DNA of 55,769 nucleotides from Candidatus Omnitrophota bacterium (GTDB lineage Bacteria; Omnitrophota; Omnitrophia; Omnitrophales; Aquincolibacteriaceae), in the NCBI GenBank assembly GCA_030698625.1, contig JAUYMS010000037.1, forward strand, positions 1 to 55,769. Direction: 5' to 3'. The notes beneath the pieces are model-generated. The model saw only the letters and a program-made list of their open reading frames with translations, was not told where the DNA came from and ran no database searches. Positions 1 through 55,769 of the stretch are shown here, piece after piece. Both the position numbers and the translations under genes were made by a program. How positions within the stretch are numbered: the stretch's first letter is position 1; each line of letters begins with the position of its first letter.

Positions 1-71
1 TTGCTTTGCTCAAGCTCCACCGTGCGCAAATGCTGGATGATTTCTTCTGAGGTATGTTTCTTCCTTGGCAT
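1..71 (-). CDS. IS3-family transposase OrfA, N-terminal fragment
   Basis: Reading leftward from an ATG at 71, the peptide starts MPRKKHTSEEIIQHLRTVEL and runs off the window edge. This is the helix-turn-helix start typical of IS3-family OrfA proteins, which bind the element ends. A purine-rich ribosome site (GGGGCAGGG) lies just upstream. Only about 23 residues are visible, so the subgroup cannot be named. It differs from the OrfA at the right edge of the window (HTSEEIIQHL against HTEEQIIGIL), so two different elements bound this sequence. Confidence 0.8.
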   Translation of the reverse strand, partial: MPRKKHTSEEIIQHLRTVELEQS

Positions 72-135
72 ATCCCTGCCCCTTTCGGTTATGGCTCCAG
101 ATTAGCATATCCTCTGGACCAGTTTTACCCGGGCA
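1..135 (-). mobile_element. End of an IS3-family element (left edge of window)
   Basis: The 64 bases ahead of the OrfA start form a typical IS leader. On the minus strand the probable terminus begins TGCCCGGGTAAAACTGGTCC at 135, with the TG expected at an IS3 end. The element's body lies outside the window. Its end abuts group II intron domain V only about 5 bases away, so it probably inserted into the intron and removed the upstream part. An assembly join between two repeats could also produce this junction. Confidence 0.65.
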
Positions 136-139
136 GGTC

Positions 140-213
140 AAGCCGGATGAGCCGAGAGGTTCACGTCCGGTTCTGAGAGGGACTGTGGCTGAAATGCCAC
201 GGCCTACTCACCC
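140..213 (+). ncRNA. Group II intron 3' remnant (domains V and VI)
   Basis: Positions 140-173 fold as a 34-nt domain V: the AGC triad is at 141-143, the lower helix is 141-147 with 166-172, the two-base CG bulge is 164-165, the upper helix is 148-153 with 158-163, and the GAGA tetraloop is 154-157. Domain VI follows, with a GTGGC/GCCAC stem and a bulged adenosine in CCTACTC (A206) as the probable branch point. The 3' splice site should be near 211-214, where transposase coding sequence resumes. Domains I-IV and the reverse transcriptase are absent, so this copy cannot splice by itself. The closing A140/C173 pair is mismatched, which fits an insertion at this edge. Confidence 0.8.
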
Positions 214-670
214 GTACATTTGGACATGGGAAGGCTGGTTATACCTGGCGGCCGTGTTGGATTTGTTTTCACGGGGAGTGGTGGGATTGGCTATGGATAA
301 AACGATTGCCGATACCTTGGTCACGCAGGCGATGAGGCAGGCAATTTTGCGGCGTAATCCCAGCAAGGGTCTTATCTGCCATTCGGACCGAGGCAGTCAG
401 TATGCCGGCCATAACTTCAAGGCGATCTTGAGCCACAACGAGTTTGTCGGCAGCATGAGCCGGAAAGGCGATTGCTGGGATAACGCTGTCGCTGAGAGCT
501 TCTTTCACACGCTCAAGGTGGAATTGATTCACCGGAACCGGTTCAGAACGCGAGATGAAGCGAAAAGAAAGATTTTTGAATATGTGGAGATGTATTACAA
601 TCGCAAACGGGCTCATTCAACGCTCGGCTTTCTGAGTCCTTTTGAGTACGAAAGGCGGGCCGTAGCATGA
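214..670 (+). pseudogene. IS3-family transposase OrfB, C-terminal fragment (intron-interrupted)
   Basis: From Tyr at 215 the frame reads YIWTWEGWLYLAAVLDLFSR and then HSDRGSQY and AESFFHTLKVE, which are the second Asp and the Glu of the IS3 DDE integrase core. The first Asp, normally in the DITY motif directly before YIWT, is missing because the reading frame is replaced there by group II intron sequence. The 50 codons upstream that stay open by chance are intron and IS-end sequence, not protein. The stop is at 668-670. The copy is a dead remnant here unless a full intron is spliced elsewhere. Confidence 0.85.
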
Positions 671-774
671 GCGGGTTATCCACATATCCACACAATTCAC
701 AAAGAGAAAGAAAAAAAGAAGCAAAAAAAGAAAGAGAAACGGCTGCGGCTACGGTTTTACTATCTTAACAAAAC

Positions 775-797
775 GTCCACTGTTTTGGGGAAGGTCA
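775..797. repeat. Right terminal inverted repeat of IS3 remnant
   Basis: The 23-bp segment starts with GTCCACTG and ends with GGTCA. It has the TG...CA polarity of IS3 ends and sits about 105 bases after the transposase stop. Its left partner is not in the window, so the assignment rests on form and position only. Confidence 0.5.
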
Positions 798-894
798 AAC
801 CCACCAACGAATGGATTTTCATACAAAGTCTGAAAGATGCTAAAATGACCTATTCGGCTGTTTGCGATTGTCTTTCAAAGAGAAGTGCCTGTAA

Positions 895-3192
895 ATGATG
901 GCAAAGATTGTAAAACACAAGGATCAGCTGTTGAAGGATGGCGATCACTATTCTGAGGAAATCACTTTTGTTGGAAATTATCTTCCCAGGAAGTGCGGCA
1001 TTGCAACTTTCACAACAGATCTGAGGGAAGCCACCCAGCGCCATTATGGCGGTACGGTTAGGATGCCTGTCATTGCTCTGAATGACCGCCAAGAAGGCTA
1101 TGATTATCCGGATGCGGTGGAAGGGACGATTTTACAATCGGCCCGTCAGGATTATGAAACAGCAGCAGAATTTGTCAATCGCAGCAACAGTAAGTTGGTT
1201 TGTTTGCAACATGAATACGGCATATTTGGGGGAGATGATGGGAATTATATCTTAGATTTTCTGTCCCAAATCAGGTTGCCGGTTGTGACGACGCTCCATA
1301 CCGTTTTAGAGAAGCCCTCGCGGGGTCAAAAGGAAATTATTGTAGGAATGGACTCCATGACGGCGAAGTTCGTTGTGATGAGTCGGAAAGCCAAGAAATT
1401 CTTACATGCAAAGTATGATATCTCTAATGATAAAATCGCGATCATTGAACACGGGATTCCGCAATTTCTCCCCGGTGATCCTGCTCACTTTAAGTCTGTG
1501 ATTAATCTTGCGGGCAGAACGGTCCTACTTAGTTTTGGTCTTTTGTCTCAAAACAAAGGTGTGGAAACTGTTTTGGAGGCTTTGCCCAAAGTGGTTAAGC
1601 GCTTCCCAAAGCTTGCTTATGTCATCTTAGGCGTCACCCACCCCAATGTAAAAAAGCACGAGGGTGAAAGCTACCGTATTTCCCTCAGAAGAATGGTCCG
1701 AGAATTAGGCCTTCAAAAGCACGTTTTTTTTCACGATCAATTTGTTGCACTCAAACAGTTGACCGAGTATTTGCAGGCCACGGACATTTATGTAACGCCT
1801 TATTTATCCAAAAACCAAATTGTCAGCGGGACCCTGGCTTATGCCTCAGGATCCGGGATCCCTGTGCTTTCGACCCCCTATTGGTACGCGGAGGAATTAC
1901 TTGCGGGAGGAAAAGGTGTTCTCTTTCCGTTTCGGGATTCCAAACGGCTGGGAACCTTGCTCTTGGATTTGTTGGGGGCGCCCCAAAAACTTAAATTAAT
2001 GCGAAAAAAGGCTTTTGCGCAGGGGCGCCAAATGATTTGGCCTGCTGTGGCACGATCCTACATTGACCTTTTCCATGAGGTGATTTCCAAGCAGATTCGA
2101 AAAAAAGTCATTCTTAAAAAACGCCTTGTACCGACTGAATTGCCTGAAATTTCTTTGCGGCATGTGCAGCGCTTGACGGATGACACAGGTATATTACAGC
2201 ATGCAAAAGGGATTGTCGCCAACCGCAAGGAAGGCTATTGCCTTGATGACAATGCGCGCGCTTTAATCATGACGCTTCAGCATTATAAACAAACAGAGAG
2301 TCAGGAAAGCTTTGAGCTTGCCGCAATTTATTTGGCTTACATTCAATACGCACAAAAAGAGAACGGCTCCTTCCGTAATTTTATGAATTATCGTCGCGAG
2401 TTTATAGAAGACGATGGCTCTGAAGATAGTCAGGGGAGGGCCCTTTGGGCCCTTGGATATGCCGTTCAGGTTTGTGCCGAGAATCCGTTAGGCTCGGTGG
2501 CAAAGGAGCTTTTTCACGCATCGAAACATCTCGTGACCCAGATGGGCACCCGGGCAACGGCCCTAGGCATTTTGGCCTTATGTGAGTACCTTGAAAAGTA
2601 CCCGAAAGATCGTGAGGTGTTTGAACTTTTACGTGACGCAAGTGACAAGTTGGTAAAGGTTTACAAGAATAATGCCTGCTCAGACTGGGCATGGTTTGAA
2701 GAGAAATTGACTTATGATAATGCTTTTTTACCCCTGGCCCTTTTAAAGGCCTACCGTTTAACTCGAGATAAGACGTATTTATCGATTGCGAAGAAGACGC
2801 TTTCCTTTTTGGAAGCAATTTATTTTAAGAGTGAATACTTGCAGCTTGTGGGAAATAATCGGTGGATGACGAAATCCAGTAAAGCGTGTCTTTTTGATGA
2901 GCAACCCGTGGATGCCATGGCATCGGTCCTTCTTTTTCAAGAGGCTTATTTAACGTTCAACGATAAGCGCTATCTGGATCTTATGAGAATGTCTTTCGAT
3001 TGGTTTGTGGGGAAAAACAGGCTTGAGAAACCCCTCTATGATTTTAAGTCTAATGGATGCCGGGACGGCCTTATGGAAAAAAATGTAAATATGAACCAAG
3101 GAGCGGAAAGCACACTGTGCTATCTAATATCTCTTTTAACGGTGACGGATGTTTCCTATGTGGATATGTCCAAGCCAAAAACTATCTTATGA
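895..3192 (+). CDS. GT4-like glycosyltransferase fused to an alpha/alpha-barrel glycosidase-like domain
   Basis: 765 residues. Residues about 20-410 look like a GT4/GT-B glycosyltransferase: an N-terminal Rossmann half opening with PRKCGIATFT, then a C-terminal nucleotide-sugar half with a LSFGLLSQNKGVE-type motif and a run of conserved Gly/Pro before LSTPYWYAEELL. Residues about 430-760 are helical repeats (DDNARALIMTL, EDSQGRALWALGYA, WMTKSSKACLFDEQP) resembling (alpha/alpha)-barrel glycosidases. No signal peptide, so cytoplasmic. It is the first gene of the 895-6508 operon, 9 bases before a GH130 gene, which suggests making or remodelling a mannose-containing glycan. ATGs at 895 and 898 are both possible starts. 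Substrate specificity cannot be read from the sequence. Confidence 0.85.
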   Translation: MMAKIVKHKDQLLKDGDHYSEEITFVGNYLPRKCGIATFTTDLREATQRHYGGTVRMPVIALNDRQEGYDYPDAVEGTILQSARQDYETAAEFVNRSNSKLVCLQHEYGIFGGDDGNYILDFLSQIRLPVVTTLHTVLEKPSRGQKEIIVGMDSMTAKFVVMSRKAKKFLHAKYDISNDKIAIIEHGIPQFLPGDPAHFKSVINLAGRTVLLSFGLLSQNKGVETVLEALPKVVKRFPKLAYVILGVTHPNVKKHEGESYRISLRRMVRELGLQKHVFFHDQFVALKQLTEYLQATDIYVTPYLSKNQIVSGTLAYASGSGIPVLSTPYWYAEELLAGGKGVLFPFRDSKRLGTLLLDLLGAPQKLKLMRKKAFAQGRQMIWPAVARSYIDLFHEVISKQIRKKVILKKRLVPTELPEISLRHVQRLTDDTGILQHAKGIVANRKEGYCLDDNARALIMTLQHYKQTESQESFELAAIYLAYIQYAQKENGSFRNFMNYRREFIEDDGSEDSQGRALWALGYAVQVCAENPLGSVAKELFHASKHLVTQMGTRATALGILALCEYLEKYPKDREVFELLRDASDKLVKVYKNNACSDWAWFEEKLTYDNAFLPLALLKAYRLTRDKTYLSIAKKTLSFLEAIYFKSEYLQLVGNNRWMTKSSKACLFDEQPVDAMASVLLFQEAYLTFNDKRYLDLMRMSFDWFVGKNRLEKPLYDFKSNGCRDGLMEKNVNMNQGAESTLCYLISLLTVTDVSYVDMSKPKTIL

Positions 3193-3201
3193 GGTGAGCC
3201 T

Positions 3202-4143
3202 TTGAGGGAAAAATTATTTTTAAGAAATCCCAAAAACCCAATCTTGTCGGCAAAAGATTGGCCGTATGAAGTCCATTCAGTTTTTAATGCGGGTGCGGCA
3301 ATCTGCAAAGATGAAACGATACTGCTGGCACGATGTGAAGATTATCGGGGTATTTCTCATTTGACGGTCGCGAGAAGCCGAAATGGTGTTGATGGGTGGC
3401 GGATCGATCCCTCCCCGACGATTTTGGGGGAACCCAAAAGATTCAAAGAGGAACGATGGGGGATTGAAGATCCGCGCATCACCTATGTGGAGGAAGAGAA
3501 TAAGTGGTATGTCGCGTACACCTCTTTTTCATCGGAAGGCCCTTTGGTTTCTTTGGCAGAAACGGAAAATTTTAAAGATTTCAAAAAACATGGGGCTATT
3601 CTCCTGCCGGATAATAAAGACGCGGCTCTTTTCCCATGTCGTTTCAATGGACAGTGGTTTATGATCCATCGCCCCGTATCGATGACCTCGGGGGCTTCGA
3701 ACATGTGGATTTCTTCCTCTCCTGACAAACTTCACTGGGGACACCATGAGGTATTGCTGAAGACGAGTTCCGGCGGCTATTGGGATTGCGTTCGCATTGG
3801 TCTTTCTGCGCAGCCCTTAAGAACAGAGCACGGGTGGCTTGTCTTGTATCACGGTGTGCGGGGAACAACCAGCGGAGCCATCTATCGCCAGGGTCTTCTG
3901 CTTTTAGATTTAGAGAATCCAAGAAAAGTCTTGCGGCGTTCCGACGCTTGGATTTTTGGACCAGAAGAGAATATTGAGATTAAAGGAGATGTTGGGAACG
4001 TGACCTTTTCGTGCGGATGGCTTTTAGATGAAAAGAAGAATAGACTTCACATGTATTATGGCGGTGCGGATACGGTTATCTGTTTGGCCACCGCTCCTTT
4101 TGACCGGGTTATGGATTATGTCCGAAAGATGCCCGAGGTTTAA
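3202..4143 (+). CDS. Glycoside hydrolase family 130 protein (mannoside phosphorylase type)
   Basis: 313 residues, normal for GH130, a five-bladed beta-propeller family of beta-mannoside phosphorylases and some hydrolases. It opens RNPKNPIL, has the catalytic-acid motif GIEDPR with Asp at residue 90, and repeats the blade signature seen in its paralogue at 5570 (FNAGAA, VTFSCGW, MYYGGAD). Known members convert mannosides plus phosphate to mannose 1-phosphate. The TTG start at 3202 is chosen because GAGGTG lies six bases upstream and the N-terminus then aligns with the paralogue. Phosphorylase or hydrolase action depends on phosphate-binding residues that cannot be settled by eye. Confidence 0.88.
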   Translation: MREKLFLRNPKNPILSAKDWPYEVHSVFNAGAAICKDETILLARCEDYRGISHLTVARSRNGVDGWRIDPSPTILGEPKRFKEERWGIEDPRITYVEEENKWYVAYTSFSSEGPLVSLAETENFKDFKKHGAILLPDNKDAALFPCRFNGQWFMIHRPVSMTSGASNMWISSSPDKLHWGHHEVLLKTSSGGYWDCVRIGLSAQPLRTEHGWLVLYHGVRGTTSGAIYRQGLLLLDLENPRKVLRRSDAWIFGPEENIEIKGDVGNVTFSCGWLLDEKKNRLHMYYGGADTVICLATAPFDRVMDYVRKMPEV

Positions 4144-4146
4144 TGT

Positions 4147-4515
4147 ATGATCAGCAAATCAGCTGAGCACGAATATGATGAAAGACCGTGGGGCAGTTAT
4201 GAAGTCTTGCTTGATGAAACCGGGACGGGTTTTAAGGTCAAGCGGATTGAGGTAAAGCCGAAATCCAGGTTGAGTTTGCAAAAACATGCCAGAAGAGGTG
4301 AGATCTGGATCGTTGTCAAGGGAGAAGGTATTGTGACTGTCGGCGAAGAAGAAGTTCCGGTCAAAACCGGCTCGGTGGTAAATCTTCCTAAAGAAGCCCA
4401 ACATAGGATGACCAATAATGGTGATGAACCCCTTATTTTTGTGGAAGTTCAATTGGGCGATTATCTCGGAGAAGACGATATTACAAGACTCCAAGACGAT
4501 TACAATCGAACCTAA
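4147..4515 (+). CDS. Cupin, mannose-6-phosphate isomerase / mannose-1-P guanylyltransferase C-terminal type
   Basis: 122 residues forming a single cupin. It starts with the RPWGSYEVL motif and continues SRLSLQKHARRGEIWIVVKG and NLPKEAQHRMTNN, which is the signature of the type II phosphomannose isomerase domain normally at the C-terminus of ManC. Metal ligands would be the His and Glu of the QKHARRGEIW segment and the later His. As a stand-alone cupin it probably interconverts mannose 6-phosphate and fructose 6-phosphate. Between a GH130 and a GT4 gene, it links mannose released or consumed by the operon to central metabolism. It lies three bases after the previous stop. Confidence 0.85.
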   Translation: MISKSAEHEYDERPWGSYEVLLDETGTGFKVKRIEVKPKSRLSLQKHARRGEIWIVVKGEGIVTVGEEEVPVKTGSVVNLPKEAQHRMTNNGDEPLIFVEVQLGDYLGEDDITRLQDDYNRT

Positions 4516-4517
4516 AT

Positions 4518-5573
4518 ATGAAAAATAAGCGTATCGCCGTTCTCTCGCCGGTCGCTTGGAGAACACCCCCAAGGGAATATGGGGCATGGGAGACGGTGGC
4601 GAGTAATTTAACGGAGGGGCTTGTAGCTCGGGGATGGGACGTAACGCTCTATGCCACCGGGGATTCTATCACAAAGGCCCGGTTACGCTCGGTGGTTCCA
4701 AAGGGTTACGAGGAAGATAAAAGCGTTGATCCCAAAGTGGCCGAGTATGCCCATATCGCAGAGGTGTTCGAACATGCAAGTGAGTTTGACCTCATCCACA
4801 GCCACCTTGATTTTATGCCGCTTACGTATTCAAGGCTTGTTCAAACACCTGTTTTGACCACGATTCACGGATTTTCATCCCCCCAAATTATGCCGCTCTA
4901 TGAAAAATATCGTGACGGCTATTTCGTCTCAATCTCGGAATCCGATCGCGCCCCGGGCCTCAATTACCTTGCAACGGTTTATAATGGGATTGATCTTGCC
5001 GCACATGAGTATTTTGATCAGCCCGGAGAAGAGCTCGTTTTTTTGGGGAGAATCCATCCCGACAAAGGTGTCCATCTGGCCATCGAAGTTGCAAGAGAGC
5101 AAGAAAGGAACTTGATTATTGCCGGCATCATTCAAGATGAAAAGTATTTTAAAGAAAGAGTCGAGCCCTGGATCGACGGCAAAAAGATTTGCTTTATTGG
5201 AGCGGTAGGCCCGAAAGAGAAAAATGAACTCTTCAAAAAGGCTTATGCGCTTTTGCATTTAAATACACTCAAAGAACGTTTCGGGCTTGTTTTGGCAGAG
5301 GCCGGTGCCAGCGGAGTTCCCGTAATTGCAATGGATCAGGGATCTTGCCGCGAAGTTATTCGTGACGGCGAGACAGGTTTTTTGGTCCGCAATGTTAAAG
5401 AAGCGCTTGAGGCGCTTGAGAAAGTGCCGTCAATATTGCGCGCAAGATGCCGGGAGCATGTTGCCCATAAGTTTTCCGTAGCTTGCATGGTTGCAAAATA
5501 TGAAGAAGCTTACGCGCGTCTCTTTGAACTTGAACGGGAAAAACATACAGGTAGGGAAAGAGTGAGCGCGTGA
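4518..5573 (+). CDS. GT4 family glycosyltransferase
   Basis: 351 residues with a complete GT-B fold. The N-terminal half starts RIAVLSPVAWRTPPREYGAW, a donor/acceptor loop typical of GT4 enzymes. The C-terminal half has VFLGRIHPDKGVHLAIE and the EX7E-like segment ERFGLVLAEAGASGVPVIA. Such enzymes transfer a sugar from a nucleotide donor to a lipid or glycan at the cytoplasmic face. The gene sits two bases after the cupin stop and its own stop overlaps the next GH130 start (GTGA), so it is cotranslated with it. A mannosyl donor is inferred from context only. Confidence 0.88.
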   Translation: MKNKRIAVLSPVAWRTPPREYGAWETVASNLTEGLVARGWDVTLYATGDSITKARLRSVVPKGYEEDKSVDPKVAEYAHIAEVFEHASEFDLIHSHLDFMPLTYSRLVQTPVLTTIHGFSSPQIMPLYEKYRDGYFVSISESDRAPGLNYLATVYNGIDLAAHEYFDQPGEELVFLGRIHPDKGVHLAIEVAREQERNLIIAGIIQDEKYFKERVEPWIDGKKICFIGAVGPKEKNELFKKAYALLHLNTLKERFGLVLAEAGASGVPVIAMDQGSCREVIRDGETGFLVRNVKEALEALEKVPSILRARCREHVAHKFSVACMVAKYEEAYARLFELEREKHTGRERVSA

Positions 5574-6508
5574 ATAAAAATCTTATAACCCGTTATGACG
5601 GCAATCCTATATTGACGAAAAAGGACATTCCTTATCGCGTTGAAACAGTGCATAACGCGGGTGTGGTCAAAGTTGGTGAAACATATGTAATGCTTTTCAG
5701 ATCTCATTTAAGGACGGGGCGATCGATTATCGGGCTTGCTGAAAGTGAGGATGGTTTTAAGTTTAACGTACAGCCAGAGCCTTTTATGGTGCCGGCCCCA
5801 AAAGGGATATTTCGGGAGTACGAGGAATACGGCGTTGAAGATCCGCGCATTACTTTCCTCGAAGGAAAATATTTCATTACCTATAGCGCCTATTCGCGCC
5901 ACGGCGTCCGTATCGGACTGGCCGCGAGCGAAGATTTTAAAAGCGTAGAACGGATTGCTTTCATCACTCAGGTCGATCACCGCAATGTGGTACTCTTTCC
6001 TGAAAAGATCAAGGGTCGCTACGTTCGTCTCGATCGACCGCATTCGGAAATAAACCCCTGGTCCATTTGGATATCTTATTCTCAGGATTTAAAATATTGG
6101 GGTGAATCTCAAGCAGTTATGCAACCCGAAAAGTATCATTGGGACGAAATGAAAATCGGCCCTGGTGCCCCACCTATTAAAACAGAGAAGGGGTGGCTCT
6201 CTATTTACCATGGGGTTTTTCCTACGATGGCCGGATGTGTGTATCGACTTGGAGTTGCACTCCATGACCTTCAAGATCCCTCGAAGGTCCTTGGGATTGG
6301 CGATTCATGGATCTTGCAGCCCGAAGATCCCTGGGAAGTCACAGGCTATGTTCCGAATGTTGTCTTTTCTTGCGGGGCGGTCCCTGAACCTGACGGAACC
6401 GTTAAAATTTATTGGGGTGGTGCCGACAGCGTAATGTGCGTTGGGACGGCTTCTCTAGATGATCTTGTTACATTATGTGCCAGCGAATCAAGAAGCATTC
6501 TTCCATAG
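5570..6508 (+). CDS. Second glycoside hydrolase family 130 protein
   Basis: 312 residues, paralogous to the protein at 3202-4143. It opens RYDGNPILTKKDIPYRVETV and has GVEDPR with the catalytic Asp at residue 91, RPHSEINPWSIWIS, and the closing blade VVFSCGAV...YWGGADSVM. It starts at a GTG overlapping the previous stop. Two GH130 proteins in one operon suggest different chain lengths or linkages, as in the paired mannobiose and mannooligosaccharide phosphorylases of other bacteria. No signal peptide, so it acts on imported or internally made glycans. Confidence 0.88.
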   Translation: MNKNLITRYDGNPILTKKDIPYRVETVHNAGVVKVGETYVMLFRSHLRTGRSIIGLAESEDGFKFNVQPEPFMVPAPKGIFREYEEYGVEDPRITFLEGKYFITYSAYSRHGVRIGLAASEDFKSVERIAFITQVDHRNVVLFPEKIKGRYVRLDRPHSEINPWSIWISYSQDLKYWGESQAVMQPEKYHWDEMKIGPGAPPIKTEKGWLSIYHGVFPTMAGCVYRLGVALHDLQDPSKVLGIGDSWILQPEDPWEVTGYVPNVVFSCGAVPEPDGTVKIYWGGADSVMCVGTASLDDLVTLCASESRSILP

Positions 6509-6518
6509 AAATCATGTG

Positions 6519-6570
6519 AAGCCCCTCAAGGGCACAAGCCACTTCGATGGAATTTGTTGGGGCTTTTGCT
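6519..6570 (+). terminator. Possible terminator after the mannoside operon
   Basis: AAGCCCC (6519-6525) pairs with GGGGCTT (6559-6565) and is followed by a short T-rich tail. The 33-base loop contains a smaller partly paired segment. The long loop makes this weaker than a textbook hairpin, but it is correctly placed at the end of the five-gene operon. Confidence 0.45.
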
Positions 6571-6611
6571 TATTAAGACTCCCCAATATCAAATAAGGCG
6601 TTAATTGATTT

Positions 6612-8498
6612 ATGGCTCTCATCAGCTTACAAGAAATTTCACTGGCGTTCGGAGGACCGGCGCTTTTTGATCAGCTCAGCATGCAGCTTAATGCGGGCGA
6701 ACGCACGGCGCTGCTCGGCCGTAACGGTGCCGGCAAGACGACCCTAATGAAGGTCATGGCCGGACAGACCAATGTGGGAAGCGGCCAGGTGGTGTATCAA
6801 AAAGGGATTACTGTGACCCACCTACCCCAGGAAGTGCCTGCGGGGTTGACGGGTTCGGTTTTTGACGTGGTTCTGGCTGGATTCGGCGAACACGTTAAGC
6901 TATTGAGCGATTATCATCATCTAAATCATAGGTTGCAGACGGAGTACTCGGAACAACTCATGCGCCAGCTCGGACGGCTGCAGGCTGAGATGGATCATAC
7001 GAACGGTTGGGAGACGCACGGTCAGGTCGAAGCAATGATAGAGCGTGTCAAGCTTGATCCCGAAGCCGAGTTTGACCGCTTGTCGGGTGGTCAGAAACGC
7101 CGGGCACTTTTTGCCAAGGCCCTCGTGACAAATCCCGATGTTCTGCTGCTTGATGAACCCACGAACCACCTTGACATCGAAGCAATCGAATGGCTTGAGG
7201 AGACCTTAAAGGATTATCAGGGTTCGCTTGTTTTTGTCACGCACGACCGGGTGTTTATGGAACATCTAGCGACACGTATAATCGAATTGGAGCGTGGCCG
7301 CATTTTCAGCTGGGCTTGCGATTACCCAACGTTTTTGGAGCGCAAACAAATGGCGCTTGATGCTGAAGCCGCGGAACGGTCGCGATTTGAAAAGAAGCTG
7401 GCGCAAGAGGAAATTTGGATTCGGCAGGGAATTAAGGCGCGCCGTACGCGTAACGAAGGGCGGGTGAGGGCGCTCGAAAAACTGCGACAAGAAAAGGGCC
7501 AACAACAAAAGGCCGTGGGGCTTGCAAAAATCCGGCTTCAGGAGTCAGACCGATCCGGGCAATTAGTGACCAAGGTGGAGCATCTCTCATATGCTTACGG
7601 GGACCTTTGTCTGATTCGCGATTTTTCCACACAAATTATGCGTGGCGACAAAATCGGAGTGATCGGATCGAACGGGTCCGGCAAAACAACGCTGCTCAGG
7701 CTTTTGCTGGGTCAGCTTGAGGCGCAACAAGGAACCGTAAAATTGGGCACGAATCTTCAGACCGCCTATTATGACCAAATGCGCGCGCAGCTGGATGAAA
7801 ACAAGACGGTGGCTGAGAATATATGCGACGGAGATACCATTATCCTAAACGGAAAACCGCGAAATGTTATGGGTTACCTGCAGGATTTTCTCTTTGCACC
7901 CGTCAGGGCGAGGACTCCGATTAAGGTGCTATCCGGAGGGGAGCGCAACCGCCTGCTGCTTGCGAAACTATTTACAAGCCCAGCGAATCTTCTGGTCATG
8001 GATGAGCCCACCAATGACCTGGATGTGGAAACGTTGGAACTCTTGGAAGAGTTGCTGGCGGATTACTCCGGAACGCTGCTTTTAGTGAGTCACGACCGCG
8101 CATTTCTAAATGATGTGGTTACCTCTACGATTGTGCTGGAGGGCGGTGGAAAGGTCCGTGAGTATATCGGGGGCTATGATGATTGGGTCAGGCAACGCGG
8201 GGCATATCCGAAAGCCGAACGAAGCGCACCCGCTGTGAAGAAAAAGGCCCAGAAAGAGCACGAAGGTCCCAAATTATCGGCTGAAGAGAGAAAGGAACTC
8301 TCCAAGCTCACGAGTCAGATTGAAAAATTAGAGGCGTCACAGGAAGGGCTATTTAGGAAAATGGGAGAACCTTCGTTTTATTTCAAGACGCCGCGGAAGG
8401 AAATCACTGAGATTCAGGCCGAAGCGGAACGGGTCAAAATTGCCCTTGAAAAGGCTTATCACCGCTGGGAAGAATTAGAAAAACCGACGCCGCAATAG
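6612..8498 (+). CDS. ABC-F family ATPase (Uup/EttA type)
   Basis: 628 residues with two ABC ATPase modules and no membrane segment. Module 1: Walker A GRNGAGKTT at about residues 36-44, signature LSGGQKRR, Walker B VLLLDEPTNHLD. Module 2: GSNGSGKTT at about 350, LSGGERNR, LLVMDEPTNDLD. Between them is the charged linker of ABC-F proteins, and the last 80 residues are Lys/Glu-rich coiled coil as in Uup. ABC-F proteins act on the ribosome during translation, and Uup is also tied to ribosome assembly and transposon excision. It appears to be a single-gene unit with a weak ribosome site. Confidence 0.93.
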   Translation: MALISLQEISLAFGGPALFDQLSMQLNAGERTALLGRNGAGKTTLMKVMAGQTNVGSGQVVYQKGITVTHLPQEVPAGLTGSVFDVVLAGFGEHVKLLSDYHHLNHRLQTEYSEQLMRQLGRLQAEMDHTNGWETHGQVEAMIERVKLDPEAEFDRLSGGQKRRALFAKALVTNPDVLLLDEPTNHLDIEAIEWLEETLKDYQGSLVFVTHDRVFMEHLATRIIELERGRIFSWACDYPTFLERKQMALDAEAAERSRFEKKLAQEEIWIRQGIKARRTRNEGRVRALEKLRQEKGQQQKAVGLAKIRLQESDRSGQLVTKVEHLSYAYGDLCLIRDFSTQIMRGDKIGVIGSNGSGKTTLLRLLLGQLEAQQGTVKLGTNLQTAYYDQMRAQLDENKTVAENICDGDTIILNGKPRNVMGYLQDFLFAPVRARTPIKVLSGGERNRLLLAKLFTSPANLLVMDEPTNDLDVETLELLEELLADYSGTLLLVSHDRAFLNDVVTSTIVLEGGGKVREYIGGYDDWVRQRGAYPKAERSAPAVKKKAQKEHEGPKLSAEERKELSKLTSQIEKLEASQEGLFRKMGEPSFYFKTPRKEITEIQAEAERVKIALEKAYHRWEELEKPTPQ

Positions 8499-8542
8499 TA
8501 CATGAGCCGGTCGCGGCACTCGTCTGATGCGTAGAGCCTCTT

Positions 8543-9568
8543 TTACAGCAGTATTTTTTTCAATTGATTGACGCTAGCATCAAAGCTATTGAATATAGGG
8601 ATGTTCGTGAACTCGTTGAGTTCCTTTATGTGCAACGGTGAGCTTGAGCAAACTCCTGAAATAGCATCAGGCATCAAATTGAATTTTTCCTTCAAAATCC
8701 TAAGCCCGCCGATTGCCCCAACAGAATCATAAGAACAAAAAATAATCTTATGAATCCGTTTTCTCACCTCCTTGTGATTTAATAGCATTGCAGTCTCTCT
8801 TTGGTTGATGCCGTCAGCCAGCTCCACAACCCAGTAATTTTTTGGATTATTTGCATATTTCAAATCAAGTTTATTAAAAACACTCATCAGCTCATCGGCC
8901 TCGAGCAGATAAGTGGAAGGATAACCCAAATACGTAAAATCAGCGTAGTGATCTGCCCCAGCATCATTCATATGCAAGATATCTTTAAGACTTGCGGTTC
9001 CGGTAACCTTGGCGCCGCGAACACCATAACCTAAACTCGAGAGAACCCAACAACAAGAAGCCGCAGCAGCGCTTTTTCCCGAATTCATAGCAGTTCCGCA
9101 AATAAGAATCATTTTCGCTCGGGGAAAGTTTTTCACATCTTTTTTCGGCTGAAAGACGGGGTGCTTCTTTGTGTTTACAAGATCGCCTTCCTCGTCGTGA
9201 ACGTATCCCATGATCTTCACGCGAGTAGGATCCTTTTTTTGCGTGTTTTTGGAATGCACGAATCCGACGATTCCCGACCTTGCGACAAGATCGACTTCAG
9301 TGACCGATTCGGTGGGGATACGAGCTTCGTAATAATCCGGCGCATATCTATTTCCAAAAACAAAAATCCCTTTTGACCCGGTGTGGATCATATGAATTCG
9401 AGCAGATTTGTTTTCTAGGCTAGAGTGTTCACCTATTTGGGCTATTTCACCATAGACCACATCACCCACTTGCGGAATTCTTTCAATGGGTTGATAATAG
9501 CGCACCTGTTTGCGACTAAGTCCGTAGGCTGCACTTGGAAAGGTGATGCCAGCTTTTATTCTTTGCAC
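8543..9568 (-). CDS. P-loop NTPase of unknown function (possibly DUF1611-like)
   Basis: 341 residues. The first 150 residues are beta-rich with no recognised motif. Then comes a P-loop, ICGTAMNSGKSAAA, followed by RGAKVTGTASLKD and DFTYLGYPSTYL. This layout recalls the DUF1611/DgcN group, in which the P-loop half follows a small domain, but the match is from memory and moderate. A GTG start at 9568 with GGAG about ten bases upstream is used. It is divergent from the isoaspartyl peptidase gene at 9644 across 75 bases, so the two may share control and perhaps act on acidic peptides or D-amino acids. Confidence 0.6.
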   Translation of the reverse strand: MQRIKAGITFPSAAYGLSRKQVRYYQPIERIPQVGDVVYGEIAQIGEHSSLENKSARIHMIHTGSKGIFVFGNRYAPDYYEARIPTESVTEVDLVARSGIVGFVHSKNTQKKDPTRVKIMGYVHDEEGDLVNTKKHPVFQPKKDVKNFPRAKMILICGTAMNSGKSAAAASCCWVLSSLGYGVRGAKVTGTASLKDILHMNDAGADHYADFTYLGYPSTYLLEADELMSVFNKLDLKYANNPKNYWVVELADGINQRETAMLLNHKEVRKRIHKIIFCSYDSVGAIGGLRILKEKFNLMPDAISGVCSSSPLHIKELNEFTNIPIFNSFDASVNQLKKILL

Positions 9569-9643
9569 GACTTCTCAGCTCCGAGGGTTGAGAAAAGTAA
9601 GGGATTATATAGGCAAGACTAAATAAAAAGGAAGCTAATTATA

Positions 9644-10525
9644 ATGGTTCCAAGGCTGATTATTCACGGTGGTGCAGGACTGATAGAAAGCCCTGATTTT
9701 ACCGAAAGGCAATACGAGAAGGCCCTTCGCAAAGCTATAAAGGAAACCTATTCTGTTTTACTTCAAAAGGGATCCCGCCAAGCCGTGCTCTATGGTATTC
9801 GTCTGCTGGAGGATGACCCTTTGTTTAATGCCGGGTATGGCTCGCGCCTTCAAAAGGACGGTAGAGTCCGCATGTCTGCAGCAATTATGGATTCCGTCTC
9901 ACAGAAATTTTCAGGCGTGATTAACATTTGTAATGTCCGCCATCCTATCGATGTCGCTGACACGCTATCAAAAAGAAGGCATGCCGTTCTTGCAGGCCGA
10001 GGGGCGACCGAATATGCCAGGCGAAGAAAGATGGAGTATTGTAGTCCGCTCGCACCGCACCGACTAAAAGAACACGCGGAAAAAGTTAAGGGAGAATCAG
10101 GCACGGTTGGTATTGTGGCTGTTGATCATAAAGGGTGTATCTGTGCTGGTACTTCAACCGGTGGTGTCGGATACGAAACTCCGGGGAGAGTCTCAGATAG
10201 CGCAACGGTGGCCGGGACTTACGCCTCACGGGTTTGCGGAGTTTCATGTACGGGGCAAGGCGAAAGTATTGTAAACCAAGCCGTCGCAGCTAAGATTGTT
10301 GCCCGCGTCGAAGATGGTGTCTCTTTGGCCTCCGCGGTTCAGCGGTTAGTAGGCATTGCTCGACAGAAAAAATTACGGATTGGGCTGATTTCTTTGGATT
10401 GCTACGGAAACATCTTGGTGGGCAACGGCTACAACACGAAGGTTCTTTATGCTAAGCATGAAGGAACCAAAATTGACACATTCTTAACCCAGCCGCATGA
10501 TCATGAGCACGTCCCCCGTCATTAG
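9644..10525 (+). CDS. Isoaspartyl peptidase / plant-type L-asparaginase
   Basis: 293 residues, an Ntn-hydrolase of the EcAIII family. It begins LIIHGGAG, has NAGYGSRLQKDG in the first half, and the autocleavage site ESGTVGIVA, whose Thr becomes the N-terminal nucleophile of the beta subunit. TSTGGVGYETPGRVSDSA and GTYASRVCGVSCTGQGE carry the substrate-binding residues. It would cleave isoaspartyl dipeptides or asparagine. GGAAG lies ten bases before the ATG. The C-terminus ends in a His-rich tail (HDHEHVPRH) not usual for the family. Confidence 0.88.
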   Translation: MVPRLIIHGGAGLIESPDFTERQYEKALRKAIKETYSVLLQKGSRQAVLYGIRLLEDDPLFNAGYGSRLQKDGRVRMSAAIMDSVSQKFSGVINICNVRHPIDVADTLSKRRHAVLAGRGATEYARRRKMEYCSPLAPHRLKEHAEKVKGESGTVGIVAVDHKGCICAGTSTGGVGYETPGRVSDSATVAGTYASRVCGVSCTGQGESIVNQAVAAKIVARVEDGVSLASAVQRLVGIARQKKLRIGLISLDCYGNILVGNGYNTKVLYAKHEGTKIDTFLTQPHDHEHVPRH

Positions 10526-10593
10526 TCGGACTTGTATGGGGCTTGAGGCGGACGACGGCTGCCTCAGAGCCAACGTTTCTAGCGGAGACTGAG

Positions 10594-11670
10594 ATGAACA
10601 TTAAAGAGAAACTCGGACCATTCATCGCACGTCGGGGGCAATTAAAAGTGATCTATGTGGCCACTTGTAACGAAAACGGCCACCCCAATTGCGCGCCCAG
10701 ATTGATCATAGATATTGAGGAGCCCAATAAAATATTTTACATTGATTTCAAGAGATCGCAAAGCCACGAAAATATCTGCCAAACGAAGAGAGCCTCCCTG
10801 GCGTTCATGGATGAAAAGCGCCTCATGAGTTTTAAAATCGACGGCCTTTGTGAAACCGTCTCTTCGGGCACGGTGTTCGATCGTGTTAAGGCAAGGTGGA
10901 CAAAGATGGTTAACGCTTATCACGCAGAGCGGATCATCGAACGCCTTAGGGGCGTTATTTCCGGCCGGGTTGGGGAAATTGTTCTAAGTGATGATTACGT
11001 GATCGTCCAGTTCAATGCAAGAGAAATGAGGAAAGTCATTGTTCGGGAGCCGAGCACTTATCCAATGGGCAAAATTGCGTCGTTACAATTGCATATCGAT
11101 GAACTGGAAAAGGATGTCGAAAAATACAAGGAAGGCGAGCGGGTGATGGAGGTATCCAGGGACTCGTATAGAGTAACCTCGGATTTGTTTGAAACAGCTG
11201 CAATGGAAGATAACCTCACAGGACTTTACAATCAACGCGGATTTATTATGCTGGTGGAACAGCAATTGAAAATCAGTAAGCGGCAGAAGAAGGAGACCTT
11301 CTTAATTTTTTCAGATGTGGATCATTTAAAGCGAATTAACGATACCTTTGGCCACGCAAAGGGAGATGAAGCGCTCGTGAACGTCGCGCGCATTTTGAAG
11401 AGGAGTTTTCGCGATTCGGATATTATCGCGAGAATAGGCGGGGATGAATTTGCGGTAGCGATGGTGGATTGCGGGAAGGAATATCTGGATGTGGCTAAAA
11501 GCCGCTTAAGGGAAAATATAGCGGAGCAAAACCGAACTACCAAAGAGCCTTACTCTGTCGAGATCAGTATCGGTGTTGCATCATGCAAACCAAACGACAC
11601 GGTAAATCTGAACGAGCTCCTCAGTCAAAGTGATCAGAGGATGTATGAAGAGAAAAGAAAGAAAAAGTAG
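10594..11670 (+). CDS. Flavin split-barrel (PNPOx-like) protein fused to GGDEF diguanylate cyclase
   Basis: 358 residues from the ATG at 10594, chosen over an upstream start at 10543 because GGAGACTGAG precedes it and family similarity starts there. Residues 1-150 match the pyridoxamine-phosphate-oxidase-like FMN/F420 split barrel (VIYVATCNENGHPNCAPR). A coiled coil follows (165-185), then a GGDEF domain: DNLTGLYNQRGF, FSDVDHLKRINDTFGH, and an intact GGDEF at 282-286. The product-inhibition RxxD site (RDSD, 273-276) is present five residues before it. The enzyme should make cyclic di-GMP. A flavin or redox input is inferred from the fusion. No signal peptide or membrane segment is seen. Confidence 0.85.
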   Translation: MNIKEKLGPFIARRGQLKVIYVATCNENGHPNCAPRLIIDIEEPNKIFYIDFKRSQSHENICQTKRASLAFMDEKRLMSFKIDGLCETVSSGTVFDRVKARWTKMVNAYHAERIIERLRGVISGRVGEIVLSDDYVIVQFNAREMRKVIVREPSTYPMGKIASLQLHIDELEKDVEKYKEGERVMEVSRDSYRVTSDLFETAAMEDNLTGLYNQRGFIMLVEQQLKISKRQKKETFLIFSDVDHLKRINDTFGHAKGDEALVNVARILKRSFRDSDIIARIGGDEFAVAMVDCGKEYLDVAKSRLRENIAEQNRTTKEPYSVEISIGVASCKPNDTVNLNELLSQSDQRMYEEKRKKK

Positions 11671-11687
11671 CTTCGGATTTTTTAAAA

Positions 11688-11795
11688 CTACTTGTCCCTA
11701 CGTTTTTCCTGCTTCGCTTTACGTTTTTCCATAAGCGTAAGTTTCGGGGCTTTCTTTTGCGAACCCTTTTCTCTTCCCTTGTCGCGTTGTCCCAT
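11688..11795 (-). CDS. Small, highly basic 35-residue protein
   Basis: ATG at 11795 with GGGAGAATTT directly upstream; the product starts MGQRDKGREKGSQKKAPKL and is about 45% Lys plus Arg. Similar very short Lys/Arg-rich proteins occur in many deep-branching and delta-type bacteria, and the clear ribosome site supports translation. Function is unknown; binding to nucleic acid or ribosomes is a guess from charge. It runs convergently towards the diguanylate cyclase gene, with 17 bases between the stops. Confidence 0.7.
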   Translation of the reverse strand: MGQRDKGREKGSQKKAPKLTLMEKRKAKQEKRRDK

Positions 11796-12233
11796 AAATT
11801 CTCCCTGTGTGATAACGAATCATGAATGGTGGCCAGCATTAATGCTAAACGCGCATTATGAGGCGTTCTTGAGAGAAAGTACAGGTTGCCGTGACGGCCT
11901 GGGGACCCGTCGGTTAACGTATATCTATTAGACGTCCTTTCTGCTAAGCTAATAGTGTCAGCTCTGCTCGTTCAGCGGGCAAATCTAAGTGCGCAAATTT
12001 AGAACTTATTAAAGTATTTTCACGCATCACTAGCGCTTTTAGAGGCACATCTCAATGACAAATATGAGGAAAAAGATGAATGTATCCCGTAAGCGGTTCA
12101 CCGCTCACTTGGAGGTACTCATCTTTTTTCTAGACGGTATTGCTCTACAATTGAAAAGCGTAAGAGGCTTAAAAAGTAAGTTTAACGATACTGACATTCG
12201 CGGTGTAATGTTGTTTTCCATAGGGGAGCCTGT
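11796..12233. other. Long, mostly non-coding spacer
   Basis: About 440 bases between the small basic gene and the secreted peptide gene at 12234. It contains a 12-bp perfect palindrome AGCATTAATGCT (11835-11846), a GCCGTGACGGC mini-hairpin near 11890, and a doubtful 60-codon frame at 12055. No tRNA or recognised riboswitch was found. The palindrome is about 40 bases upstream of the small basic gene and could be an operator for it. Confidence 0.4.
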
Positions 12234-12237
12234 GTGA
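12055..12237 (+). CDS. Doubtful small protein, 60 residues
   Basis: The frame starts MTNMRKKMNVSRKRF, contains one hydrophobic segment (VLIFFLDGIALQL), and its stop overlaps the GTG start of the next gene (GTGTGA). The overlap suggests translational coupling, but the ribosome site is weak and no family is recognised. It may be a chance frame. Confidence 0.3.
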   Translation: MTNMRKKMNVSRKRFTAHLEVLIFFLDGIALQLKSVRGLKSKFNDTDIRGVMLFSIGEPV

Positions 12238-12518
12238 GCGGCTCCAAAATAATAAGTGGCAGTGTTTTTCTCGCGGTTTTAATCGCTGCGTTCACTTGGT
12301 TTCCCCGGAGCGGTTTCCCGGAGGATAAAAGCGCGGGATTTTATGCGGGCCCTCTATCAATCGTCGTTGAGACTGTGGTTTCAACATCAAAGTTTGCTTC
12401 TAAAAGTACTCCCCAGGAGGAAGAGGCAAAATTAAAAAATGCTCAAGATTTTAGGAGCGTGAAAGGAGAGCGCTCCGAAAAGCACGACGAAGAACACCCG
12501 CTTAGTTCTCCCGCCTGA
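12234..12518 (+). CDS. Small secreted or anchored hypothetical protein
   Basis: 94 residues from a GTG at 12234, preceded by GGGGAG at good spacing. Residues 5-22 (IISGSVFLAVLIAAFTWF) are a membrane or signal segment. The rest is polar and ends in a charged, low-complexity tail rich in Lys, Glu and Ser. No family is recognised. It precedes the small basic protein at 12643 but is separated from it by 124 bases. Confidence 0.5.
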   Translation: MSGSKIISGSVFLAVLIAAFTWFPRSGFPEDKSAGFYAGPLSIVVETVVSTSKFASKSTPQEEEAKLKNAQDFRSVKGERSEKHDEEHPLSSPA

Positions 12519-12642
12519 ATTAAAGCTTAGGGCCGAAGCTCTTAGCGTGTTAGAATAACCCCCATGACCAGCCCCACCCAGATTGCTCATTTTATCGTAA
12601 GCAGCCAGCACTGATTCGCTTTCATCCAAACAAAGGAGTTTC

Positions 12643-12813
12643 GTGAGAGAAAATTACCGGGGCAACAAAAGGCGCAAAGAAGAACAAAGGAAGAAGAAAC
12701 AGGACGATAAGAGAAACAAGCGCTTGAATAAAAACGCACAACCCCCGTCGCTGGATTCATCAAACTCCGTACTTCCTGAGGAAAACTCTGTATCTCCCAC
12801 GCCGCAAGATTAA
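12643..12813 (+). CDS. Small charged protein (56 residues), Lys/Arg-rich
   Basis: GTG start at 12643 with AAAGGAG five bases upstream. The first 35 residues are strongly charged (RGNKRRKEEQRKKKQ...), predicted as one long helix, followed by a Ser/Pro-rich tail ending SPTPQD. The stop is 15 bases before the CarD-like gene, so they probably share a transcript. Small proteins of this kind recur near CarD-like and cold-shock genes in related genomes as far as I recall. Function unknown. Confidence 0.7.
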   Translation: MRENYRGNKRRKEEQRKKKQDDKRNKRLNKNAQPPSLDSSNSVLPEENSVSPTPQD

Positions 12814-12828
12814 TAAAGAGAGGTATTT

Positions 12829-13338
12829 GTGACATCTAAAAAGATTGCCGGAGATGGCCTTTTATTTCACCCCGCTCACGGCCTGTGCCGCGTGGACAGG
12901 ATGACGGAGCAGGAGCAGTCTGGAGAGAAAGTTCTTTGCTATTCACTGGTTCCCAAGACAACCAATAGGATGAAAGTTCGGTTTCTTGTTGAGGTCAAAC
13001 ACGCAGAATCATCGGGTTTCCACAAGGTCATATCGGCCAAAGAAGCGGGTAAGCTTTTGAATTACTTGAAGGCTGGGGACGGAAGCGCCGTTCAAACAGA
13101 ACCAGCGTGGGTCCTGGCCCAGAATATCCTTTCCTTTTCCGCAGACAAATTGAAGACGAGGGATCAAAGGAAGCGCCAGTTGTTGGAACATTCCATCAAA
13201 GGTTTGGTAGGAGAACTTGCGTGCGCGTTCAGGCTCTCCTTAATGGAGACGGCGTCACGCATTGAAAAAAGCCTCACAAAAATATCCAAGGTCGATTCGT
13301 TGGTTTTGGCCGCGCTCGGCCGCGCTGCCGAGGGATAG
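12829..13338 (+). CDS. CarD-like transcriptional regulator, paralogue 1
   Basis: 169 residues, GTG start with GAGAGG upstream. Residues 5-65 resemble the CarD/CdnL/TRCF RNA-polymerase-interacting domain: GDGLLFHPAHGLCRV, then YSLVPKTTNRMKVRFLVE, matching the usual VYP.HGVG...LTIPV layout. Residues 75-169 are helical and basic (TRDQRKRQLLEHSIKGLVGEL), as in the CarD DNA-binding part. CarD proteins bind the polymerase beta subunit and stabilise open promoter complexes. Its paralogue is 1.4 kb away at 14244. Confidence 0.75.
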   Translation: MTSKKIAGDGLLFHPAHGLCRVDRMTEQEQSGEKVLCYSLVPKTTNRMKVRFLVEVKHAESSGFHKVISAKEAGKLLNYLKAGDGSAVQTEPAWVLAQNILSFSADKLKTRDQRKRQLLEHSIKGLVGELACAFRLSLMETASRIEKSLTKISKVDSLVLAALGRAAEG

Positions 13339-13378
13339 GGGATCATCAGGGTTTTACTAAAAACAACAAGGAGGAAAT

Positions 13379-13543
13379 ATGGGATTTGATCATGGTGATA
13401 AGTTTGGCGGACGTCCTAGGGAAATGCACAAGGCGACTTGCGCTGATTGTAAACAAGAATGCGAAGTTCCATTTAAGCCCAGCGGAGACCGACCCGTCTA
13501 CTGTAAGGGGTGCTTTTCAAAGCGTAAAGATAGCGGACGTTAA
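13379..13543 (+). CDS. Small CxxC zinc-ribbon protein
   Basis: 54 residues with a strong ribosome site (AAGGAGG). It holds two Cys pairs, CADCKQEC and CKGC, around the VPFKPSGDRPVYC motif, the pattern of the short CxxC-x-CxxC zinc-ribbon proteins common in Omnitrophota, Patescibacteria and delta-type bacteria. The N-terminal GFDHGDKFGGRPREMHKA segment is Gly- and charge-rich. It probably binds one zinc and nucleic acid or protein. It sits between the CarD-like and cold-shock genes. Confidence 0.8.
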   Translation: MGFDHGDKFGGRPREMHKATCADCKQECEVPFKPSGDRPVYCKGCFSKRKDSGR

Positions 13544-13617
13544 AAAGATACTGCGCCCTGAGCAGCAGCCAGACGCCCCTGACAGGATTTCATTTACCCA
13601 GGACGGGATATCCGATT

Positions 13618-13641
13618 GGGGGGGGGTTGGGGTTGAGGGGG
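13618..13641 (+). repeat. G-run able to form a G-quadruplex
   Basis: G9-TT-G4-TTGA-G5 on the plus strand. The nine-G run can be split to give four G-triplets, meeting the usual G3+N1-7 quadruplex pattern. It lies between the zinc-ribbon stop and the cold-shock promoter, on the non-template strand for both genes, so it could fold in DNA or in the zinc-ribbon mRNA. Confidence 0.55.
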
Positions 13642-13730
13642 CACGCCATTACCTCAGTCTCTGAAGGGACTTAGGCATGATTGGCTTAGGTTCAATAGGG
13701 CGGTTGTTTGTAAATAAAAGTGAATACTCG

Positions 13731-13767
13731 TTGACAAATAACAGCATATTTGGCAATATGCTATACT
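13731..13767 (+). promoter_or_regulatory. Probable cold-shock gene promoter with embedded palindrome
   Basis: TTGACA at 13731-13736 is a consensus -35. Candidate -10 hexamers are TATGCT (13757-13762, spacer 20) and TATACT (13762-13767, spacer 25), both longer than the ideal 17. An inverted repeat with 8-bp arms, AGCATATT-tggc-AATATGCT (13743-13762), fills the spacer and reaches the -10. A repressor bound there would block the promoter; alternatively it forms a hairpin in DNA. Confidence 0.5.
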
Positions 13768-13967
13768 TACGTGGTAGTAAGAAACAGGAAAAACTTGAAA
13801 AGCGAGGTAGTAACGCGTGCCTTGCTTCTTATGAATACAAGATGGTTTAATCTGACTTAGCAAATTGGACCCCACCACCTTGATCCTCCAGAAGCTGTAT
13901 TACATGCCTTTGAAGTGATTCCCCTACTGCTATCTACTCAAATCTCTAAGAAAGGAGAAACAAAACA
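13768..13967 (+). promoter_or_regulatory. Long 5' leader of the cold-shock gene
   Basis: About 200 untranslated bases lie between the putative promoter and the cold-shock ATG. Long leaders of this size are known from cspA-type genes, where they act as RNA thermosensors. No clear cold-box sequence was recognised. The leader ends in a good ribosome site (AGAAAGGAGAAAC). Confidence 0.4.
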
Positions 13968-14168
13968 ATGCCAACAGGAAGTGTTAAATGGTTTGACAAT
14001 TCTAAAGGCTTTGGTTTTATCTCTCGTGAAGGCGGCAGTGATGTATTCGTGCATCATTCTGCGATCGCGGGCGATGGCTATAAGTCTTTGGAAGAAGGTC
14101 AGTCAGTTCAGTTTGAAGTGACTCAAGGCCCGAAGGGCGACCAGGCAACAAACGTTGTAAAGCTGTAA
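13968..14168 (+). CDS. Cold-shock protein (CspA family)
   Basis: 66 residues, full length. It carries both RNA-binding motifs: KGFGFI (RNP1) and VFVHHS (RNP2), within the standard five-stranded cold-shock domain starting [15 protein letters not shown] and ending ATNVVKL. Such proteins bind single-stranded RNA and melt secondary structure. It has its own promoter, long leader and strong terminator, so it is a separate transcription unit between the two CarD-like genes. Confidence 0.97.
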
Positions 14169-14180
14169 GTGAATAAAAAA

Positions 14181-14206
14181 ACCCGGTAGAAATACCGGGT
14201 TTTTTG
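14181..14206 (+). terminator. Rho-independent terminator of the cold-shock gene
   Basis: ACCCGGTA-gaaa-TACCGGGT followed by a T run: a perfect 8-bp stem, GAAA loop and U tract, twelve bases after the stop. Confidence 0.93.
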
Positions 14207-14243
14207 CAATTTTAATATAAATTCTGAATGTTAAGGATAAACA

Positions 14244-14747
14244 ATGGCCAGAGAAGAAATCGCAAAAGATGATTTGCTATTCCATTCTGTACATGGATTA
14301 TGCCGTGTGGCGCAGGTTACGCAGAAAGTCCCAGCAGACGAAACCAACTATCTCCTTCTTCCTGTTTCGACGAATCGTGCCAAAGTTCGATTTCTCATTC
14401 CGGAGAGCTCCTTGGAAGAATCCGGCTTTGGTTTACTCATTTCTGTTAGGGCAGCCAATGCAATTTTAGATTATTTTAAGACGGGCAAAGAAGAAAAATC
14501 GGGATGTAGCCAGGCTTGGAAACAGGCTGAATTGATATGGTCTGAGTCCCGTAGCAAGGAACCCGTGAAAGACTCAAGAAGGCGTCAGCGGGTGGATCGG
14601 GCGGTGAAGGGGCTTGCGGGGGAACTGGCTTATGTTCTTAAGCTGACCTTGGAAGAGATCGGTGGGAAAATTCAGAAAAACCTAGGCCGTATATCGGACA
14701 TTAACCCACTGGTTCTTACAGCGCTTACAAATATCGAGAAAGATTAG
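14244..14747 (+). CDS. CarD-like transcriptional regulator, paralogue 2
   Basis: 167 residues, clearly paralogous to the protein at 12829-13338: KDDLLFHSVHGLCRV, LLPVSTNRAKVRFLIPE, then a basic helical part DSRRRQRVDRAVKGLAGEL and the shared ending SDINPLVLTALTNI. It should bind RNA polymerase in the manner of CarD/CdnL. It is followed 14 bases later by the Arg/Gly-rich protein gene, which is probably cotranscribed. Two divergent copies close together suggest duplication and specialisation, possibly for different conditions. Confidence 0.75.
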   Translation: MAREEIAKDDLLFHSVHGLCRVAQVTQKVPADETNYLLLPVSTNRAKVRFLIPESSLEESGFGLLISVRAANAILDYFKTGKEEKSGCSQAWKQAELIWSESRSKEPVKDSRRRQRVDRAVKGLAGELAYVLKLTLEEIGGKIQKNLGRISDINPLVLTALTNIEKD

Positions 14748-14761
14748 GAGAAAAGGATATT

Positions 14762-15130
14762 ATGAATACAGATACTGCGTTGGAAAATATTCCACTGGCA
14801 GCAGCACAGTCAAAAACGTCGCCAGACGACCGCGAGCTAATTGTGTTAATTAAAAGGTTGCAGCAGCAGATGGGTTTTCTGGAAAAGAAAATTGAGATTC
14901 TTATCGGCAGGTCGGCGCAAAAGCCATCCTTTGGTAGGGAAAAGCGTTTTTCTAAACCGTTTCGTACCGGAGGGCCTTCACATGGACACGCTACCACAGA
15001 AGGTGGCAAACGTTCCAACGAAAGACCTTTCGTCGGGAACGGCTCTTTCGACAAATCCCGTGGCGGACAAAGCAATGGATTTAGACACCCGAAGAAACGT
15101 CCTTTTCATCCTAAGCAGAAGCGGGATTAA
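14762..15130 (+). CDS. Basic, Gly/Arg-rich low-complexity protein
   Basis: 122 residues. Residues 22-50 form a short coiled coil (DDRELIVLIKRLQQQMGFLE), which would make an oligomer. The remaining 70 residues are disordered and rich in Gly, Arg, Lys, Phe and Ser, resembling RGG-type RNA-binding tails, and end HPKKRPFHPKQKRD. It follows the second CarD-like gene with AGGAG seven bases upstream of the ATG. No catalytic motif is seen; an RNA-binding or condensate-forming role near CarD and cold-shock genes is inference. Confidence 0.65.
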   Translation: MNTDTALENIPLAAAQSKTSPDDRELIVLIKRLQQQMGFLEKKIEILIGRSAQKPSFGREKRFSKPFRTGGPSHGHATTEGGKRSNERPFVGNGSFDKSRGGQSNGFRHPKKRPFHPKQKRD

Positions 15131-15336
15131 GCTGCCTTTTTTTGGGATTAGAACCCGGCAATTTGAACTCAATAATTTTTGCCGATATTGAACCTCGAAA
15201 TATAGCGGTTGATGAGACTTAAGGCGAACCCTCCTCTTTTCCTTCCTTCATGTTTGCGACAAAATTCAGCAGTAAAGGGCAGAGCTTTGTTTACGCCCAA
15301 TCGCCGAACACGCAAATGTAGCGTCGGGATTTATTA

Positions 15337-16269
15337 ATGACCACACGAAGAAATTCAGCGACCGGCTTACAGCAGATTTTATGGTACACCAGCTATTTGT
15401 TCCTGCGGGTGCTGTCAGGGCTAATCAACCTATTGCCCGCCGAAACTGCCGAAGCTGTTGCTCGGACGATTGGCCGGGCAATATATTATCTTTTACCCGG
15501 CCGCCGATGCGTCGCCATGGCCAATCTGACCATCGCTTTTGGAGATCGCGTGTCTGTCGTAGAGAAAAAAGAGCTTACTAAACGGGCGTTTGAACATATT
15601 GCCGTGAACTTTATGGAGGTTTTCCGCATTTCAAGATTGCTTGAAGGTGATGTTAAGGAGACTTTTACGATAAAGGGATTAGAGCACTTTGATAATGCGC
15701 TGGCAAGAAAGAAGGGAATAATTTTTGTTGTTTCACATATTGGGTCCTGGGAATACTTGGCGTTTCTTTTTTACCTGACAGGTTATCCATGCGCTGTAGT
15801 AGTGAAGGAAGTGAGAAATGCTTATATATTTAAGTGGCTTAACTCAATGCGCCGCCGCGCGACTTTGAATGTTATCCACAAGGAAAATACCAGGAGTGCC
15901 ATTAAGGCGATATTATGCGAACTATCGAATAACCGCATTGTGGCAGTGCTGATTGATCAGTGGGCCGGAAATGACGCGCCTTGGGTGGATTTCTTTGGAG
16001 AGGCGGCCTCGACAACCGCCATACCGGCACGTTTAGCGCTCAAAACAGGCTGTGCACTCGTCCCAGGTGCATGTATAAGAAAAGCGTCTGGAAAATATGA
16101 GATTACAATTTTCCCGGAACTTCCGGTTAGCGCAAAGACTGAGGATCTTATTTCGGTCACGAAGGGCTTGAATCATTTGCTTGAAAAGCAGATTCGTGAG
16201 AATCCGGAGCAATGGATTTGGACACACAAGCGGTGGAAAGGCAAGAAAATATATGCAGACAAGCGTTGA
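15337..16269 (+). CDS. Lipid A biosynthesis-type acyltransferase (LpxL/HtrB family), paralogue 1
   Basis: 310 residues, usual length. It has a hydrophobic N-terminal anchor, the catalytic HX4E motif in SHIGSWEYL, then IDQWAGNDAPWVDFFG and the GCALVPGACIRK segment found in this family. LpxL/HtrB enzymes add secondary acyl chains to lipid A at the inner membrane using acyl-ACP, so a Gram-negative outer membrane is likely. The paralogue at 17118 keeps the same motifs; the two flank a TIGR04073-type gene. The ribosome site is weak, and about 200 bases of apparently empty sequence precede it. Confidence 0.88.
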   Translation: MTTRRNSATGLQQILWYTSYLFLRVLSGLINLLPAETAEAVARTIGRAIYYLLPGRRCVAMANLTIAFGDRVSVVEKKELTKRAFEHIAVNFMEVFRISRLLEGDVKETFTIKGLEHFDNALARKKGIIFVVSHIGSWEYLAFLFYLTGYPCAVVVKEVRNAYIFKWLNSMRRRATLNVIHKENTRSAIKAILCELSNNRIVAVLIDQWAGNDAPWVDFFGEAASTTAIPARLALKTGCALVPGACIRKASGKYEITIFPELPVSAKTEDLISVTKGLNHLLEKQIRENPEQWIWTHKRWKGKKIYADKR

Positions 16270-16301
16270 TTTTAAACGGAAAAGGGACAAGGGGAATTAT
16301 T

Positions 16302-16332
16302 TTGCTTTCCGGCGACAATATAGGGTTATAAT
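16302..16332 (+). promoter_or_regulatory. Putative promoter of the TIGR04073-type gene
   Basis: TATAAT at 16327-16332 is a consensus -10; the best -35 is TTGCTT at 16302-16307 with a 19-base spacer. It lies 40 bases before the ATG, and GGGGGG before the start gives a strong ribosome site. Confidence 0.5.
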
Positions 16333-16372
16333 AAATTCTTAACCAAATTCGAAGAATAAAGGGGGGAACTAG

Positions 16373-17044
16373 ATGAAAAAATTGTTAATCCTGGCAAGTA
16401 TGTTGTTGATGACTTCCACAGCTTATGCCTCGACGGAAAATGTTGCTCAAGGGATGGGTCAGAAGGCTATTCGTGGCGGTGTTAATCTGGTCACCGGTAT
16501 TGTTGAAGTGCCCATGCAGATCTATAAAGGGTATCAAAAGGGATTTGGGCCTATCAAAAATGAGGTGGGCTCGAAGACGCTCGGAACAATCTTAGGCTTT
16601 TTTCGCGGCTTTGGGCATGCTGCAGGCCGGATCGGATGGGGCGGACTCGAGTTGTTTGGCTTCTGGACGGCCAACAGGCCGAGTAATGAAGGTGTCGGAA
16701 TTCCTTTTGATGCGGAGTATGCGTGGCAAATGGGTGAGCAATACGATATCTTTGATCCATCCTTAGCCCAAGGACTCAAGCCGATTCCAGTAAAATTGTT
16801 GCACGGCATTGCAGACGGATTTCTGGGTATCCTTGAAGTGCCGGCCCAGACAATTAAAGGCGCACATGACGGGAATGTGGTTAAAGGATTAGGAAAAGGC
16901 GTTTGGTTTTGGTTTAGCCGAATGGTCTATGGTTTCGGCAACATCTACACGTGTCTGGTGCCGAATCCTCCGGATAATCACGGCTATCCTATGAGCGGTG
17001 ACTGGCCTTGGTCTTCTTTGTCAGAAGAGACTGCAACCAGCTAG
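16373..17044 (+). CDS. Exosortase system-associated TIGR04073-type secreted protein
   Basis: 223 residues with a clean signal peptide (LLILASMLLMTSTAYA, cleavage after Ala 19 or nearby). The mature part contains two related segments: KAIRGGVNLVTGIVEVPMQI near residue 32 and LLHGIADGFLGILEVPAQTI near 142, each a Gly-rich helix ending in E-V-P, followed by G.GKG-type motifs. This repeat is the hallmark of the TIGR04073 family, linked by co-occurrence to exosortase/PEP-CTERM sorting. No exosortase gene is in this window. A strong terminator follows. A shorter relative lies at 23535-23885. Confidence 0.75.
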   Translation: MKKLLILASMLLMTSTAYASTENVAQGMGQKAIRGGVNLVTGIVEVPMQIYKGYQKGFGPIKNEVGSKTLGTILGFFRGFGHAAGRIGWGGLELFGFWTANRPSNEGVGIPFDAEYAWQMGEQYDIFDPSLAQGLKPIPVKLLHGIADGFLGILEVPAQTIKGAHDGNVVKGLGKGVWFWFSRMVYGFGNIYTCLVPNPPDNHGYPMSGDWPWSSLSEETATS

Positions 17045-17068
17045 AGAACACGTTTGTAATATAATACA

Positions 17069-17106
17069 GGCGTTGCGGTTTCATAGCCGCAACGCCTTCT
17101 TTTTTT
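17069..17106 (+). terminator. Rho-independent terminator
   Basis: GGCGTTGCGG (17069-17078) pairs perfectly with CCGCAACGCC (17087-17096) around an 8-base loop and is followed by TTCTTTTTTT. It ends the TIGR04073-type unit, so the next acyltransferase would need read-through or its own promoter. Confidence 0.93.
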
Positions 17107-17117
17107 GAGAGGATCGT

Positions 17118-18002
17118 GTGAGTCAATATCTTCAATACCAATTCATTAGAGCAATTGCCTTTTTCCTAAGTCTTCTGCCGCCTTCATTTGCCATCTGGTG
17201 CGCTCGAAGAGCGGGGGACTTTATCTTTTTCTGCATGCGGAAAAGGCGGAGAATAGCGCTTGATAACATCAACAAAGCGTTCGGAGATTCATTAGCTGGA
17301 AAAGATAAATGGAATATTGTGCGCACGGCTTTTCAGAGTATGGTCATCTCTGTTATTGAGCTTTTTACGGTAGAGAGAATCAAAAGTCATGCAGACGAAA
17401 GCTTTACGCTTGTTGGAAACGAGCATCTTGAACAAGCCTTTGCTAAGGGGAGGGGTGCCGTTCTGGTTATTTCACACCTTGGTTCATGGGAGTATTTGTC
17501 GTTTCTTCCCTACCTTACCGGAAAAAATTGGAGTGTTGTTGTCAAGGACATCAGGAATCCTTGCCTGAATGACTATATTCGGAAGTTGCGAATCATAACT
17601 ACAGTGCAGCCGATTGGGAAGACGAATTCAATGCGCCCCATCCTAAAAGAACTGAAGGCGAATCACGGAGTCGCTATTTTGATTGACCAATGGGCCGGCT
17701 CCGACGGTCTTTGGCTGGATTTCTTTGATGAGAAAACTTCTACAACTTCAATACCGGCGCGGCTGGCGAAGAAGACAGGGTGTGCGCTTATTCCGGCATA
17801 CTGTTTACGCAAGTCTTCGGGGAAATACGAAATTGAAATTCACGCACCGGTGCCGTTTGATCCAAAGGATGAAAACTGGGAACGAGTGACGACCGACAAG
17901 CTGAATCAGCTGCTTGAAGAGCAAATCAAAAAATATCCCAAGCAATGGCTTTGGGTGCATCGTCGCTGGAAGAAGCAACCTTCTCGGCTGAGGGAGCTAT
18001 AA
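17118..18002 (+). CDS. Lipid A biosynthesis-type acyltransferase, paralogue 2
   Basis: 294 residues, GTG start with GAGAGG upstream. It shares HX4E (SHLGSWEYL), IDQWAGSDGLWLDFFD, TTSIPARLAKKTGCALIPA and the C-terminal WLWVHRRWK with the protein at 15337, so the pair arose by duplication. It probably adds a second acyl chain to lipid A or a related lipid. The start lies only 11 bases after a strong terminator, which is unusual for a downstream gene and may mean regulated read-through. Confidence 0.88.
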   Translation: MSQYLQYQFIRAIAFFLSLLPPSFAIWCARRAGDFIFFCMRKRRRIALDNINKAFGDSLAGKDKWNIVRTAFQSMVISVIELFTVERIKSHADESFTLVGNEHLEQAFAKGRGAVLVISHLGSWEYLSFLPYLTGKNWSVVVKDIRNPCLNDYIRKLRIITTVQPIGKTNSMRPILKELKANHGVAILIDQWAGSDGLWLDFFDEKTSTTSIPARLAKKTGCALIPAYCLRKSSGKYEIEIHAPVPFDPKDENWERVTTDKLNQLLEEQIKKYPKQWLWVHRRWKKQPSRLREL

Positions 18003-18013
18003 GTACAAAACCG

Positions 18014-18454
18014 TTACGGTTCGAGATGCTTTTTTTCCCACTTACTCAGAGTGGCTAGTACTTTTTTGGAAAAGAGTGCCGGGTTTTTCTGCACCTGAGC
18101 GATTTTCGGCCGTGCTTCTTTGGATCCTTCCAAGTACTTTCCTCCCCAGAAGGCCATCTGGGTCATGATGGGAAGCAGATCCTTTCCCTTTGAAGTGAGG
18201 TAATACAGCTTACGCTTCTTATTGGTTGCATGAGGCTGCGCTTTAACAATGCCCTCATTTAGTAGACGTTTTAGGCGCTCAGCGAGGATATTCGTTGAAA
18301 CCCCTTCACCGGCGTTGAGAAATTCGTGATATTCATGCTTTTCGAAGAAGAGCAAGTCGCGTATCACAAGCAGAGTCCAGCGATCGCCTACAACATCGAG
18401 GATATTGGCGATTGGGCAGATCGAGCGGCAGTCGTGCGACTTCATGTCATTCAT
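18014..18454 (-). CDS. HxlR-family transcriptional regulator
   Basis: 146 residues. The winged-helix part begins CPIANILDVVGDRWTLLVIR, the classic HxlR opening with a sensor-type Cys, then LAERLKRLLNEGIVKAQ and the wing RKLYYLTSKGKDLLP. The N-terminal CRSICP segment offers further Cys for redox or metal sensing. It is divergent from the SnoaL-like gene, and two inverted repeats lie between them, so it probably represses that gene and itself. Confidence 0.92.
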   Translation of the reverse strand: MNDMKSHDCRSICPIANILDVVGDRWTLLVIRDLLFFEKHEYHEFLNAGEGVSTNILAERLKRLLNEGIVKAQPHATNKKRKLYYLTSKGKDLLPIMTQMAFWGGKYLEGSKEARPKIAQVQKNPALFSKKVLATLSKWEKKHLEP

Positions 18455-18487
18455 AGGGCTATTCTACAGGAAGTTGAAGGAAATATC

Positions 18488-18538
18488 ACTTGCAAAAGAC
18501 AAGTATTGGCCGTATTCTATCACTTGCATAGTGCAAGT
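18488..18538. promoter_or_regulatory. Twin inverted repeats, probable HxlR operators
   Basis: Site 1, 18488-18504: ACTTG-caaaaga-CAAGT. Site 2, 18522-18538: ACTTGC-atagt-GCAAGT, a perfect 6-bp dyad. Both are 17 bp, share the ACTTG half-site and sit 34 bp apart centre to centre, about three helical turns. They lie between the HxlR gene and the SnoaL-like gene that starts at 18566, the expected place for the regulator's own operators. Confidence 0.7.
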
Positions 18539-18565
18539 AACAAACCTAACCAAAGGGAGAATCGC

Positions 18566-18946
18566 ATGTCAGCAAATATCGAAATCGTAAAGCAAATTGC
18601 TAAAGCATTTCAGTCAAAGGATAAAGAGGGGTTCCGCAGCCTTCTGCATGACAGATACACGTTTCAGGGCCCGGTGATGCAAATGAGCAGCCCCGACGAG
18701 GCGGCAGAGTATCTCAGCAAATGCCCTATGGTGGCAACCTATCAGAACGCGCTCTATACCAGCGCGGACGATAAAGTCGTGCAGGTCTTTGACTGGGTAG
18801 TCAGTGAGCCTTTTCAGGAGACTTTTCGCATGTGCAGTGTGGTCACCATAAAGGACGGCAAGGTTTTCAGGGAAGAACTCATCTATGATTCGGCGAAGTT
18901 CCCCAAGGAATTCCTCGAGCAAATGAGCCAAGGGAATTGTTCTTAG
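18566..18946 (+). CDS. SnoaL-like / NTF2-fold protein
   Basis: 126 residues from the ATG at 18566, which has GGGAGA upstream. The helix-rich start (IEIVKQIAKAFQSKDKEGFR), the segment LLHDRYTFQGPV and the closing strands (MCSVVTIKDGKVFREELIYD) fit the NTF2 cone fold of SnoaL-like proteins, used for small-molecule isomerases and binding proteins. Its substrate is unknown. The likely operators upstream make it the target of the divergent HxlR regulator. Confidence 0.7.
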   Translation: MSANIEIVKQIAKAFQSKDKEGFRSLLHDRYTFQGPVMQMSSPDEAAEYLSKCPMVATYQNALYTSADDKVVQVFDWVVSEPFQETFRMCSVVTIKDGKVFREELIYDSAKFPKEFLEQMSQGNCS

Positions 18947-18981
18947 AGAGAGGGCTCGGGGTAGTGAGAGGGTGGGATTTA

Positions 18982-18990
18982 TGCTATAAT
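18982..18990 (+). promoter_or_regulatory. Extended -10 promoter directly ahead of cysD
   Basis: TGCTATAAT is an extended -10 (TGnTATAAT). No good -35 is needed or seen. Transcription would start near 18997, four bases before the cysD ATG, giving a leaderless or nearly leaderless mRNA. No ribosome site precedes the ATG (GCCCTCTT). Confidence 0.6.
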
Positions 18991-19000
18991 ACGCCCTCTT

Positions 19001-19882
19001 ATGACCCATTTAGAGCGTTTAGAAAGCCAATCGGTCTATATTTTAAGAGAGGCCTACGCCCATTTTAAGAGTATGGCCATGCTGTGGTCCGTCGGCAAAG
19101 ACAGCACAGTGCTCCTCTGGCTTGCCCGCAAGGCCTTTTTAGGCCACGTGCCGTTTCCGCTGGTGCATATCGATACCGCCTTTAAAATTCCGGAGATGAT
19201 TGAATACCGCGACAAGCTAGCCCTAGAGTGGAAGTTGAACATGGTCTATGGCCAGAACGAACAAGCGCTTAAGGAAAAAAGGACTTATCCGGATGGTGCA
19301 CTGAGCCGTGTGGAGTGCTGTAAGGCCCTTAAGACGGATGCCTTGAGAAATACACTTGCCGGGACGTGGACACGCTATCGCATGGACCACGAGAAGAAAA
19401 CGTATGTGGTCGACGAAAACAAAGAACCCTACACGGGTGTGATCGTCGGTGTCCGGGCCGACGAAGAAGGGAGCCGGTCGAAGGAACGCTATTTTTCACC
19501 CCGCGATAAGCGGAGCGACTGGGATGTCGGCGACCAACCTCCAGAACTCTGGAATCAATTTAAGACAGATTTTGCTCCCGGAACTCATATCCGGGTTCAT
19601 CCTTTGCTGGATTGGACAGAACTCGATATTTGGGAGTATATCCAAAAAGAGGGAATCCCCGTTGTGCCCCTTTATTTCGATCAAGGAAAAGGCGAGCGCT
19701 ATCGCTCTCTGGGCTGCTATCCCTGCACTTTTCCGGTCGAGTCCCCGGCGAAAAGCATCAAAGATATTATTGCGGAGCTTAAGACGGGAAAGTTTAAGAA
19801 TATTGCAGAGAGAAGCGGACGCGCTCAGGATGCCGAAGACGGCGGCGGCCTCGAGACCTTGCGACGCGGCGGGTACATGTAA
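19001..19882 (+). CDS. cysD: Sulfate adenylyltransferase subunit 2
   Basis: 293 residues. The PP-loop motif is [17 protein letters not shown], preceded by the family's opening [16 protein letters not shown], and RRGGYM closes the protein as in other CysD. The [20 protein letters not shown] region matches the family. With CysN it makes adenosine 5'-phosphosulfate from sulfate and ATP, driven by GTP. The stop overlaps the cysN start (TAATG). The product can feed sulfur assimilation or sulfation; a frameshifted sulfotransferase gene is present at 54146. Confidence 0.95.
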
Positions 19883-21684
19883 TGAAGTCGGCTGAAACCC
19901 CCAAAATGAATATCGTGATTGTCGGTCACGTCGACCACGGGAAGTCGACGATAATCGGAAGGTTGCTCGCGGATACCGGTTCCTTGCCCGACGGGAAACT
20001 GGCGCAGGTGCGGGCGGAATGTAAGAGGACGGCAAAACCCTTTGAGTACGCCTTTCTCCTCGATGCGCTTAAGGACGAACAAGAACAGGGAATTACTATC
20101 GACACGGCTCGGTGCTTCTTCAAAAGTAAGAAACGCGAATACATTATTATTGATGCCCCGGGGCATATCGAGTTTCTGAAGAACATGATTTCGGGTGCCG
20201 CACGTGCGGAGGCCGCTCTCCTGGTCATTGATGCAGCAGAAGGCATTAGAGAGAATTCCAAGCGCCACGGTTATCTCCTCTCCATGCTGGGGATCCGGCA
20301 GTTGGCGGTTGTCGTCAATAAGATGGACCTCGTGGGCTATAAGGCGGCGGTTTTTCAGAAGATCAAGAAAGATTACGCAAGATTCCTGAAAGAAGTCGGG
20401 ATTTCGGCCCACACCTTTGTTCCGGTATCCGGCCGTGAAGGTGACAACATTATGAAACCGTCGATGAACTTAAAGTGGTTCAAAGGCCCTTCGATATTGA
20501 GTGTGCTCGACGAGTTTAAGAAGGCCCCGGGAATTGAAGACAAGGCCTTCCGCTTTCCCGTACAAGGGGTCTACCGGTTTACGGAAGAAGGAGACGATCG
20601 TAGACTAGTCGTGGGCCGGGTTGAGTCCGGAAAGGTATCTGTAGGGGACCCGGTTGTGTTTCTCCCTTCGCAAAAACGTTCGACGATTCAATCGATCGAG
20701 GCGTTTCACGCGCCCAAGCGAAAGACGGCTTATGCCGGCGTTTCGACGTCCTTTACGTTGCAAGAACAGGTGTATGTCAACCGCGGTGAGGTGATGTGTA
20801 AGGACGGCGACGCGCTTCCCGAAGTGAGCACCCTTCTGCGAGTGGAGCTTTTCTGGATGGGGAAGAGCCCGTTAGAGTTCGGGCGCGAATACAAGCTCAA
20901 GCTTGCTACGGCCAGCACTCCGGTGCACTTAAAGAAAATAGTGCGCGTTATCGACGCCTCGGATCTTAAAAAGCAAAACAAGAAGAAAATCGAACGGCAT
21001 GATGTTGCGCAATGCATCCTGGACTGTGCTCATCCGATCGCCTTTGATCTGACCGAAGTTCTGGAGGCGACCGGCCGGTTTGTGATTGTGGATAAATACG
21101 ACGTCGCCGGCGGCGGCATTGTTGTCGAGGCCCTTAAAGACGAACAGGAGGCGATACGGGAGCAGGTGAAGGTGCGCGAGGAAAAGTGGGATTTTAGTGT
21201 TGTGGACCCGCTCGAAAGAGCAACCCGATACGGGCACAAACCGCAGCTCGTACTTCTGACCGGAAAGGTCGGAGTAGACAAAAAGACGATCGCCAAAGAT
21301 TTTGACAAGGCGCTATTCGACATGGGGGCGAGGTCCTATTTCCTCGGTATCGGAAACCTTCTGCGCGGACTTAATTCGGACATTGAGACCGATAAAATTG
21401 CCCGTCACGAGCATGCGCGGCGGTTAGGAGAGGTTGCGCATCTCTTCATGGACGCAGGCCTTATTGTGGTTGCGACAGCCAGCAATCTCAACGATGAAGA
21501 GTTGCGCGGCATCAAGCAGGCGACGAACATGGATGACGTACTCATTGTGAACGTGGGGAAAAACGAATTCCGTCACAGCGTCGTCGATTTAAACCTACCG
21601 GAAAAAACAAATCCCGCCAAAAACGTGGAAAAAATATTTGAACTTCTGTATGAGCGCAAAGTCCTTTTCGGGAAGACTGCGTAA
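19882..21684 (+). CDS. cysN: Sulfate adenylyltransferase subunit 1 with a degenerate APS-kinase-like domain
   Basis: 600 residues. The GTPase part is intact: G1 GHVDHGKS (15-22), G3 DAPGH and G4 NKMD, then the EF-Tu-like barrels. From residue 454 an APS kinase domain follows as in NodQ/CysNC, but its P-loop reads GKVGVDKKT (461-469) where active kinases have GLSGAGKST, and the usual DGDNVRHGL substrate motif appears as [10 protein letters not shown]. The fold is kept ([18 protein letters not shown]), yet ATP binding looks lost. It should still activate sulfate; making PAPS would need another kinase. Confidence 0.9.
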
Positions 21685-21719
21685 TTAAGCGGAAGCCTCG
21701 ACCGTAGGGAGACCCGAAT

Positions 21720-22469
21720 CTACTTATTGGCTTTGCCTTGATTGGCCACGGCATCCATGGCTTTTTTGACCTTCTCGGGGTCGCCAAGGTAATAATGCTT
21801 GATGGGTTTCAGCGCGTCGTCTAACTCGTAGACGAGAGGCATGCCTGTGGGAATGTTCAATTCCACAATTTCATCTTCGGGCACATTATCGAGATACTTC
21901 ACAAGCGCTCGCAGGCTGTTCCCGTGGGCAGCAATGATCACACGCTTTCCGGCCTTGATCGCCGGAGCAATCTCATCATGCCAGGCCGGCATGAAGCGCT
22001 CAACCGTGTCTTTAAGGCATTCCGTAAGTGGAAGCTGCTCTTCGGAAAGATTCTTATAGCGGGGGTCGTTCTTGGGATTGCGTTTGTCGTCGCCTTCAAG
22101 AATCGGGGGAGGGATATCGTAACTTCGCCGCCAGACCTTAACTTGCTCCTCGCCGTACTTCTCGGCCGTCTCTGCCTTATTGAAACCCTGCAGCGCGCCG
22201 TAGTGGCGTTCGTTTAAGCGCCAATCGCGGATTACGGGGATCCACATCAGGTCCATTTCAGTCAACATGAGCCAGAGGGTGCGAATAGCGCGTTTCAGCA
22301 CCGAGGTATAAGCAATATCGAAGACATACCCCTCTTTGCGGAGGACTTGCCCGGCTTCCTTGGCTTCCGCCACGCCTTTCTCAGAAAGGTCAACGTCGGT
22401 CCATCCGGTAAATAAATTTTCTTTATTCCAGAGACTTTCGCCGTGTCTTAATAGGACGAGCTTATGCAT
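21720..22469 (-). CDS. gpmA: 2,3-bisphosphoglycerate-dependent phosphoglycerate mutase
   Basis: 249 residues from the ATG at 22469 (GGAGATTCGG upstream), matching the usual 250. It begins [20 protein letters not shown] with the catalytic His in RHGES, has [20 protein letters not shown], and the second active-site His in [14 protein letters not shown]. It interconverts 3- and 2-phosphoglycerate in glycolysis and gluconeogenesis. An in-frame start 17 codons upstream would add a non-conserved tail and is rejected. Confidence 0.96.
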
Positions 22470-22645
22470 TCCGAATCTCCTTCTGCGAGTATTGCTGTTG
22501 AAATCGCGACATTCTATCAAACCTGGGCATCGGCTGCCTATTTTTTTGTTGCTCGCGGTGTCAGGAAATACTTGCCTTTACCGCCCGGGGGTATCAAAAT
22601 CTTCGTCGAGTGCAATGTTGGCGTCTTTCTTTAAGGGAGGTTAAA

Positions 22646-23272
22646 ATGAAACGGAAGGTATCATTTCTCTTGATGGCCCTTCTCCTGGGAGCGGCGACAA
22701 GACTTATTAATGCGGAGGGTACAATGGCAGAGGTAAAGCTCGAAAAAGCAACATTTGCAGGGGGATGTTTTTGGTGTATGGAACCCCCTTTTGATAAAAT
22801 CCCCGGGGTGAAATCAACGACTTCCGGTTATATCGGCGGGATGAAAGAGAACCCCACGTATGAGGAGGTCTCTTCGGGCTCGACGGGCCACTGCGAAGCT
22901 CTGGAAGTGGCGTATAATCCCGACGAAGTCCGCTACGAGACATTGCTTGATGCCTTCTGGAAAAACATCGATCCCACCACAAAGGACGCACAATTTGCCG
23001 ACCACGGTTCGCAGTACCGCACCGGTATTTTTTATCACAATGAGGAGCAGCGAAAACTGGCGGAGGCTTCCCGCGATGCTCTGGGTAAATCGGGGCACTA
23101 TGACAAACCCATCGTGACCGAAATTACAGCAGCGTCAAAGTTTTATCCCGCCGAGAATTATCATCAGGACTACTACAAGAAGAACCCATTGCGGTATAAA
23201 TATTATCATTTTGCTTCCGGCCGCGGACAATACTTGAAAAAGGTCTGGGGAGACGAAGGCAAAAAGGAATAA
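22646..23272 (+). CDS. msrA: Peptide-methionine (S)-S-oxide reductase, exported
   Basis: 208 residues from the ATG at 22646 with GGGAGG at good spacing. Residues 1-23 form a signal peptide, so it acts outside the cytoplasm. The catalytic motif GGCFWCMEPPF gives the nucleophile Cys 41, followed by STTSGYIGG, YEEVSSGSTGHCEALEV and NYHQDYYKKNP. It repairs oxidised methionine. It is followed five bases later by a short cupin gene. Confidence 0.93.
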   Translation: MKRKVSFLLMALLLGAATRLINAEGTMAEVKLEKATFAGGCFWCMEPPFDKIPGVKSTTSGYIGGMKENPTYEEVSSGSTGHCEALEVAYNPDEVRYETLLDAFWKNIDPTTKDAQFADHGSQYRTGIFYHNEEQRKLAEASRDALGKSGHYDKPIVTEITAASKFYPAENYHQDYYKKNPLRYKYYHFASGRGQYLKKVWGDEGKKE

Positions 23273-23277
23273 GCTGT

Positions 23278-23538
23278 ATGGATGTCGAACGCTGGAATGC
23301 AGAAAAGGACGGGCCCTTTTCTGAGCGGGCGCTACAGAAGAAAATCGAGAAACTCGGCTACTCCGTTTTGCGCTACGCTTATCCGCCGGGCACTTTTTTC
23401 CCCAACCACACGCATAGCGTCGATAAAATTGACGGTGTGGTGGCCGGGCTTTTCCGGATGACGGCGAAGGAAGGTGAGGTCGTTCTGGAACCGGGTGATT
23501 GTCTCAAGGTCCCGCGCGGAACGGCTAAGGCTTACTAA
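23278..23538 (+). CDS. Cupin-domain protein, apparently C-terminally shortened
   Basis: 86 residues. The cupin motif 1 is visible (YPPGTFFPNHTHSVDKIDGV, with the metal-binding His pair and Asp), and motif 2 begins (LEPGDCLKVPRGTA) but stops at KAY. Family members continue with a His and about 15 more residues that complete the barrel. The stop overlaps that of the convergent gene by four bases, which suggests a deletion joined the two genes' 3' ends. It could still fold, but metal binding is probably impaired. Confidence 0.65.
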   Translation: MDVERWNAEKDGPFSERALQKKIEKLGYSVLRYAYPPGTFFPNHTHSVDKIDGVVAGLFRMTAKEGEVVLEPGDCLKVPRGTAKAY

Positions 23539-23885
23539 GATTTTCCGTTACAGACCTTCGGGATCCACTCATGACTGGGTATCGGGAAAGATGCCACTTC
23601 AGCCACACCGACCAGTGCTCTTCGAACCATCAACACCGCACCTTTGACTGTTCCGGTAATCGGAGCCGTCCAGGCATTGTCGTTAAAGTCATAGTAGATT
23701 GCGCAGGATAGTTCGGCAGGAGTGGTAACGATATTGACGACACCGCGTCCGAGTTTACCGATGCTATCACTGACATAACCGTGCGACATCTGAGATCCGC
23801 CGTGTTCTCCGCCGGCAAACGCAAGGGGTGCGAGGGCTGAGGCACCTAAAACGAAGACTGATATGAATATGCGGCCGATTCTCAT
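23535..23885 (-). CDS. Short exported protein related to TIGR04073
   Basis: 116 residues. The signal peptide runs from MRIGRIFISVF to about Ala 24. The mature part has SIGKLGRGVVNIVTTPAEL and TGTVKGAVLMVRRALVGVAE, the same two Gly-rich helix motifs as in the 223-residue protein at 16373, but compressed. AGGAGG precedes the ATG. It may be an envelope protein tied to exosortase sorting; that link is known only from co-occurrence of the family. Confidence 0.6.
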   Translation of the reverse strand: MRIGRIFISVFVLGASALAPLAFAGGEHGGSQMSHGYVSDSIGKLGRGVVNIVTTPAELSCAIYYDFNDNAWTAPITGTVKGAVLMVRRALVGVAEVASFPIPSHEWIPKVCNGKS

Positions 23886-23998
23886 GGCGAACCTCCTGGT
23901 TTGGAATTATTGCCTTTTGACGAATGAATGCTTAGCGCTTATTATCGAACCGGAAGGCCTGTGAGGCTAGTCAAAAAATAGAACCTTGGGGTAACTAG

Positions 23999-25036
23999 AT
24001 GACATTTCTTCGGATTTTTATCTATCTCATACTGATTTTGGGAGTCGCTGAGCAGGCACCGGCTGGGGTACCCGTCGCGCTTTCACGTCACAATGACGAC
24101 ATTGACGCAACCCTTCGCGGTGAGATGGCCGATGTTAATGAGCGGCTGATTGAAAGCATTCGGGATAACGATCCGTCCGTAATGCTGGACGTCTTTATGC
24201 AGGAGATACGCGACCGCAATAAGACGGAGAAGGGGCTGGAGACTCTATACGCCCAACTCGGAAAGCATATTGGCGACAAGCCGATACACTTATTGCACGA
24301 ATTTCATGTGACGACTCAGGCTATCGACAAGGGAATCGTCTCGATTGCGGCGGAAACGCCTCACCCTTTTATCATGCAGGTCGAGGCCATGAGTGATGAG
24401 ATGTATATTTCGCTCTATGTTGTTGAGGGGCCGATGCGGGATTTGATGCTGGGGTTTATCCATATGAAGGTTGACGGGCGGTGGCAGCTGCACGGTTTTC
24501 ATACGGGTTCTTATACGGTTGCGGGAAAAACCGCCTTTGATTGGATTCGGGAAGGCAAGGAATTCCTCGAGAAAGGTCAGAGTCTGCCTGCTGCACTCAG
24601 GCTTCAGATTGCGAGCACCTGTATTCGTCCCGTTCCCTTTATGAAGTACGAAGAAGAAGCGGGGTATCTGGAGCTCGCCGAAGGCGTAAAGAAAGCAGTT
24701 GAAGGCAGGTTTCAATTCCCGGGAAAACTAACGGAAGTCGAAAGTGCGCCGGAGCTTTACTCCATTCAATACCACTTTCTTGAAGGGAGTCTGATGCCCC
24801 TGGTGAACTACATCACGACGTATTCGCTCGACGATCAAAAGACCTTACAGGACGAAGTCAATGCCATGACCCCGGTTCTGGTGGACATTTTCCCCGGTAT
24901 CGATCAAGGCACTCGTTTTATTCTCTACAATATATTCACCGAAAGGCCTTTGGATCCCACCCACAGAAAATATGAAAGCCGGGGCATCGGTGTCAAAGTT
25001 GGAGAAAAGGTCGAACTTATCCGCCCGCAGACATAG
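23999..25036 (+). CDS. Exported protein of unknown function
   Basis: 345 residues with a signal peptide (FLRIFIYLILILGVAEQAPA). No known domain is recognised. The central part is beta-rich and aromatic (MYISLYVVEGPMRDLMLGFI, VDGRWQLHGFHTGSYTVAGK), followed by helices resembling a short TPR (EGKEFLEKGQSLPAALRLQI). It resembles small-molecule-binding envelope proteins only in general form. It lies 113 bases upstream of the giant protein gene in the same direction, so it may share transcription. Confidence 0.75.
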   Translation: MTFLRIFIYLILILGVAEQAPAGVPVALSRHNDDIDATLRGEMADVNERLIESIRDNDPSVMLDVFMQEIRDRNKTEKGLETLYAQLGKHIGDKPIHLLHEFHVTTQAIDKGIVSIAAETPHPFIMQVEAMSDEMYISLYVVEGPMRDLMLGFIHMKVDGRWQLHGFHTGSYTVAGKTAFDWIREGKEFLEKGQSLPAALRLQIASTCIRPVPFMKYEEEAGYLELAEGVKKAVEGRFQFPGKLTEVESAPELYSIQYHFLEGSLMPLVNYITTYSLDDQKTLQDEVNAMTPVLVDIFPGIDQGTRFILYNIFTERPLDPTHRKYESRGIGVKVGEKVELIRPQT

Positions 25037-25149
25037 TATTTTCAAGCATTACCCCGCAAACGCTAAATCCGCCCCTCTCATTTTTGGAATGTAACACGTC
25101 GTGAGGTAGCCTTTTAGGGCATGTCCACCTCTGATTAGGTTGAGGGTGG

Positions 25150-28100
25150 GTGTTCGAATCCAAGGGGGAGATGAGGTCGTGCTTGCAGCGCTTCAAGGTC
25201 AGACTAAAAAACTACCGCAGTCCGTTAGCATCCGTTTTGGCCATCCTCTTATCTGTTTCATTTCCGCTTAATGAAAGTCTCGCCTTAAATAATAACGACC
25301 CCCTTTCCGTTCCGGAATCTCTCGGCTCCGTCCAGGAATCCTATACCGGCAATTCCGATAAGACCGTGTTCGTGATCCAGGATGCGCATGATTCTCTGGA
25401 AGCGCAGGAAAATATCGCCGCCTTGATTCATCACCTGGTTGAACATCGCGACGTAAAAACCGTCCTTGAGGAAGGTTATGAGGGCTCAGTGCCGAGTGAC
25501 GCCTATTTCGGATTTATCAAGGATCCCGCAATTAAAGAAAGAGTCTCCTATTTTCTCATGGACCAATTACGTATCAGCGGCGCGGAGTACGCACACATTA
25601 ATAGAAAAAAGAACTTTGAGCTTATCGGTGCTGACAACATCGACCTGCATGTCCGAAATGTGGAATCCTATCGGGTTCTGTATCAGAAAAGGGGAGAAAT
25701 TGAACAGGATCTCGGCGAGATTGAAACCCGCATCAAGAGGCTTGTGGATTCGCATCTTCCGAAAGAAGTCAAACACTGGATCAAACTGAAACAAAAGTCG
25801 CAGGAAGGCAAACTAAGTCTGCTTTCCTATTTGCAGCAGATGACGGCCTTATCACCCACTTCCAGGCCGGGTGAGAGTATTCGGACCCTTCTGCGGGCGG
25901 TAAAGCAGAATGACGAGGGCTCACTCAGCGAGGCAAGGGGCATTGATCCTATTAGGTTATTCAAGGAGATCGCAACATTTGAGAACTCCTTTGCAAACAC
26001 ACTACTCGGCAGTCCCCGGGACCGGGAGATCCTCCGGCATTATAAGGAAGTGCGGCTCTTGAAACGCCTGAGTGATTTGGAGATTACCGCAGAAGAATAC
26101 GCGGCCGTTAAGGAGACCCTCATTGATTTGAACACCAAAAAATTAGCCGCTTTTATCGCCGGGCAGACGAAGCGGTCGTTGCTTTTGTCCAAGCAGTGGG
26201 AGGCGGGTATTCAAAATGCCGTGCGATTTTACGAATTGGCGCAGCAAAGAGATGATGCGATTGAGCGGGCGCTCGAAACGTTTGAGCATCGACGGACCGC
26301 TCTTGTCTTCGGGGGTTTTCATAAAGACAGGATTACAGCCATTCTTAGGAAGAAAGGAATCTCCTATTACGTCATCGCCGTGAATATTACAAGAGAGAGT
26401 CCGCGCCATCAGAAGTATTATAAAAAGCTCATGCAAGTTGGATATGACGATATAAGCCTTCCGGGATTGGTTACCACGGCCACGCAACAGCCCACGTGGC
26501 CGGCCATGACGTCCCGCAGCGCAGACAGAGATACCGAGTTTCGATCCCTGATGAACCGCGTCGTGCTCATCGCGGAGCGGCTTCAGTCTATCGGTCTACC
26601 GTTATCACCGCAACAGCTGGGGCTCGCCCTTCGCTCCGAACTTAGGGAATCGTCTGAGGATGAAATCCGAAACCGCATCCGCTCCAATCTCATTGTGCTT
26701 TACGGACGGCGAGCCGGACTAGCCGCTTACGAGGACTTGTCGCAGTTTTTGAGAAAAGCGTATGCTCAAAGGCCGACAACACGCATGGACTCCGCAGGCG
26801 CGGAGCCCCACCCCTATGATCAGAGTGATGCGGTCTTCATTACTTATCCGGATTCTATTACCGATGGCAAAGAAGGGTTGCCTTTCCAGGCCCTCAGCCG
26901 ATTTGCGGCCGACCATCTCAAAGGGCTTTTTAACCGCATGCATATTCTGCCATTTTTTGCGTGGGATGCCGACCGGGGCTTCTCGGTTCTCAACTATCGC
27001 GAAGTCGATCCTAGGTTCGGTAGCTGGGATGATATTCGTGCGTTGCAACAGAATTTCGATTTGGCTTTCGATCTGGTCGCCAATCACGCATCGATTGATA
27101 ATCCGTGGATTCAAGCGGCCCTCATTCATCATGGGCTTGCCGACAACGATCTGCGCAGAGAAACGTACGCGCAATACAAAGATTTCGTGAAGGCCTATCA
27201 TGATGAAGACAAGCCGTCCGATGATGAAATGGATAAGGTCGTACATTTCAGAACGTCGCCGTTACTGTCACGGTATTATGTCATCGAAAAGGAGGGGGAC
27301 TTAACCGCGACCTTTGACCGTCCCGCCGACGATGAGGCGGTACTTGTTTATGGAGGCTGGGTTTGGACGACCTACAGCCGGCCGGATACTCCCGACGGAC
27401 GCGTGGGAACGCGGCAAATCGATCTCAACTACACCAATCCGGCGGTACTGATTGAGATGCTGAAAGTTCTTCGCTTTTATTCAACTCAAGGTGCCTCTAT
27501 TTTCCGGATCGATTCCGCGCCAATTCTATGGAAGGAGCCCGGAAAATTTTCACTGCATGAGCCGGAAACACGAAAATTACTTCAAATAATCAACGACGCC
27601 CTTACGCTGATGAATCCCAATATCATGACTATCGCGGAAATCAAAGACGAGCCTGCGACGGAGATGACTTATCTTGGGGAAGGTTCACGCAAGGAGTCGG
27701 ACCTCATCTATCAATTTTCGTCTTATCCGATGTCCGTCTATACGATCTTGAAAGGCGATGCACGATATTTTCGCGAATGGGTTCCTCGGTTAGAGAAGGC
27801 AGCGGGGCGGCAACTGCTGCTTCTTGCCGGAAGTCATGACGGGTTTACGGTCAGGCCGTTGGAGGGCCCGCTTGATGGGACCTCACCGCTGATACCCGAA
27901 GACGAGCGGCGGTGGCTGATCAAGCGATTACGTGAAGAGCATAGAGCGTTTGCCAATAAACGCATGGTAGACGGCGTCGATGTCGTGCGCGAAGTTGTAA
28001 CCACTCCCTGGGACGCGATCAATAAGCCGGATTCAAACGAAGCCCAGAGTCTGCAAGTAGACCGTTATGTGGCCTCCCTGGCGCTGGGCGTCGGTTTGCG

Positions 28101-30909
28101 CGGAATCCCCACGATTTACTACAATGGTCTCTTCGGTGTATCGATGACAACCGATGGTTTAGCGGATAACCGTGAATCAAACCGGCAGCCCTTGGATGAA
28201 GCATGGGTTCGTGACCAATTGCAGGATTCTGAGAGCCGTGCGTATCAGGTTTATCATCATATTCAGGAAATACTCGGGAAACGCGCTAAAGAATCCGCAA
28301 TGCATCCCTCCGGCCCGCCGGAGGTCGTCGTGGACGTGGCCAATGATCAGGTCGCCGCTTTGCTTCTGCGATCACAGGACGAATCCGAGAGCATTGTCAG
28401 TTTGGTCAACGTCTCTGCCGAGGAGCAGACCGTAACTTTAGACTTAGTGGATCTGGAGATGGATCAAACGGATCTATATGAACTGATAGCCGATGAGGTG
28501 ATTCCCCAGCCCAAAATGGGAAAACAGACTGTCGTCCTGAAGCCTTATCAGGTTGCATGGGTTAAGCATGTCAAAATTGAAAACCCCGTCATTGAAGCCC
28601 TCAAGCCGGTTGCCGTTCCCATGGACGGATCTTCGGCGTACGCTCAGGCAAAAAGGCAATTTACGGAACAACTGGAAGAAAAGGTGAAGGCGCGTACGGC
28701 GGTCTTGCAGCCCACAAACTTTGATCCGGACGACGATTCGGATCTGCTCGCGGAGGAATTTTATAAGGTATTTCAGGATGCCGCCAATGACACCTATCGG
28801 TGGATAAAAACCGTGGATCAGAGCGGCCATTTCTTCGCAGACAACGAAAAATTTCACAAGCTCATCGAAGGGCTCGTCATTATCGGTTACGGCGGTATCG
28901 GTCGAAAGATGTTTTACGGAGGGTCTTCGGACATCGATTGGATCTTTATTTTCCCAGAATACATTGACGAGCCGGGGGACCTCGAAGACTTTCAACTCCT
29001 GGAGAATATCAAAGAAGAGTTCTGGGACATCATCAAACGTGCCGTACCCAATAACCAAAAAAGAGATATTCACGCCGTGAGTAAAGTCAGCACGCTAGGC
29101 AAGGCCTTCGGGGCGGGAGATTTTACTCCCATGGATACGGCGATTCTTGCACATACGGATCTTGTTGCTGCGACTTACATTGCCGGCAACTCGGAGCTCT
29201 ACGGCCGATACCGATCCGCCGTCGATGAAGGCATTCGCACTCGCGTGCCGTATGACGAAGTCCAACTAATGAATTATTTCATGAGACGTGTTCACCACCA
29301 TGCCTTCCCGGATGGGATGATCGATCTCAAGCTGATGAAGGGAGGATTTACCGAGATCGCTTTTCTTTATCACCTCGCTCATGCCCATGCGGGATTCCCC
29401 CGCATGACCTTTGAAGAATCGCTCAGTTATCTCCAGGATGAAGGAATTATCAGCCAGTTGCGAGGAGAAGGGATCATCACCGCCGAAGATGCCGAAATCG
29501 TCATTGAGACGTTGCGCCTGCTGACTTTCATTCGCCTCAGCCACGGCGGTATTCGTCTTCAGAATAACGAATGGCTTCAATATGTAGAGTCTGCGGCCAT
29601 CATCCTGGATTCCGGGAAAATTTTCACTTACGAGGAGCTTAATACCCGATTTATGGAGGTGGTAGCGAAGGGCGAGAGATTTTTTCTGAAGACCAGCATG
29701 GGAATCGATGAGAAGACGCTCGATATCCTCCTGGAACGCCCATGGAGTTCTCCGGAAGAATTTCGTAAGGCGGCACATATTCATCATGAGAACACTTACA
29801 TCGATAACTTCGTCCTGTGGCAAACTCGGAGCGCAGATTTTTTATTTGAAACCTTTTTCCGTGAGCTAAATCGCCGACACGGCAATCTGAAACGGGCCGA
29901 CTGGCTTACGCTTATGGCGCTATCAGGCAATGCGAGTTCGCCGCCGGTTATATTGCAGGAGATGCTTACGTATGGCCATTTGCCCCGATTCCGCGAGCAA
30001 GTTGCCCTAGTGGCCAAAAATCACAATGCCGATACCGGCACGTTGCGTGAAATCGCCTGGAGTCCGGGAGTGAAGCCGCTCTATCGCGGGCAGGCGGTGG
30101 AGAATCTTTATGGCCGCGCACGTGCGCTGGGAAGCGTTCAAGAAGAGTCAGAGCGGCCGGCAATCATAAGAACCGAATCAGGATTAACGGATCCGGACAC
30201 GACTTTGCTGCTCCTCGATGATGTGTTTCAGAGATTGCCGCGGCACTATAGAACCGCGGACGGTACCGACGACAGTGTCTACGAGAGTTTCAGACAGCGC
30301 ATGCATAATCCTACGTCCGCCATTTTTAAAAAACGCTCCGAACTGCGACTCAGCTCGTCTGACATCGACACGGCCGAGTCGAAAACCGTCTCCGACGTCT
30401 TTGGGCAGCTAAAAGGCAGATTTACAATTTTTGTTAATCTGGAGGATGTCCGGCAGCTTACCGGCGAGCAATTCCGTATTGATTATGAAATTCCGCCCCT
30501 CCTCAGCAAGAATATCAGGTACGTATTCTATAATGACCGGGGAAATCTTGATCCGAAAAGACGATTTGTAATTGAACAGATGCAGTCACAGTTCGGCCAC
30601 GACAGGATTGAGATTACCGCCGACCTTCTTATCGATACCGTGGATCGAGCGAAAGTAGGGAAGTGGCTTCACGTTGCACGCACCGACAAGAGTGTGGCCG
30701 CTGCCGCGCGTCTTGATAAAACGGTTGAAATCTACCGGTTCCGGTATATATTTGACGAAACCGGTCTCGTCCCGGCGGCGATTCTTTTGGCAGACGGCGG
30801 AATTCAGGATTCTGAAAACCGGGTCATTGATCTCTCGATGATTCCTCACTCGATCACCCTGGAGGTGCAGGAGTTTCTTGCCAGGCGCGTCTTTGAGCGT
30901 GCGGCATAA
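25150..30909 (+). CDS. Giant secreted multidomain protein: ChaN-like + GH13 (sucrose-phosphorylase-like) + GlnE-like nucleotidyltransferase
   Basis: 1919 residues. A signal or anchor segment (about 25-45) is followed by a ChaN/TraB-like region (about 70-420; VIQDAHDSLEAQENIAALIH, LEEGYEGS, ALVFGGFHKDRI). Residues about 558-1140 are GH13, closest in style to sucrose phosphorylase: region I DLVANH (641-646), nucleophile Asp 788 in FRIDSAP, acid/base Glu 830 in TIAEI, Asp 897 in GSHDG. Residues about 1170-1640 hold a nucleotidyltransferase with GSSDIDW (1258-1264) and LKLMKGGFTEIAFL, as in glutamine synthetase adenylyltransferase. The last 280 residues are unassigned. All visible catalytic residues are kept. 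The start is uncertain: GTG 25150, ATG 25171 and TTG 25183 are all possible. Export of a nucleotidyltransferase is odd. Confidence 0.85.
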   Translation: MFESKGEMRSCLQRFKVRLKNYRSPLASVLAILLSVSFPLNESLALNNNDPLSVPESLGSVQESYTGNSDKTVFVIQDAHDSLEAQENIAALIHHLVEHRDVKTVLEEGYEGSVPSDAYFGFIKDPAIKERVSYFLMDQLRISGAEYAHINRKKNFELIGADNIDLHVRNVESYRVLYQKRGEIEQDLGEIETRIKRLVDSHLPKEVKHWIKLKQKSQEGKLSLLSYLQQMTALSPTSRPGESIRTLLRAVKQNDEGSLSEARGIDPIRLFKEIATFENSFANTLLGSPRDREILRHYKEVRLLKRLSDLEITAEEYAAVKETLIDLNTKKLAAFIAGQTKRSLLLSKQWEAGIQNAVRFYELAQQRDDAIERALETFEHRRTALVFGGFHKDRITAILRKKGISYYVIAVNITRESPRHQKYYKKLMQVGYDDISLPGLVTTATQQPTWPAMTSRSADRDTEFRSLMNRVVLIAERLQSIGLPLSPQQLGLALRSELRESSEDEIRNRIRSNLIVLYGRRAGLAAYEDLSQFLRKAYAQRPTTRMDSAGAEPHPYDQSDAVFITYPDSITDGKEGLPFQALSRFAADHLKGLFNRMHILPFFAWDADRGFSVLNYREVDPRFGSWDDIRALQQNFDLAFDLVANHASIDNPWIQAALIHHGLADNDLRRETYAQYKDFVKAYHDEDKPSDDEMDKVVHFRTSPLLSRYYVIEKEGDLTATFDRPADDEAVLVYGGWVWTTYSRPDTPDGRVGTRQIDLNYTNPAVLIEMLKVLRFYSTQGASIFRIDSAPILWKEPGKFSLHEPETRKLLQIINDALTLMNPNIMTIAEIKDEPATEMTYLGEGSRKESDLIYQFSSYPMSVYTILKGDARYFREWVPRLEKAAGRQLLLLAGSHDGFTVRPLEGPLDGTSPLIPEDERRWLIKRLREEHRAFANKRMVDGVDVVREVVTTPWDAINKPDSNEAQSLQVDRYVASLALGVGLRGIPTIYYNGLFGVSMTTDGLADNRESNRQPLDEAWVRDQLQDSESRAYQVYHHIQEILGKRAKESAMHPSGPPEVVVDVANDQVAALLLRSQDESESIVSLVNVSAEEQTVTLDLVDLEMDQTDLYELIADEVIPQPKMGKQTVVLKPYQVAWVKHVKIENPVIEALKPVAVPMDGSSAYAQAKRQFTEQLEEKVKARTAVLQPTNFDPDDDSDLLAEEFYKVFQDAANDTYRWIKTVDQSGHFFADNEKFHKLIEGLVIIGYGGIGRKMFYGGSSDIDWIFIFPEYIDEPGDLEDFQLLENIKEEFWDIIKRAVPNNQKRDIHAVSKVSTLGKAFGAGDFTPMDTAILAHTDLVAATYIAGNSELYGRYRSAVDEGIRTRVPYDEVQLMNYFMRRVHHHAFPDGMIDLKLMKGGFTEIAFLYHLAHAHAGFPRMTFEESLSYLQDEGIISQLRGEGIITAEDAEIVIETLRLLTFIRLSHGGIRLQNNEWLQYVESAAIILDSGKIFTYEELNTRFMEVVAKGERFFLKTSMGIDEKTLDILLERPWSSPEEFRKAAHIHHENTYIDNFVLWQTRSADFLFETFFRELNRRHGNLKRADWLTLMALSGNASSPPVILQEMLTYGHLPRFREQVALVAKNHNADTGTLREIAWSPGVKPLYRGQAVENLYGRARALGSVQEESERPAIIRTESGLTDPDTTLLLLDDVFQRLPRHYRTADGTDDSVYESFRQRMHNPTSAIFKKRSELRLSSSDIDTAESKTVSDVFGQLKGRFTIFVNLEDVRQLTGEQFRIDYEIPPLLSKNIRYVFYNDRGNLDPKRRFVIEQMQSQFGHDRIEITADLLIDTVDRAKVGKWLHVARTDKSVAAAARLDKTVEIYRFRYIFDETGLVPAAILLADGGIQDSENRVIDLSMIPHSITLEVQEFLARRVFERAA

Positions 30910-30983
30910 TCACACTCTGTAGCCGTCATCACCCACCCGTAACTCTCTTATTTGCAGCATATTAGAAATTTTGTCAGAAGCGG

Positions 30984-31011
30984 TTGCATTTCATTATAAA
31001 TATATTATAAT
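30984..31011 (+). promoter_or_regulatory. Promoter of the central-carbon operon
   Basis: TTGCAT (30984-30989), 16-base spacer, TATAAT (31006-31011), in strongly AT-rich sequence that contrasts with the genes around it. Transcription would start near 31018, giving a 67-base leader. Confidence 0.65.
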
Positions 31012-31041
31012 TATAGCAAGAACAAACAACTATATAAGAAT

Positions 31042-31067
31042 AAGATACAATTATATCTTTTAAGATA
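31042..31067 (+). repeat. Inverted repeat in the operon leader
   Basis: AAGATA (31042-31047) pairs with TATCTT (31053-31058), and AAGATA recurs at 31062-31067, so two alternative hairpins are possible. The leader carries no good ribosome site before the ATG at 31085. The repeats may be an operator or may control translation. Confidence 0.4.
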
Positions 31068-31084
31068 ACTTTTTATATCAGTCT

Positions 31085-32734
31085 ATGAACGCAGCAGAAC
31101 TATTCATTAAGTGCCTAGAAGCTGAGGGCGTAAAAGCCATCTTTGGTGTGCCTGGCGAAGAGAATGCCGATTTCGTCATGGCCCTCGACAAATCTCCCAT
31201 TCAATTGATTCTAACGCGCCATGAACAGGGGGCTGCGTTTATGGCGGAGGTGCATGGGCGTTTGACCGGCGAAGCCGGAGTGTGTTTGGGTACGCTCGGT
31301 CCGGGTGCGGCGAATCTTGTGACCGGAGTTGCCGACGCCAATATGGACCATTCTCCGGTGATTGTTATCACAGGGCAGGCTGACAGCGAGCGCATGCACA
31401 AAGAGAGTCACCAGAACATGGATGTGGTAAGCATGTTCAAGCCCATTACGAAATGGGCGCATACTATTTATCATCCGAATAATGTACCCGAGGTAGTTCG
31501 GAAGGCCTTTAAACTGGCCACGACCGAAAAACCTGGGGCCTGCCATATTGAACTCCCTGAAGACATTGCAGCAATGAAAACCACCGGACAGCCGCTCGTT
31601 CCAAAGCGCGTGCGGCGACCCGTGCCGGCTGATAAAATTGTGGATCAAGCCTGGGAAGCGATCAAGACTGCAAAGCGCCCCATAATTCTTGCCGGCAACG
31701 GCACCATCCGTAAACGTGCGAGTAAACAATTGCGTCTTCTAGCGGAAAAGACGGGGATCGGTGTGGCTAGCACCTTTATGGGCAAAGGCTGTGTTGATCG
31801 CGATTCAGATCAATGCCTCTTCACCATCGGTCTTCAAGCGAAGGATCTTGTCACTTGCGTCGTTGATGCGGCAGACCTCGTGATTACTGTCGGTTATGAC
31901 ATGGTGGAATATCACCCCAGCTTGTGGAATCCCAAGGGAGATAAGAAAATCGTGCATATTGATTTTCTTCCTGCCGAAGTAGACGATCATTACCCGGTTG
32001 ATGTGGAGGTGGTCGGCGATTTGGCGCACACCTTATGGATGCTTAACGAGCGCGTTGATAAAGACGGAAGCCCCTCTTACGACCTCAATCATCAGCATTC
32101 GGCCCGCCAGCAAATGCTGGAAGACTTCGAGCAGTACAAGGACGACGATACGGAAGGGACCATCCGGCCTCAGAAGGTTTTGTGGGATGTCCGTCGGGCT
32201 CTCGGACCCCGCGATATTCTGCTTAGCGATGTGGGTGCCCATAAGATGTGGATCGCCCGTTATTACCAATGCAATGAACCCAACACGTGCCTCATTCCCA
32301 ATGGCTTCTGTTCGATGGGGTTTGCCCTTCCCGGCGCGATAGCGGCAAAAATGGCCTGTCCCGATCGGAATATTTTAGCCATATGCGGAGACGGCGGTTT
32401 TATGATGAACGTTCAAGAGATGGAGACGGCCAAGCGCACGAATCAGGACATCGTGGTCATGATTTGGGAAGATAAGAAGTACGGGCTGATTGAATGGAAG
32501 CAGCAAGGTCATTTCGGAAAGCACATTGACCTTAGTTTTGAGAACCCTGATTTTGTAAAGTTGGCCGATGCTTTTGGTTGGGGCGGAATGCGCGTTGATA
32601 ATTCACGCGATCTGGCAGGTGCGCTGGAAGCTGCTCTGAAGCAAAGCGGGCCGACGCTGATAAGCATACCCATCGATTATCGCGAAAATTATCTTCTGAG
32701 CAAACGATTGGGGCAGATCGCATGTCCGATCTAA
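31085..32734 (+). CDS. Thiamine-diphosphate enzyme, acetolactate-synthase-like; probable 2-oxoglutarate decarboxylase
   Basis: 549 residues. The N-terminal domain has the activating Glu (E47 in LTRHEQGAAFM), and GDG at 435-437 binds the cofactor magnesium. The usual Asn metal ligand after it is Glu 462 (WEDKKYG). Sequence style (FGVPGEEN, NMDVVSMFKPITKW) is like proteins labelled acetolactate synthase. In cyanobacteria a protein so labelled is a 2-oxoglutarate decarboxylase paired with succinic semialdehyde dehydrogenase. Here an aldehyde dehydrogenase overlaps it by 13 bases, and no small regulatory subunit is present, so that role is preferred. Acetolactate synthase or glyoxylate carboligase cannot be excluded. 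Confidence 0.75.
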   Translation: MNAAELFIKCLEAEGVKAIFGVPGEENADFVMALDKSPIQLILTRHEQGAAFMAEVHGRLTGEAGVCLGTLGPGAANLVTGVADANMDHSPVIVITGQADSERMHKESHQNMDVVSMFKPITKWAHTIYHPNNVPEVVRKAFKLATTEKPGACHIELPEDIAAMKTTGQPLVPKRVRRPVPADKIVDQAWEAIKTAKRPIILAGNGTIRKRASKQLRLLAEKTGIGVASTFMGKGCVDRDSDQCLFTIGLQAKDLVTCVVDAADLVITVGYDMVEYHPSLWNPKGDKKIVHIDFLPAEVDDHYPVDVEVVGDLAHTLWMLNERVDKDGSPSYDLNHQHSARQQMLEDFEQYKDDDTEGTIRPQKVLWDVRRALGPRDILLSDVGAHKMWIARYYQCNEPNTCLIPNGFCSMGFALPGAIAAKMACPDRNILAICGDGGFMMNVQEMETAKRTNQDIVVMIWEDKKYGLIEWKQQGHFGKHIDLSFENPDFVKLADAFGWGGMRVDNSRDLAGALEAALKQSGPTLISIPIDYRENYLLSKRLGQIACPI

Positions 32735-34179
32735 AGACTTCGGTGTTGAAGCAGAGCTATCCTTATTATCTTGCCAATAAGCCGGTTGCCGCCAACCAAG
32801 ACCTCAAGGTGATTGACAAATTTACCGGGGAAGTCGCTACGGAGGTAGCGCTTGCTGATGAAAAGGCTATTGATCAGGCGATCGCCAAGGCTGTTCGGGC
32901 GGTCGAACCTTTGCAGGCCATGTCGGCCTATGATCGGCAGGAAGTATTGCGGCATTGTCTGAAACGCTTCGAAGAAAGGCGGGAGGAGTTAGCCCTCAGC
33001 CTCTGCATCGAAGCCGGAAAACCCATTAAGGATGCCCGCGGAGAAGTAAGCCGTCTTATCGATACCTTTCGCGTGGCCTCGGAAGAAGCCGTTAGGCTCT
33101 ATGGGGAGGTCATGCCGCTCGATATCTCACTGAATACGCGCAATTATCGCGGTATGTGGAAGCGGGTGCCCATCGGCCCTTGCAGTTTTATATCACCGTT
33201 TAATTTTCCCCTGAATCTGGCGGCGCACAAAATTGCTCCCGCGGTTGCGGTCGGCTGCCCCTTTGTCTTGAAGCCGGCCAGTCTGACGCCGATTGGCGCG
33301 CTTGTGATTGGCGAGATTCTCGCTGAAACAAATTTGCCTGAGGGGGCGTTCTCGATTCTTCCCTGCCGTCGTGACGGCGCAGAACTTTTTACGACAGACG
33401 AGCGTTTTAAATTGTTGAGCTTTACGGGTTCTCCGAGCGTAGGTTGGGATCTCAAGGCGAAGGCGGGCAAGAAAAAAGTGGTGCTCGAATTGGGAGGCAA
33501 CGCTGCCGTCATCGTCGAACCCGATTCTGATTTGGATGACGTGACAAATCGTATTATGGTCGGCGCTTTTTATCAGTCGGGTCAAAGTTGCATCAGTGTG
33601 CAGCGCATCCTGATTCACTATAAAATTTATGATGAATTGCGCGACCGGCTCGTTGCCGCGGCCAGCAAGCTTGTTAAGGGAGATCCCAAGGATGAAAAAA
33701 CATTTATCGGTCCGATGATCGCTGAAAAAGAGGCGGACCGGCTTGAGTCATGGATCAATGAAGCGGTCGAGCGCGGGGCGAAACTCCTTTGCGGGGGATC
33801 CAGAGAAGGAACCATGATGGAAGCGACTCTCTTGGAAGATGTGCCTTCCGATGTCACGATTTCCAGTCAGGAGGCTTTCGGTCCTGTTGCCTGCTTGGCC
33901 AAGTACCGTGACTTCGATGATGCCCTGAATACGATTAATGAGAGCCGCTATGGGCTACAGGCCGGCGTCTTTACGCAAAATCTGTATAAAATGTACCGGG
34001 CCTGGGACCGACTCGACGTTGGCGGTGTTATCATCGGCGATGTCCCTTCGTGGCGCGTCGATAACATGCCTTATGGCGGGGTCAAAGACAGCGGCCTCGG
34101 CCGCGAAGGGGTTCGTTTCGCCATGCAAGATATGACTGAGATACGGCTCATGGTCGTGCGTGATCCCGCACCTAAATAA
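32722..34179 (+). CDS. NAD(P)-dependent aldehyde dehydrogenase, probable succinic semialdehyde dehydrogenase
   Basis: 485 residues, full length. It has FISPFNFPLNLAAHKIAPA, the cofactor-loop FTGSPSVGWDLKAKAG, the general-base Glu in LELGGN and the nucleophile Cys in QSGQSCIS, plus the closing PYGGVKDSGLGREG. It overlaps the upstream decarboxylase gene by 13 bases, so the pair is translationally coupled. Oxidation of succinic semialdehyde to succinate fits the context; non-phosphorylating glyceraldehyde 3-phosphate dehydrogenase is an alternative within the same superfamily. Confidence 0.85.
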   Translation: MSDLKTSVLKQSYPYYLANKPVAANQDLKVIDKFTGEVATEVALADEKAIDQAIAKAVRAVEPLQAMSAYDRQEVLRHCLKRFEERREELALSLCIEAGKPIKDARGEVSRLIDTFRVASEEAVRLYGEVMPLDISLNTRNYRGMWKRVPIGPCSFISPFNFPLNLAAHKIAPAVAVGCPFVLKPASLTPIGALVIGEILAETNLPEGAFSILPCRRDGAELFTTDERFKLLSFTGSPSVGWDLKAKAGKKKVVLELGGNAAVIVEPDSDLDDVTNRIMVGAFYQSGQSCISVQRILIHYKIYDELRDRLVAAASKLVKGDPKDEKTFIGPMIAEKEADRLESWINEAVERGAKLLCGGSREGTMMEATLLEDVPSDVTISSQEAFGPVACLAKYRDFDDALNTINESRYGLQAGVFTQNLYKMYRAWDRLDVGGVIIGDVPSWRVDNMPYGGVKDSGLGREGVRFAMQDMTEIRLMVVRDPAPK

Positions 34180-34209
34180 CACACTTGTGGTTAAGTGAGG
34201 AGGAAAGTG

Positions 34210-35577
34210 ATGACAAAAGTTGCGACTAAAGATCCTGCAGTGCAGAAAGAGCTCGCGTGCTTTATGACGGGATTGATCCGGCGTAATCCGGGCGAGACCG
34301 AATTCCACCAAGCCGTTCAGGAAGTCTCCGAAACGCTAATGCCATTTTATCTTCAACACGCGCAGTATCGTAAGGCCCAAGTCCTGGAAAGGATGACTGA
34401 ACCGGACCGCGTTATCATCTTTCGCGTCTCGTGGGTGGATGACGAGGGTAATCCGCGCGCCAATCGCGGTTACCGTGTTCAATTCAATAATTCCATCGGA
34501 CCGTACAAAGGGGGATTGCGTTTTCACCCTGACGTGACGCTGAGTGTTTTTAAATTTCTGGGTTTCGAACAGGTTTTCAAGAACAGCCTGACGACACTTC
34601 CCATGGGCGGCGCCAAGGGGGGTGCGAATTTTAATCCCAAAGGCAAATCCGACGGTGAAGTCATGCGTTTCTGCCAGTCCTTCATGACGGAACTCTCCAA
34701 GTACATCGGAAAGGATATTGATGTGCCTGCCGGCGACATCGGCGTTGGTGCCCGTGAAATCAGTTATATGTTTGGTCAATTCAAACGCATCCATAATGAA
34801 TACGGCGGAGTTTTGACGGGCAAGGGGCTCGCTTTTGGAGGAAGTTTGATACGCACTGAAGCGACCGGCTATGGGTGCGTTTACTTTCTCAATGAGATGC
34901 TGGCTTACGTCGGCGAATCCGTGAAGGGAAAGAAATGCCTGGTTTCGGGTTCCGGCAACGTGGCACAGTTTACTGCGGAAAAGATCATCGAACTCGGCGG
35001 TAAAGTGCTCACGCTTTCGGACTCCGCAGGCTACATCTATGACCCCGACGGCATTACTCGCGAAAAGCTCGAGTTCGTGAAGGAGTTGAAGAATGTCCGG
35101 CGAGGCCGCATCAGCGAATATGCGGGGAAATTCGGCTGCGAATACCATGAAGGCAAAACGCCGTGGCGCGTGCCCTGTGATATTGCGTTTCCGTGTGCGA
35201 CCCAAAACGAGATCAGCCTTGAAGACGCCAAAGCATTAATTGCTAATGGTGTGAAGGCCATTGCCGAGGGCGCCAACATGCCGACCGTAATCGAGGGAAC
35301 GCATGCGTTTCTCGAAGCCAAGGTGCTCTATGCTCCCAGCAAGGCCGCCAATGCGGGCGGGGTGGCTGTTTCCGGTTTGGAGCAAACACAGAACGCGATG
35401 AGGCTTTCCTGGAGTCGTGAGGAAGTCGATCACCGTCTTCTCGAGATCATGAAGAGCATTCACGGCAAATGCGTCGAATACGGACAGGAAGGCGATTATG
35501 TCAACTACGTCAAAGGCGCGAATATTGCAGGATTCATCAAAGTAGCTGATGCCATGATTGCATGCGGCATCGTTTAA
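34210..35577 (+). CDS. gdhA: Glutamate dehydrogenase (NADP-type)
   Basis: 455 residues from the ATG at 34210, preceded by GAGGAGG; a GTG five codons earlier lies inside that ribosome site and is rejected. Catalytic segment GGLRFHPDVTLSVFKFLGFE and PMGGAKGG, then the Rossmann part SGSGNVAQFTAEKI, match the hexameric bacterial enzyme (usually about 450). It interconverts glutamate and 2-oxoglutarate, so it can feed the enzyme encoded two genes upstream. It lies 30 bases after the aldehyde dehydrogenase stop. Confidence 0.95.
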   Translation: MTKVATKDPAVQKELACFMTGLIRRNPGETEFHQAVQEVSETLMPFYLQHAQYRKAQVLERMTEPDRVIIFRVSWVDDEGNPRANRGYRVQFNNSIGPYKGGLRFHPDVTLSVFKFLGFEQVFKNSLTTLPMGGAKGGANFNPKGKSDGEVMRFCQSFMTELSKYIGKDIDVPAGDIGVGAREISYMFGQFKRIHNEYGGVLTGKGLAFGGSLIRTEATGYGCVYFLNEMLAYVGESVKGKKCLVSGSGNVAQFTAEKIIELGGKVLTLSDSAGYIYDPDGITREKLEFVKELKNVRRGRISEYAGKFGCEYHEGKTPWRVPCDIAFPCATQNEISLEDAKALIANGVKAIAEGANMPTVIEGTHAFLEAKVLYAPSKAANAGGVAVSGLEQTQNAMRLSWSREEVDHRLLEIMKSIHGKCVEYGQEGDYVNYVKGANIAGFIKVADAMIACGIV

Positions 35578-35594
35578 CCCATGCATGAGGACCC

Positions 35595-36803
35595 ATGGCC
35601 GATTTTTACGAACGTAGTCTTAGCATGCATGAGCAGTTGCGCGGAAAGATCGGCGTTCATAGTAAGATCCCCATTAACAGCCATGACGACCTCTCTATAG
35701 CCTACACTCCGGGTGTAGCGCGTCCCTGTGAAGTCTTGGGGAAAGATCCTTCGAAAGCGCGCGAATTAACGATCAAGCGTAATACCGTTGCCGTTGTCAG
35801 TGACGGCTCGGCGGTTCTGGGGCTCGGCAATATTGGGCCTTATGGGGCCATTCCTGTTATGGAAGGCAAGGCATTGCTTTTCAAAGAATTCGCCGATATT
35901 GACGCCTGGCCGATTTGTCTGGATACTCAAGACACTCAAGAAATTATTGCCGCGGTACGGCATATCGCGCCTGTATTCGGCGGCATTAATTTAGAAGATA
36001 TTGCTGCTCCGCGATGCTTTGAAGTGGAAGCGGCCCTCCAGGATCTCGGCATTCCCGTATTTCACGACGATCAGCACGGTACGGCGATTGTACTCTTGGC
36101 CGCACTCTTGAATGCCGCAAAAGTTGTGGGGCGCAAGGTTACCGATATCCGTGTGGTCATCAATGGTGCGGGCGCAGCTGGCACCGCCATTGCAAATCTA
36201 TTACGGTGTGTCGGCCATGACCCTGCCGTATGCGCTCCCGTCAAAGACGTCATCGTTTGTGATTCCAAAGGCGTGATTCACTCCGGTAGAAAAGATCTCT
36301 CACCCGCTAAGGAAAAGCTGCTCAAATTCACCAATCGCAGCGGCCGTGAGGGGTCTTTGAGGGACGTCCTCGAAGGATGTGATGTCTTTATCGGCGTCAG
36401 CAAGGGAAACCTTCTTTCCGGCGAGGACATCAAACGTATGGCGGCTGACCCCATTGTGTTTGCGATGGCCAATCCGGAGCCTGAGATTATGCCTGATGAA
36501 GCCAGACAAGCAGGTGCCGCCGTTGTCGGAACGGGGCGAAGCGACTTCCCGAACCAGGTCAACAATGTCTTGGTCTTTCCGGGTATCTTCCGAGGGGCTC
36601 TGGATGCAGGTTCCCGTACGATCACCGATGCGATGAAGCTTGCCGCGGCTCATGCACTGGCCGATTGCGTCGAGCAGCCTGACTCCGATCACATCCTGCC
36701 GGATCCGCTCGACCGAAGTGTTGCCCCTAAAGTTGCCCGCGCGGTATCTGATGCCGCCGAAGCCGATACCCCGAATCAGACTTCATCTCCCGCCGGCAGA
36801 TAA
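35595..36803 (+). CDS. Malic enzyme (short form)
   Basis: 402 residues. It starts YERSLSMHEQLRGKIGVHSK and contains AYTPGVARPCEVL, the metal/substrate segment INLEDIAAPRCFEVE, DDQHGTAIV and a Rossmann GAGAAG motif. It lacks the phosphotransacetylase-like domain of long MaeB enzymes. It oxidatively decarboxylates malate to pyruvate with NAD or NADP. Eighteen bases after gdhA, it is the last gene of the operon. It faces isocitrate lyase and malate synthase, whose product is malate. Confidence 0.93.
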   Translation: MADFYERSLSMHEQLRGKIGVHSKIPINSHDDLSIAYTPGVARPCEVLGKDPSKARELTIKRNTVAVVSDGSAVLGLGNIGPYGAIPVMEGKALLFKEFADIDAWPICLDTQDTQEIIAAVRHIAPVFGGINLEDIAAPRCFEVEAALQDLGIPVFHDDQHGTAIVLLAALLNAAKVVGRKVTDIRVVINGAGAAGTAIANLLRCVGHDPAVCAPVKDVIVCDSKGVIHSGRKDLSPAKEKLLKFTNRSGREGSLRDVLEGCDVFIGVSKGNLLSGEDIKRMAADPIVFAMANPEPEIMPDEARQAGAAVVGTGRSDFPNQVNNVLVFPGIFRGALDAGSRTITDAMKLAAAHALADCVEQPDSDHILPDPLDRSVAPKVARAVSDAAEADTPNQTSSPAGR

Positions 36804-36821
36804 CTCATGAAACCGCAAGGT

Positions 36822-36843
36822 TTTCCCGGGCTTCTGGGGGAAA
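36822..36843. terminator. Possible shared hairpin between convergent genes
   Basis: TTTCCC (36822-36827) can pair with GGGAAA (36838-36843), extended by adjacent G/C bases, between the ends of the malic enzyme and isocitrate lyase genes. There is no long T tract on either strand, so it is a weak candidate. Confidence 0.3.
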
Positions 36844-36860
36844 TTAGGAAAAAGGATTAA

Positions 36861-38156
36861 CTACTTTCTCTTTTTCTTGCCGCGGTGGAACTGTTCCGAT
36901 TCCGTTGACCCTTTCATACTTAGCGTTGAGGATTTCCCCCCGGTTGCCGCCTGAGTTACGGTGTCAAAATAGCCTGTCCCGACGAATTCCTGGTGCCGCA
37001 CAGCCTCATAACCGAACTTCTCGGCCTTGAATTCCTCCTCCTGCAATTTAGAGTAAGCAGCCATGCCGTCAGTGCGGTAGTCACGAGCCAACATAAACAT
37101 CCCGTAGTTTAGGGCGTGAAACGCAGACAGCGTAACGAATTGAAATTTGTAACCCATCGCGCCGAGCTTTTCTTGAAATTTTCCTATCGTTTTCTTATCC
37201 AAGTGAAGCCGCCAGTTAAAGGAAGGCGAGCAATTGTAGGCAAGCATCTTCCCTGGATATTCCTTGTGAATTGCTTTGGCAAACTCCTTGGCCTGGCTGA
37301 GGTCAGGCAGCGACGTCTCGAACCACAGAAGGTCGGCGTAAGGCGCGTAAGCGAGGGAGCGGGCAATGGCCTGGTCAAGACCCGCGCGGACCTTCCAGAA
37401 GCCTTCTGAGGTCCTAGCACCGCGAATAAAGCGTTGATCATAGGGATCAATGTCGTTTGTCAAAAGGGAAGCGCCCAGTGCGTCGGTCCGGGCAATGAGG
37501 ATGGTATCGACTCCCGAAACGTCAGCGGCAAGCCGGGCCGCAGTCAATTTAGTGATGAACTCTTGGGTGGGAACGAGTACTTTTCCGCCCAGATGCCCGC
37601 ACTTTTTTACAGAGGCAAGCTGATCCTCAAAGTGGACACCGGCCACACCCTCCTCAATCATCCGCTTCATAATCTCAAAGGCATGAAGAGATCCTCCGAA
37701 GCCCGCCTCGGCGTCGGCGATCAGGGGCGCCAGCCAGTGGATTCGATGGTCGTTTTTCAAGTGATGAATTTGATCCGCTCTCATGAGGGCGTTGTTAATG
37801 CGTTTGATCAGATAGGGGACGCTGTCGGAAGGGTAAAGGCTCTGGTCCGGGTACATGCTCAGGGAATTGTTCATGTCCGCTGCAACCTGCCAGCCGCTGA
37901 CATAGATCGCCTTGAGTCCGGCACGGACCAACTGCACAGCCTGATTGCCGGTAACCGCACTCAGGGCGCGCACGAAGCGATCCGTTTTTAAGAATTTCCA
38001 CAACTGGTTAGCACCGGCCCGTGCGATTGAAAATTGCCGGTGCACTGTTCCCTTAAGCCGGTAGACCTCGGCGGCGCTGTAGGTTCGTTTGATTCCCTGC
38101 CAACGGGATGACTTCCAATGCCGATTTGTTTGGTCTATGAATTGTTTTTTATTCAT
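36861..38156 (-). CDS. aceA: Isocitrate lyase
   Basis: 431 residues, like E. coli AceA in length. The catalytic motif [10 protein letters not shown] has its Cys at residue 186. [15 protein letters not shown] and the SPSFNW substrate loop are also present. It splits isocitrate to succinate and glyoxylate. AAGGGG precedes its ATG by six bases, and it lies ten bases downstream of malate synthase. The C-terminus is Lys-rich (RGKKKRK). Confidence 0.96.
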
Positions 38157-38166
38157 TTGTGTCCCC

Positions 38167-39780
38167 TTAGTCCAAGTATGCGTAGGCTTCTAAAGTGAGA
38201 AATTCCGGGCATTTTTCTTGTGTGCTGATACGCTCAAATAAAGACGAAGCTCGGTCGAAGGCGCCTCCTTCGAATTTTTCAGCGCCGATCAACTCACGAA
38301 TTTTTTCGAGTTCTTCACGTACCACCGTCTTGACACGATCTGCCGTAATCACCCTGCCGTCGGTAGTCTTTGCCTTGTGCCGGACCCATTGCCATACCTG
38401 GGTGCGGGAGATTTCGGCTGTGGCGGCGTCTTCCATTAGGTTATAGATAGGCACGCAGCCGGTTCCGCGCAGCCAGGATTCAAGATAGAGAATTCCCACA
38501 TTCACATTGGTGCGTAACCCTTTGTCGGTAATATCGCCGGCCGGTACCTCGAGCAGGTCTTTGGCGGTTACGTTTACGTCTTCGCGAGTCACAGTGAGCT
38601 GATTGGGACCTTTCATCTGGTCATTGAACGCACTCATGGCGATTTCGATCAGTCCCGGGTGAGCGACCCAGGTTCCGTCATGCCCCGCTTGGGCTTCGCG
38701 GAGTTTGTCCTGGCGTACCTTTTCGAGCGCCGCTTCGTTTGCTTTCGGGTCGGACTTGATCGGAATCTGAGCGGCCATTCCGCCCATGGCGTGAATTCCG
38801 CGACGGTGGCATGTTTTAATCAAGAGTTTTACATAGGCACTCAAGAAAGCTTTGTCCATGGTAACCTGAGCGCGATCGGGGAGCATGAACTCGGGTTTTT
38901 GCCTAAACCGTTTGATGAAACTGAAGATGTAGTCCCAGCGACCGCAATTTAATCCGGAAGAATGGTCTTTGAGCTCGTAGAGAATCTCATCCATTTCAAA
39001 ACTGGCCAAAATTGTTTCGATGAGTACCGTTGCGCGAATCGTACCGTTGGGAATCCCCAGGTCCTTCTGGGATGCAATGAAGACGTTATTCCACAAGCGC
39101 GCTTCAAGATGGCTCTCCATTTTCGGCAAATAGAAATAGGGCCCCGTCCCTTTGCTGAGGAGTGTTTTTGTATTGTGGAAGAAATAAAGACCAAAATCGA
39201 AAAGCGAGCCTGAGATCGGATGCCCGTCAACAGACAGGTGCTTTTCCACTAGGTGCCAGCCCCGCGGCCGCACCACCAGAGTCGCGATCTTGTCCGCGAG
39301 CTGATAGGATTTTCCTTCCGGACTGGTGAACTGGATGGTTCTGTTTACAGCGTCGCGGAGATTAATGTGGCCTTCGATGTTGTTGGCCCAGGTGGGGCAA
39401 TTGGAGTCCTCAAAATCCGCCATAAAGACATGGGCGCCCGAGTTCAGGGCATTGATCATCATCTTGCGGTCTACCGGACCGGTGATCTCGACCTTGCGTT
39501 CGGTCAGATCCTTGGGAATGGGAGCGACGGTCCACGCCGCTTCACGAACGGATTTTGTTTCGGTCAGGAAATCAGGCAATTTGCCATCGTTGATTTCCTG
39601 CTGCCGGATCTCCCGCTTTGCGAGGAGGCCAACTCGGGTAGCGTCGAACTTCCGGGATAGGCTCGCCAAGAAGCGAAGGGCCTCCGCCGTCAGGATATCT
39701 TCGTATCCGGGCGCCATGTGCCCGTTGATTTCAATGCCTTCGGCCCTGAGGTCCTCTATGGAATTTTGAGATGAGCCCAT
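38167..39780 (-). CDS. aceB: Malate synthase A
   Basis: 537 residues, the A-type length. It contains [65 protein letters not shown] with the acidic magnesium ligands, and the late AHPGL motif. It condenses glyoxylate with acetyl-CoA to malate. With aceA downstream it completes the glyoxylate shunt, allowing growth on C2 units or fatty acids. It is divergent from the exonuclease gene at 39853. A standalone AceK or IclR is not seen here. Confidence 0.96.
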
Positions 39781-39852
39781 ATGTAGTAATTACGATATAA
39801 TCCGGTGTTTTATTAAGCGTTATTAATTGAGGGAAAAAAAGGGGAAAAAAGT

Positions 39853-40602
39853 GTGAAAATACTGTCGTGGAATGTTAACGGGGTCCGGTCGATAATTAGG
39901 AAAGGTTTTGAGGGCTTTGTCGGCCGGCAGAAAGCAGATATTCTGTGCCTGCAGGAGACCAAAGCGCGTCCCGAGCAGGTGGAACTCGACCTGAAGTATC
40001 ATGCCTATTGGAATAGCGCTGAGAAGAAGGGTTATTCCGGCACCCTGATTTTGAGCAAAAAAGAGCCTATTTCGGTTGCACGAGGTTTGGGGCAGGCCAA
40101 ACACGATCGCGAAGGCCGCGTTCTCATTGCTGAATATCCCAAGTTCTATCTCGTCAATGTCTATACGCCGAACGCAAAGAGGGACCTGAGCCGTTTGAAT
40201 TACCGTACCAAGGAATGGGATGTCCAATTCCTCAAGAAAATGAAAAAACTCGAAAAAAAGAAACCCGTCATCTTCTGCGGAGACCTCAACGTTGCTCACA
40301 AGGAAATCGATCTGACCAATCCCAAAGCCAATGTGCGCAATCATGGTTTTACCGCCGCGGAACGCGCCGGGTTCGACAACATCGTCAAAGCAGGTTTCCT
40401 GGATACCTTTCGGGAATTTAATCAAAAGGGGGGGCATTATACGTGGTGGAGTCAGCTCAACCGTGCCCGCGCCCGTAATGTCGGTTGGCGAATTGATTAC
40501 TTCCTCATTTCAAAATCATTGCGGCGTTCCCTCAAAAAGGCGTTTATCCTTCCCGAAGTCATGGGTTCGGATCATTGTCCGGTAGGCATTGTCCTGCGGT
40601 GA
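39853..40602 (+). CDS. xth: Exodeoxyribonuclease III
   Basis: 249 residues from a GTG at 39853. It has the EEP-family motifs LSWNVNGVRSI, CLQETKA (metal-binding Glu), NVYTPNAK, FCGDLNVAH (Asp/Asn) and the final SDHCP (catalytic Asp-His). It nicks DNA at abasic sites in base-excision repair. A TATAAT at 39796-39801 is a possible -10. Its stop overlaps the next gene's GTG start (GTGA). Confidence 0.95.
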   Translation: MKILSWNVNGVRSIIRKGFEGFVGRQKADILCLQETKARPEQVELDLKYHAYWNSAEKKGYSGTLILSKKEPISVARGLGQAKHDREGRVLIAEYPKFYLVNVYTPNAKRDLSRLNYRTKEWDVQFLKKMKKLEKKKPVIFCGDLNVAHKEIDLTNPKANVRNHGFTAAERAGFDNIVKAGFLDTFREFNQKGGHYTWWSQLNRARARNVGWRIDYFLISKSLRRSLKKAFILPEVMGSDHCPVGIVLR

Positions 40603-41720
40603 TTCAGAAAATAGGTCAAAATCTCCTGACCCTGTTTCTTACACTCCTTCTCTGCTCTCTGGTCCTGGAAGGCACGCTTAGAATACAGGGTGCCGGGAGG
40701 ACTCATACCGAGCGATACACGTATGTAAAGCACACGTTCTATAACCCCTTTCTCATCTTCGGGCCCAATATCGACCGGCGGTTTCCCCAGGACCATGCAA
40801 ATGACGCGGTCTATAACTCTCAGGGTTTTCGTGAGGCCGAAGAAGTTCCGGTAGAGAAACCAGCGGGGGAATACCGTTTATTTGCGCTCGGCGGATCGAG
40901 TACGGAAAATCTGGCGAACGGGCATGACCGGCACTATTGCCGGGAAGCCGAAGTTCTTCTAGGGAATGGAGTCCGTTGTATTAACGCGGCAAAATCCGGT
41001 TTTTCAACTCTGCACACGTTGATCCGCCTTGAGTCCGACTTATTGCCGTTTCGGCCGAACATGATCACCGTCATGCATAACGTCAACGACCTCACGGTCA
41101 ATTTCTTTCCGGCGGACGGGCGTTTCAATTACGGCAATCAATTTTTTGATGACTTTTTTGCGCCGCGCTTTACAAACCTTCAAAAAAGCGCGCTGCGACA
41201 TTCGCGTGCGGCCGTGTTCCTTTACCGGTTGTGGTGTCAGATCAAAGGGCGGTTTTTTGACGAAAAAATCTACACAGAAAACGGCAGCTATGTGACGACG
41301 ACCATGCAGGTCCTGCCCGGCAGGTTTGCATTACCCTTTGCTGAGGTGTTCCGGAATCAGTTGAAATCCATCGTGGCGGTTGCCCAGGCCCACGGGATCA
41401 GACCGGTCCTTATGTCGCAGCCCGCCGTCTTCTCAGAGCCCATGTATGCCCTCATGTTCGGACACAAGGAATTCAACCGCCGCATCAAGTACCCGACCCT
41501 CGATGAATTCCAGAGAGTTTTTTCGCAATATAATAAGATTGTGGCGGACGTTGCCCGAGCAGAATCAGTTCCGTTTATTGATATGCAGCGCTTGATGGGG
41601 CAAGATCCGAAGCACTACAATGACATGATTCACTACTCCCGTGAGGGAGTTGAGCACTTTGCGAGGATCTATGCCGAAAATCTGCGGCCCCTTATCGTTA
41701 CGGGGGAGGCGCTCTCGTGA
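40599..41720 (+). CDS. Membrane-anchored SGNH/GDSL-type hydrolase
   Basis: 373 residues from the GTG at 40599 that overlaps the xth stop. One N-terminal membrane helix (LLTLFLTLLLCSLVLEGTL) puts the rest outside. SGNH features: Ser in ALGGSSTEN, Gly/Asn in INAAKSGF and HNVNDLT, and the closing Asp-x-x-His in NDMIHYSREG. Such proteins remove or add acetyl groups on exopolysaccharide. It is coupled to the methyltransferase gene by a second GTGA overlap. A second SGNH protein is at 49230-50333. Confidence 0.8.
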   Translation: MIQKIGQNLLTLFLTLLLCSLVLEGTLRIQGAGRTHTERYTYVKHTFYNPFLIFGPNIDRRFPQDHANDAVYNSQGFREAEEVPVEKPAGEYRLFALGGSSTENLANGHDRHYCREAEVLLGNGVRCINAAKSGFSTLHTLIRLESDLLPFRPNMITVMHNVNDLTVNFFPADGRFNYGNQFFDDFFAPRFTNLQKSALRHSRAAVFLYRLWCQIKGRFFDEKIYTENGSYVTTTMQVLPGRFALPFAEVFRNQLKSIVAVAQAHGIRPVLMSQPAVFSEPMYALMFGHKEFNRRIKYPTLDEFQRVFSQYNKIVADVARAESVPFIDMQRLMGQDPKHYNDMIHYSREGVEHFARIYAENLRPLIVTGEALS

Positions 41721-42517
41721 TTAAGGGCGGTTTTGGCGCCACTTTCTGGCTGGCCGCGCGGCTTTTTTTGCACCCGAAATCGCCGGCAGCGGTCTATAAG
41801 AATCCCGTGCCGTTTATTCTTCATGTCTATGCGAGATTAGCGAATCTATGGATCTCGGCGCGCGGAGGTGACCAAGTGTGTTTGATCTGCGGGCGTCGAG
41901 GGGCGTTCGGGTATGTGGCCGCCATCTCTGATCAAACGTTAATCCGCAATAGCCTGTGTTTCGGTTGCGGGTCAAACAGCCGTACGCGGACGCTTCTCTT
42001 TTATCTCAAAAGCCGTCTGCCGAATGGCCAGCTCAAGATTCTCGATATCGGTCCCTTGAAGTCTACGCGGCTTTTCTTTCGGGATCTGGATTGCACCTAT
42101 GAGACGTTGGACCGCTACGGCGAGGCGACTTATCACGACGATGTCACCGATATGTCGAGTATCCCGGATGAGACCTACGATATTATATTTTGCGTGCAGG
42201 TGCTTCAGCATATTTCCGATGATCTCGGGGCGATGTCAGAAATTCGCAGAATCCTTAAACCCGACGGTGTGGCCTATGTTGTTGTGCATCAATTTCCTTC
42301 CAGCGATAAGACCCGCAGAAGTCCTCAAGCGTCCTATCTCGGGTACGGTTTTGAGTGGCTCTACGGGGAAGACTTCAGGGTGCGTCTCGAATCGGCCGGT
42401 TTTTTTGCGGATATGATTTCTACGGATAAGTTCATTTCGGAGCAGGATCTGAAACGTCACGGGTTGATGGCGCAGGTCCTATACGCCAGCCGTCCGAAGG
42501 CGACGGCTAAATCTTGA
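41717..42517 (+). CDS. SAM-dependent methyltransferase with N-terminal zinc-binding segment
   Basis: 266 residues. Residues about 55-92 carry CLIC and CFGCGSNSRTRT, a probable four-Cys zinc site. The class I methyltransferase follows: motif I is KILDIGPLKS, then DDVTDMSSIPDETYDIIFC and QVLQHISDDLGAMSEIRRILKPDG, as in the type 11 family. It likely methylates a sugar in the surface polysaccharide made nearby. The start overlaps the SGNH stop, and its 3' end overlaps the convergent methyltransferase by 11 bases. Confidence 0.83.
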   Translation: MIKGGFGATFWLAARLFLHPKSPAAVYKNPVPFILHVYARLANLWISARGGDQVCLICGRRGAFGYVAAISDQTLIRNSLCFGCGSNSRTRTLLFYLKSRLPNGQLKILDIGPLKSTRLFFRDLDCTYETLDRYGEATYHDDVTDMSSIPDETYDIIFCVQVLQHISDDLGAMSEIRRILKPDGVAYVVVHQFPSSDKTRRSPQASYLGYGFEWLYGEDFRVRLESAGFFADMISTDKFISEQDLKRHGLMAQVLYASRPKATAKS

Positions 42518-43253
42518 CCCCGATTCGTCCCGAGTAATCCGTTCGGTTCAAGAGCATCCGAACCTGATTTTTTTCGAAGTATTCCCGAACGGCGTCCTTT
42601 GCTCCCTGCCACTCTCCTACATCATCCATGATGAGAATGCCGTGGGCACAGAGCTTCGGGAAAAGGTGTTCCAGCTCGTGTTTGGTGGATTCATACCAAT
42701 CTGTATCCAAGCGCAGTAACGCAATTTTTTCCGGAACGGTTGCGGGAATGGTTGTTTCGACCTTTCCCTTGATGAGCTTGATCTTATCCGCAGGGTAACC
42801 CGTGAGGTCCATGTGAGCCTTGACCTCTTCAATGGGGCAGTAGCACCATTGGTTAAAGGTTGCCTTCTGAGAGCGATTCCATTCGGAGCGTGCGGCGGCA
42901 TGGCCGAAGTTGACATCCTTGTCAGTAGGCTCGCTCATACCGGCATAGGTATCATAGAGATAAATCGTGCGTTCTGTATCGCCGAGTTCCCTAAGCGTAC
43001 GGGCCATGATCATGGAACTCCCGCCGCGCCACACTCCGCATTCAACCATATCTCCGGCTATGCCCTGTTTTGAAATGTGGACGGTCGCCTGGTAAAGGGC
43101 ATACATGCGCTCGACGGGGGTGAGCGTATACGGCTTGCAGAGTGTGTAGATTCTTTGGAAAAGCGGATCGCGCATGAGTTCGAGCTTTCGCGGCATCGAA
43201 ACAGAGCAGCCGGCTAATAGCGATTCAATAAAGCGTTTGATCTTGATGTTCAT
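42507..43253 (-). CDS. TylF/MycF-type O-methyltransferase
   Basis: 248 residues. Motifs are GDMVECGVWRGGSSMIMAR (SAM loop), YLYDTYAGMSEP and LLRLDTDWYESTKHELEHLF, the last giving the metal-binding Asp pair, and ILIMDDVGEWQGAKDAV. TylF/MycF enzymes methylate sugar hydroxyls; related ones are common in polysaccharide clusters. The start is one base after the flippase stop, so both are on one transcript. Confidence 0.9.
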   Translation of the reverse strand: MNIKIKRFIESLLAGCSVSMPRKLELMRDPLFQRIYTLCKPYTLTPVERMYALYQATVHISKQGIAGDMVECGVWRGGSSMIMARTLRELGDTERTIYLYDTYAGMSEPTDKDVNFGHAAARSEWNRSQKATFNQWCYCPIEEVKAHMDLTGYPADKIKLIKGKVETTIPATVPEKIALLRLDTDWYESTKHELEHLFPKLCAHGILIMDDVGEWQGAKDAVREYFEKNQVRMLLNRTDYSGRIGVKI

Positions 43254-43254
43254 T

Positions 43255-44697
43255 CTAGCTTGCCCTGGTGAATTTACGTAAATCTTCGGTTGTAACGAGT
43301 TTCAGTCTCCACAATAGGGCCGCGTAAGTGATCCCTGCCACGGCCAGGCGCGACCACAGCGGCAAACCTGCGGCAGACGCTGCGACCATCACCCCAAAAA
43401 GCGCGATGTTGACCGTGGCGAATTTGACCAGTGTGCCGGGCGGAAAGCTCAGCCCGAAATCGCGAATGAATTGCAGTACAAAAATCAACAGCGCGAGGAC
43501 CCCCGTTGCCATCATGGCCTGCGCTGCGCCGTAAGCGCCATATTTGGGAATCAGCCACCAAGATAACACAATTTGTGAAATGACGAGAGCAAATGCGGCA
43601 TAAAACGAGCGTTCGGGCTGTGCTTTTGCCTGATAAAAAATAGACATGATGAAGATCGCTGTAAGCCCCAGAAACCCGATGTAATAAGGCAGAAACCAAG
43701 CGGCGCCGGCACCAAAGTCCTGGGCATAGAGCCTTTCAATGATGGGCCTGCCTTCCAATCCGAGAAGAACCCCGTAAGGTAAGAGGACGACCATAAGGAG
43801 CCTCACGGTCTGTTTGAAGTAGTGCTGGATCAAGTCCTGTTTATTGGCGGCGAAGGCTTCAGTGAGAGCAGTTAGCATGATTAATGAAAGCGTAAAGACG
43901 AAGACCGAATGCGGGGCCTTGCTCAGCGTTCCCACGGCTACATAGTGCCCGACCATCGACGCCTCAGCGATAAACCTCTTTGCGTGCATCAGGTTGATGG
44001 TGGGAATCAATTGAAAAAGGACGACGAACGCCATTTGAAACCCGGCGAATCGCAGGAGTACCCCGTAGGGCAGATCATGCCCTTTCTGCGAATCAATGCA
44101 GAAAGGCAAAGGTTTGAGAAAGGGGATCAGACACAGACAGCTTGTTAGCGACGTCGCGACATAGGCCATGGAGACACCATAGAGGCCTAGGTCCATAGAG
44201 ATGGCCACGATCACAAAGGTAAGGCGTAGGCCCACCACGATGAATATGATAATGGCGCTCGACCGGAAGTAGCGGAATGTTTGAAGCAGGCGGTAAAGGT
44301 AAATGGCCGTACCGTAAAGCGGCATGTCGATTGCCAGGATTCGAAAATAACGAGTCAGTTCCGGTTCCTTCGTATATTCTGCGAGAGCGGGCGCGAAGAT
44401 GAAAAGGACAGCGCCGGCAATAAGGCTTAGGCCTAAATGGAGCGTAAGAGTTTTTTTGAACGCATTGCGCGAAGAGTAGGTATCGTCAAGCAGGTATTTC
44501 GTCGTTGCGTTAGGAAGTCCCCACTCCAGGAAGAGGCGCATCCATAACAGGACGGAAAGAAGAACGCCGAACACGCCATAGGCCGACGCGCCCAGTTTTC
44601 TTGCAATGTAGATGTGAATAAAATAGAGGGAAAGGACGTTGGCCGTCTGAGCTGTGGATTCCCAGAGCACACCCTGAGCGCTAGATTGCTTTGTCAT
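43255..44697 (-). CDS. Polysaccharide flippase (Wzx / MATE-like)
   Basis: 480 residues and about 12-14 hydrophobic segments throughout, beginning QTANVLSLYFIHIYIARKLG with the GASAYGVFGV loop typical of oligosaccharide flippases. It moves lipid-linked oligosaccharide units across the inner membrane. It is followed by the TylF-type methyltransferase and is divergent from the EAL gene at 44849. Confidence 0.9.
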   Translation of the reverse strand: MTKQSSAQGVLWESTAQTANVLSLYFIHIYIARKLGASAYGVFGVLLSVLLWMRLFLEWGLPNATTKYLLDDTYSSRNAFKKTLTLHLGLSLIAGAVLFIFAPALAEYTKEPELTRYFRILAIDMPLYGTAIYLYRLLQTFRYFRSSAIIIFIVVGLRLTFVIVAISMDLGLYGVSMAYVATSLTSCLCLIPFLKPLPFCIDSQKGHDLPYGVLLRFAGFQMAFVVLFQLIPTINLMHAKRFIAEASMVGHYVAVGTLSKAPHSVFVFTLSLIMLTALTEAFAANKQDLIQHYFKQTVRLLMVVLLPYGVLLGLEGRPIIERLYAQDFGAGAAWFLPYYIGFLGLTAIFIMSIFYQAKAQPERSFYAAFALVISQIVLSWWLIPKYGAYGAAQAMMATGVLALLIFVLQFIRDFGLSFPPGTLVKFATVNIALFGVMVAASAAGLPLWSRLAVAGITYAALLWRLKLVTTEDLRKFTRAS

Positions 44698-44813
44698 GGA
44701 ATTCGGGAGCGGATTTCAGTTTAAATGGCATGTCGTCGTAATTAGTATGAGCAAAACAGTCCCTTTTGTCTTCTTAAACCATCGACTGGCCGATCAGGTG
44801 ACTTGAATCAAGG

Positions 44814-44842
44814 TTGATTGGCCCGGAAGAACACGGTATCCT
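44814..44842 (+). promoter_or_regulatory. Promoter of the EAL gene, placed against the start codon
   Basis: TTGATT (44814-44819), 17-base spacer, TATCCT (44837-44842). The ATG is at 44849, about where transcription should start, and no ribosome site is present, so the mRNA is probably leaderless. Confidence 0.6.
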
Positions 44843-44848
44843 TTACTT

Positions 44849-45592
44849 ATGGCATTGAGTCGCAAGCAGCCCGTTAAGCAGTATCAGAAGAGCCCCTATT
44901 TTAGCGTCTACCAACCGATTGTGGATGTGCGCGGCAAGAAGGTTATGGGCTATGAGGCTCTCATACGCGGGAAGGGAAAGTTCAAGAATCCGGAAGAGCT
45001 TTTTCGGCAATCTTATGCAGATGGTTTGACCATCGCCCTCAATCTCGAATGCCTCAACACGGCCTTTCAGATATTGCCCAGCCTTCCGAAGGGCAAACGC
45101 CTGTTTGTGAATGTGGAGCCCATTACGCTTGCGCGCTGCTTTGGATCGGGCCGCGAAGCGGAATTCCTGCTGCGCCGTTTTGATACATTCAACAATAATG
45201 TGGTCATCGAAATGACTGAGGGTATGAAGGTCAGGGATTTTAACCTTGTCAAAAAAAGCGTTTCCTATTTGCGGCGACATCATTGTCAATTTGCGGTCGA
45301 TGATGTCGTCGGAATAGGTTCCAAGTTACTTAAGATTCTCTCGCTTCGGCCGGATTACATTAAAGTCGGAATGGCGCTGATTCGAAACGTAACCCAGAAC
45401 AAATTTCAGCAGAATCTGATCAAGCAATTGACCGAGATCGGTAATGAAATTGGCTCCATTATGATCGCTGAGGGTGTGGAGCGTAAAGAAGAGCTTGATT
45501 ATGTGAAGCATCTCGGCATTCACCTCATCCAGGGGTATTATTTCAGCAAACCCAAAAAGATTCTTCCTGCCTCAGTTCGCGGCTACACTTAA
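44849..45592 (+). CDS. EAL-domain protein, cyclic di-GMP phosphodiesterase or receptor
   Basis: 247 residues, a stand-alone EAL domain. Catalytic positions seen: Glu 36 of YEALIRG, Asn 88 (FVNVEP), Glu 121 and 124, Asp-Asp 151-152, Lys 172, Glu 208 (AEGVE) and Gln 228 (QGYYFSKP). Two changes stand out: loop 6 is DDVVGIG instead of DDFGTG, and the KxD motif is KVG (Gly 174). Loop 6 supports dimerisation and metal binding, so activity may be low and the protein could act mainly as a sensor. It pairs functionally with the GGDEF protein at 10594. Confidence 0.88.
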   Translation: MALSRKQPVKQYQKSPYFSVYQPIVDVRGKKVMGYEALIRGKGKFKNPEELFRQSYADGLTIALNLECLNTAFQILPSLPKGKRLFVNVEPITLARCFGSGREAEFLLRRFDTFNNNVVIEMTEGMKVRDFNLVKKSVSYLRRHHCQFAVDDVVGIGSKLLKILSLRPDYIKVGMALIRNVTQNKFQQNLIKQLTEIGNEIGSIMIAEGVERKEELDYVKHLGIHLIQGYYFSKPKKILPASVRGYT

Positions 45593-45617
45593 AATCTAAT
45601 CTCATATAGACAAACAG

Positions 45618-45636
45618 GTTGCGACAATTCCGCAAC
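45618..45636. repeat. Inverted repeat after the EAL gene
   Basis: GTTGCG-acaattc-CGCAAC, a 6-bp stem 24 bases after the EAL stop and ahead of a TATAAT at 45662-45667. It lacks a T tract, so it is more likely an operator or weak attenuator than a terminator. Confidence 0.4.
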
Positions 45637-45692
45637 GCTGGAAATTCTTCCTTCTCTCCGGTATAATATTTTTCTTTTTCCGGAGGCTAAAA

Positions 45693-46847
45693 TTGCTGCG
45701 AAAAATCTATAAATATACTCATCTATGCCCGGCGTTGCTCCTGCTGGGATTCGTGCAAGCGGCCTCTGCCCAGGAAGCAGCCGGTACGTCAACCGAGCCG
45801 ACCGCTAAGCTGCAAAATCCCGATAAGATGGCGATTGAATTCGATGCTTATCGGAAGAATATAGATGACCTGTTTTATATTACGCTTCGCAGTAATTCCG
45901 ACCCGCACTACGGCTTAAATACGATGATCATTGATTTGAACCGCAAACTTGCCGAAGATCCGGAAAATCCGGATACACTGATTTCACTGGGACACATTTA
46001 CCGCATACTGGGGGAACCCGGGGAAGCAAACAGTCTGTATGAAAAGGCTTTGGCTATTGATCCGCAGAGTCCCTATTTGTACGGATTCTCGGCGATGATG
46101 TTACTGGCAATGGGAGATTCTGAAGGAGCGCTTGCCCAGTTAAATCAGGCAGTGCGGACAAACCCCACAGATTCGTATGCTTGGTTTGTGCGCGGAAAAA
46201 CATTGATTATGCTCAATGACGTGGATACGGCGAGCATGAGTCTCGAAAAGGTTTTGGAGTTGGATCCCGACAACCAGGAAGCGGCGACGGTTTTGAGTTT
46301 GCTCTACCAGGAACGAGGAGACGTCTCTGAGGGTGAGCGACTCCTGGAGGGTATGTACGAAAAACATCCGACGAGTCAGGTTGTGCGTTATCACCTTGGT
46401 GTGGTCTATTTTGCGACCGGCAGACCCGAGAAAACCATTAGCCTGTGGGAGGAGTTATTCTTCGAAGGAATTCGGGATATCCGCTTCCTGAAAAATTTAG
46501 CGGCCGCTTATCTCAGAGGGGGAAATCCGGCTAAGGCCGAGAAGATCGTGGATTATCTCCTGTTTTCAAAGCCGAGGGATCCGAACATTCGCTTTCTTAG
46601 GGCCGAGGCTTATCGCATGACACGCCAGTGGGAGCAAGCCGAACGCGAATACCGAGGTCTTATGGCGGAATACCCGGGCTATATAGCCGCCGCCCTTGGG
46701 TTGGCACAGACTCTTGAGGACCAAGGGGAAGCGGAAGAAGCAGTAGAAATTCTTAAAGAGGCTGCCGGGCGTTTTTCATCTCAGGACGAACAGGCCCACT
46801 TGGACGCTTTGTTAGCCGATAATCATTTGCCTTCGGGTGATAGATAG
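45693..46847 (+). CDS. Exported TPR-repeat protein
   Basis: 384 residues from a TTG start chosen because GGAGG is seven bases upstream. The signal peptide ends at about Ala 26 (VQAASA). The rest is a run of about nine tetratricopeptide repeats (for example SLGHIYRILGEPGEANSLYE and HLGVVYFATGRPEKTISLWE). It is probably a periplasmic or outer-membrane scaffold, as in TPR proteins of polysaccharide export. It overlaps the convergent gene at 46823 by 25 bases. A TATAAT at 45662 is a likely -10. Confidence 0.88.
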   Translation: MLRKIYKYTHLCPALLLLGFVQAASAQEAAGTSTEPTAKLQNPDKMAIEFDAYRKNIDDLFYITLRSNSDPHYGLNTMIIDLNRKLAEDPENPDTLISLGHIYRILGEPGEANSLYEKALAIDPQSPYLYGFSAMMLLAMGDSEGALAQLNQAVRTNPTDSYAWFVRGKTLIMLNDVDTASMSLEKVLELDPDNQEAATVLSLLYQERGDVSEGERLLEGMYEKHPTSQVVRYHLGVVYFATGRPEKTISLWEELFFEGIRDIRFLKNLAAAYLRGGNPAKAEKIVDYLLFSKPRDPNIRFLRAEAYRMTRQWEQAEREYRGLMAEYPGYIAAALGLAQTLEDQGEAEEAVEILKEAAGRFSSQDEQAHLDALLADNHLPSGDR

Positions 46848-47539
46848 GCGTTAAACGGCTTCGCCATCTCTGCCATATCAGTTTCCAACAGGGACATATT
46901 CATGAATCGGGCAAAACAGTCGAGGTGCACCAAGGCGTTTAAGCCAGCGTCTTGGACGTGTACCTTTGAAATTCTTTGAAAAAAGCCCCGGTTGACCGTC
47001 TGAATTTCCTCATACAGCTTTGGAAGGTTCCTGAGTTCCCAGTCCGGCTTTTCCCCTTTTCGCGCCAGAAAATATTGAGCCAGAAGATACGTGGTGATGG
47101 AGCGGTAGATTGTTTCCTCGAGCGACGCAAAAGGCAAGTGGGTTGCCACCATCGGCTTCAGCTTTGAAAGGATAGGGCAGCCGGTGGTTACCATGTAGAT
47201 ACCGATCAGGGAGCTTACGGCATTTTGGATGGGGGTTCTTTTCTTGAAGGTTCTCGCAGCGGTCTGGATTTCGACATCTACCTGCTCATAGGAAAGACAA
47301 TCCTTAAAGAAGTCGATAACATCAGTGAGATTAGCGGCTATGGGGCAGCTCTCATGTTTGCCCGCATCCAAGGGGCAGTTTGAGCATTTTTCATAAGATA
47401 ATTTCGTCCAGTCCGGCAGATTCTTATGTTCGGCCTGACGAAGATCCATTGTGTGGGGATTGAGCCGCACATCGAACTCTTTAATTCTGCCGTCATCGAA
47501 GGTAAATTTGTAATGGAGCTGAAAGTCGGTATCGGTCAT
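46823..47539 (-). CDS. Uncharacterised protein with a Cys cluster (238 residues)
   Basis: The ATG at 47539 is chosen because GGAGA precedes it; an in-frame TTG/ATG further up lacks one. Residues 1-40 look like a small beta domain (LHYKFTFDDGRIKEFDVRLN), followed by CSNCPLDAGKHESCPIA, three Cys that may bind a metal or cluster. The remaining 170 residues are helical. I recall similar unnamed proteins in delta-type bacteria but no function. It is divergent from the HAD gene. Confidence 0.75.
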   Translation of the reverse strand: MTDTDFQLHYKFTFDDGRIKEFDVRLNPHTMDLRQAEHKNLPDWTKLSYEKCSNCPLDAGKHESCPIAANLTDVIDFFKDCLSYEQVDVEIQTAARTFKKRTPIQNAVSSLIGIYMVTTGCPILSKLKPMVATHLPFASLEETIYRSITTYLLAQYFLARKGEKPDWELRNLPKLYEEIQTVNRGFFQRISKVHVQDAGLNALVHLDCFARFMNMSLLETDMAEMAKPFNAYLSPEGK

Positions 47540-47565
47540 GCTGTCTCCTATTTTCAAACTAGTTG

Positions 47566-47571
47566 TATAAT
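47566..47571 (+). promoter_or_regulatory. Putative -10 of the HAD gene
   Basis: TATAAT preceded by TG; the -35 is unclear. It lies between divergent genes and 25 bases before the ATG at 47596, which has no ribosome site. Confidence 0.4.
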
Positions 47572-47595
47572 AACGCGTACGAAGATTCCTTTTCA

Positions 47596-48486
47596 ATGGG
47601 CAAATTAAAAAAACGTTCGGTTAAGCAGAATATCATCGCGATCGTCTACGATTTCGACGGGACCCTCTCGCCCCACAATATGCAGGAGGAAACGATTTTT
47701 AAAGACTACGGAGTCCGTAAGGACGAAATATGGCAGAAGGCCGATCATCTTGTTGCGAGCGGGTATGAGCGCACGCTCGCGTACCTCAAACTGTTGATTC
47801 ATGATAAGGCCTTCAAGGAGCATCCCCTCAAGCGGGACCGCTTGCGGCATCTGGCGCGGCACATTACCTATTTCCCAGGCGTTCCGACATTTTTTCCCAT
47901 GATCGAGAGGGAGCTCGAAAAGATGGCCGGCGTAACGGAGTGGGGGATAAGCATCGAACATTACCTAGTATCGAGCGGGATGGTTGAGATTCTGGAGGGA
48001 ACCCGAATTTTCAAGTATTTCACGAAGGCCTACGCCTGTGAATATGAATATGGAATGTCCGGCCCGATTTTCCCCAAGTTGGTAATCAATGACACGAATA
48101 AGACGCAATTTTTGTTCCGCATTAATAAAGGGAAACTAAATCTACGGGAAGATATTAATTCTCACATGCCCGAACAGCAGCGGCGAATTCCTTTTCGGAA
48201 TATGATTTATATCGGTGACAGTATAACCGACATCCCTTCCATGACGGTGATGCAGCGCTACGGCGGTCATGCCATTGCCGTATTCGATCCGTCCAGGAAA
48301 CTACCGCGCCGGGTTATGGAGATGGTCAAAGAAAAGAAGGTCGACCATTTTGCCCCGGCAGACTATCGCAAGAACGCATTGCTGGTAAAGATTATACGTA
48401 CGGTATTACGCAAGATTGTCTCCTCAATTGTCTATCGCGGATCGGCCGGAATGTCCTTCGATTGGGTGCAGTCGGCTGACGAATAA
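47596..48486 (+). CDS. HAD-superfamily hydrolase
   Basis: 296 residues from the ATG at 47596. HAD motif I is YDFDGTLSP (nucleophile Asp and acid Asp), motif II is the Ser in YLVSSGMVEIL, and motif IV is IGDSITDIPS. A large cap domain lies between motifs I and II. The substrate is probably a phosphorylated small molecule. The longer upstream frame begins inside the promoter and is rejected. The next gene starts ten bases later. Confidence 0.85.
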   Translation: MGKLKKRSVKQNIIAIVYDFDGTLSPHNMQEETIFKDYGVRKDEIWQKADHLVASGYERTLAYLKLLIHDKAFKEHPLKRDRLRHLARHITYFPGVPTFFPMIERELEKMAGVTEWGISIEHYLVSSGMVEILEGTRIFKYFTKAYACEYEYGMSGPIFPKLVINDTNKTQFLFRINKGKLNLREDINSHMPEQQRRIPFRNMIYIGDSITDIPSMTVMQRYGGHAIAVFDPSRKLPRRVMEMVKEKKVDHFAPADYRKNALLVKIIRTVLRKIVSSIVYRGSAGMSFDWVQSADE

Positions 48487-48496
48487 CGAAAGCCGA

Positions 48497-48916
48497 ATGG
48501 GCTTTTTTCCAAATATCAGGTACAATATAGCAAGAAGGCGGACGCTGTTTCAGCTGTTGGTCATAGCGCCGCTAGGTTTATTTTTGAAGTTGTATTCGCC
48601 GCCGGGCAGTTGGGTCCATGACTCCGGTGCCGGAGTTTTATATGAGATATTCTGGATTTACCTGTTCTTTATTGTGTGGCCGGGGAGATTGGCGATTCAT
48701 CGCGTTCCGGTAGGAGTGTTTGTGGGGACGTGCGTGTTGGAAGTATCGCAATTGGTGGAAACGCCGTTTCTTGAGTCGTTACGGAGCAGTTTTGTCGGCG
48801 TGTCCCTGATCGGCGAGACCTTTGCATGGTGGGACTTTCCTCATTACGCAGCGGGCTGTCTGATCGGGTGGTTGGGTCTTAGGCTCAGCGTCATGAATGA
48901 GAGGGATTTTATATGA
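48497..48916 (+). CDS. DUF2809-type membrane protein
   Basis: 139 residues from the ATG at 48497. Four hydrophobic segments with the conserved VHDSGAGVLYEIFWIYLFFI and WWDFPHYAAGCLIGW patterns match the small DUF2809 inner-membrane family, whose function is unknown. The upstream in-frame extension overlaps the HAD gene and is not conserved. The stop overlaps the next start (ATGA). Confidence 0.78.
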   Translation: MGFFPNIRYNIARRRTLFQLLVIAPLGLFLKLYSPPGSWVHDSGAGVLYEIFWIYLFFIVWPGRLAIHRVPVGVFVGTCVLEVSQLVETPFLESLRSSFVGVSLIGETFAWWDFPHYAAGCLIGWLGLRLSVMNERDFI

Positions 48917-49209
48917 GTGCACAAAAGAAAGAGAAGAGGCAGCCGCCTCTCCCTGTGGCGGATCTTTCGGGAATTCAGAAGGTGATTCTGACGGAGCTCC
49001 GCGATTTGCAGAAAAGGGAGCAGAAGGCAAGGGTGCGCTTTGAGAAGGTTAAGAGCAAGGCCCGCCGCCTTCTATTGGAGTTGGTTCCTTGCCCCGAATG
49101 CACTAACCAGAACCCTCGGAAGCATTGCCCTGTTTGTGACGGTTTCGGAGAACTCATGGTCGAGGTTTCCAGGCTCAACAGGAAATCCGGTCGCAGGCGC
49201 AAGCCGTAA
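48913..49209 (+). CDS. Small protein with zinc-ribbon (CxxC...CxxC)
   Basis: 98 residues. Residues 17-55 form a charged helix or coiled coil, followed by CPECTNQNPRKHCPVCDGFG, which matches half of a DnaJ-type zinc finger (CxxCxGxG-like) and ends in a basic tail. Probably a metal-binding adaptor. ATGA overlap with the DUF2809 gene shows co-translation; no known operon function. Confidence 0.7.
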   Translation: MSAQKKEKRQPPLPVADLSGIQKVILTELRDLQKREQKARVRFEKVKSKARRLLLELVPCPECTNQNPRKHCPVCDGFGELMVEVSRLNRKSGRRRKP

Positions 49210-49229
49210 GGCGCCGCGCCTGATACCGC

Positions 49230-50333
49230 TTAAACCTGCTCAGCCAGTGGTTCCTCTTGTGCGGTCTTCGCGAGTGCCATAACGGTGCCCGAGGTAGTGC
49301 CGCCTGAATATTCCATTAACGAATCATAAATAATTTGAGCAAACTTCGCCCCGCCTCTGCCGCTAAAGTGTCCCTTATCCACAAAGTCGGCATCTTCCCA
49401 TGTCGCATCTAATACCTTTTTAAAGCAACTCACATTTTCGATTCGACACATCTCCAACAACGCGTCATTGTAAATCCCCATCCATTCCCGAAGGTCGGAA
49501 TCTTTGATAAAAGGAATCCAGGCATGGGTTTTGTCATCGGTCAGCCGCGAGTAGTTCAGAATTTGAGGAACTAGAATAATTTGGATATTATGTGCCCGGG
49601 CGATACTAATAAGAGTCTTAATATTGTATTTGTAGATGTCAATCGCCCGGCGGCTGATTTCTTCCACGGGAAAGGGTCTTTGGTATAATTTGTGGGCGGT
49701 TCCAACCAAGTAATAGATGAGCGCGGACTTAGCCCCATAACCATTGTCGACGAGAAGCTGCAGACTAAAAAACTGAGATGGACCATGAAAGTCTGAATAA
49801 TCAGATTTCAGGTTTTTTATGTTCAAATTCCTCACGTCATTCCAGCCCATATAGTAAATTGCTATATCAGGTTGAAGGTCGTAACTTTGCAGCGCCGTTT
49901 GGATAATATTTTCTGCGGTGGAATAACCAGGCACTCCGGCATTGATCACTTTAAATGAGGGCCCTAAGGTCTCCTGCAAATAGGAGGGCCATGTCTGCTC
50001 ATCTGAAACGCGGGTACCGTATGTCGATGACCCCTCAAAAACAATTATCCTTTTCGCATCAGAGGCAACCTTTAAGGTGGTCTTAACTAATCTTGTGCCG
50101 ATTTCATCGTGAGATATTCTAATGCCTCGAACTTCCACAGAAATACTTTTGCGCGGGACGCCCGCCAACCATGAATGGGGTTCGAAGAGGCGCGGTTGGT
50201 TCTCTGATAACCAAAGCCAGTGACCGGTTTTCGCTTTATGAAGAATCTGGCAAGAGATCTCTAAAAATAATAGGCTGAAAAGCAGAACCGCTATGACATA
50301 TACTATATTTTTAGCTTTAATTTCAGCCCCCAA
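49230..50333 (-). CDS. Membrane-anchored SGNH hydrolase-like protein
   Basis: 367 residues from a TTG at 50333 with GAG upstream. One N-terminal membrane helix (IVYVIAVLLFSLLFLEI) precedes the SGNH domain: Ser in FEGSSTYGTR, Gly in INAGVPGYSTAENI, Asn in GWNDVRN, and the Asp-x-x-His-like pair in DKGHFSGRGGAKF. It is probably an envelope polysaccharide esterase or acetyl-handling enzyme, and a second copy of the type at 40599. It is divergent from the deacetylase gene. Confidence 0.82.
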   Translation of the reverse strand: MGAEIKAKNIVYVIAVLLFSLLFLEISCQILHKAKTGHWLWLSENQPRLFEPHSWLAGVPRKSISVEVRGIRISHDEIGTRLVKTTLKVASDAKRIIVFEGSSTYGTRVSDEQTWPSYLQETLGPSFKVINAGVPGYSTAENIIQTALQSYDLQPDIAIYYMGWNDVRNLNIKNLKSDYSDFHGPSQFFSLQLLVDNGYGAKSALIYYLVGTAHKLYQRPFPVEEISRRAIDIYKYNIKTLISIARAHNIQIILVPQILNYSRLTDDKTHAWIPFIKDSDLREWMGIYNDALLEMCRIENVSCFKKVLDATWEDADFVDKGHFSGRGGAKFAQIIYDSLMEYSGGTTSGTVMALAKTAQEEPLAEQV

Positions 50334-50434
50334 TATTTTCTCATGTATCGGTCGTTTGCTTAGAAAATGAACATAGTAAGGATGAGCTGCTTTCTTAGTA
50401 CGCAGATGCGAAAGTTGCCCAATGCGGGGAGACG

Positions 50435-51394
50435 ATGAAGACGGGCCTTCTCTATGATGAGCGATTTTTGGAGCACGATGCCGGCCAAGGCCATCCGGAA
50501 TGCAAAGAGCGCCTGACGAAGGCGCTTTCTTTTCTGGAAGAGCAGCCCTGGTTTTCCGGTCTGGAGCGGATTAGGGCAGAGGAAGTTGATGAGAAATGGA
50601 TCGCAATGATTCATTCAGCAGCTTACATTCGGCATGCCAAAGAATCCTGTGAAGCGGGAGCACCGTATCTGGATTCCACAGATGTGGGAATCTGTTCAAA
50701 GTCCTTTGAGATAGCCAAGCTGGCTGCTGGGGGAGCGCTCAATTTGGCCGACCGGGTTATACGCGGGAATCTCCGCAACGGATTTGCGCTTGTGCGTCCG
50801 CCGGGCCATCACGCCGAGAGTGAACAAGCACTCGGATTCTGCCTGTTCAACAATATTGCGATCGTGGCGCGATACCTTCAAAAACAGCATGGCATTGATA
50901 AGGTTCTTATCTTGGATTGGGACGTGCACCACGGTAATGGGACGCAGCATGTTTTCGAGGAAGACCCCTCGGTGCTATACATAAGCCTTCACCAGTATCC
51001 CTTCTACCCCGGCACGGGCGGGGCCTTCGAAACCGGAAAAGGGAGGGGGCGTGGAGCGACGCTAAACTGTCCTATGGAAGCCGGTGCAAGCGATGGGGAT
51101 TATCAGGCAGCATTTCTTGATTGCATTATTCCAAAGATTCGGGATTTCCGGCCGGAAGTAGTTCTGATCTCGGCAGGGTTTGACGCCCACAAGGAGGATC
51201 CGCTGGGCCAAGTTTGTTTGACGACGGATTGTTTTCGCTGGATGAGTGAAAGAATAGCAGAAGTTGCGGCACAATATGCAGGGGGACGCGTCATCTCGCT
51301 CCTTGAGGGCGGATATAATCTTGATGTGATTGGCCCCTCTATTGCGGCGCATCTTGGAGTGCTCTGTGGAGAAAATGAACGTACCTCGATATAA
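50435..51394 (+). CDS. Histone-deacetylase-like amidohydrolase
   Basis: 319 residues, full length for the arginase/deacetylase fold. Key sites are RPPGHHAES (His pair), the zinc ligands in LDWDVHHGNGT, ISLHQYPFYPG and the last Asp ligand in SAGFDAHKEDP. Bacterial members remove acetyl groups from lysine, acetylpolyamines or acetoin-like substrates. GGGGAG precedes the ATG. Its end overlaps the RmlD-like gene by 20 bases. Confidence 0.92.
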   Translation: MKTGLLYDERFLEHDAGQGHPECKERLTKALSFLEEQPWFSGLERIRAEEVDEKWIAMIHSAAYIRHAKESCEAGAPYLDSTDVGICSKSFEIAKLAAGGALNLADRVIRGNLRNGFALVRPPGHHAESEQALGFCLFNNIAIVARYLQKQHGIDKVLILDWDVHHGNGTQHVFEEDPSVLYISLHQYPFYPGTGGAFETGKGRGRGATLNCPMEAGASDGDYQAAFLDCIIPKIRDFRPEVVLISAGFDAHKEDPLGQVCLTTDCFRWMSERIAEVAAQYAGGRVISLLEGGYNLDVIGPSIAAHLGVLCGENERTSI

Positions 51395-52214
51395 GTCCCT
51401 CGTGACCGGCTTGAATGGTATCGTCGGTTGGTACCTTTTTAAAGACCTCGGCCAACACCATGACGCTGACGGCACCTTTCGTAAGCGGCACCCGTCCCTG
51501 ACGGGGGAGCGTATGCACCGTATCGACCTGGAAAGCGAAGAGCAGGTAGCGCGCTTTGCTTTTACGGTACAGCCGGACTATTTCGTGCACGCGTGGTCGA
51601 TGTGCGACTTAGACCTTTGCGAGTTGTGCCCAGAACTCGCCCACAGGATCAATGTCGAAGGCACGCGCCGAATGCTTGAAGTGGCGGGACGCCTGAAAGT
51701 ATTGAAAAAATTCATCTACTTATCGACGGATCATGTCTTCGGCGGCCAGCGAGGCGGTTACGAGGAAGGGGATCGGCCTCGGCCGAAACACGCCTACGGC
51801 AAGAGCAAGCGCGAAGCAGAGTATTTGGTGGAGCACTCAGGCCTGCCGTATCTTATTATTCGGCCCGGTCTGGTCATTGGGCAAAGTTTTCAAGGCAATA
51901 TCGGGCCGCGGGACTTCCTCTTTTCCCGCATTCGAGCTGCCAAGCCGACGCATCTATTTACTGATGAGTGGCGCACGCCGATTGATGCCGAAGAGTTTTC
52001 CCGGCGCGCGAAGGCCCTCATCCTCTCGCCTAAAACTGGGGTCTACCACATTGCCGGCAGGCAGATATATAATCGTTATGAACTTGGTCGCGGATTGGCC
52101 GCTCAGAACTCACTGACGACCGAACATATTTATCCCCGGCTCCGAAGTGAGGATCGTTGGGCCCATATCAGACCGCGTGACCTGAGTCTAAGAACAGTAC
52201 ATGAAGATACCTGA
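51375..52214 (+). CDS. RmlD-like NAD(P)-dependent sugar reductase
   Basis: 279 residues from the ATG at 51375, preceded by GGAG. The nucleotide loop TGLNGIVG, STDHVFGG and the catalytic YGKSK (Tyr-x3-Lys) define an extended short-chain dehydrogenase of the dTDP-4-dehydrorhamnose reductase or MAT2B-like group. It starts inside the deacetylase gene and overlaps the next gene by 14 bases. The partner enzymes RmlA, B and C are not in the window, so the sugar is not certain. Confidence 0.85.
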   Translation: MNVPRYKSLVTGLNGIVGWYLFKDLGQHHDADGTFRKRHPSLTGERMHRIDLESEEQVARFAFTVQPDYFVHAWSMCDLDLCELCPELAHRINVEGTRRMLEVAGRLKVLKKFIYLSTDHVFGGQRGGYEEGDRPRPKHAYGKSKREAEYLVEHSGLPYLIIRPGLVIGQSFQGNIGPRDFLFSRIRAAKPTHLFTDEWRTPIDAEEFSRRAKALILSPKTGVYHIAGRQIYNRYELGRGLAAQNSLTTEHIYPRLRSEDRWAHIRPRDLSLRTVHEDT

Positions 52215-52542
52215 CTATGAAATGTCTTTTTATGAAGGCTTGCTCAGAGAGCATCCGGATTATATCGACGCTCTGATTCCGCTGGCTGAGCTTTATACCA
52301 GCAAGGGACTCTACGAAAAGGGTCTTGATGTCGACCTGCGCCTGTCGCAACTACGCAAGAAAGATCCGGTGATCCATTACAATCTTGCCTGTAGTTTGTG
52401 TTTGGTCGGGCGCAAAAAGGAGGCTTTGACCGTATTGAAACGGGCAATCCGCTTAGGGTATTCAGATTTTGATCATCTTAGAAGGGACTCGGACCTGAAG
52501 ATCCTGCAAGGAGATCCGGAGTTCGAAAAACTTATTCCTTAA
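52201..52542 (+). CDS. Small TPR protein
   Basis: 113 residues with about two and a half tetratricopeptide repeats (DALIPLAELYTSKGLYEKGL, VIHYNLACSLCLVGRKKEAL), no signal peptide, so a cytoplasmic adaptor. The ending LGYSDFDHLRRDSDLKILQG is common in short TPR adaptors. It overlaps the preceding gene by 14 bases and the convergent exporter by four. Confidence 0.8.
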   Translation: MKIPDYEMSFYEGLLREHPDYIDALIPLAELYTSKGLYEKGLDVDLRLSQLRKKDPVIHYNLACSLCLVGRKKEALTVLKRAIRLGYSDFDHLRRDSDLKILQGDPEFEKLIP

Positions 52543-53345
52543 TCCATCCCCAGTCGTACCAGCCTGCCCGAAGATAACGCCGATTTGAACAGCCAGTTAA
52601 AAAATACCGCGCCGACCAAAAAGAACACGGCATTCAATGCAAAGGCGGCGAAGTAATGTGCGTAAGGAACGATACCTTTATTTAAAACTGCGCGCATGCC
52701 CTCGAAGACATAAGTGCTCGGCAGACACCTTGAGATAGGCTGTATCCAATTGGGAAGGACCGAAAGAGGGTAATAGATGGCGGACAACGGTTGCACGAGA
52801 AATGGGATGCCCCAAATCAGTGCCTCCGCCGCGTAGCCCCATCTAAGGAGAATGGCGGACGTAAAGACGCCCAGCGCCCACCCGAAGAGCAGCAGGTTTG
52901 CAGCGAGCGGAATCAAGGCGAAGCCCAGACTGGTAACCATGTTGAAGTGATAAAGCAAAATGGCAATAACGGTCAGGATCAAAGTGATGACTAGGCTCTT
53001 CAGCATGCCGTAGAGGAAAGTAGCCATTAGCCACTCCCAAAGACGCAGCGGCGAGACGAGAAGATTCATCAGATTCTGATGCCAGATTTCTTCCATAATG
53101 GAGATCGTCACGCCCTGCTGACTGCGGTAGAGAATATCCCAGAAAATCATGGCATTAATAAGAAAGACGACGAGTTGCGAGACGGAATCTTCGACCATTG
53201 TTTGTACGTAGATCGTTAGGAACCCCCAAACTAGAAGTTCGGTAACCGGCCAAAAGACGAGCTCAAGCGTTCTCGGCAAACTGCGCTTGTGAAGATAAAG
53301 GTAGCGCAGAAACATGGTCGAGATGCGGCGCAAGGAGTCTGTCAT
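52539..53345 (-). CDS. ABC-2 type transporter permease
   Basis: 268 residues from the ATG at 53345, which overlaps the ATPase gene stop (ATGA); the longer frame upstream lies inside the ATPase gene. Six hydrophobic segments, an N-terminal amphipathic helix and the PLSAIYYPLSVLPNWIQP loop before TYVFEGMRAVL match the family that exports polysaccharides, lipids or drugs. It acts with the ATPase at 53342. Confidence 0.9.
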   Translation of the reverse strand: MTDSLRRISTMFLRYLYLHKRSLPRTLELVFWPVTELLVWGFLTIYVQTMVEDSVSQLVVFLINAMIFWDILYRSQQGVTISIMEEIWHQNLMNLLVSPLRLWEWLMATFLYGMLKSLVITLILTVIAILLYHFNMVTSLGFALIPLAANLLLFGWALGVFTSAILLRWGYAAEALIWGIPFLVQPLSAIYYPLSVLPNWIQPISRCLPSTYVFEGMRAVLNKGIVPYAHYFAAFALNAVFFLVGAVFFNWLFKSALSSGRLVRLGMD

Positions 53346-54091
53346 GGTGTTCGCACCATTTTGATGAACGCCTCCTCGAGCGAGGAGGTTGAACAATGCC
53401 TGCGAATCTCTTCCGGGGTTCCCTCGACGATCTTCTTTCCCTTGTGGATGAACATGGCGCGATCGCAAAGATGTTCGACCTCTGCCATATTGTGCGAAGT
53501 GTAGAGAATCCCCATCTCCTTCTCGACTTGTACGTCCTTGATGATTTTCCTGACTTTGTCGGCCATATCGGGATCCAGACTCGAAGTCGGTTCGTCGAGA
53601 ATCAGAAGGACCGGATCATTGATGAGACTTTTGGCAAGATTGAGCCGCGTTTTCTCTCCGGAAGACAATGCCCCAGCCACACGATTGCCGAGATGGTCGA
53701 TTTCGAAAGTTTTTAAGAGCGCGCTGATTTTTTTCTCGACGTGTTTTACGCCATAAAGCCGGGCAAAGATTCGCAGATTTTCGCAAACCTTTAAATTAGC
53801 GGGGAGATCGCTGTCACCCGAACAGAAATTAATGCGGCTTGCGATGCTGTGGCGGTGTCTTGACGGAACCTTGCCGAGAACGCGCACCTCGCCTGAGGTC
53901 GGCGTTAGCAAACCCAGAATGATATCGATTGCCGTGGTTTTTCCTGCTCCGTTCGGACCGAGAAGGCCGAGGATTTCCCCTTGTTTTAACCGGAAGGAAA
54001 GGTTATACAATGCGGTTGTCTGCCCGTAGTTTTTGCAAATCTCTCGGGCGTCTATAAGCGTGCGAAGGTGATTCGTTGTTTGAGAAGACAT
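53342..54091 (-). CDS. ABC transporter ATP-binding protein
   Basis: 249 residues from ATG 54091; an alternative ATG at 54127 adds 12 residues, and neither has a strong ribosome site. Walker A GLLGPNGAGKTT, signature LSSGEKTRL, Walker B VLLILDEPTSSLDP and H-loop YTSHNM are intact. It drives the overlapping ABC-2 permease. The signature has LSSGE instead of LSGGQ, seen in ABC-2 exporters. Confidence 0.93.
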   Translation of the reverse strand: MSSQTTNHLRTLIDAREICKNYGQTTALYNLSFRLKQGEILGLLGPNGAGKTTAIDIILGLLTPTSGEVRVLGKVPSRHRHSIASRINFCSGDSDLPANLKVCENLRIFARLYGVKHVEKKISALLKTFEIDHLGNRVAGALSSGEKTRLNLAKSLINDPVLLILDEPTSSLDPDMADKVRKIIKDVQVEKEMGILYTSHNMAEVEHLCDRAMFIHKGKKIVEGTPEEIRRHCSTSSLEEAFIKMVRTP

Positions 54092-54145
54092 CCCGTAATT
54101 TTCGCATAAAAGAGTGCGTTCGTCCATGTCTGGGTAAAGACCACT

Positions 54146-55025
54146 ATGAAGACTCTTATCAAAAAAATTGAACAGATGCCGCAGTTTCGATGGATTAGGA
54201 GGAAACGGAAATTCCAGGCCCGCTTTCGCAATGAGAAGATGCTTTTAGCTGGAAAGCTTTCGGCCGGAGGGACACGGCAAAGCGTTCTATTCTTTACCGC
54301 GCCGCGAAGCGGTTCCGTCCTAACTTGGAGAATTTTACGCGATTTAACTGTCGAGGCCGGACTTGTCCCTCTGACTGTAAGGTCAGTACATCCGGTACTG
54401 CGGAAGAAAAGCTCCCCAGGTATTTGCAAACCATGAGTACCTTAAAGGTGTGTTTCAGGACCGGGGATTCTTGTTCGGTCCTTTCCGTCATCCCGCCTCG
54501 TGGCTGAAGGATTTATCACCGTATAGAATTTTGTTAATGCTCCGGGGTCCCCGCGATATGTTGACTTCGCGGTACTTCTTTCGGGCCTTCGGGCAACCCT
54601 TATCGGATGACGGTGTTCCTTGGAAGGCGGTACGCTCGCGGAAAAAGTCACGCGCCAGGGCCCGCAAGCTGGGCCCCGACCGGTTCGTCGTGGAAGGAAG
54701 CCCCGCCATGTTGAAGATTTACGAGTGGTATCGTAAGAAACTATTGCTGCGCCCGAATGTCCTGTTTGTGAAATACGAAAATATGATTCAGGGTTTTCGC
54801 GGGTGGTTGGCTTCGTTAACGGAATATCTTGAGCTTGACGTGCCGGCGGATAGCTACGCCCGGCTATTGCAAGAGGATCACTTCGGCATACAGGATGAAG
54901 ACGTCTATAGCCACAAGCGGCAAGTCCAAGCGGGGGATCACAAACGTAAATTGAAGCCGGAAACTATCGCTTTATTAAATAATCAATTTCGTGAAGTGCT
55001 GGCGGCTTTAAACTATCCGGAGTAA
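54146..55025 (+). pseudogene. Sulfotransferase, frameshifted
   Basis: Two frames together make one sulfotransferase of about 290 residues. Frame 1 (54146-54436) gives the PAPS-binding loop TAPRSGSVLTWRILRDLTVE. Frame 2, open from about 54381 to 55025, gives APQVFANHEYLKGVFQDRGF, LMLRGPRDMLTSRYF (3'-phosphate site) and the C-terminal part. The switch lies between about 54380 and 54420, near AAAA and CCCC runs, and fits one extra base or two lost. It could be a sequencing error or a real pseudogene. In the native form it would sulfate a surface glycan using PAPS. Confidence 0.8.
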
Positions 55026-55041
55026 GCCTCAGCGGCAGGCA

Positions 55042-55602
55042 TTAATTTTTACAGGGGATGGGAGTCAGCAGGCCTATCCACTGATAGGCAGTGGCCGATT
55101 CGATAAAGGGAAGCCCCGACAATACCCGCCACGCCTTCATCATGCCTTCCGACCAGTCAATGTCGTCGAGTACAATCATACCGCAAGCGGAAAGACGGGG
55201 AAGGATCTTGTGGACATACGAGAGGGTAGGCTCTTCCTCATGATGTCCGTCGATAAAGACAAAGTCGACCTCCCCTAGGGTTGCCAAGATGCCGTCTAGA
55301 GTATCTTGAAAGAAACCGTGAATCGAGGTGATGTTGCCGCCGAGTCCTGCCTTTTCAAAGTTGCTTCGCGCTATCCGAACAGGTTGGGAAGCTCCCTCTA
55401 GAGTTGTGATGTTCCCGGTGCCATTGAGTTTTGATGCCGCTGCTATATAAAGGGTCGAGATTCCGAATCCGGTTCCGAGCTCCAGTATCGTCATCGGTTG
55501 AAGTTCGCGCACAAGGCGGAAAAGGAATGGCCCGCGTTTAGGATGAATGCATGCACGTTCGGCAAACTGGGCGACAGTTTTTTGAGGAAATACCTCAGCC
55601 AC
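55042..55602 (-). CDS. Class I SAM methyltransferase, 5' end probably lost to IS insertion
   Basis: 186 visible residues. Motif I is ILELGTGFGISTLYIA, then ITTLEGASQPVRIARSNFEK and DFVFIDGHHEEEPTLSYVHK, as in the O-methyltransferase/Methyltransf_24 group. The frame stays open upstream of the GTG at 55602 with plausible protein sequence (DLQKIEEP) and meets a stop only where IS3 sequence begins near 55634. So the original start was probably removed by the insertion. It would have acted with the adjacent polysaccharide genes. Confidence 0.75.
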   Translation of the reverse strand: MAEVFPQKTVAQFAERACIHPKRGPFLFRLVRELQPMTILELGTGFGISTLYIAAASKLNGTGNITTLEGASQPVRIARSNFEKAGLGGNITSIHGFFQDTLDGILATLGEVDFVFIDGHHEEEPTLSYVHKILPRLSACGMIVLDDIDWSEGMMKAWRVLSGLPFIESATAYQWIGLLTPIPCKN

Positions 55603-55630
55603 CGGTTCTTCAATCTTTTGAAGGTCGGTC

Positions 55631-55769
55631 TGGTGTTACCCCTAAAAACCGTGCCGCTTGAAAGTTAAGTCTTCCGGTGTTAAAAAGCAGAAAGCCGGAG
55701 GCGAGCGATGCCAAGAAAACGACACACCGAAGAACAAATCATTGGAATTTTGAAGCAAGGCGAAGCAGG
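55631..55769 (+). mobile_element. Left end of an IS3-family element (right edge of window)
   Basis: The terminus TGTTACCCCTAAAAACCGTG begins near 55634, followed by a short leader with GGAGGCG before the OrfA ATG. This order of end, leader and OrfA is standard for IS3 elements. The rest is outside the window. Confidence 0.7.
55709..55769 (+). CDS. IS3-family transposase OrfA, N-terminal fragment (right edge)
   Basis: ATG at 55709 with GGAGGCGAGCG upstream; the 20 visible residues start MPRKRHTEEQIIGILKQGEA, a very common OrfA opening. It runs off the window edge. It differs from the left-edge OrfA, so a different IS3 subgroup is involved. Confidence 0.88.

Follow-up and report, generated by a model that had tools for sequence, protein, structure and literature searches.

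The 1,919-residue protein encoded in the window (the whole stretch of 55,769 nucleotides analysed here) is, judging from its sequence, a small member of a huge exported Omnitrophota family with common front and end pieces. We give a probability of about 0.5 to the reading that these proteins are exported multi-enzyme polyproteins whose linker tags are recognised by a trans-acting factor that differs between lineages and is probably a processing protease. The chain would run in the order signal peptide, TIKI-type hydrolase head, tag, cargo, tag and alpha/beta tail ending in -AA, and the GH13 phosphorylase-like part and the GlnE-like nucleotidyltransferase would together form one cargo unit here (Table 1). 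Comparison of the related proteins establishes their anatomy, the placement of the linkers, the genome- and lineage-specific spelling of these and a constraint that acts on the protein and not on the DNA.

Table 1. Features of the 1,919-residue protein, with positions in the window and residue numbers (res) counted from the GTG start
Feature	Position	Strand	Basis
Whole ORF	25150..30909	+	1919 codons, GTG start; open as one frame in own genome
Signal peptide MRSCLQRFKVRLKNYRSPLASVLAILLSVSFPLNESLAL	25171..25287	+	Sequence; ~70 homologous heads with this N-terminal layout
TIKI/Ere/ChaN-superfamily head, res 52-435	25303..26454	+	D78, H80, E108, R367, H391 invariant; model pLDDT 88
Linker tag 1, RSELR, res 495-499	26632..26646	+	Between head and cargo
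GH13 domain, sucrose/glucosylglycerol-phosphorylase-like, res ~560-1137	26827..28560	+	D788/E830/D897 intact; Pfam, PDB matches
GlnE-like nucleotidyltransferase (candidate), res ~1185-1530	28702..29739	+	GSSDIDW 1258-1264, KGGFTEIAF 1397-1405; sub-threshold profile matches
Linker tag 2, RSELR, res 1729-1733	30334..30348	+	Between cargo and tail
Alpha/beta tail, res ~1757-1885, plus C-terminus ending ...ERAA	30418..30906	+	Iterated profile; model

The reading frame and its exported head

The frame described in the earlier note on this DNA is intact, and it is a single frame in the assembly of its genome (3.52 Mb) too. A fusion of separate genes through sequence error, which the note named as a possible refutation, is unlikely, as independent MAGs contain the same combination of head, linker and tail. 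A more likely true start than the GTG is the in-frame ATG at 25171, behind AAGGGGGAG, since other family members begin with MRR, MRK or MKR; the product would then have 1912 aa. Directly upstream of the giant (23999-25036, +) is a 345-aa predicted exported protein with no family match, and just downstream (31085-36803, +) acetolactate synthase, aldehyde dehydrogenase (lactaldehyde-type), NADP glutamate dehydrogenase and malic enzyme follow in close succession. Also present in the window are a CysN/CysC-type fusion of sulfate adenylyltransferase subunit 1 with an APS-kinase part (19882-21684, +) and, at the start, a group II intron RNA (138-212, +; RF00029, 49 bits).

The signal segment reported at the N-terminus is there, and a basic, hydrophobic signal peptide of the ...YAxxxYA(S/P) type (n-region, h-region, then YAS, YAQ or AxA) opens nearly all of the homologous heads. 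Export is therefore well supported by predicted signal peptides of the cleavable type. It may also be asked whether the giants are cytoplasmic or lie on the inner face of the membrane, with the hydrophobic start serving only as an anchor, which would suit cargo types that need cytoplasmic cofactors. We consider this very improbable given the typical cleavable signal peptides on nearly all heads and the fact that ChaN/TIKI heads are usually exported.

The ChaN-like assignment of the part that follows was correct at the superfamily level. Of the 63 homologous heads, 4 match Pfam PF04187 ('Tiki superfamily, ChaN'), the best at E 1.6e-5, and the best PDB neighbours of a model built from the alignment of the 63 heads are of the Ere family (3b55 and EreC), at weak E-values of 0.007-0.02 and low TM. 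Searches with the head profile against PDB sequences gave no match and a search of a viral fold library gave no useful one. D78, H80 and E108 occur in all 63 aligned heads and H391 in 62 of 62, and R367 is likewise invariant. The active site of TIKI enzymes consists of two His and two Glu (PMC6254334), and the corresponding set is found in the head as D78-x-H80, E108 and H391. The spacing of 28 residues from H80 to E108 equals that of H85-E113 in Bcr135 and of H3902-E3930 in VvRRSP (PMC6254334). Hence the head has in common with the TIKI superfamily (Ere esterases, ChaN, Tiki and the VvRRSP endopeptidase; PMC6254334) the D-x-H motif, the Glu 28 residues past the His and the late His, but most heads here have D instead of E as the first acidic residue and carry a long helical insertion between the core strands. 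From this active-site set, its spacing and its invariance, the head is probably an active hydrolase.

A common chassis with different cargo

Residues ~45-450 match about 40 loci (~41) of the same genome, with open frames of up to 14,273 aa. The frames of these loci add up to ~231,000 aa or 19.7% of the assembly, a sum that takes in incomplete and a few short loci. Similar head-bearing loci are present in other genomes of the window's family, and Candidatus Omnitrophota MAGs are the source of every related head. The tail domain was found by iterated profile in 21 giants, where it lies ~40-80 aa, and in most cases ~40-55 aa, before an -[AS]A end; its alpha/beta model is confident, and a PDB fold search with it gave no clear match. 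As defined here, a chassis giant has a signal peptide and a TIKI head, R[SA]ExR both after the head and before the tail, and an alpha/beta tail with an -[AS]A end, all of which the 1,919-residue protein has. An open frame of 35,113 aa in a relative from this order has a head of the same type (G041:C37, near 183543-184979, -), and the examined part of the frame (L146, L147) contains a stretch of N as well as RSE[AVM]R tags. In the window's own genome, one head gene (G000:C32, L050, 2311-6271) is broken by a frame change and is apparently a decayed giant.

Head and tail are common to the giants, whereas the middle varies. The sets of cargo encountered include methyltransferase, M48 peptidase and ABC1 kinase in one; helicase, histidine phosphatase and P-loop protein in another; FAD oxidoreductase and glycosyltransferases in a third; PLP enzyme, alpha/beta hydrolase, PrmA, histidine-kinase ATPase and CAAX protease in a fourth; and PfkB, NUDIX, inositol phosphatase and HAD in a fifth. 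Dozens of paralogues per genome in this Omnitrophota order share one chassis and differ in what it carries.

For the cargo of the window's giant, the catalytic triad lies exactly where the earlier note put it (D788 in FRIDSA, E830 in IAEIKDE, D897 in GSHDGF). The sucrose-phosphorylase-like call holds in that, as far as sequence goes, the GH13 identity is certain, with a Pfam match at E 5.8e-18 and PDB matches to glucosylglycerol and sucrose phosphorylases at E 3e-27. The score against NCBIfam TIGR03852 (sucrose phosphorylase equivalog, GH13_18) is 96.5 bits for a cut-off of 334.4. Thus the domain resembles the GH13_18 sucrose/glucosylglycerol phosphorylases in fold and triad but scores under the equivalog cut-off and is embedded in an exported chain.

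The GlnE call is moderately supported. In its favour, GSSDIDW is intact at residue 1258, the GSSDID and KxGGxxEIxF motifs of GlnE adenylyltransferase occur in the same order, and two NCBIfam GlnE models match collinearly (E 7e-4 and 0.004). On the other side, every match lies below its cut-off, unlike that of a GlnE adenylyltransferase proper: the E 7e-4 match has 17.7 bits for a cut-off of 487, and Pfam GlnE gives E 0.24 with 11.2 bits for a cut-off of 24. The AlphaFold model of this part, which has no relatives for an alignment, is mostly below pLDDT 50. No relatives of it were found in 384 Omnitrophota genomes, and there is no GlnE match elsewhere in its own genome.

The earlier note proposed that the chain may couple glucoside phosphorolysis to nucleotidylation of a sugar or protein. 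The GH13 and GlnE-like parts do sit in one unit with no tag between them and with catalytic residues kept. Yet their combination occurs in no other giant found, and the head and tail also accompany unrelated cargo, the head being part of the chassis of dozens of giants. A dedicated fusion of this kind is very improbable. Nor do the three parts travel together, because no other giant found has GH13 with GlnE, the matches of the GH13 part in relatives lie in ordinary frames of 549-1136 aa, and the GlnE-like part has no relatives in the 384 Omnitrophota genomes; it is the head, linker and tail that travel together instead.

The linker pentapeptide and its spelling

The RSELR joints at 495 and 1729 were absent from the earlier reading of the protein. 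In 12 giants, 75 RSELR were observed for 0.2 expected, and at the DNA level the pattern has 310 matches in the window's own genome as against 20 for the reversed control. In other MAGs, 72 loci contain 274 copies of R[SA]E[LMVI]R and none of the reversed motif. The median spacing of tags is 286 aa, and their flanks are disorder-prone, returning to baseline by ~30 aa. Only 1 tag falls inside a Pfam domain where 10.7 are expected (P 2e-4; 23 domains in nine giants). It should be noted that tag sites are not independent, so that p-values are indicative. Units neatly enclosed by tags include PALP (2583-2877, between tags at 2498 and 2896), NUDIX and histidine phosphatase. Some neighbouring recognisable domains have no tag between them, GH13 and GlnE here included, and a few head-bearing giants lack any known tag.

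Residue 4 of the tag is specific to the genome. It is L in 65 of the 68 R[SA]ExR of the window's own genome and also in VFQY, V or M in JAHFHF, M in JAHFHB, A in MHFR and often T in JAQTOZ. The agreement of this residue between tags of different giants is 0.43 within a genome versus 0.17 between genomes (p 2e-8), while the flanking positions have at most a slight within-genome effect (+1: 0.110 versus 0.089). This pattern is not the outcome of a recent family expansion, because two heads from one genome are as far apart as two from different genomes (p-distance 0.594 within, 0.585 between). It is not due to recent copying of DNA either, since synonymous codons at the tag have no effect matching that of residue 4 and DNA conservation is confined to the motif with its 15 bases. 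Recent copying within the genome was ruled out also by the 58 of 65 own motif copies that have distinct 15-mers, the heads being equally distant within and between genomes. A DNA-level element was ruled out in the same way: conservation does not extend beyond the 15 bases, and tags of one genome do not have their synonymous positions in common.

All of the window's family shows enrichment of the RSExR pattern, as do several families of its order, and the other classes sampled do not; heads are more widespread than the pattern. Where heads occur with a different tag, the spellings are mutually exclusive between head-sharing families. In families f7 and f4 (five genomes), A[AS]SLG replaces RSExR, with 23 copies in 26.8 kaa and 6 in 14.2 kaa, respectively, compared with 1 in 229 kaa of RSExR giants. 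In f2 (one genome, 7 giants) the replacement is [SA]GFG[AV], with 20 copies in 15.0 kaa, 0 for scrambled forms and 1 in 229 kaa of RSExR giants. Genome-wide counts against control are 57 versus 9 for the GFG pattern in f2 and, for the SLG pattern, 115 versus 23 in G039, 83 versus 48 in G036 and 98 versus 55 in G038. An enrichment of FERIA in G039 was ruled out as a linker tag, as it comes from a ~40-aa tandem helical repeat domain in one giant (L132, G039:C16). Each of the three groups has its first tag ~100 aa past the last catalytic His of the head (medians 103, 120 and 93), with disorder-prone flanks. The spelling of the pentapeptide is set by lineage, as R[SA]ExR with a genome-specific x, as A[AS]SLG or as [SA]GFG[AV].

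The Ser codons of the tag are strongly biased (294 TCN to 20 AGY, for a background of 31.6% AGY), and therefore the RSExR copies share DNA ancestry. This common ancestry would be expected if the tags were relics of gene growth, left where units were shuffled with the linker attached, and had no reader. But conservation stops exactly at the 15 bases, genome specificity is seen at residue 4 and not at the synonymous positions, which are diverse, and three unrelated spellings occupy the same anatomical place. Since neutral relics would not remain so exact, we regard this origin as quite improbable. Two stretches in linkers of the JAFGHI giant (L078/L052-L053), LTLTLSPEGRGMGEGDP and SKLKVQSLKLDQL, resemble translated intergenic repeats, hinting that linkers grew from intergenic DNA.

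A proposed reader of the tags and its meaning

The simplest explanation of the tag data is a reader that would act at the protein level on all giants of a genome. Such a trans-acting reader would recognise the tag and would most likely be a processing protease, freeing the cargo units after export. The head itself may be an endopeptidase of this pathway. Its columns, compared across genomes, contain little genome-specific signal of their own, for which reason it is not obviously the reader of the tag; a head reading its tag in cis is likewise unsupported. Of the Arg-specific peptidase families, C11 and C25 had no match in 58 relatives, where it may be added that the C25 control was also silent everywhere.

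The tag may instead be read and not cut, serving a lineage-specific factor (for export, folding or scaffolding) as its docking or checkpoint site, with the giant working as one chain (e.g. a surface coat or an assembly line). The same data on a trans reader apply to it, three chemically very different spellings would fit interchangeable docking peptides as well as protease sites, and published models (PMC10066038) view Omnitrophota giants as surface structures. Against it, the tags lie regularly between units in exposed linkers, as release sites would, and a single long chain needs no tag at almost every joint. We judge docking unlikely, though a serious contender to processing.

If the tags are cut, the freed enzymes would be of a cytoplasmic type, needing ATP, SAM, FAD or PLP, and would act in another cell or its debris. 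As such cargo needs cytoplasmic cofactors, action inside a partner cell would be the natural reading. This fits reports that Omnitrophota depend on a host and that attached cells have elevated levels of giant-protein peptides (PMC10066038).

Giant Omnitrophota proteins with mixed domains are already known (PMC10066038, PMC12419801), among them the 39,678-aa protein of a giant ORF in V. archaeovorus (Seymour et al. 2023, PMC10066038). The giants of PMC10066038 are similar to ours in phylum, in being giant and exported and in having few recognisable domains, but the available part of that paper does not describe a shared head and tail, a linker tag or a lineage-specific spelling. The gigantic proteins of PMC12419801 (Lipocone, kinase/receiver, peptidase and methylase domains) likewise mix cytoplasmic-type and envelope-directed enzymes and are predicted to act on prey, but a TIKI head, a tail and a linker pentapeptide are not described in the corresponding part of that source. 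Within the portions of the Omnitrophota giant-protein literature covered, neither the linker code with its RSELR nor the common TIKI head or the tail is mentioned; a prior mention of these is possible in the 2023 giant-gene preprint cited by PMC12057145.

Multi-effector autoprocessing proteins of the MARTX type are also long exported chains with several releasable effector domains. Their RTX repeats and cysteine-protease domain are unmatched here (GH13 was the only Pfam domain found), and the tag code and the chassis differ. To our knowledge, no use of polyproteins on such a scale has been described in bacteria. We would put at slightly worse than even odds the wider claim of a bacterial polyprotein system, in which whole lineages package cytoplasmic-type enzymes in exported giants of one chassis, the joints are marked by a lineage-specific pentapeptide 'dialect' for a co-evolving processing factor, and one gene delivers many enzymes outside the cell.

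Shared head, shared tail and a readable joint code provide a way to parse the opaque giant genes of Omnitrophota into units. The code marks where each enzyme starts and ends, so that cargo can be cloned and assayed piece by piece, and it leads one to expect a factor with a specificity that changes from lineage to lineage. Cutting at the joints would mean that a single gene serves to make and export many enzymes, which would bear directly on how these host-dependent nanobacteria feed or attack.

Follow-up and report, generated by a model that had tools for sequence, protein, structure and literature searches.

The shortcut of the citric acid cycle from 2-oxoglutarate to succinate through a decarboxylase and a succinic semialdehyde dehydrogenase (SSADH) is best known from cyanobacteria, and the corresponding mycobacterial decarboxylase (KGD) is of the 2-oxoglutarate dehydrogenase (OGDH) E1 type. 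In Synechococcus 7002, the two genes, ogdA and ssaD (SynPCC7002_A2770-A2771), are described as an operon (PMC5160925), and cyanobacteria are described as having an NADP-linked, malic-enzyme-dependent TCA cycle (PMC9765476). The open-access literature also includes work on KGD in Mycobacterium tuberculosis and Pseudomonas fluorescens. In the former, a ferredoxin oxidoreductase (KOR) and KGD are reported to serve parallel routes out of 2-oxoglutarate, to which the glyoxylate shunt adds another (PMC2773412); in the latter, SSADH, 2-oxoglutarate decarboxylase and isocitrate lyase are reported to cooperate toward 2-oxoglutarate synthesis (PMC6716453). Related genes were already noted by Zhang and Bryant in some methanogens and anaerobic bacteria (PMC12214013). 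Judged by title and the start of the abstract, no report of an AlsS-like decarboxylase/SSADH pair outside cyanobacteria was found among the open-access matches listed.

The window analysed here, a stretch of 55,769 nucleotides from a Candidatus Omnitrophota bacterium, carries six intact ORFs at positions 31085–39780 (Table 1), and six full-length genes of such kinds are no chance reading. As the initial annotation had described, the ORF of an AlsS-like ThDP enzyme overlaps that of an aldehyde dehydrogenase, by 13 bases, and genes for an NADP-glutamate dehydrogenase and a malic enzyme follow after gaps of 15 and 17 bases, giving a close-packed, presumably co-transcribed run of four genes (31085–36803). 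This run converges, again as described, on the genes of isocitrate lyase and malate synthase A, which lie 10 bases apart on the opposite strand and whose products pass their family cut-offs. The malic enzyme aligns only to positions 19–363 of the 764 in NF009501, below the cut-off of that model, and passed the threshold of none of the NCBIfam models listed for it. A promoter scan of the 175 bases upstream of the operon revealed no consensus sigma-70 site.

Table 1 Features of the locus, in window coordinates.
Feature	Position	Strand	Evidence
Intergenic stretch, 175 bases, AT-rich, upstream of operon; probable promoter region	30910..31084	+	direct sequence reading
ThDP enzyme, predicted 2-oxoglutarate decarboxylase (ogdA/KGD-like)	31085..32734	+	NF006187 767.7 bits, cut-off 509; 16/17 MaKGD residues
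ALDH21-type aldehyde dehydrogenase, predicted NADP-linked SSADH	32722..34179	+	566.8 bits to 5mz5, 716.5 bits to 5kf0; catalytic C290 and E256; NADP-type pair K184...S187
NADP-specific glutamate dehydrogenase	34195..35577	+	PRK09414 731 bits, cut-off 536
Malic enzyme, short form, 402 aa	35595..36803	+	Pfam malic and Malic_M over cut-off
Isocitrate lyase	36861..38156	-	PRK15063 704 bits, cut-off 562
Malate synthase A	38167..39780	-	TIGR01344 820 bits, cut-off 594.5

As in the cyanobacterial ogdA-ssaD and Microcystis KGD systems, the gene of an AlsS-like ThDP enzyme of ~550 residues directly precedes an SSADH-type gene. The enzyme is a three-domain protein with the GDG motif and the catalytic Glu and, when compared by residue list, matches 16 of the 17 published substrate and ThDP residues of Microcystis KGD (MaKGD), a set derived partly from docking into a predicted structure; the sole mismatch is at position 408, which is Cys here and Ala in MaKGD. 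Named relatives keep 14–16 of these residues (n = 80), as against 7 in both the IlvB of the same genome and E. coli IlvI and 4 in E. coli Gcl. All six pocket residues are conserved in the window enzyme and in 80/80 named relatives, compared with 2/6 in IlvB and IlvI and 1/6 in Gcl. At the positions of K386 and K471 the window enzyme has Lys387 and Lys472. The AlsS chain 4rjj has Ala at the first of these and Gln at the second, and two alignments of the genome's own IlvB place either Gln or Trp at the K471 position, neither of them Lys. K386, K471 and Q254 are absent from the mutants described in the available part of the MaKGD paper. Both lysines recur in plasmid-borne members that are more distant and have no aldehyde dehydrogenase next to them (L110 and L111, beside AEC transporters, and L162), so that neither is peculiar to the proposed function.

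The NCBIfam name points elsewhere, since the enzyme passes the equivalog model NF006187, 'acetolactate synthase large subunit', and the top-scoring solved structures are acetolactate synthases. A catabolic or biosynthetic acetolactate synthase beside a general aldehyde dehydrogenase would fit this name, and the score against the AlsS model NF006378 (509.9 bits, cut-off 510) is a near miss. We nevertheless regard this reading as very unlikely: the more specific models for catabolic AlsS (TIGR02418, 469.1 versus 551.1 bits) and for biosynthetic acetohydroxyacid synthase (TIGR00118, 411.5 versus 538 bits) both failed, the pocket residues are unlike, and SSADH-type partners recur at other loci. 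The block has no IlvH-type small subunit, as had been noted earlier, and a separate ilvB-ilvH-ilvC set is present on contig C13, with ilvC identified by its sequence start only. AlsS was rejected on family cut-offs, pocket residues and context, and acetohydroxyacid synthase on TIGR00118, the lack of IlvH in the operon and Lys472 where a residue other than Lys is expected. Less probable still is a carboligase tied to the glyoxylate shunt, either a glyoxylate carboligase or a 2-hydroxy-3-oxoadipate synthase, which would condense glyoxylate with pyruvate or 2-oxoglutarate. Carboligases do occur in the ThDP superfamily and the product of the adjoining isocitrate lyase is glyoxylate, but the score against the glyoxylate carboligase model NF008431 is 287.6 bits versus a cut-off of 791, the KGD residues are mostly missing from E. 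coli Gcl, and at the 94 loci scanned neither isocitrate lyase nor malate synthase turned up within three genes of the homologue on either side. Glyoxylate carboligase was thus rejected on cut-off, residues and context. By the specific cut-offs and pocket residues the enzyme belongs to neither kind of acetolactate synthase nor to the glyoxylate carboligases, the NF006187 name notwithstanding, which supports the decarboxylase role first proposed for it.

The overlapping aldehyde dehydrogenase aligns almost end to end with the Physcomitrella ALDH21 structure 5mz5, with which it shares the NADP-type K...S pair (a rule given in PMC7510979). The moss enzyme is a characterised SSADH of the same subfamily, in keeping with the SSADH role first suggested for the window protein. 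The latter passes the Pfam Aldedh cut-off but fails the curated SSADH models (TIGR01780, 329 versus 646 bits; PRK11241, 295 versus 828 bits), and among the best 25 of the 42 NCBIfam models listed no cut-off was passed. Unlike moss ALDH21, which acts in the GABA shunt, it is bacterial and the operon partner of a putative decarboxylase, and it also differs from the cyanobacterial SSADH, which is of the Sad type.

Homologous loci elsewhere were compared for their gene neighbourhoods. An aldehyde dehydrogenase gene lies within 1.2 kb of the ThDP-enzyme homologue at 59 of 103 loci, every one co-directional, and none was found adjoining it at 24 of the 56 named loci with ample flanks. The partners fall into four lineages, three of which include a characterised SSADH: the ALDH21 type, with the moss enzyme; the Sad type (47% to E. 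coli Sad), of which one tested member scored 418–422 bits to SSADH chains including the cyanobacterial 3vz3; and the GabD type, found at one locus only (59% to E. coli GabD). The fourth lineage is uncharacterised, and the largest is without a close characterised SSADH. A Kangiella strain (L059) is among the carriers of such a pair. Glutamate dehydrogenase or FMN-type glutamate synthase genes occur within 3 kb at 18/106 loci (17 co-directional) and at 0/18 loci of the phylum. OGDH is present in 33 of the 50 other named genomes with the ThDP enzyme; the anti-correlation expected of a pure OGDH replacement was not seen and that explanation was rejected, and because so many genomes carry both, the ThDP enzyme is often no replacement for OGDH.

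This co-occurrence would also suit a pair that uses a different 2-oxo acid about as large as 2-oxoglutarate (2-oxoadipate, 2-oxoglutaramate or a hydroxylated 2-oxoglutarate, for instance) and the semialdehyde derived from it, in a side catabolic pathway that is no branch of the TCA cycle, as would the lack of a close characterised SSADH for the commonest partner type and the variability of the listed substrate position Q254 (Q in 39, G in 37, S in 3 and A in 1 of the 80 named relatives). The SSADHs characterised in three of the four partner lineages, the recurrence of glutamate enzymes beside the ThDP enzyme and the near-complete set of KGD residues in the window protein make such a pathway unlikely. 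Sequence and gene context together make 2-oxoglutarate decarboxylase plus its SSADH the likeliest identity of the pair.

Like the cyanobacterial bypass, the pair occurs in a genome without a detected OGDH E1: its C-terminal domain (PF16870) had no match in this genome, which is 95% complete, and none of 384 genomes of the phylum, this one included, exceeded the cut-off. The genome carries a KorAB-like oxidoreductase, SucCD, SDH, aconitase, citrate synthases, cytochrome oxidase and, within its TCA gene cluster, malate dehydrogenase; a class II fumarase was not found in it, its two Lyase_1 matches being PurB and ArgH. The KorAB-like alpha subunit (contig C43) passes the subfamily model TIGR03710 (648 bits, cut-off 482.75) and fails the 2-oxoglutarate-specific PRK09627 (197.8 versus 579 bits), while the beta subunit fails PRK09628 (188.1 versus 364 bits) and passes no NCBIfam cut-off listed (TIGR02177, 244.7 versus 261.9 bits). 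Since a KorAB-type 2-oxoacid:acceptor oxidoreductase and SucCD are both present, the genome is likely to have a further route to succinate; this would probably lead through succinyl-CoA, with 2-oxoglutarate as the putative substrate. The bypass as sole TCA route was rejected on these genes. The initial annotation had proposed a TCA cycle without OGDH, which agrees with the lack of a detected E1 but is not supported as the whole wiring; of its bypass joined to a glyoxylate shunt, the probable decarboxylase/SSADH pair and the adjoining shunt genes are retained and the exclusive role is not. Its remark that such a cycle is unexpected in a group thought to be mainly fermentative or acetogenic loses force, as the genome encodes a heme-copper oxidase and SDH and COX1 occurs in 17/19 phylum genomes with the ThDP enzyme. 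The host bacterium is probably respiring.

We assign a probability of about 0.78 to the reading that the operon encodes a decarboxylase/SSADH module from glutamate and 2-oxoglutarate to succinate, with a malate-to-pyruvate step, set on a respiratory TCA cycle. The ThDP enzyme would release CO2 from 2-oxoglutarate to give succinic semialdehyde, which the dehydrogenase would oxidise to succinate, probably using NADP+ as acceptor. Glutamate dehydrogenase would link glutamate with 2-oxoglutarate, and malic enzyme would convert malate to pyruvate, yielding NAD(P)H, so that, in the presumed direction of flux, the operon would be a linear unit. Isocitrate lyase and malate synthase would form a separate convergent unit, which starts from isocitrate and bypasses the same part of the cycle. 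By analogy, the arrangement is best pictured as parallel branching at 2-oxoglutarate like that of M. tuberculosis, where oxidoreductase and decarboxylase branches are likewise joined by the glyoxylate shunt; here, unlike in M. tuberculosis, the predicted decarboxylase is AlsS-like and shares an operon with its dehydrogenase. The combination of malic enzyme with a predicted NADP-linked SSADH resembles the cyanobacterial NADP-linked cycle, although here the TCA gene cluster includes malate dehydrogenase. The cyanobacterial bypass further differs in that here glutamate dehydrogenase and malic enzyme genes follow the pair and a KorAB-like enzyme and SucCD accompany it. The three activities of the P. 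fluorescens network are also predicted in the window; that network is known by its activities, and the text of PMC6716453 never mentions acetolactate.

A broader reading, to which we give even odds, is that the large NF006187 branch in Proteobacteria, Planctomycetota, this phylum and haloarchaea consists of 2-oxoglutarate decarboxylases that recruited SSADHs from at least three aldehyde dehydrogenase lineages and recurrently neighbour glutamate dehydrogenase or glutamate synthase, forming a GABA-free glutamate-to-succinate shunt often beside OGDH or KOR and not replacing them. If so, the cyanobacterial bypass would be a single instance of an enzyme family that is far broader, mostly misnamed and found also in bacteria with other 2-oxoglutarate routes; a widely used annotation would be corrected, flux maps of many uncultured groups would change, and the question would arise why a CoA-free, NADPH-yielding branch is kept beside OGDH or KOR.

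Within the phylum, 14 of 18 phylum-mates have a partner of the Sad type, that of cyanobacterial SSADH, which is not the type found in the window. Base composition gave no sign of recent transfer (GC 0.52–0.55 in the block versus 0.45–0.52 in seven further window genes for which it was calculated), and the ThDP-enzyme gene appears to have been acquired from outside its phylum.

The six genes are complete and tightly packed at the positions proposed by the initial annotation. The ThDP gene overlaps the aldehyde dehydrogenase gene by 13 bases, and gaps of 15 and 17 bases precede the glutamate dehydrogenase (GDH) and malic enzyme genes, respectively, a spacing that would fit a single transcript for these four genes. 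A second unit, convergent on the four-gene run, consists of malate synthase and isocitrate lyase. The ThDP enzyme, GDH, isocitrate lyase and malate synthase A exceed curated NCBIfam cut-offs, and the aldehyde dehydrogenase and malic enzyme exceed Pfam cut-offs. Immediately upstream of the operon lies a 1919-aa open reading frame with a central alpha-amylase domain and long flanks without a Pfam match. Elsewhere in the window an APS kinase domain is fused to an EF-Tu-like GTPase, presumably for CysN/CysC-like sulfate activation.

Coordinates of the operon, the convergent unit and other features discussed in the text
Feature	Sequence	Position	Strand
APS kinase–GTPase fusion	window	19882-21684	
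Alpha-amylase-domain ORF	window	25150-30909	
ThDP enzyme	window	31085-32734	+
Aldehyde dehydrogenase	window	32722-34179	+
NADP-glutamate dehydrogenase	window	34195-35577	+
Malic enzyme	window	35595-36803	+
Isocitrate lyase	window	36861-38156	-
Malate synthase A	window	38167-39780	-
Tandem glutamate-dehydrogenase-like genes	L013	3171-5944	
Second ThDP enzyme	L124	5238-6962	
PEP mutase-like and decarboxylase genes	L149	4284-7105	

The ThDP enzyme scored 767.7 bits against NF006187 ('acetolactate synthase large subunit'; cut-off 509), missed the AlsS model NF006378 (cut-off 510) by 0.1 bit, fell 82 bits under the cut-off of the AlsS model TIGR02418 and lay far under those of the AHAS and glyoxylate carboligase models. 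The cyanobacterial 2-oxoglutarate decarboxylase (KGD) is an AlsS-like enzyme with known decarboxylase activity, and the text on the 550-aa Microcystis enzyme, MaKGD, supplied 17 ThDP- or substrate-contacting residues, derived from docking into a predicted model and from mutants of some positions, with the lysines absent from the mutants described there (PMC10418658). Sixteen of these are present in register in the window protein (549 aa), 14 at one offset to MaKGD and Glu50 and Gln254 at another, the sole mismatch being Ala408 to Cys. By alignment, the genome's own IlvB and E. coli IlvI each have 7/17 and E. coli Gcl has 4/17. The pocket of the window protein reads Ala-His-Lys and Leu...Lys; that of the Bacillus AlsS chain 4rjj reads Ser-His-Ala and Met...Gln, and that of the own IlvB reads Gln-His-Gln and Met...Trp in one alignment, with Gln instead of Trp in another.

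One scan of named genomes returned 120 relatives, the best 80 of which were retained (61-71% identity). Judged by their record titles, these are mostly from Gammaproteobacteria, with others from Alphaproteobacteria, Zetaproteobacteria, Planctomycetota, Myxococcota, Latescibacterota, Binatia and Hydrogenedentota, and all 80 conserve the six pocket residues V, A, H, K, L and K. Within the phylum, homologues (E <= 1e-100) occur in 19/384 genomes including the window's own; the remaining 18 share only 43-54% identity with the window protein and keep two to six of the six pocket residues, with Lys386 and Lys471 in 18/18 and His385 in 15/18. One of them, L113, matches all 17 MaKGD residues. A quick maximum-likelihood tree (110 rows; SH-aLRT support only, midpoint-rooted, with long branches flagged) places the window protein with the 80 named relatives and three plasmid copies (84 rows, support 100); the 17 phylum rows included, the partial row L129 being excluded, fall outside this group. 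This placement suggests that the window gene was acquired from outside the phylum; base composition gave no sign of transfer. Since the distant plasmid members L110, L111 and L162 keep both lysines with no dehydrogenase neighbour in the annotation, the NF006187 family probably covers more than one activity. L110 and L111 adjoin AEC-family transporters and carry Ile at the His385 position; L110 exceeds the NF006187 cut-off, and the two probably have a different activity within the same annotated family. At L124, in phylum genome G269, the KGD-like gene directly follows a gene for another, dissimilar ThDP enzyme (29% identity, 1/6 pocket residues).

Aldehyde dehydrogenase genes lie within 1.2 kb of the ThDP gene at 59/103 loci, co-directionally in all 59: 40/80 named loci (32/56 of those flanked by 1.6 kb or more on each side), 2/5 plasmid loci hand-chosen from the hit list and 17/18 phylum loci. 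An aldehyde dehydrogenase was also the dominant neighbour among the three nearest genes on each side, occurring at 57 of the 94 loci scanned (nine others having been skipped by the ORF picker) against 12 for the next cluster. The partners resolved into four lineages in a 57-sequence dehydrogenase tree, from which proteins shorter than 380 aa were omitted and to which the window dehydrogenase, L164 and the E. coli proteins GabD and Sad were added. The ALDH21 type comprises nine rows including the window dehydrogenase, which scored 566.8 bits against moss ALDH21, described as an NADP-dependent succinic semialdehyde dehydrogenase (SSADH; PMC7823795). The Sad type comprises 14 phylum rows and one haloarchaeon; two members compared share 47% identity with E. 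coli Sad, and L119, the only member searched, scored 418-422 bits against SSADH chains including 3vz3, given as A2771 of Synechococcus 7002 (PMC7510979). The GabD type is a single locus (59% identity to E. coli GabD), and the largest lineage (30 rows) has no close characterised member, as judged from one member searched. Three separate SSADH-containing lineages accompanying one decarboxylase family would be expected if the product is succinic semialdehyde. Catalytic Cys290 and Glu256 are present in the window dehydrogenase, as is the Lys184/Ser187 pair, described as a mark of NADP preference in a cyanobacterial SSADH (PMC7510979).

GDH or an FMN-type glutamate synthase was found within 3 kb at 18/106 loci besides the window (17 of 18 co-directional; 15/80 named, 3/8 plasmid and 0/18 phylum loci). 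GDH accounts for four and the synthase, queried with the gene annotated beside L164, itself a counted locus, for 14 (L038, L050, L051, L053, L065, L066, L067, L068, L071, L074, L075, L078, L162 and L164). Several of the latter also carry an aldehyde dehydrogenase, forming a recurrent glutamate synthase-KGD-SSADH module, and in the Phycisphaera MAG locus L013 two different glutamate-dehydrogenase-like genes stand in tandem before the KGD-like gene. Neither isocitrate lyase nor malate synthase was among the three nearest neighbours on each side at the 94 loci scanned, and glyoxylate-shunt proximity was therefore seen in the window genome only.

The window genome (G000; 3.52 Mb, 50 contigs, 95% complete) encodes ilvB-ilvH followed by an apparent ilvC (C13), an IDH-MDH-aconitase cluster with citrate synthase-sucC-sucD two genes further (C37; all IDH models stayed under their cut-offs), a second citrate synthase (C35), SDH (C21) and COX1 (C50); class II fumarase was not found. 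The check for 2-oxoglutarate dehydrogenase (OGDH) proposed at the outset found no OGDH E1 in this genome, and none over cut-off in any of the 384 phylum genomes (10 with weak matches of ~20 bits). The initial annotation's TCA cycle without OGDH is not supported as the whole wiring, as C43 carries a 2-oxoacid:acceptor oxidoreductase (alpha 617 aa, beta 344 aa). Its alpha subunit exceeds the TIGR03710 cut-off (648 bits); neither subunit exceeds the 2-oxoglutarate-specific models, and beta exceeds no listed NCBIfam cut-off. Because of this enzyme, the bypass is probably parallel rather than the only route, for which M. tuberculosis, described as using KOR, KGD and the glyoxylate shunt side by side, offers a precedent (PMC2773412). 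Outside the phylum, OGDH E1 is also present in 33 of the 50 named genomes searched (of the 80), so the KGD-like enzyme is often no stand-in for OGDH; it was not found in 17/50, and drafts can miss genes. At L149 on C33, adjacent PEP mutase-like and phosphonopyruvate decarboxylase genes, the former missing its model by ~5 bits and the latter exceeding its own, likely represent a phosphonate biosynthesis cluster.

The bypass has been described in cyanobacteria, and according to PMC12214013 Zhang and Bryant noted related genes in methanogens and anaerobes. For P. fluorescens, SSADH, 2-oxoglutarate decarboxylase and isocitrate lyase are described as activities of one network that runs towards 2-oxoglutarate (PMC6716453), and flux direction here is therefore not to be assumed. 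No earlier reports were found, in the open-access papers searched, of an ALDH21-type partner, of GDH and malic enzyme in the operon, of a KorAB-like enzyme in the same genome or of so broad a distribution of the family among bacteria having OGDH; these features seem to be new.

COX1 exceeds its cut-off in 17/19 phylum genomes with the enzyme versus 60/365 others (Fisher p ~4e-11, not corrected for relatedness), 307 of the 384 sampled genomes having no COX1 over cut-off. On this gene content, most holders of the enzyme look capable of respiring oxygen.
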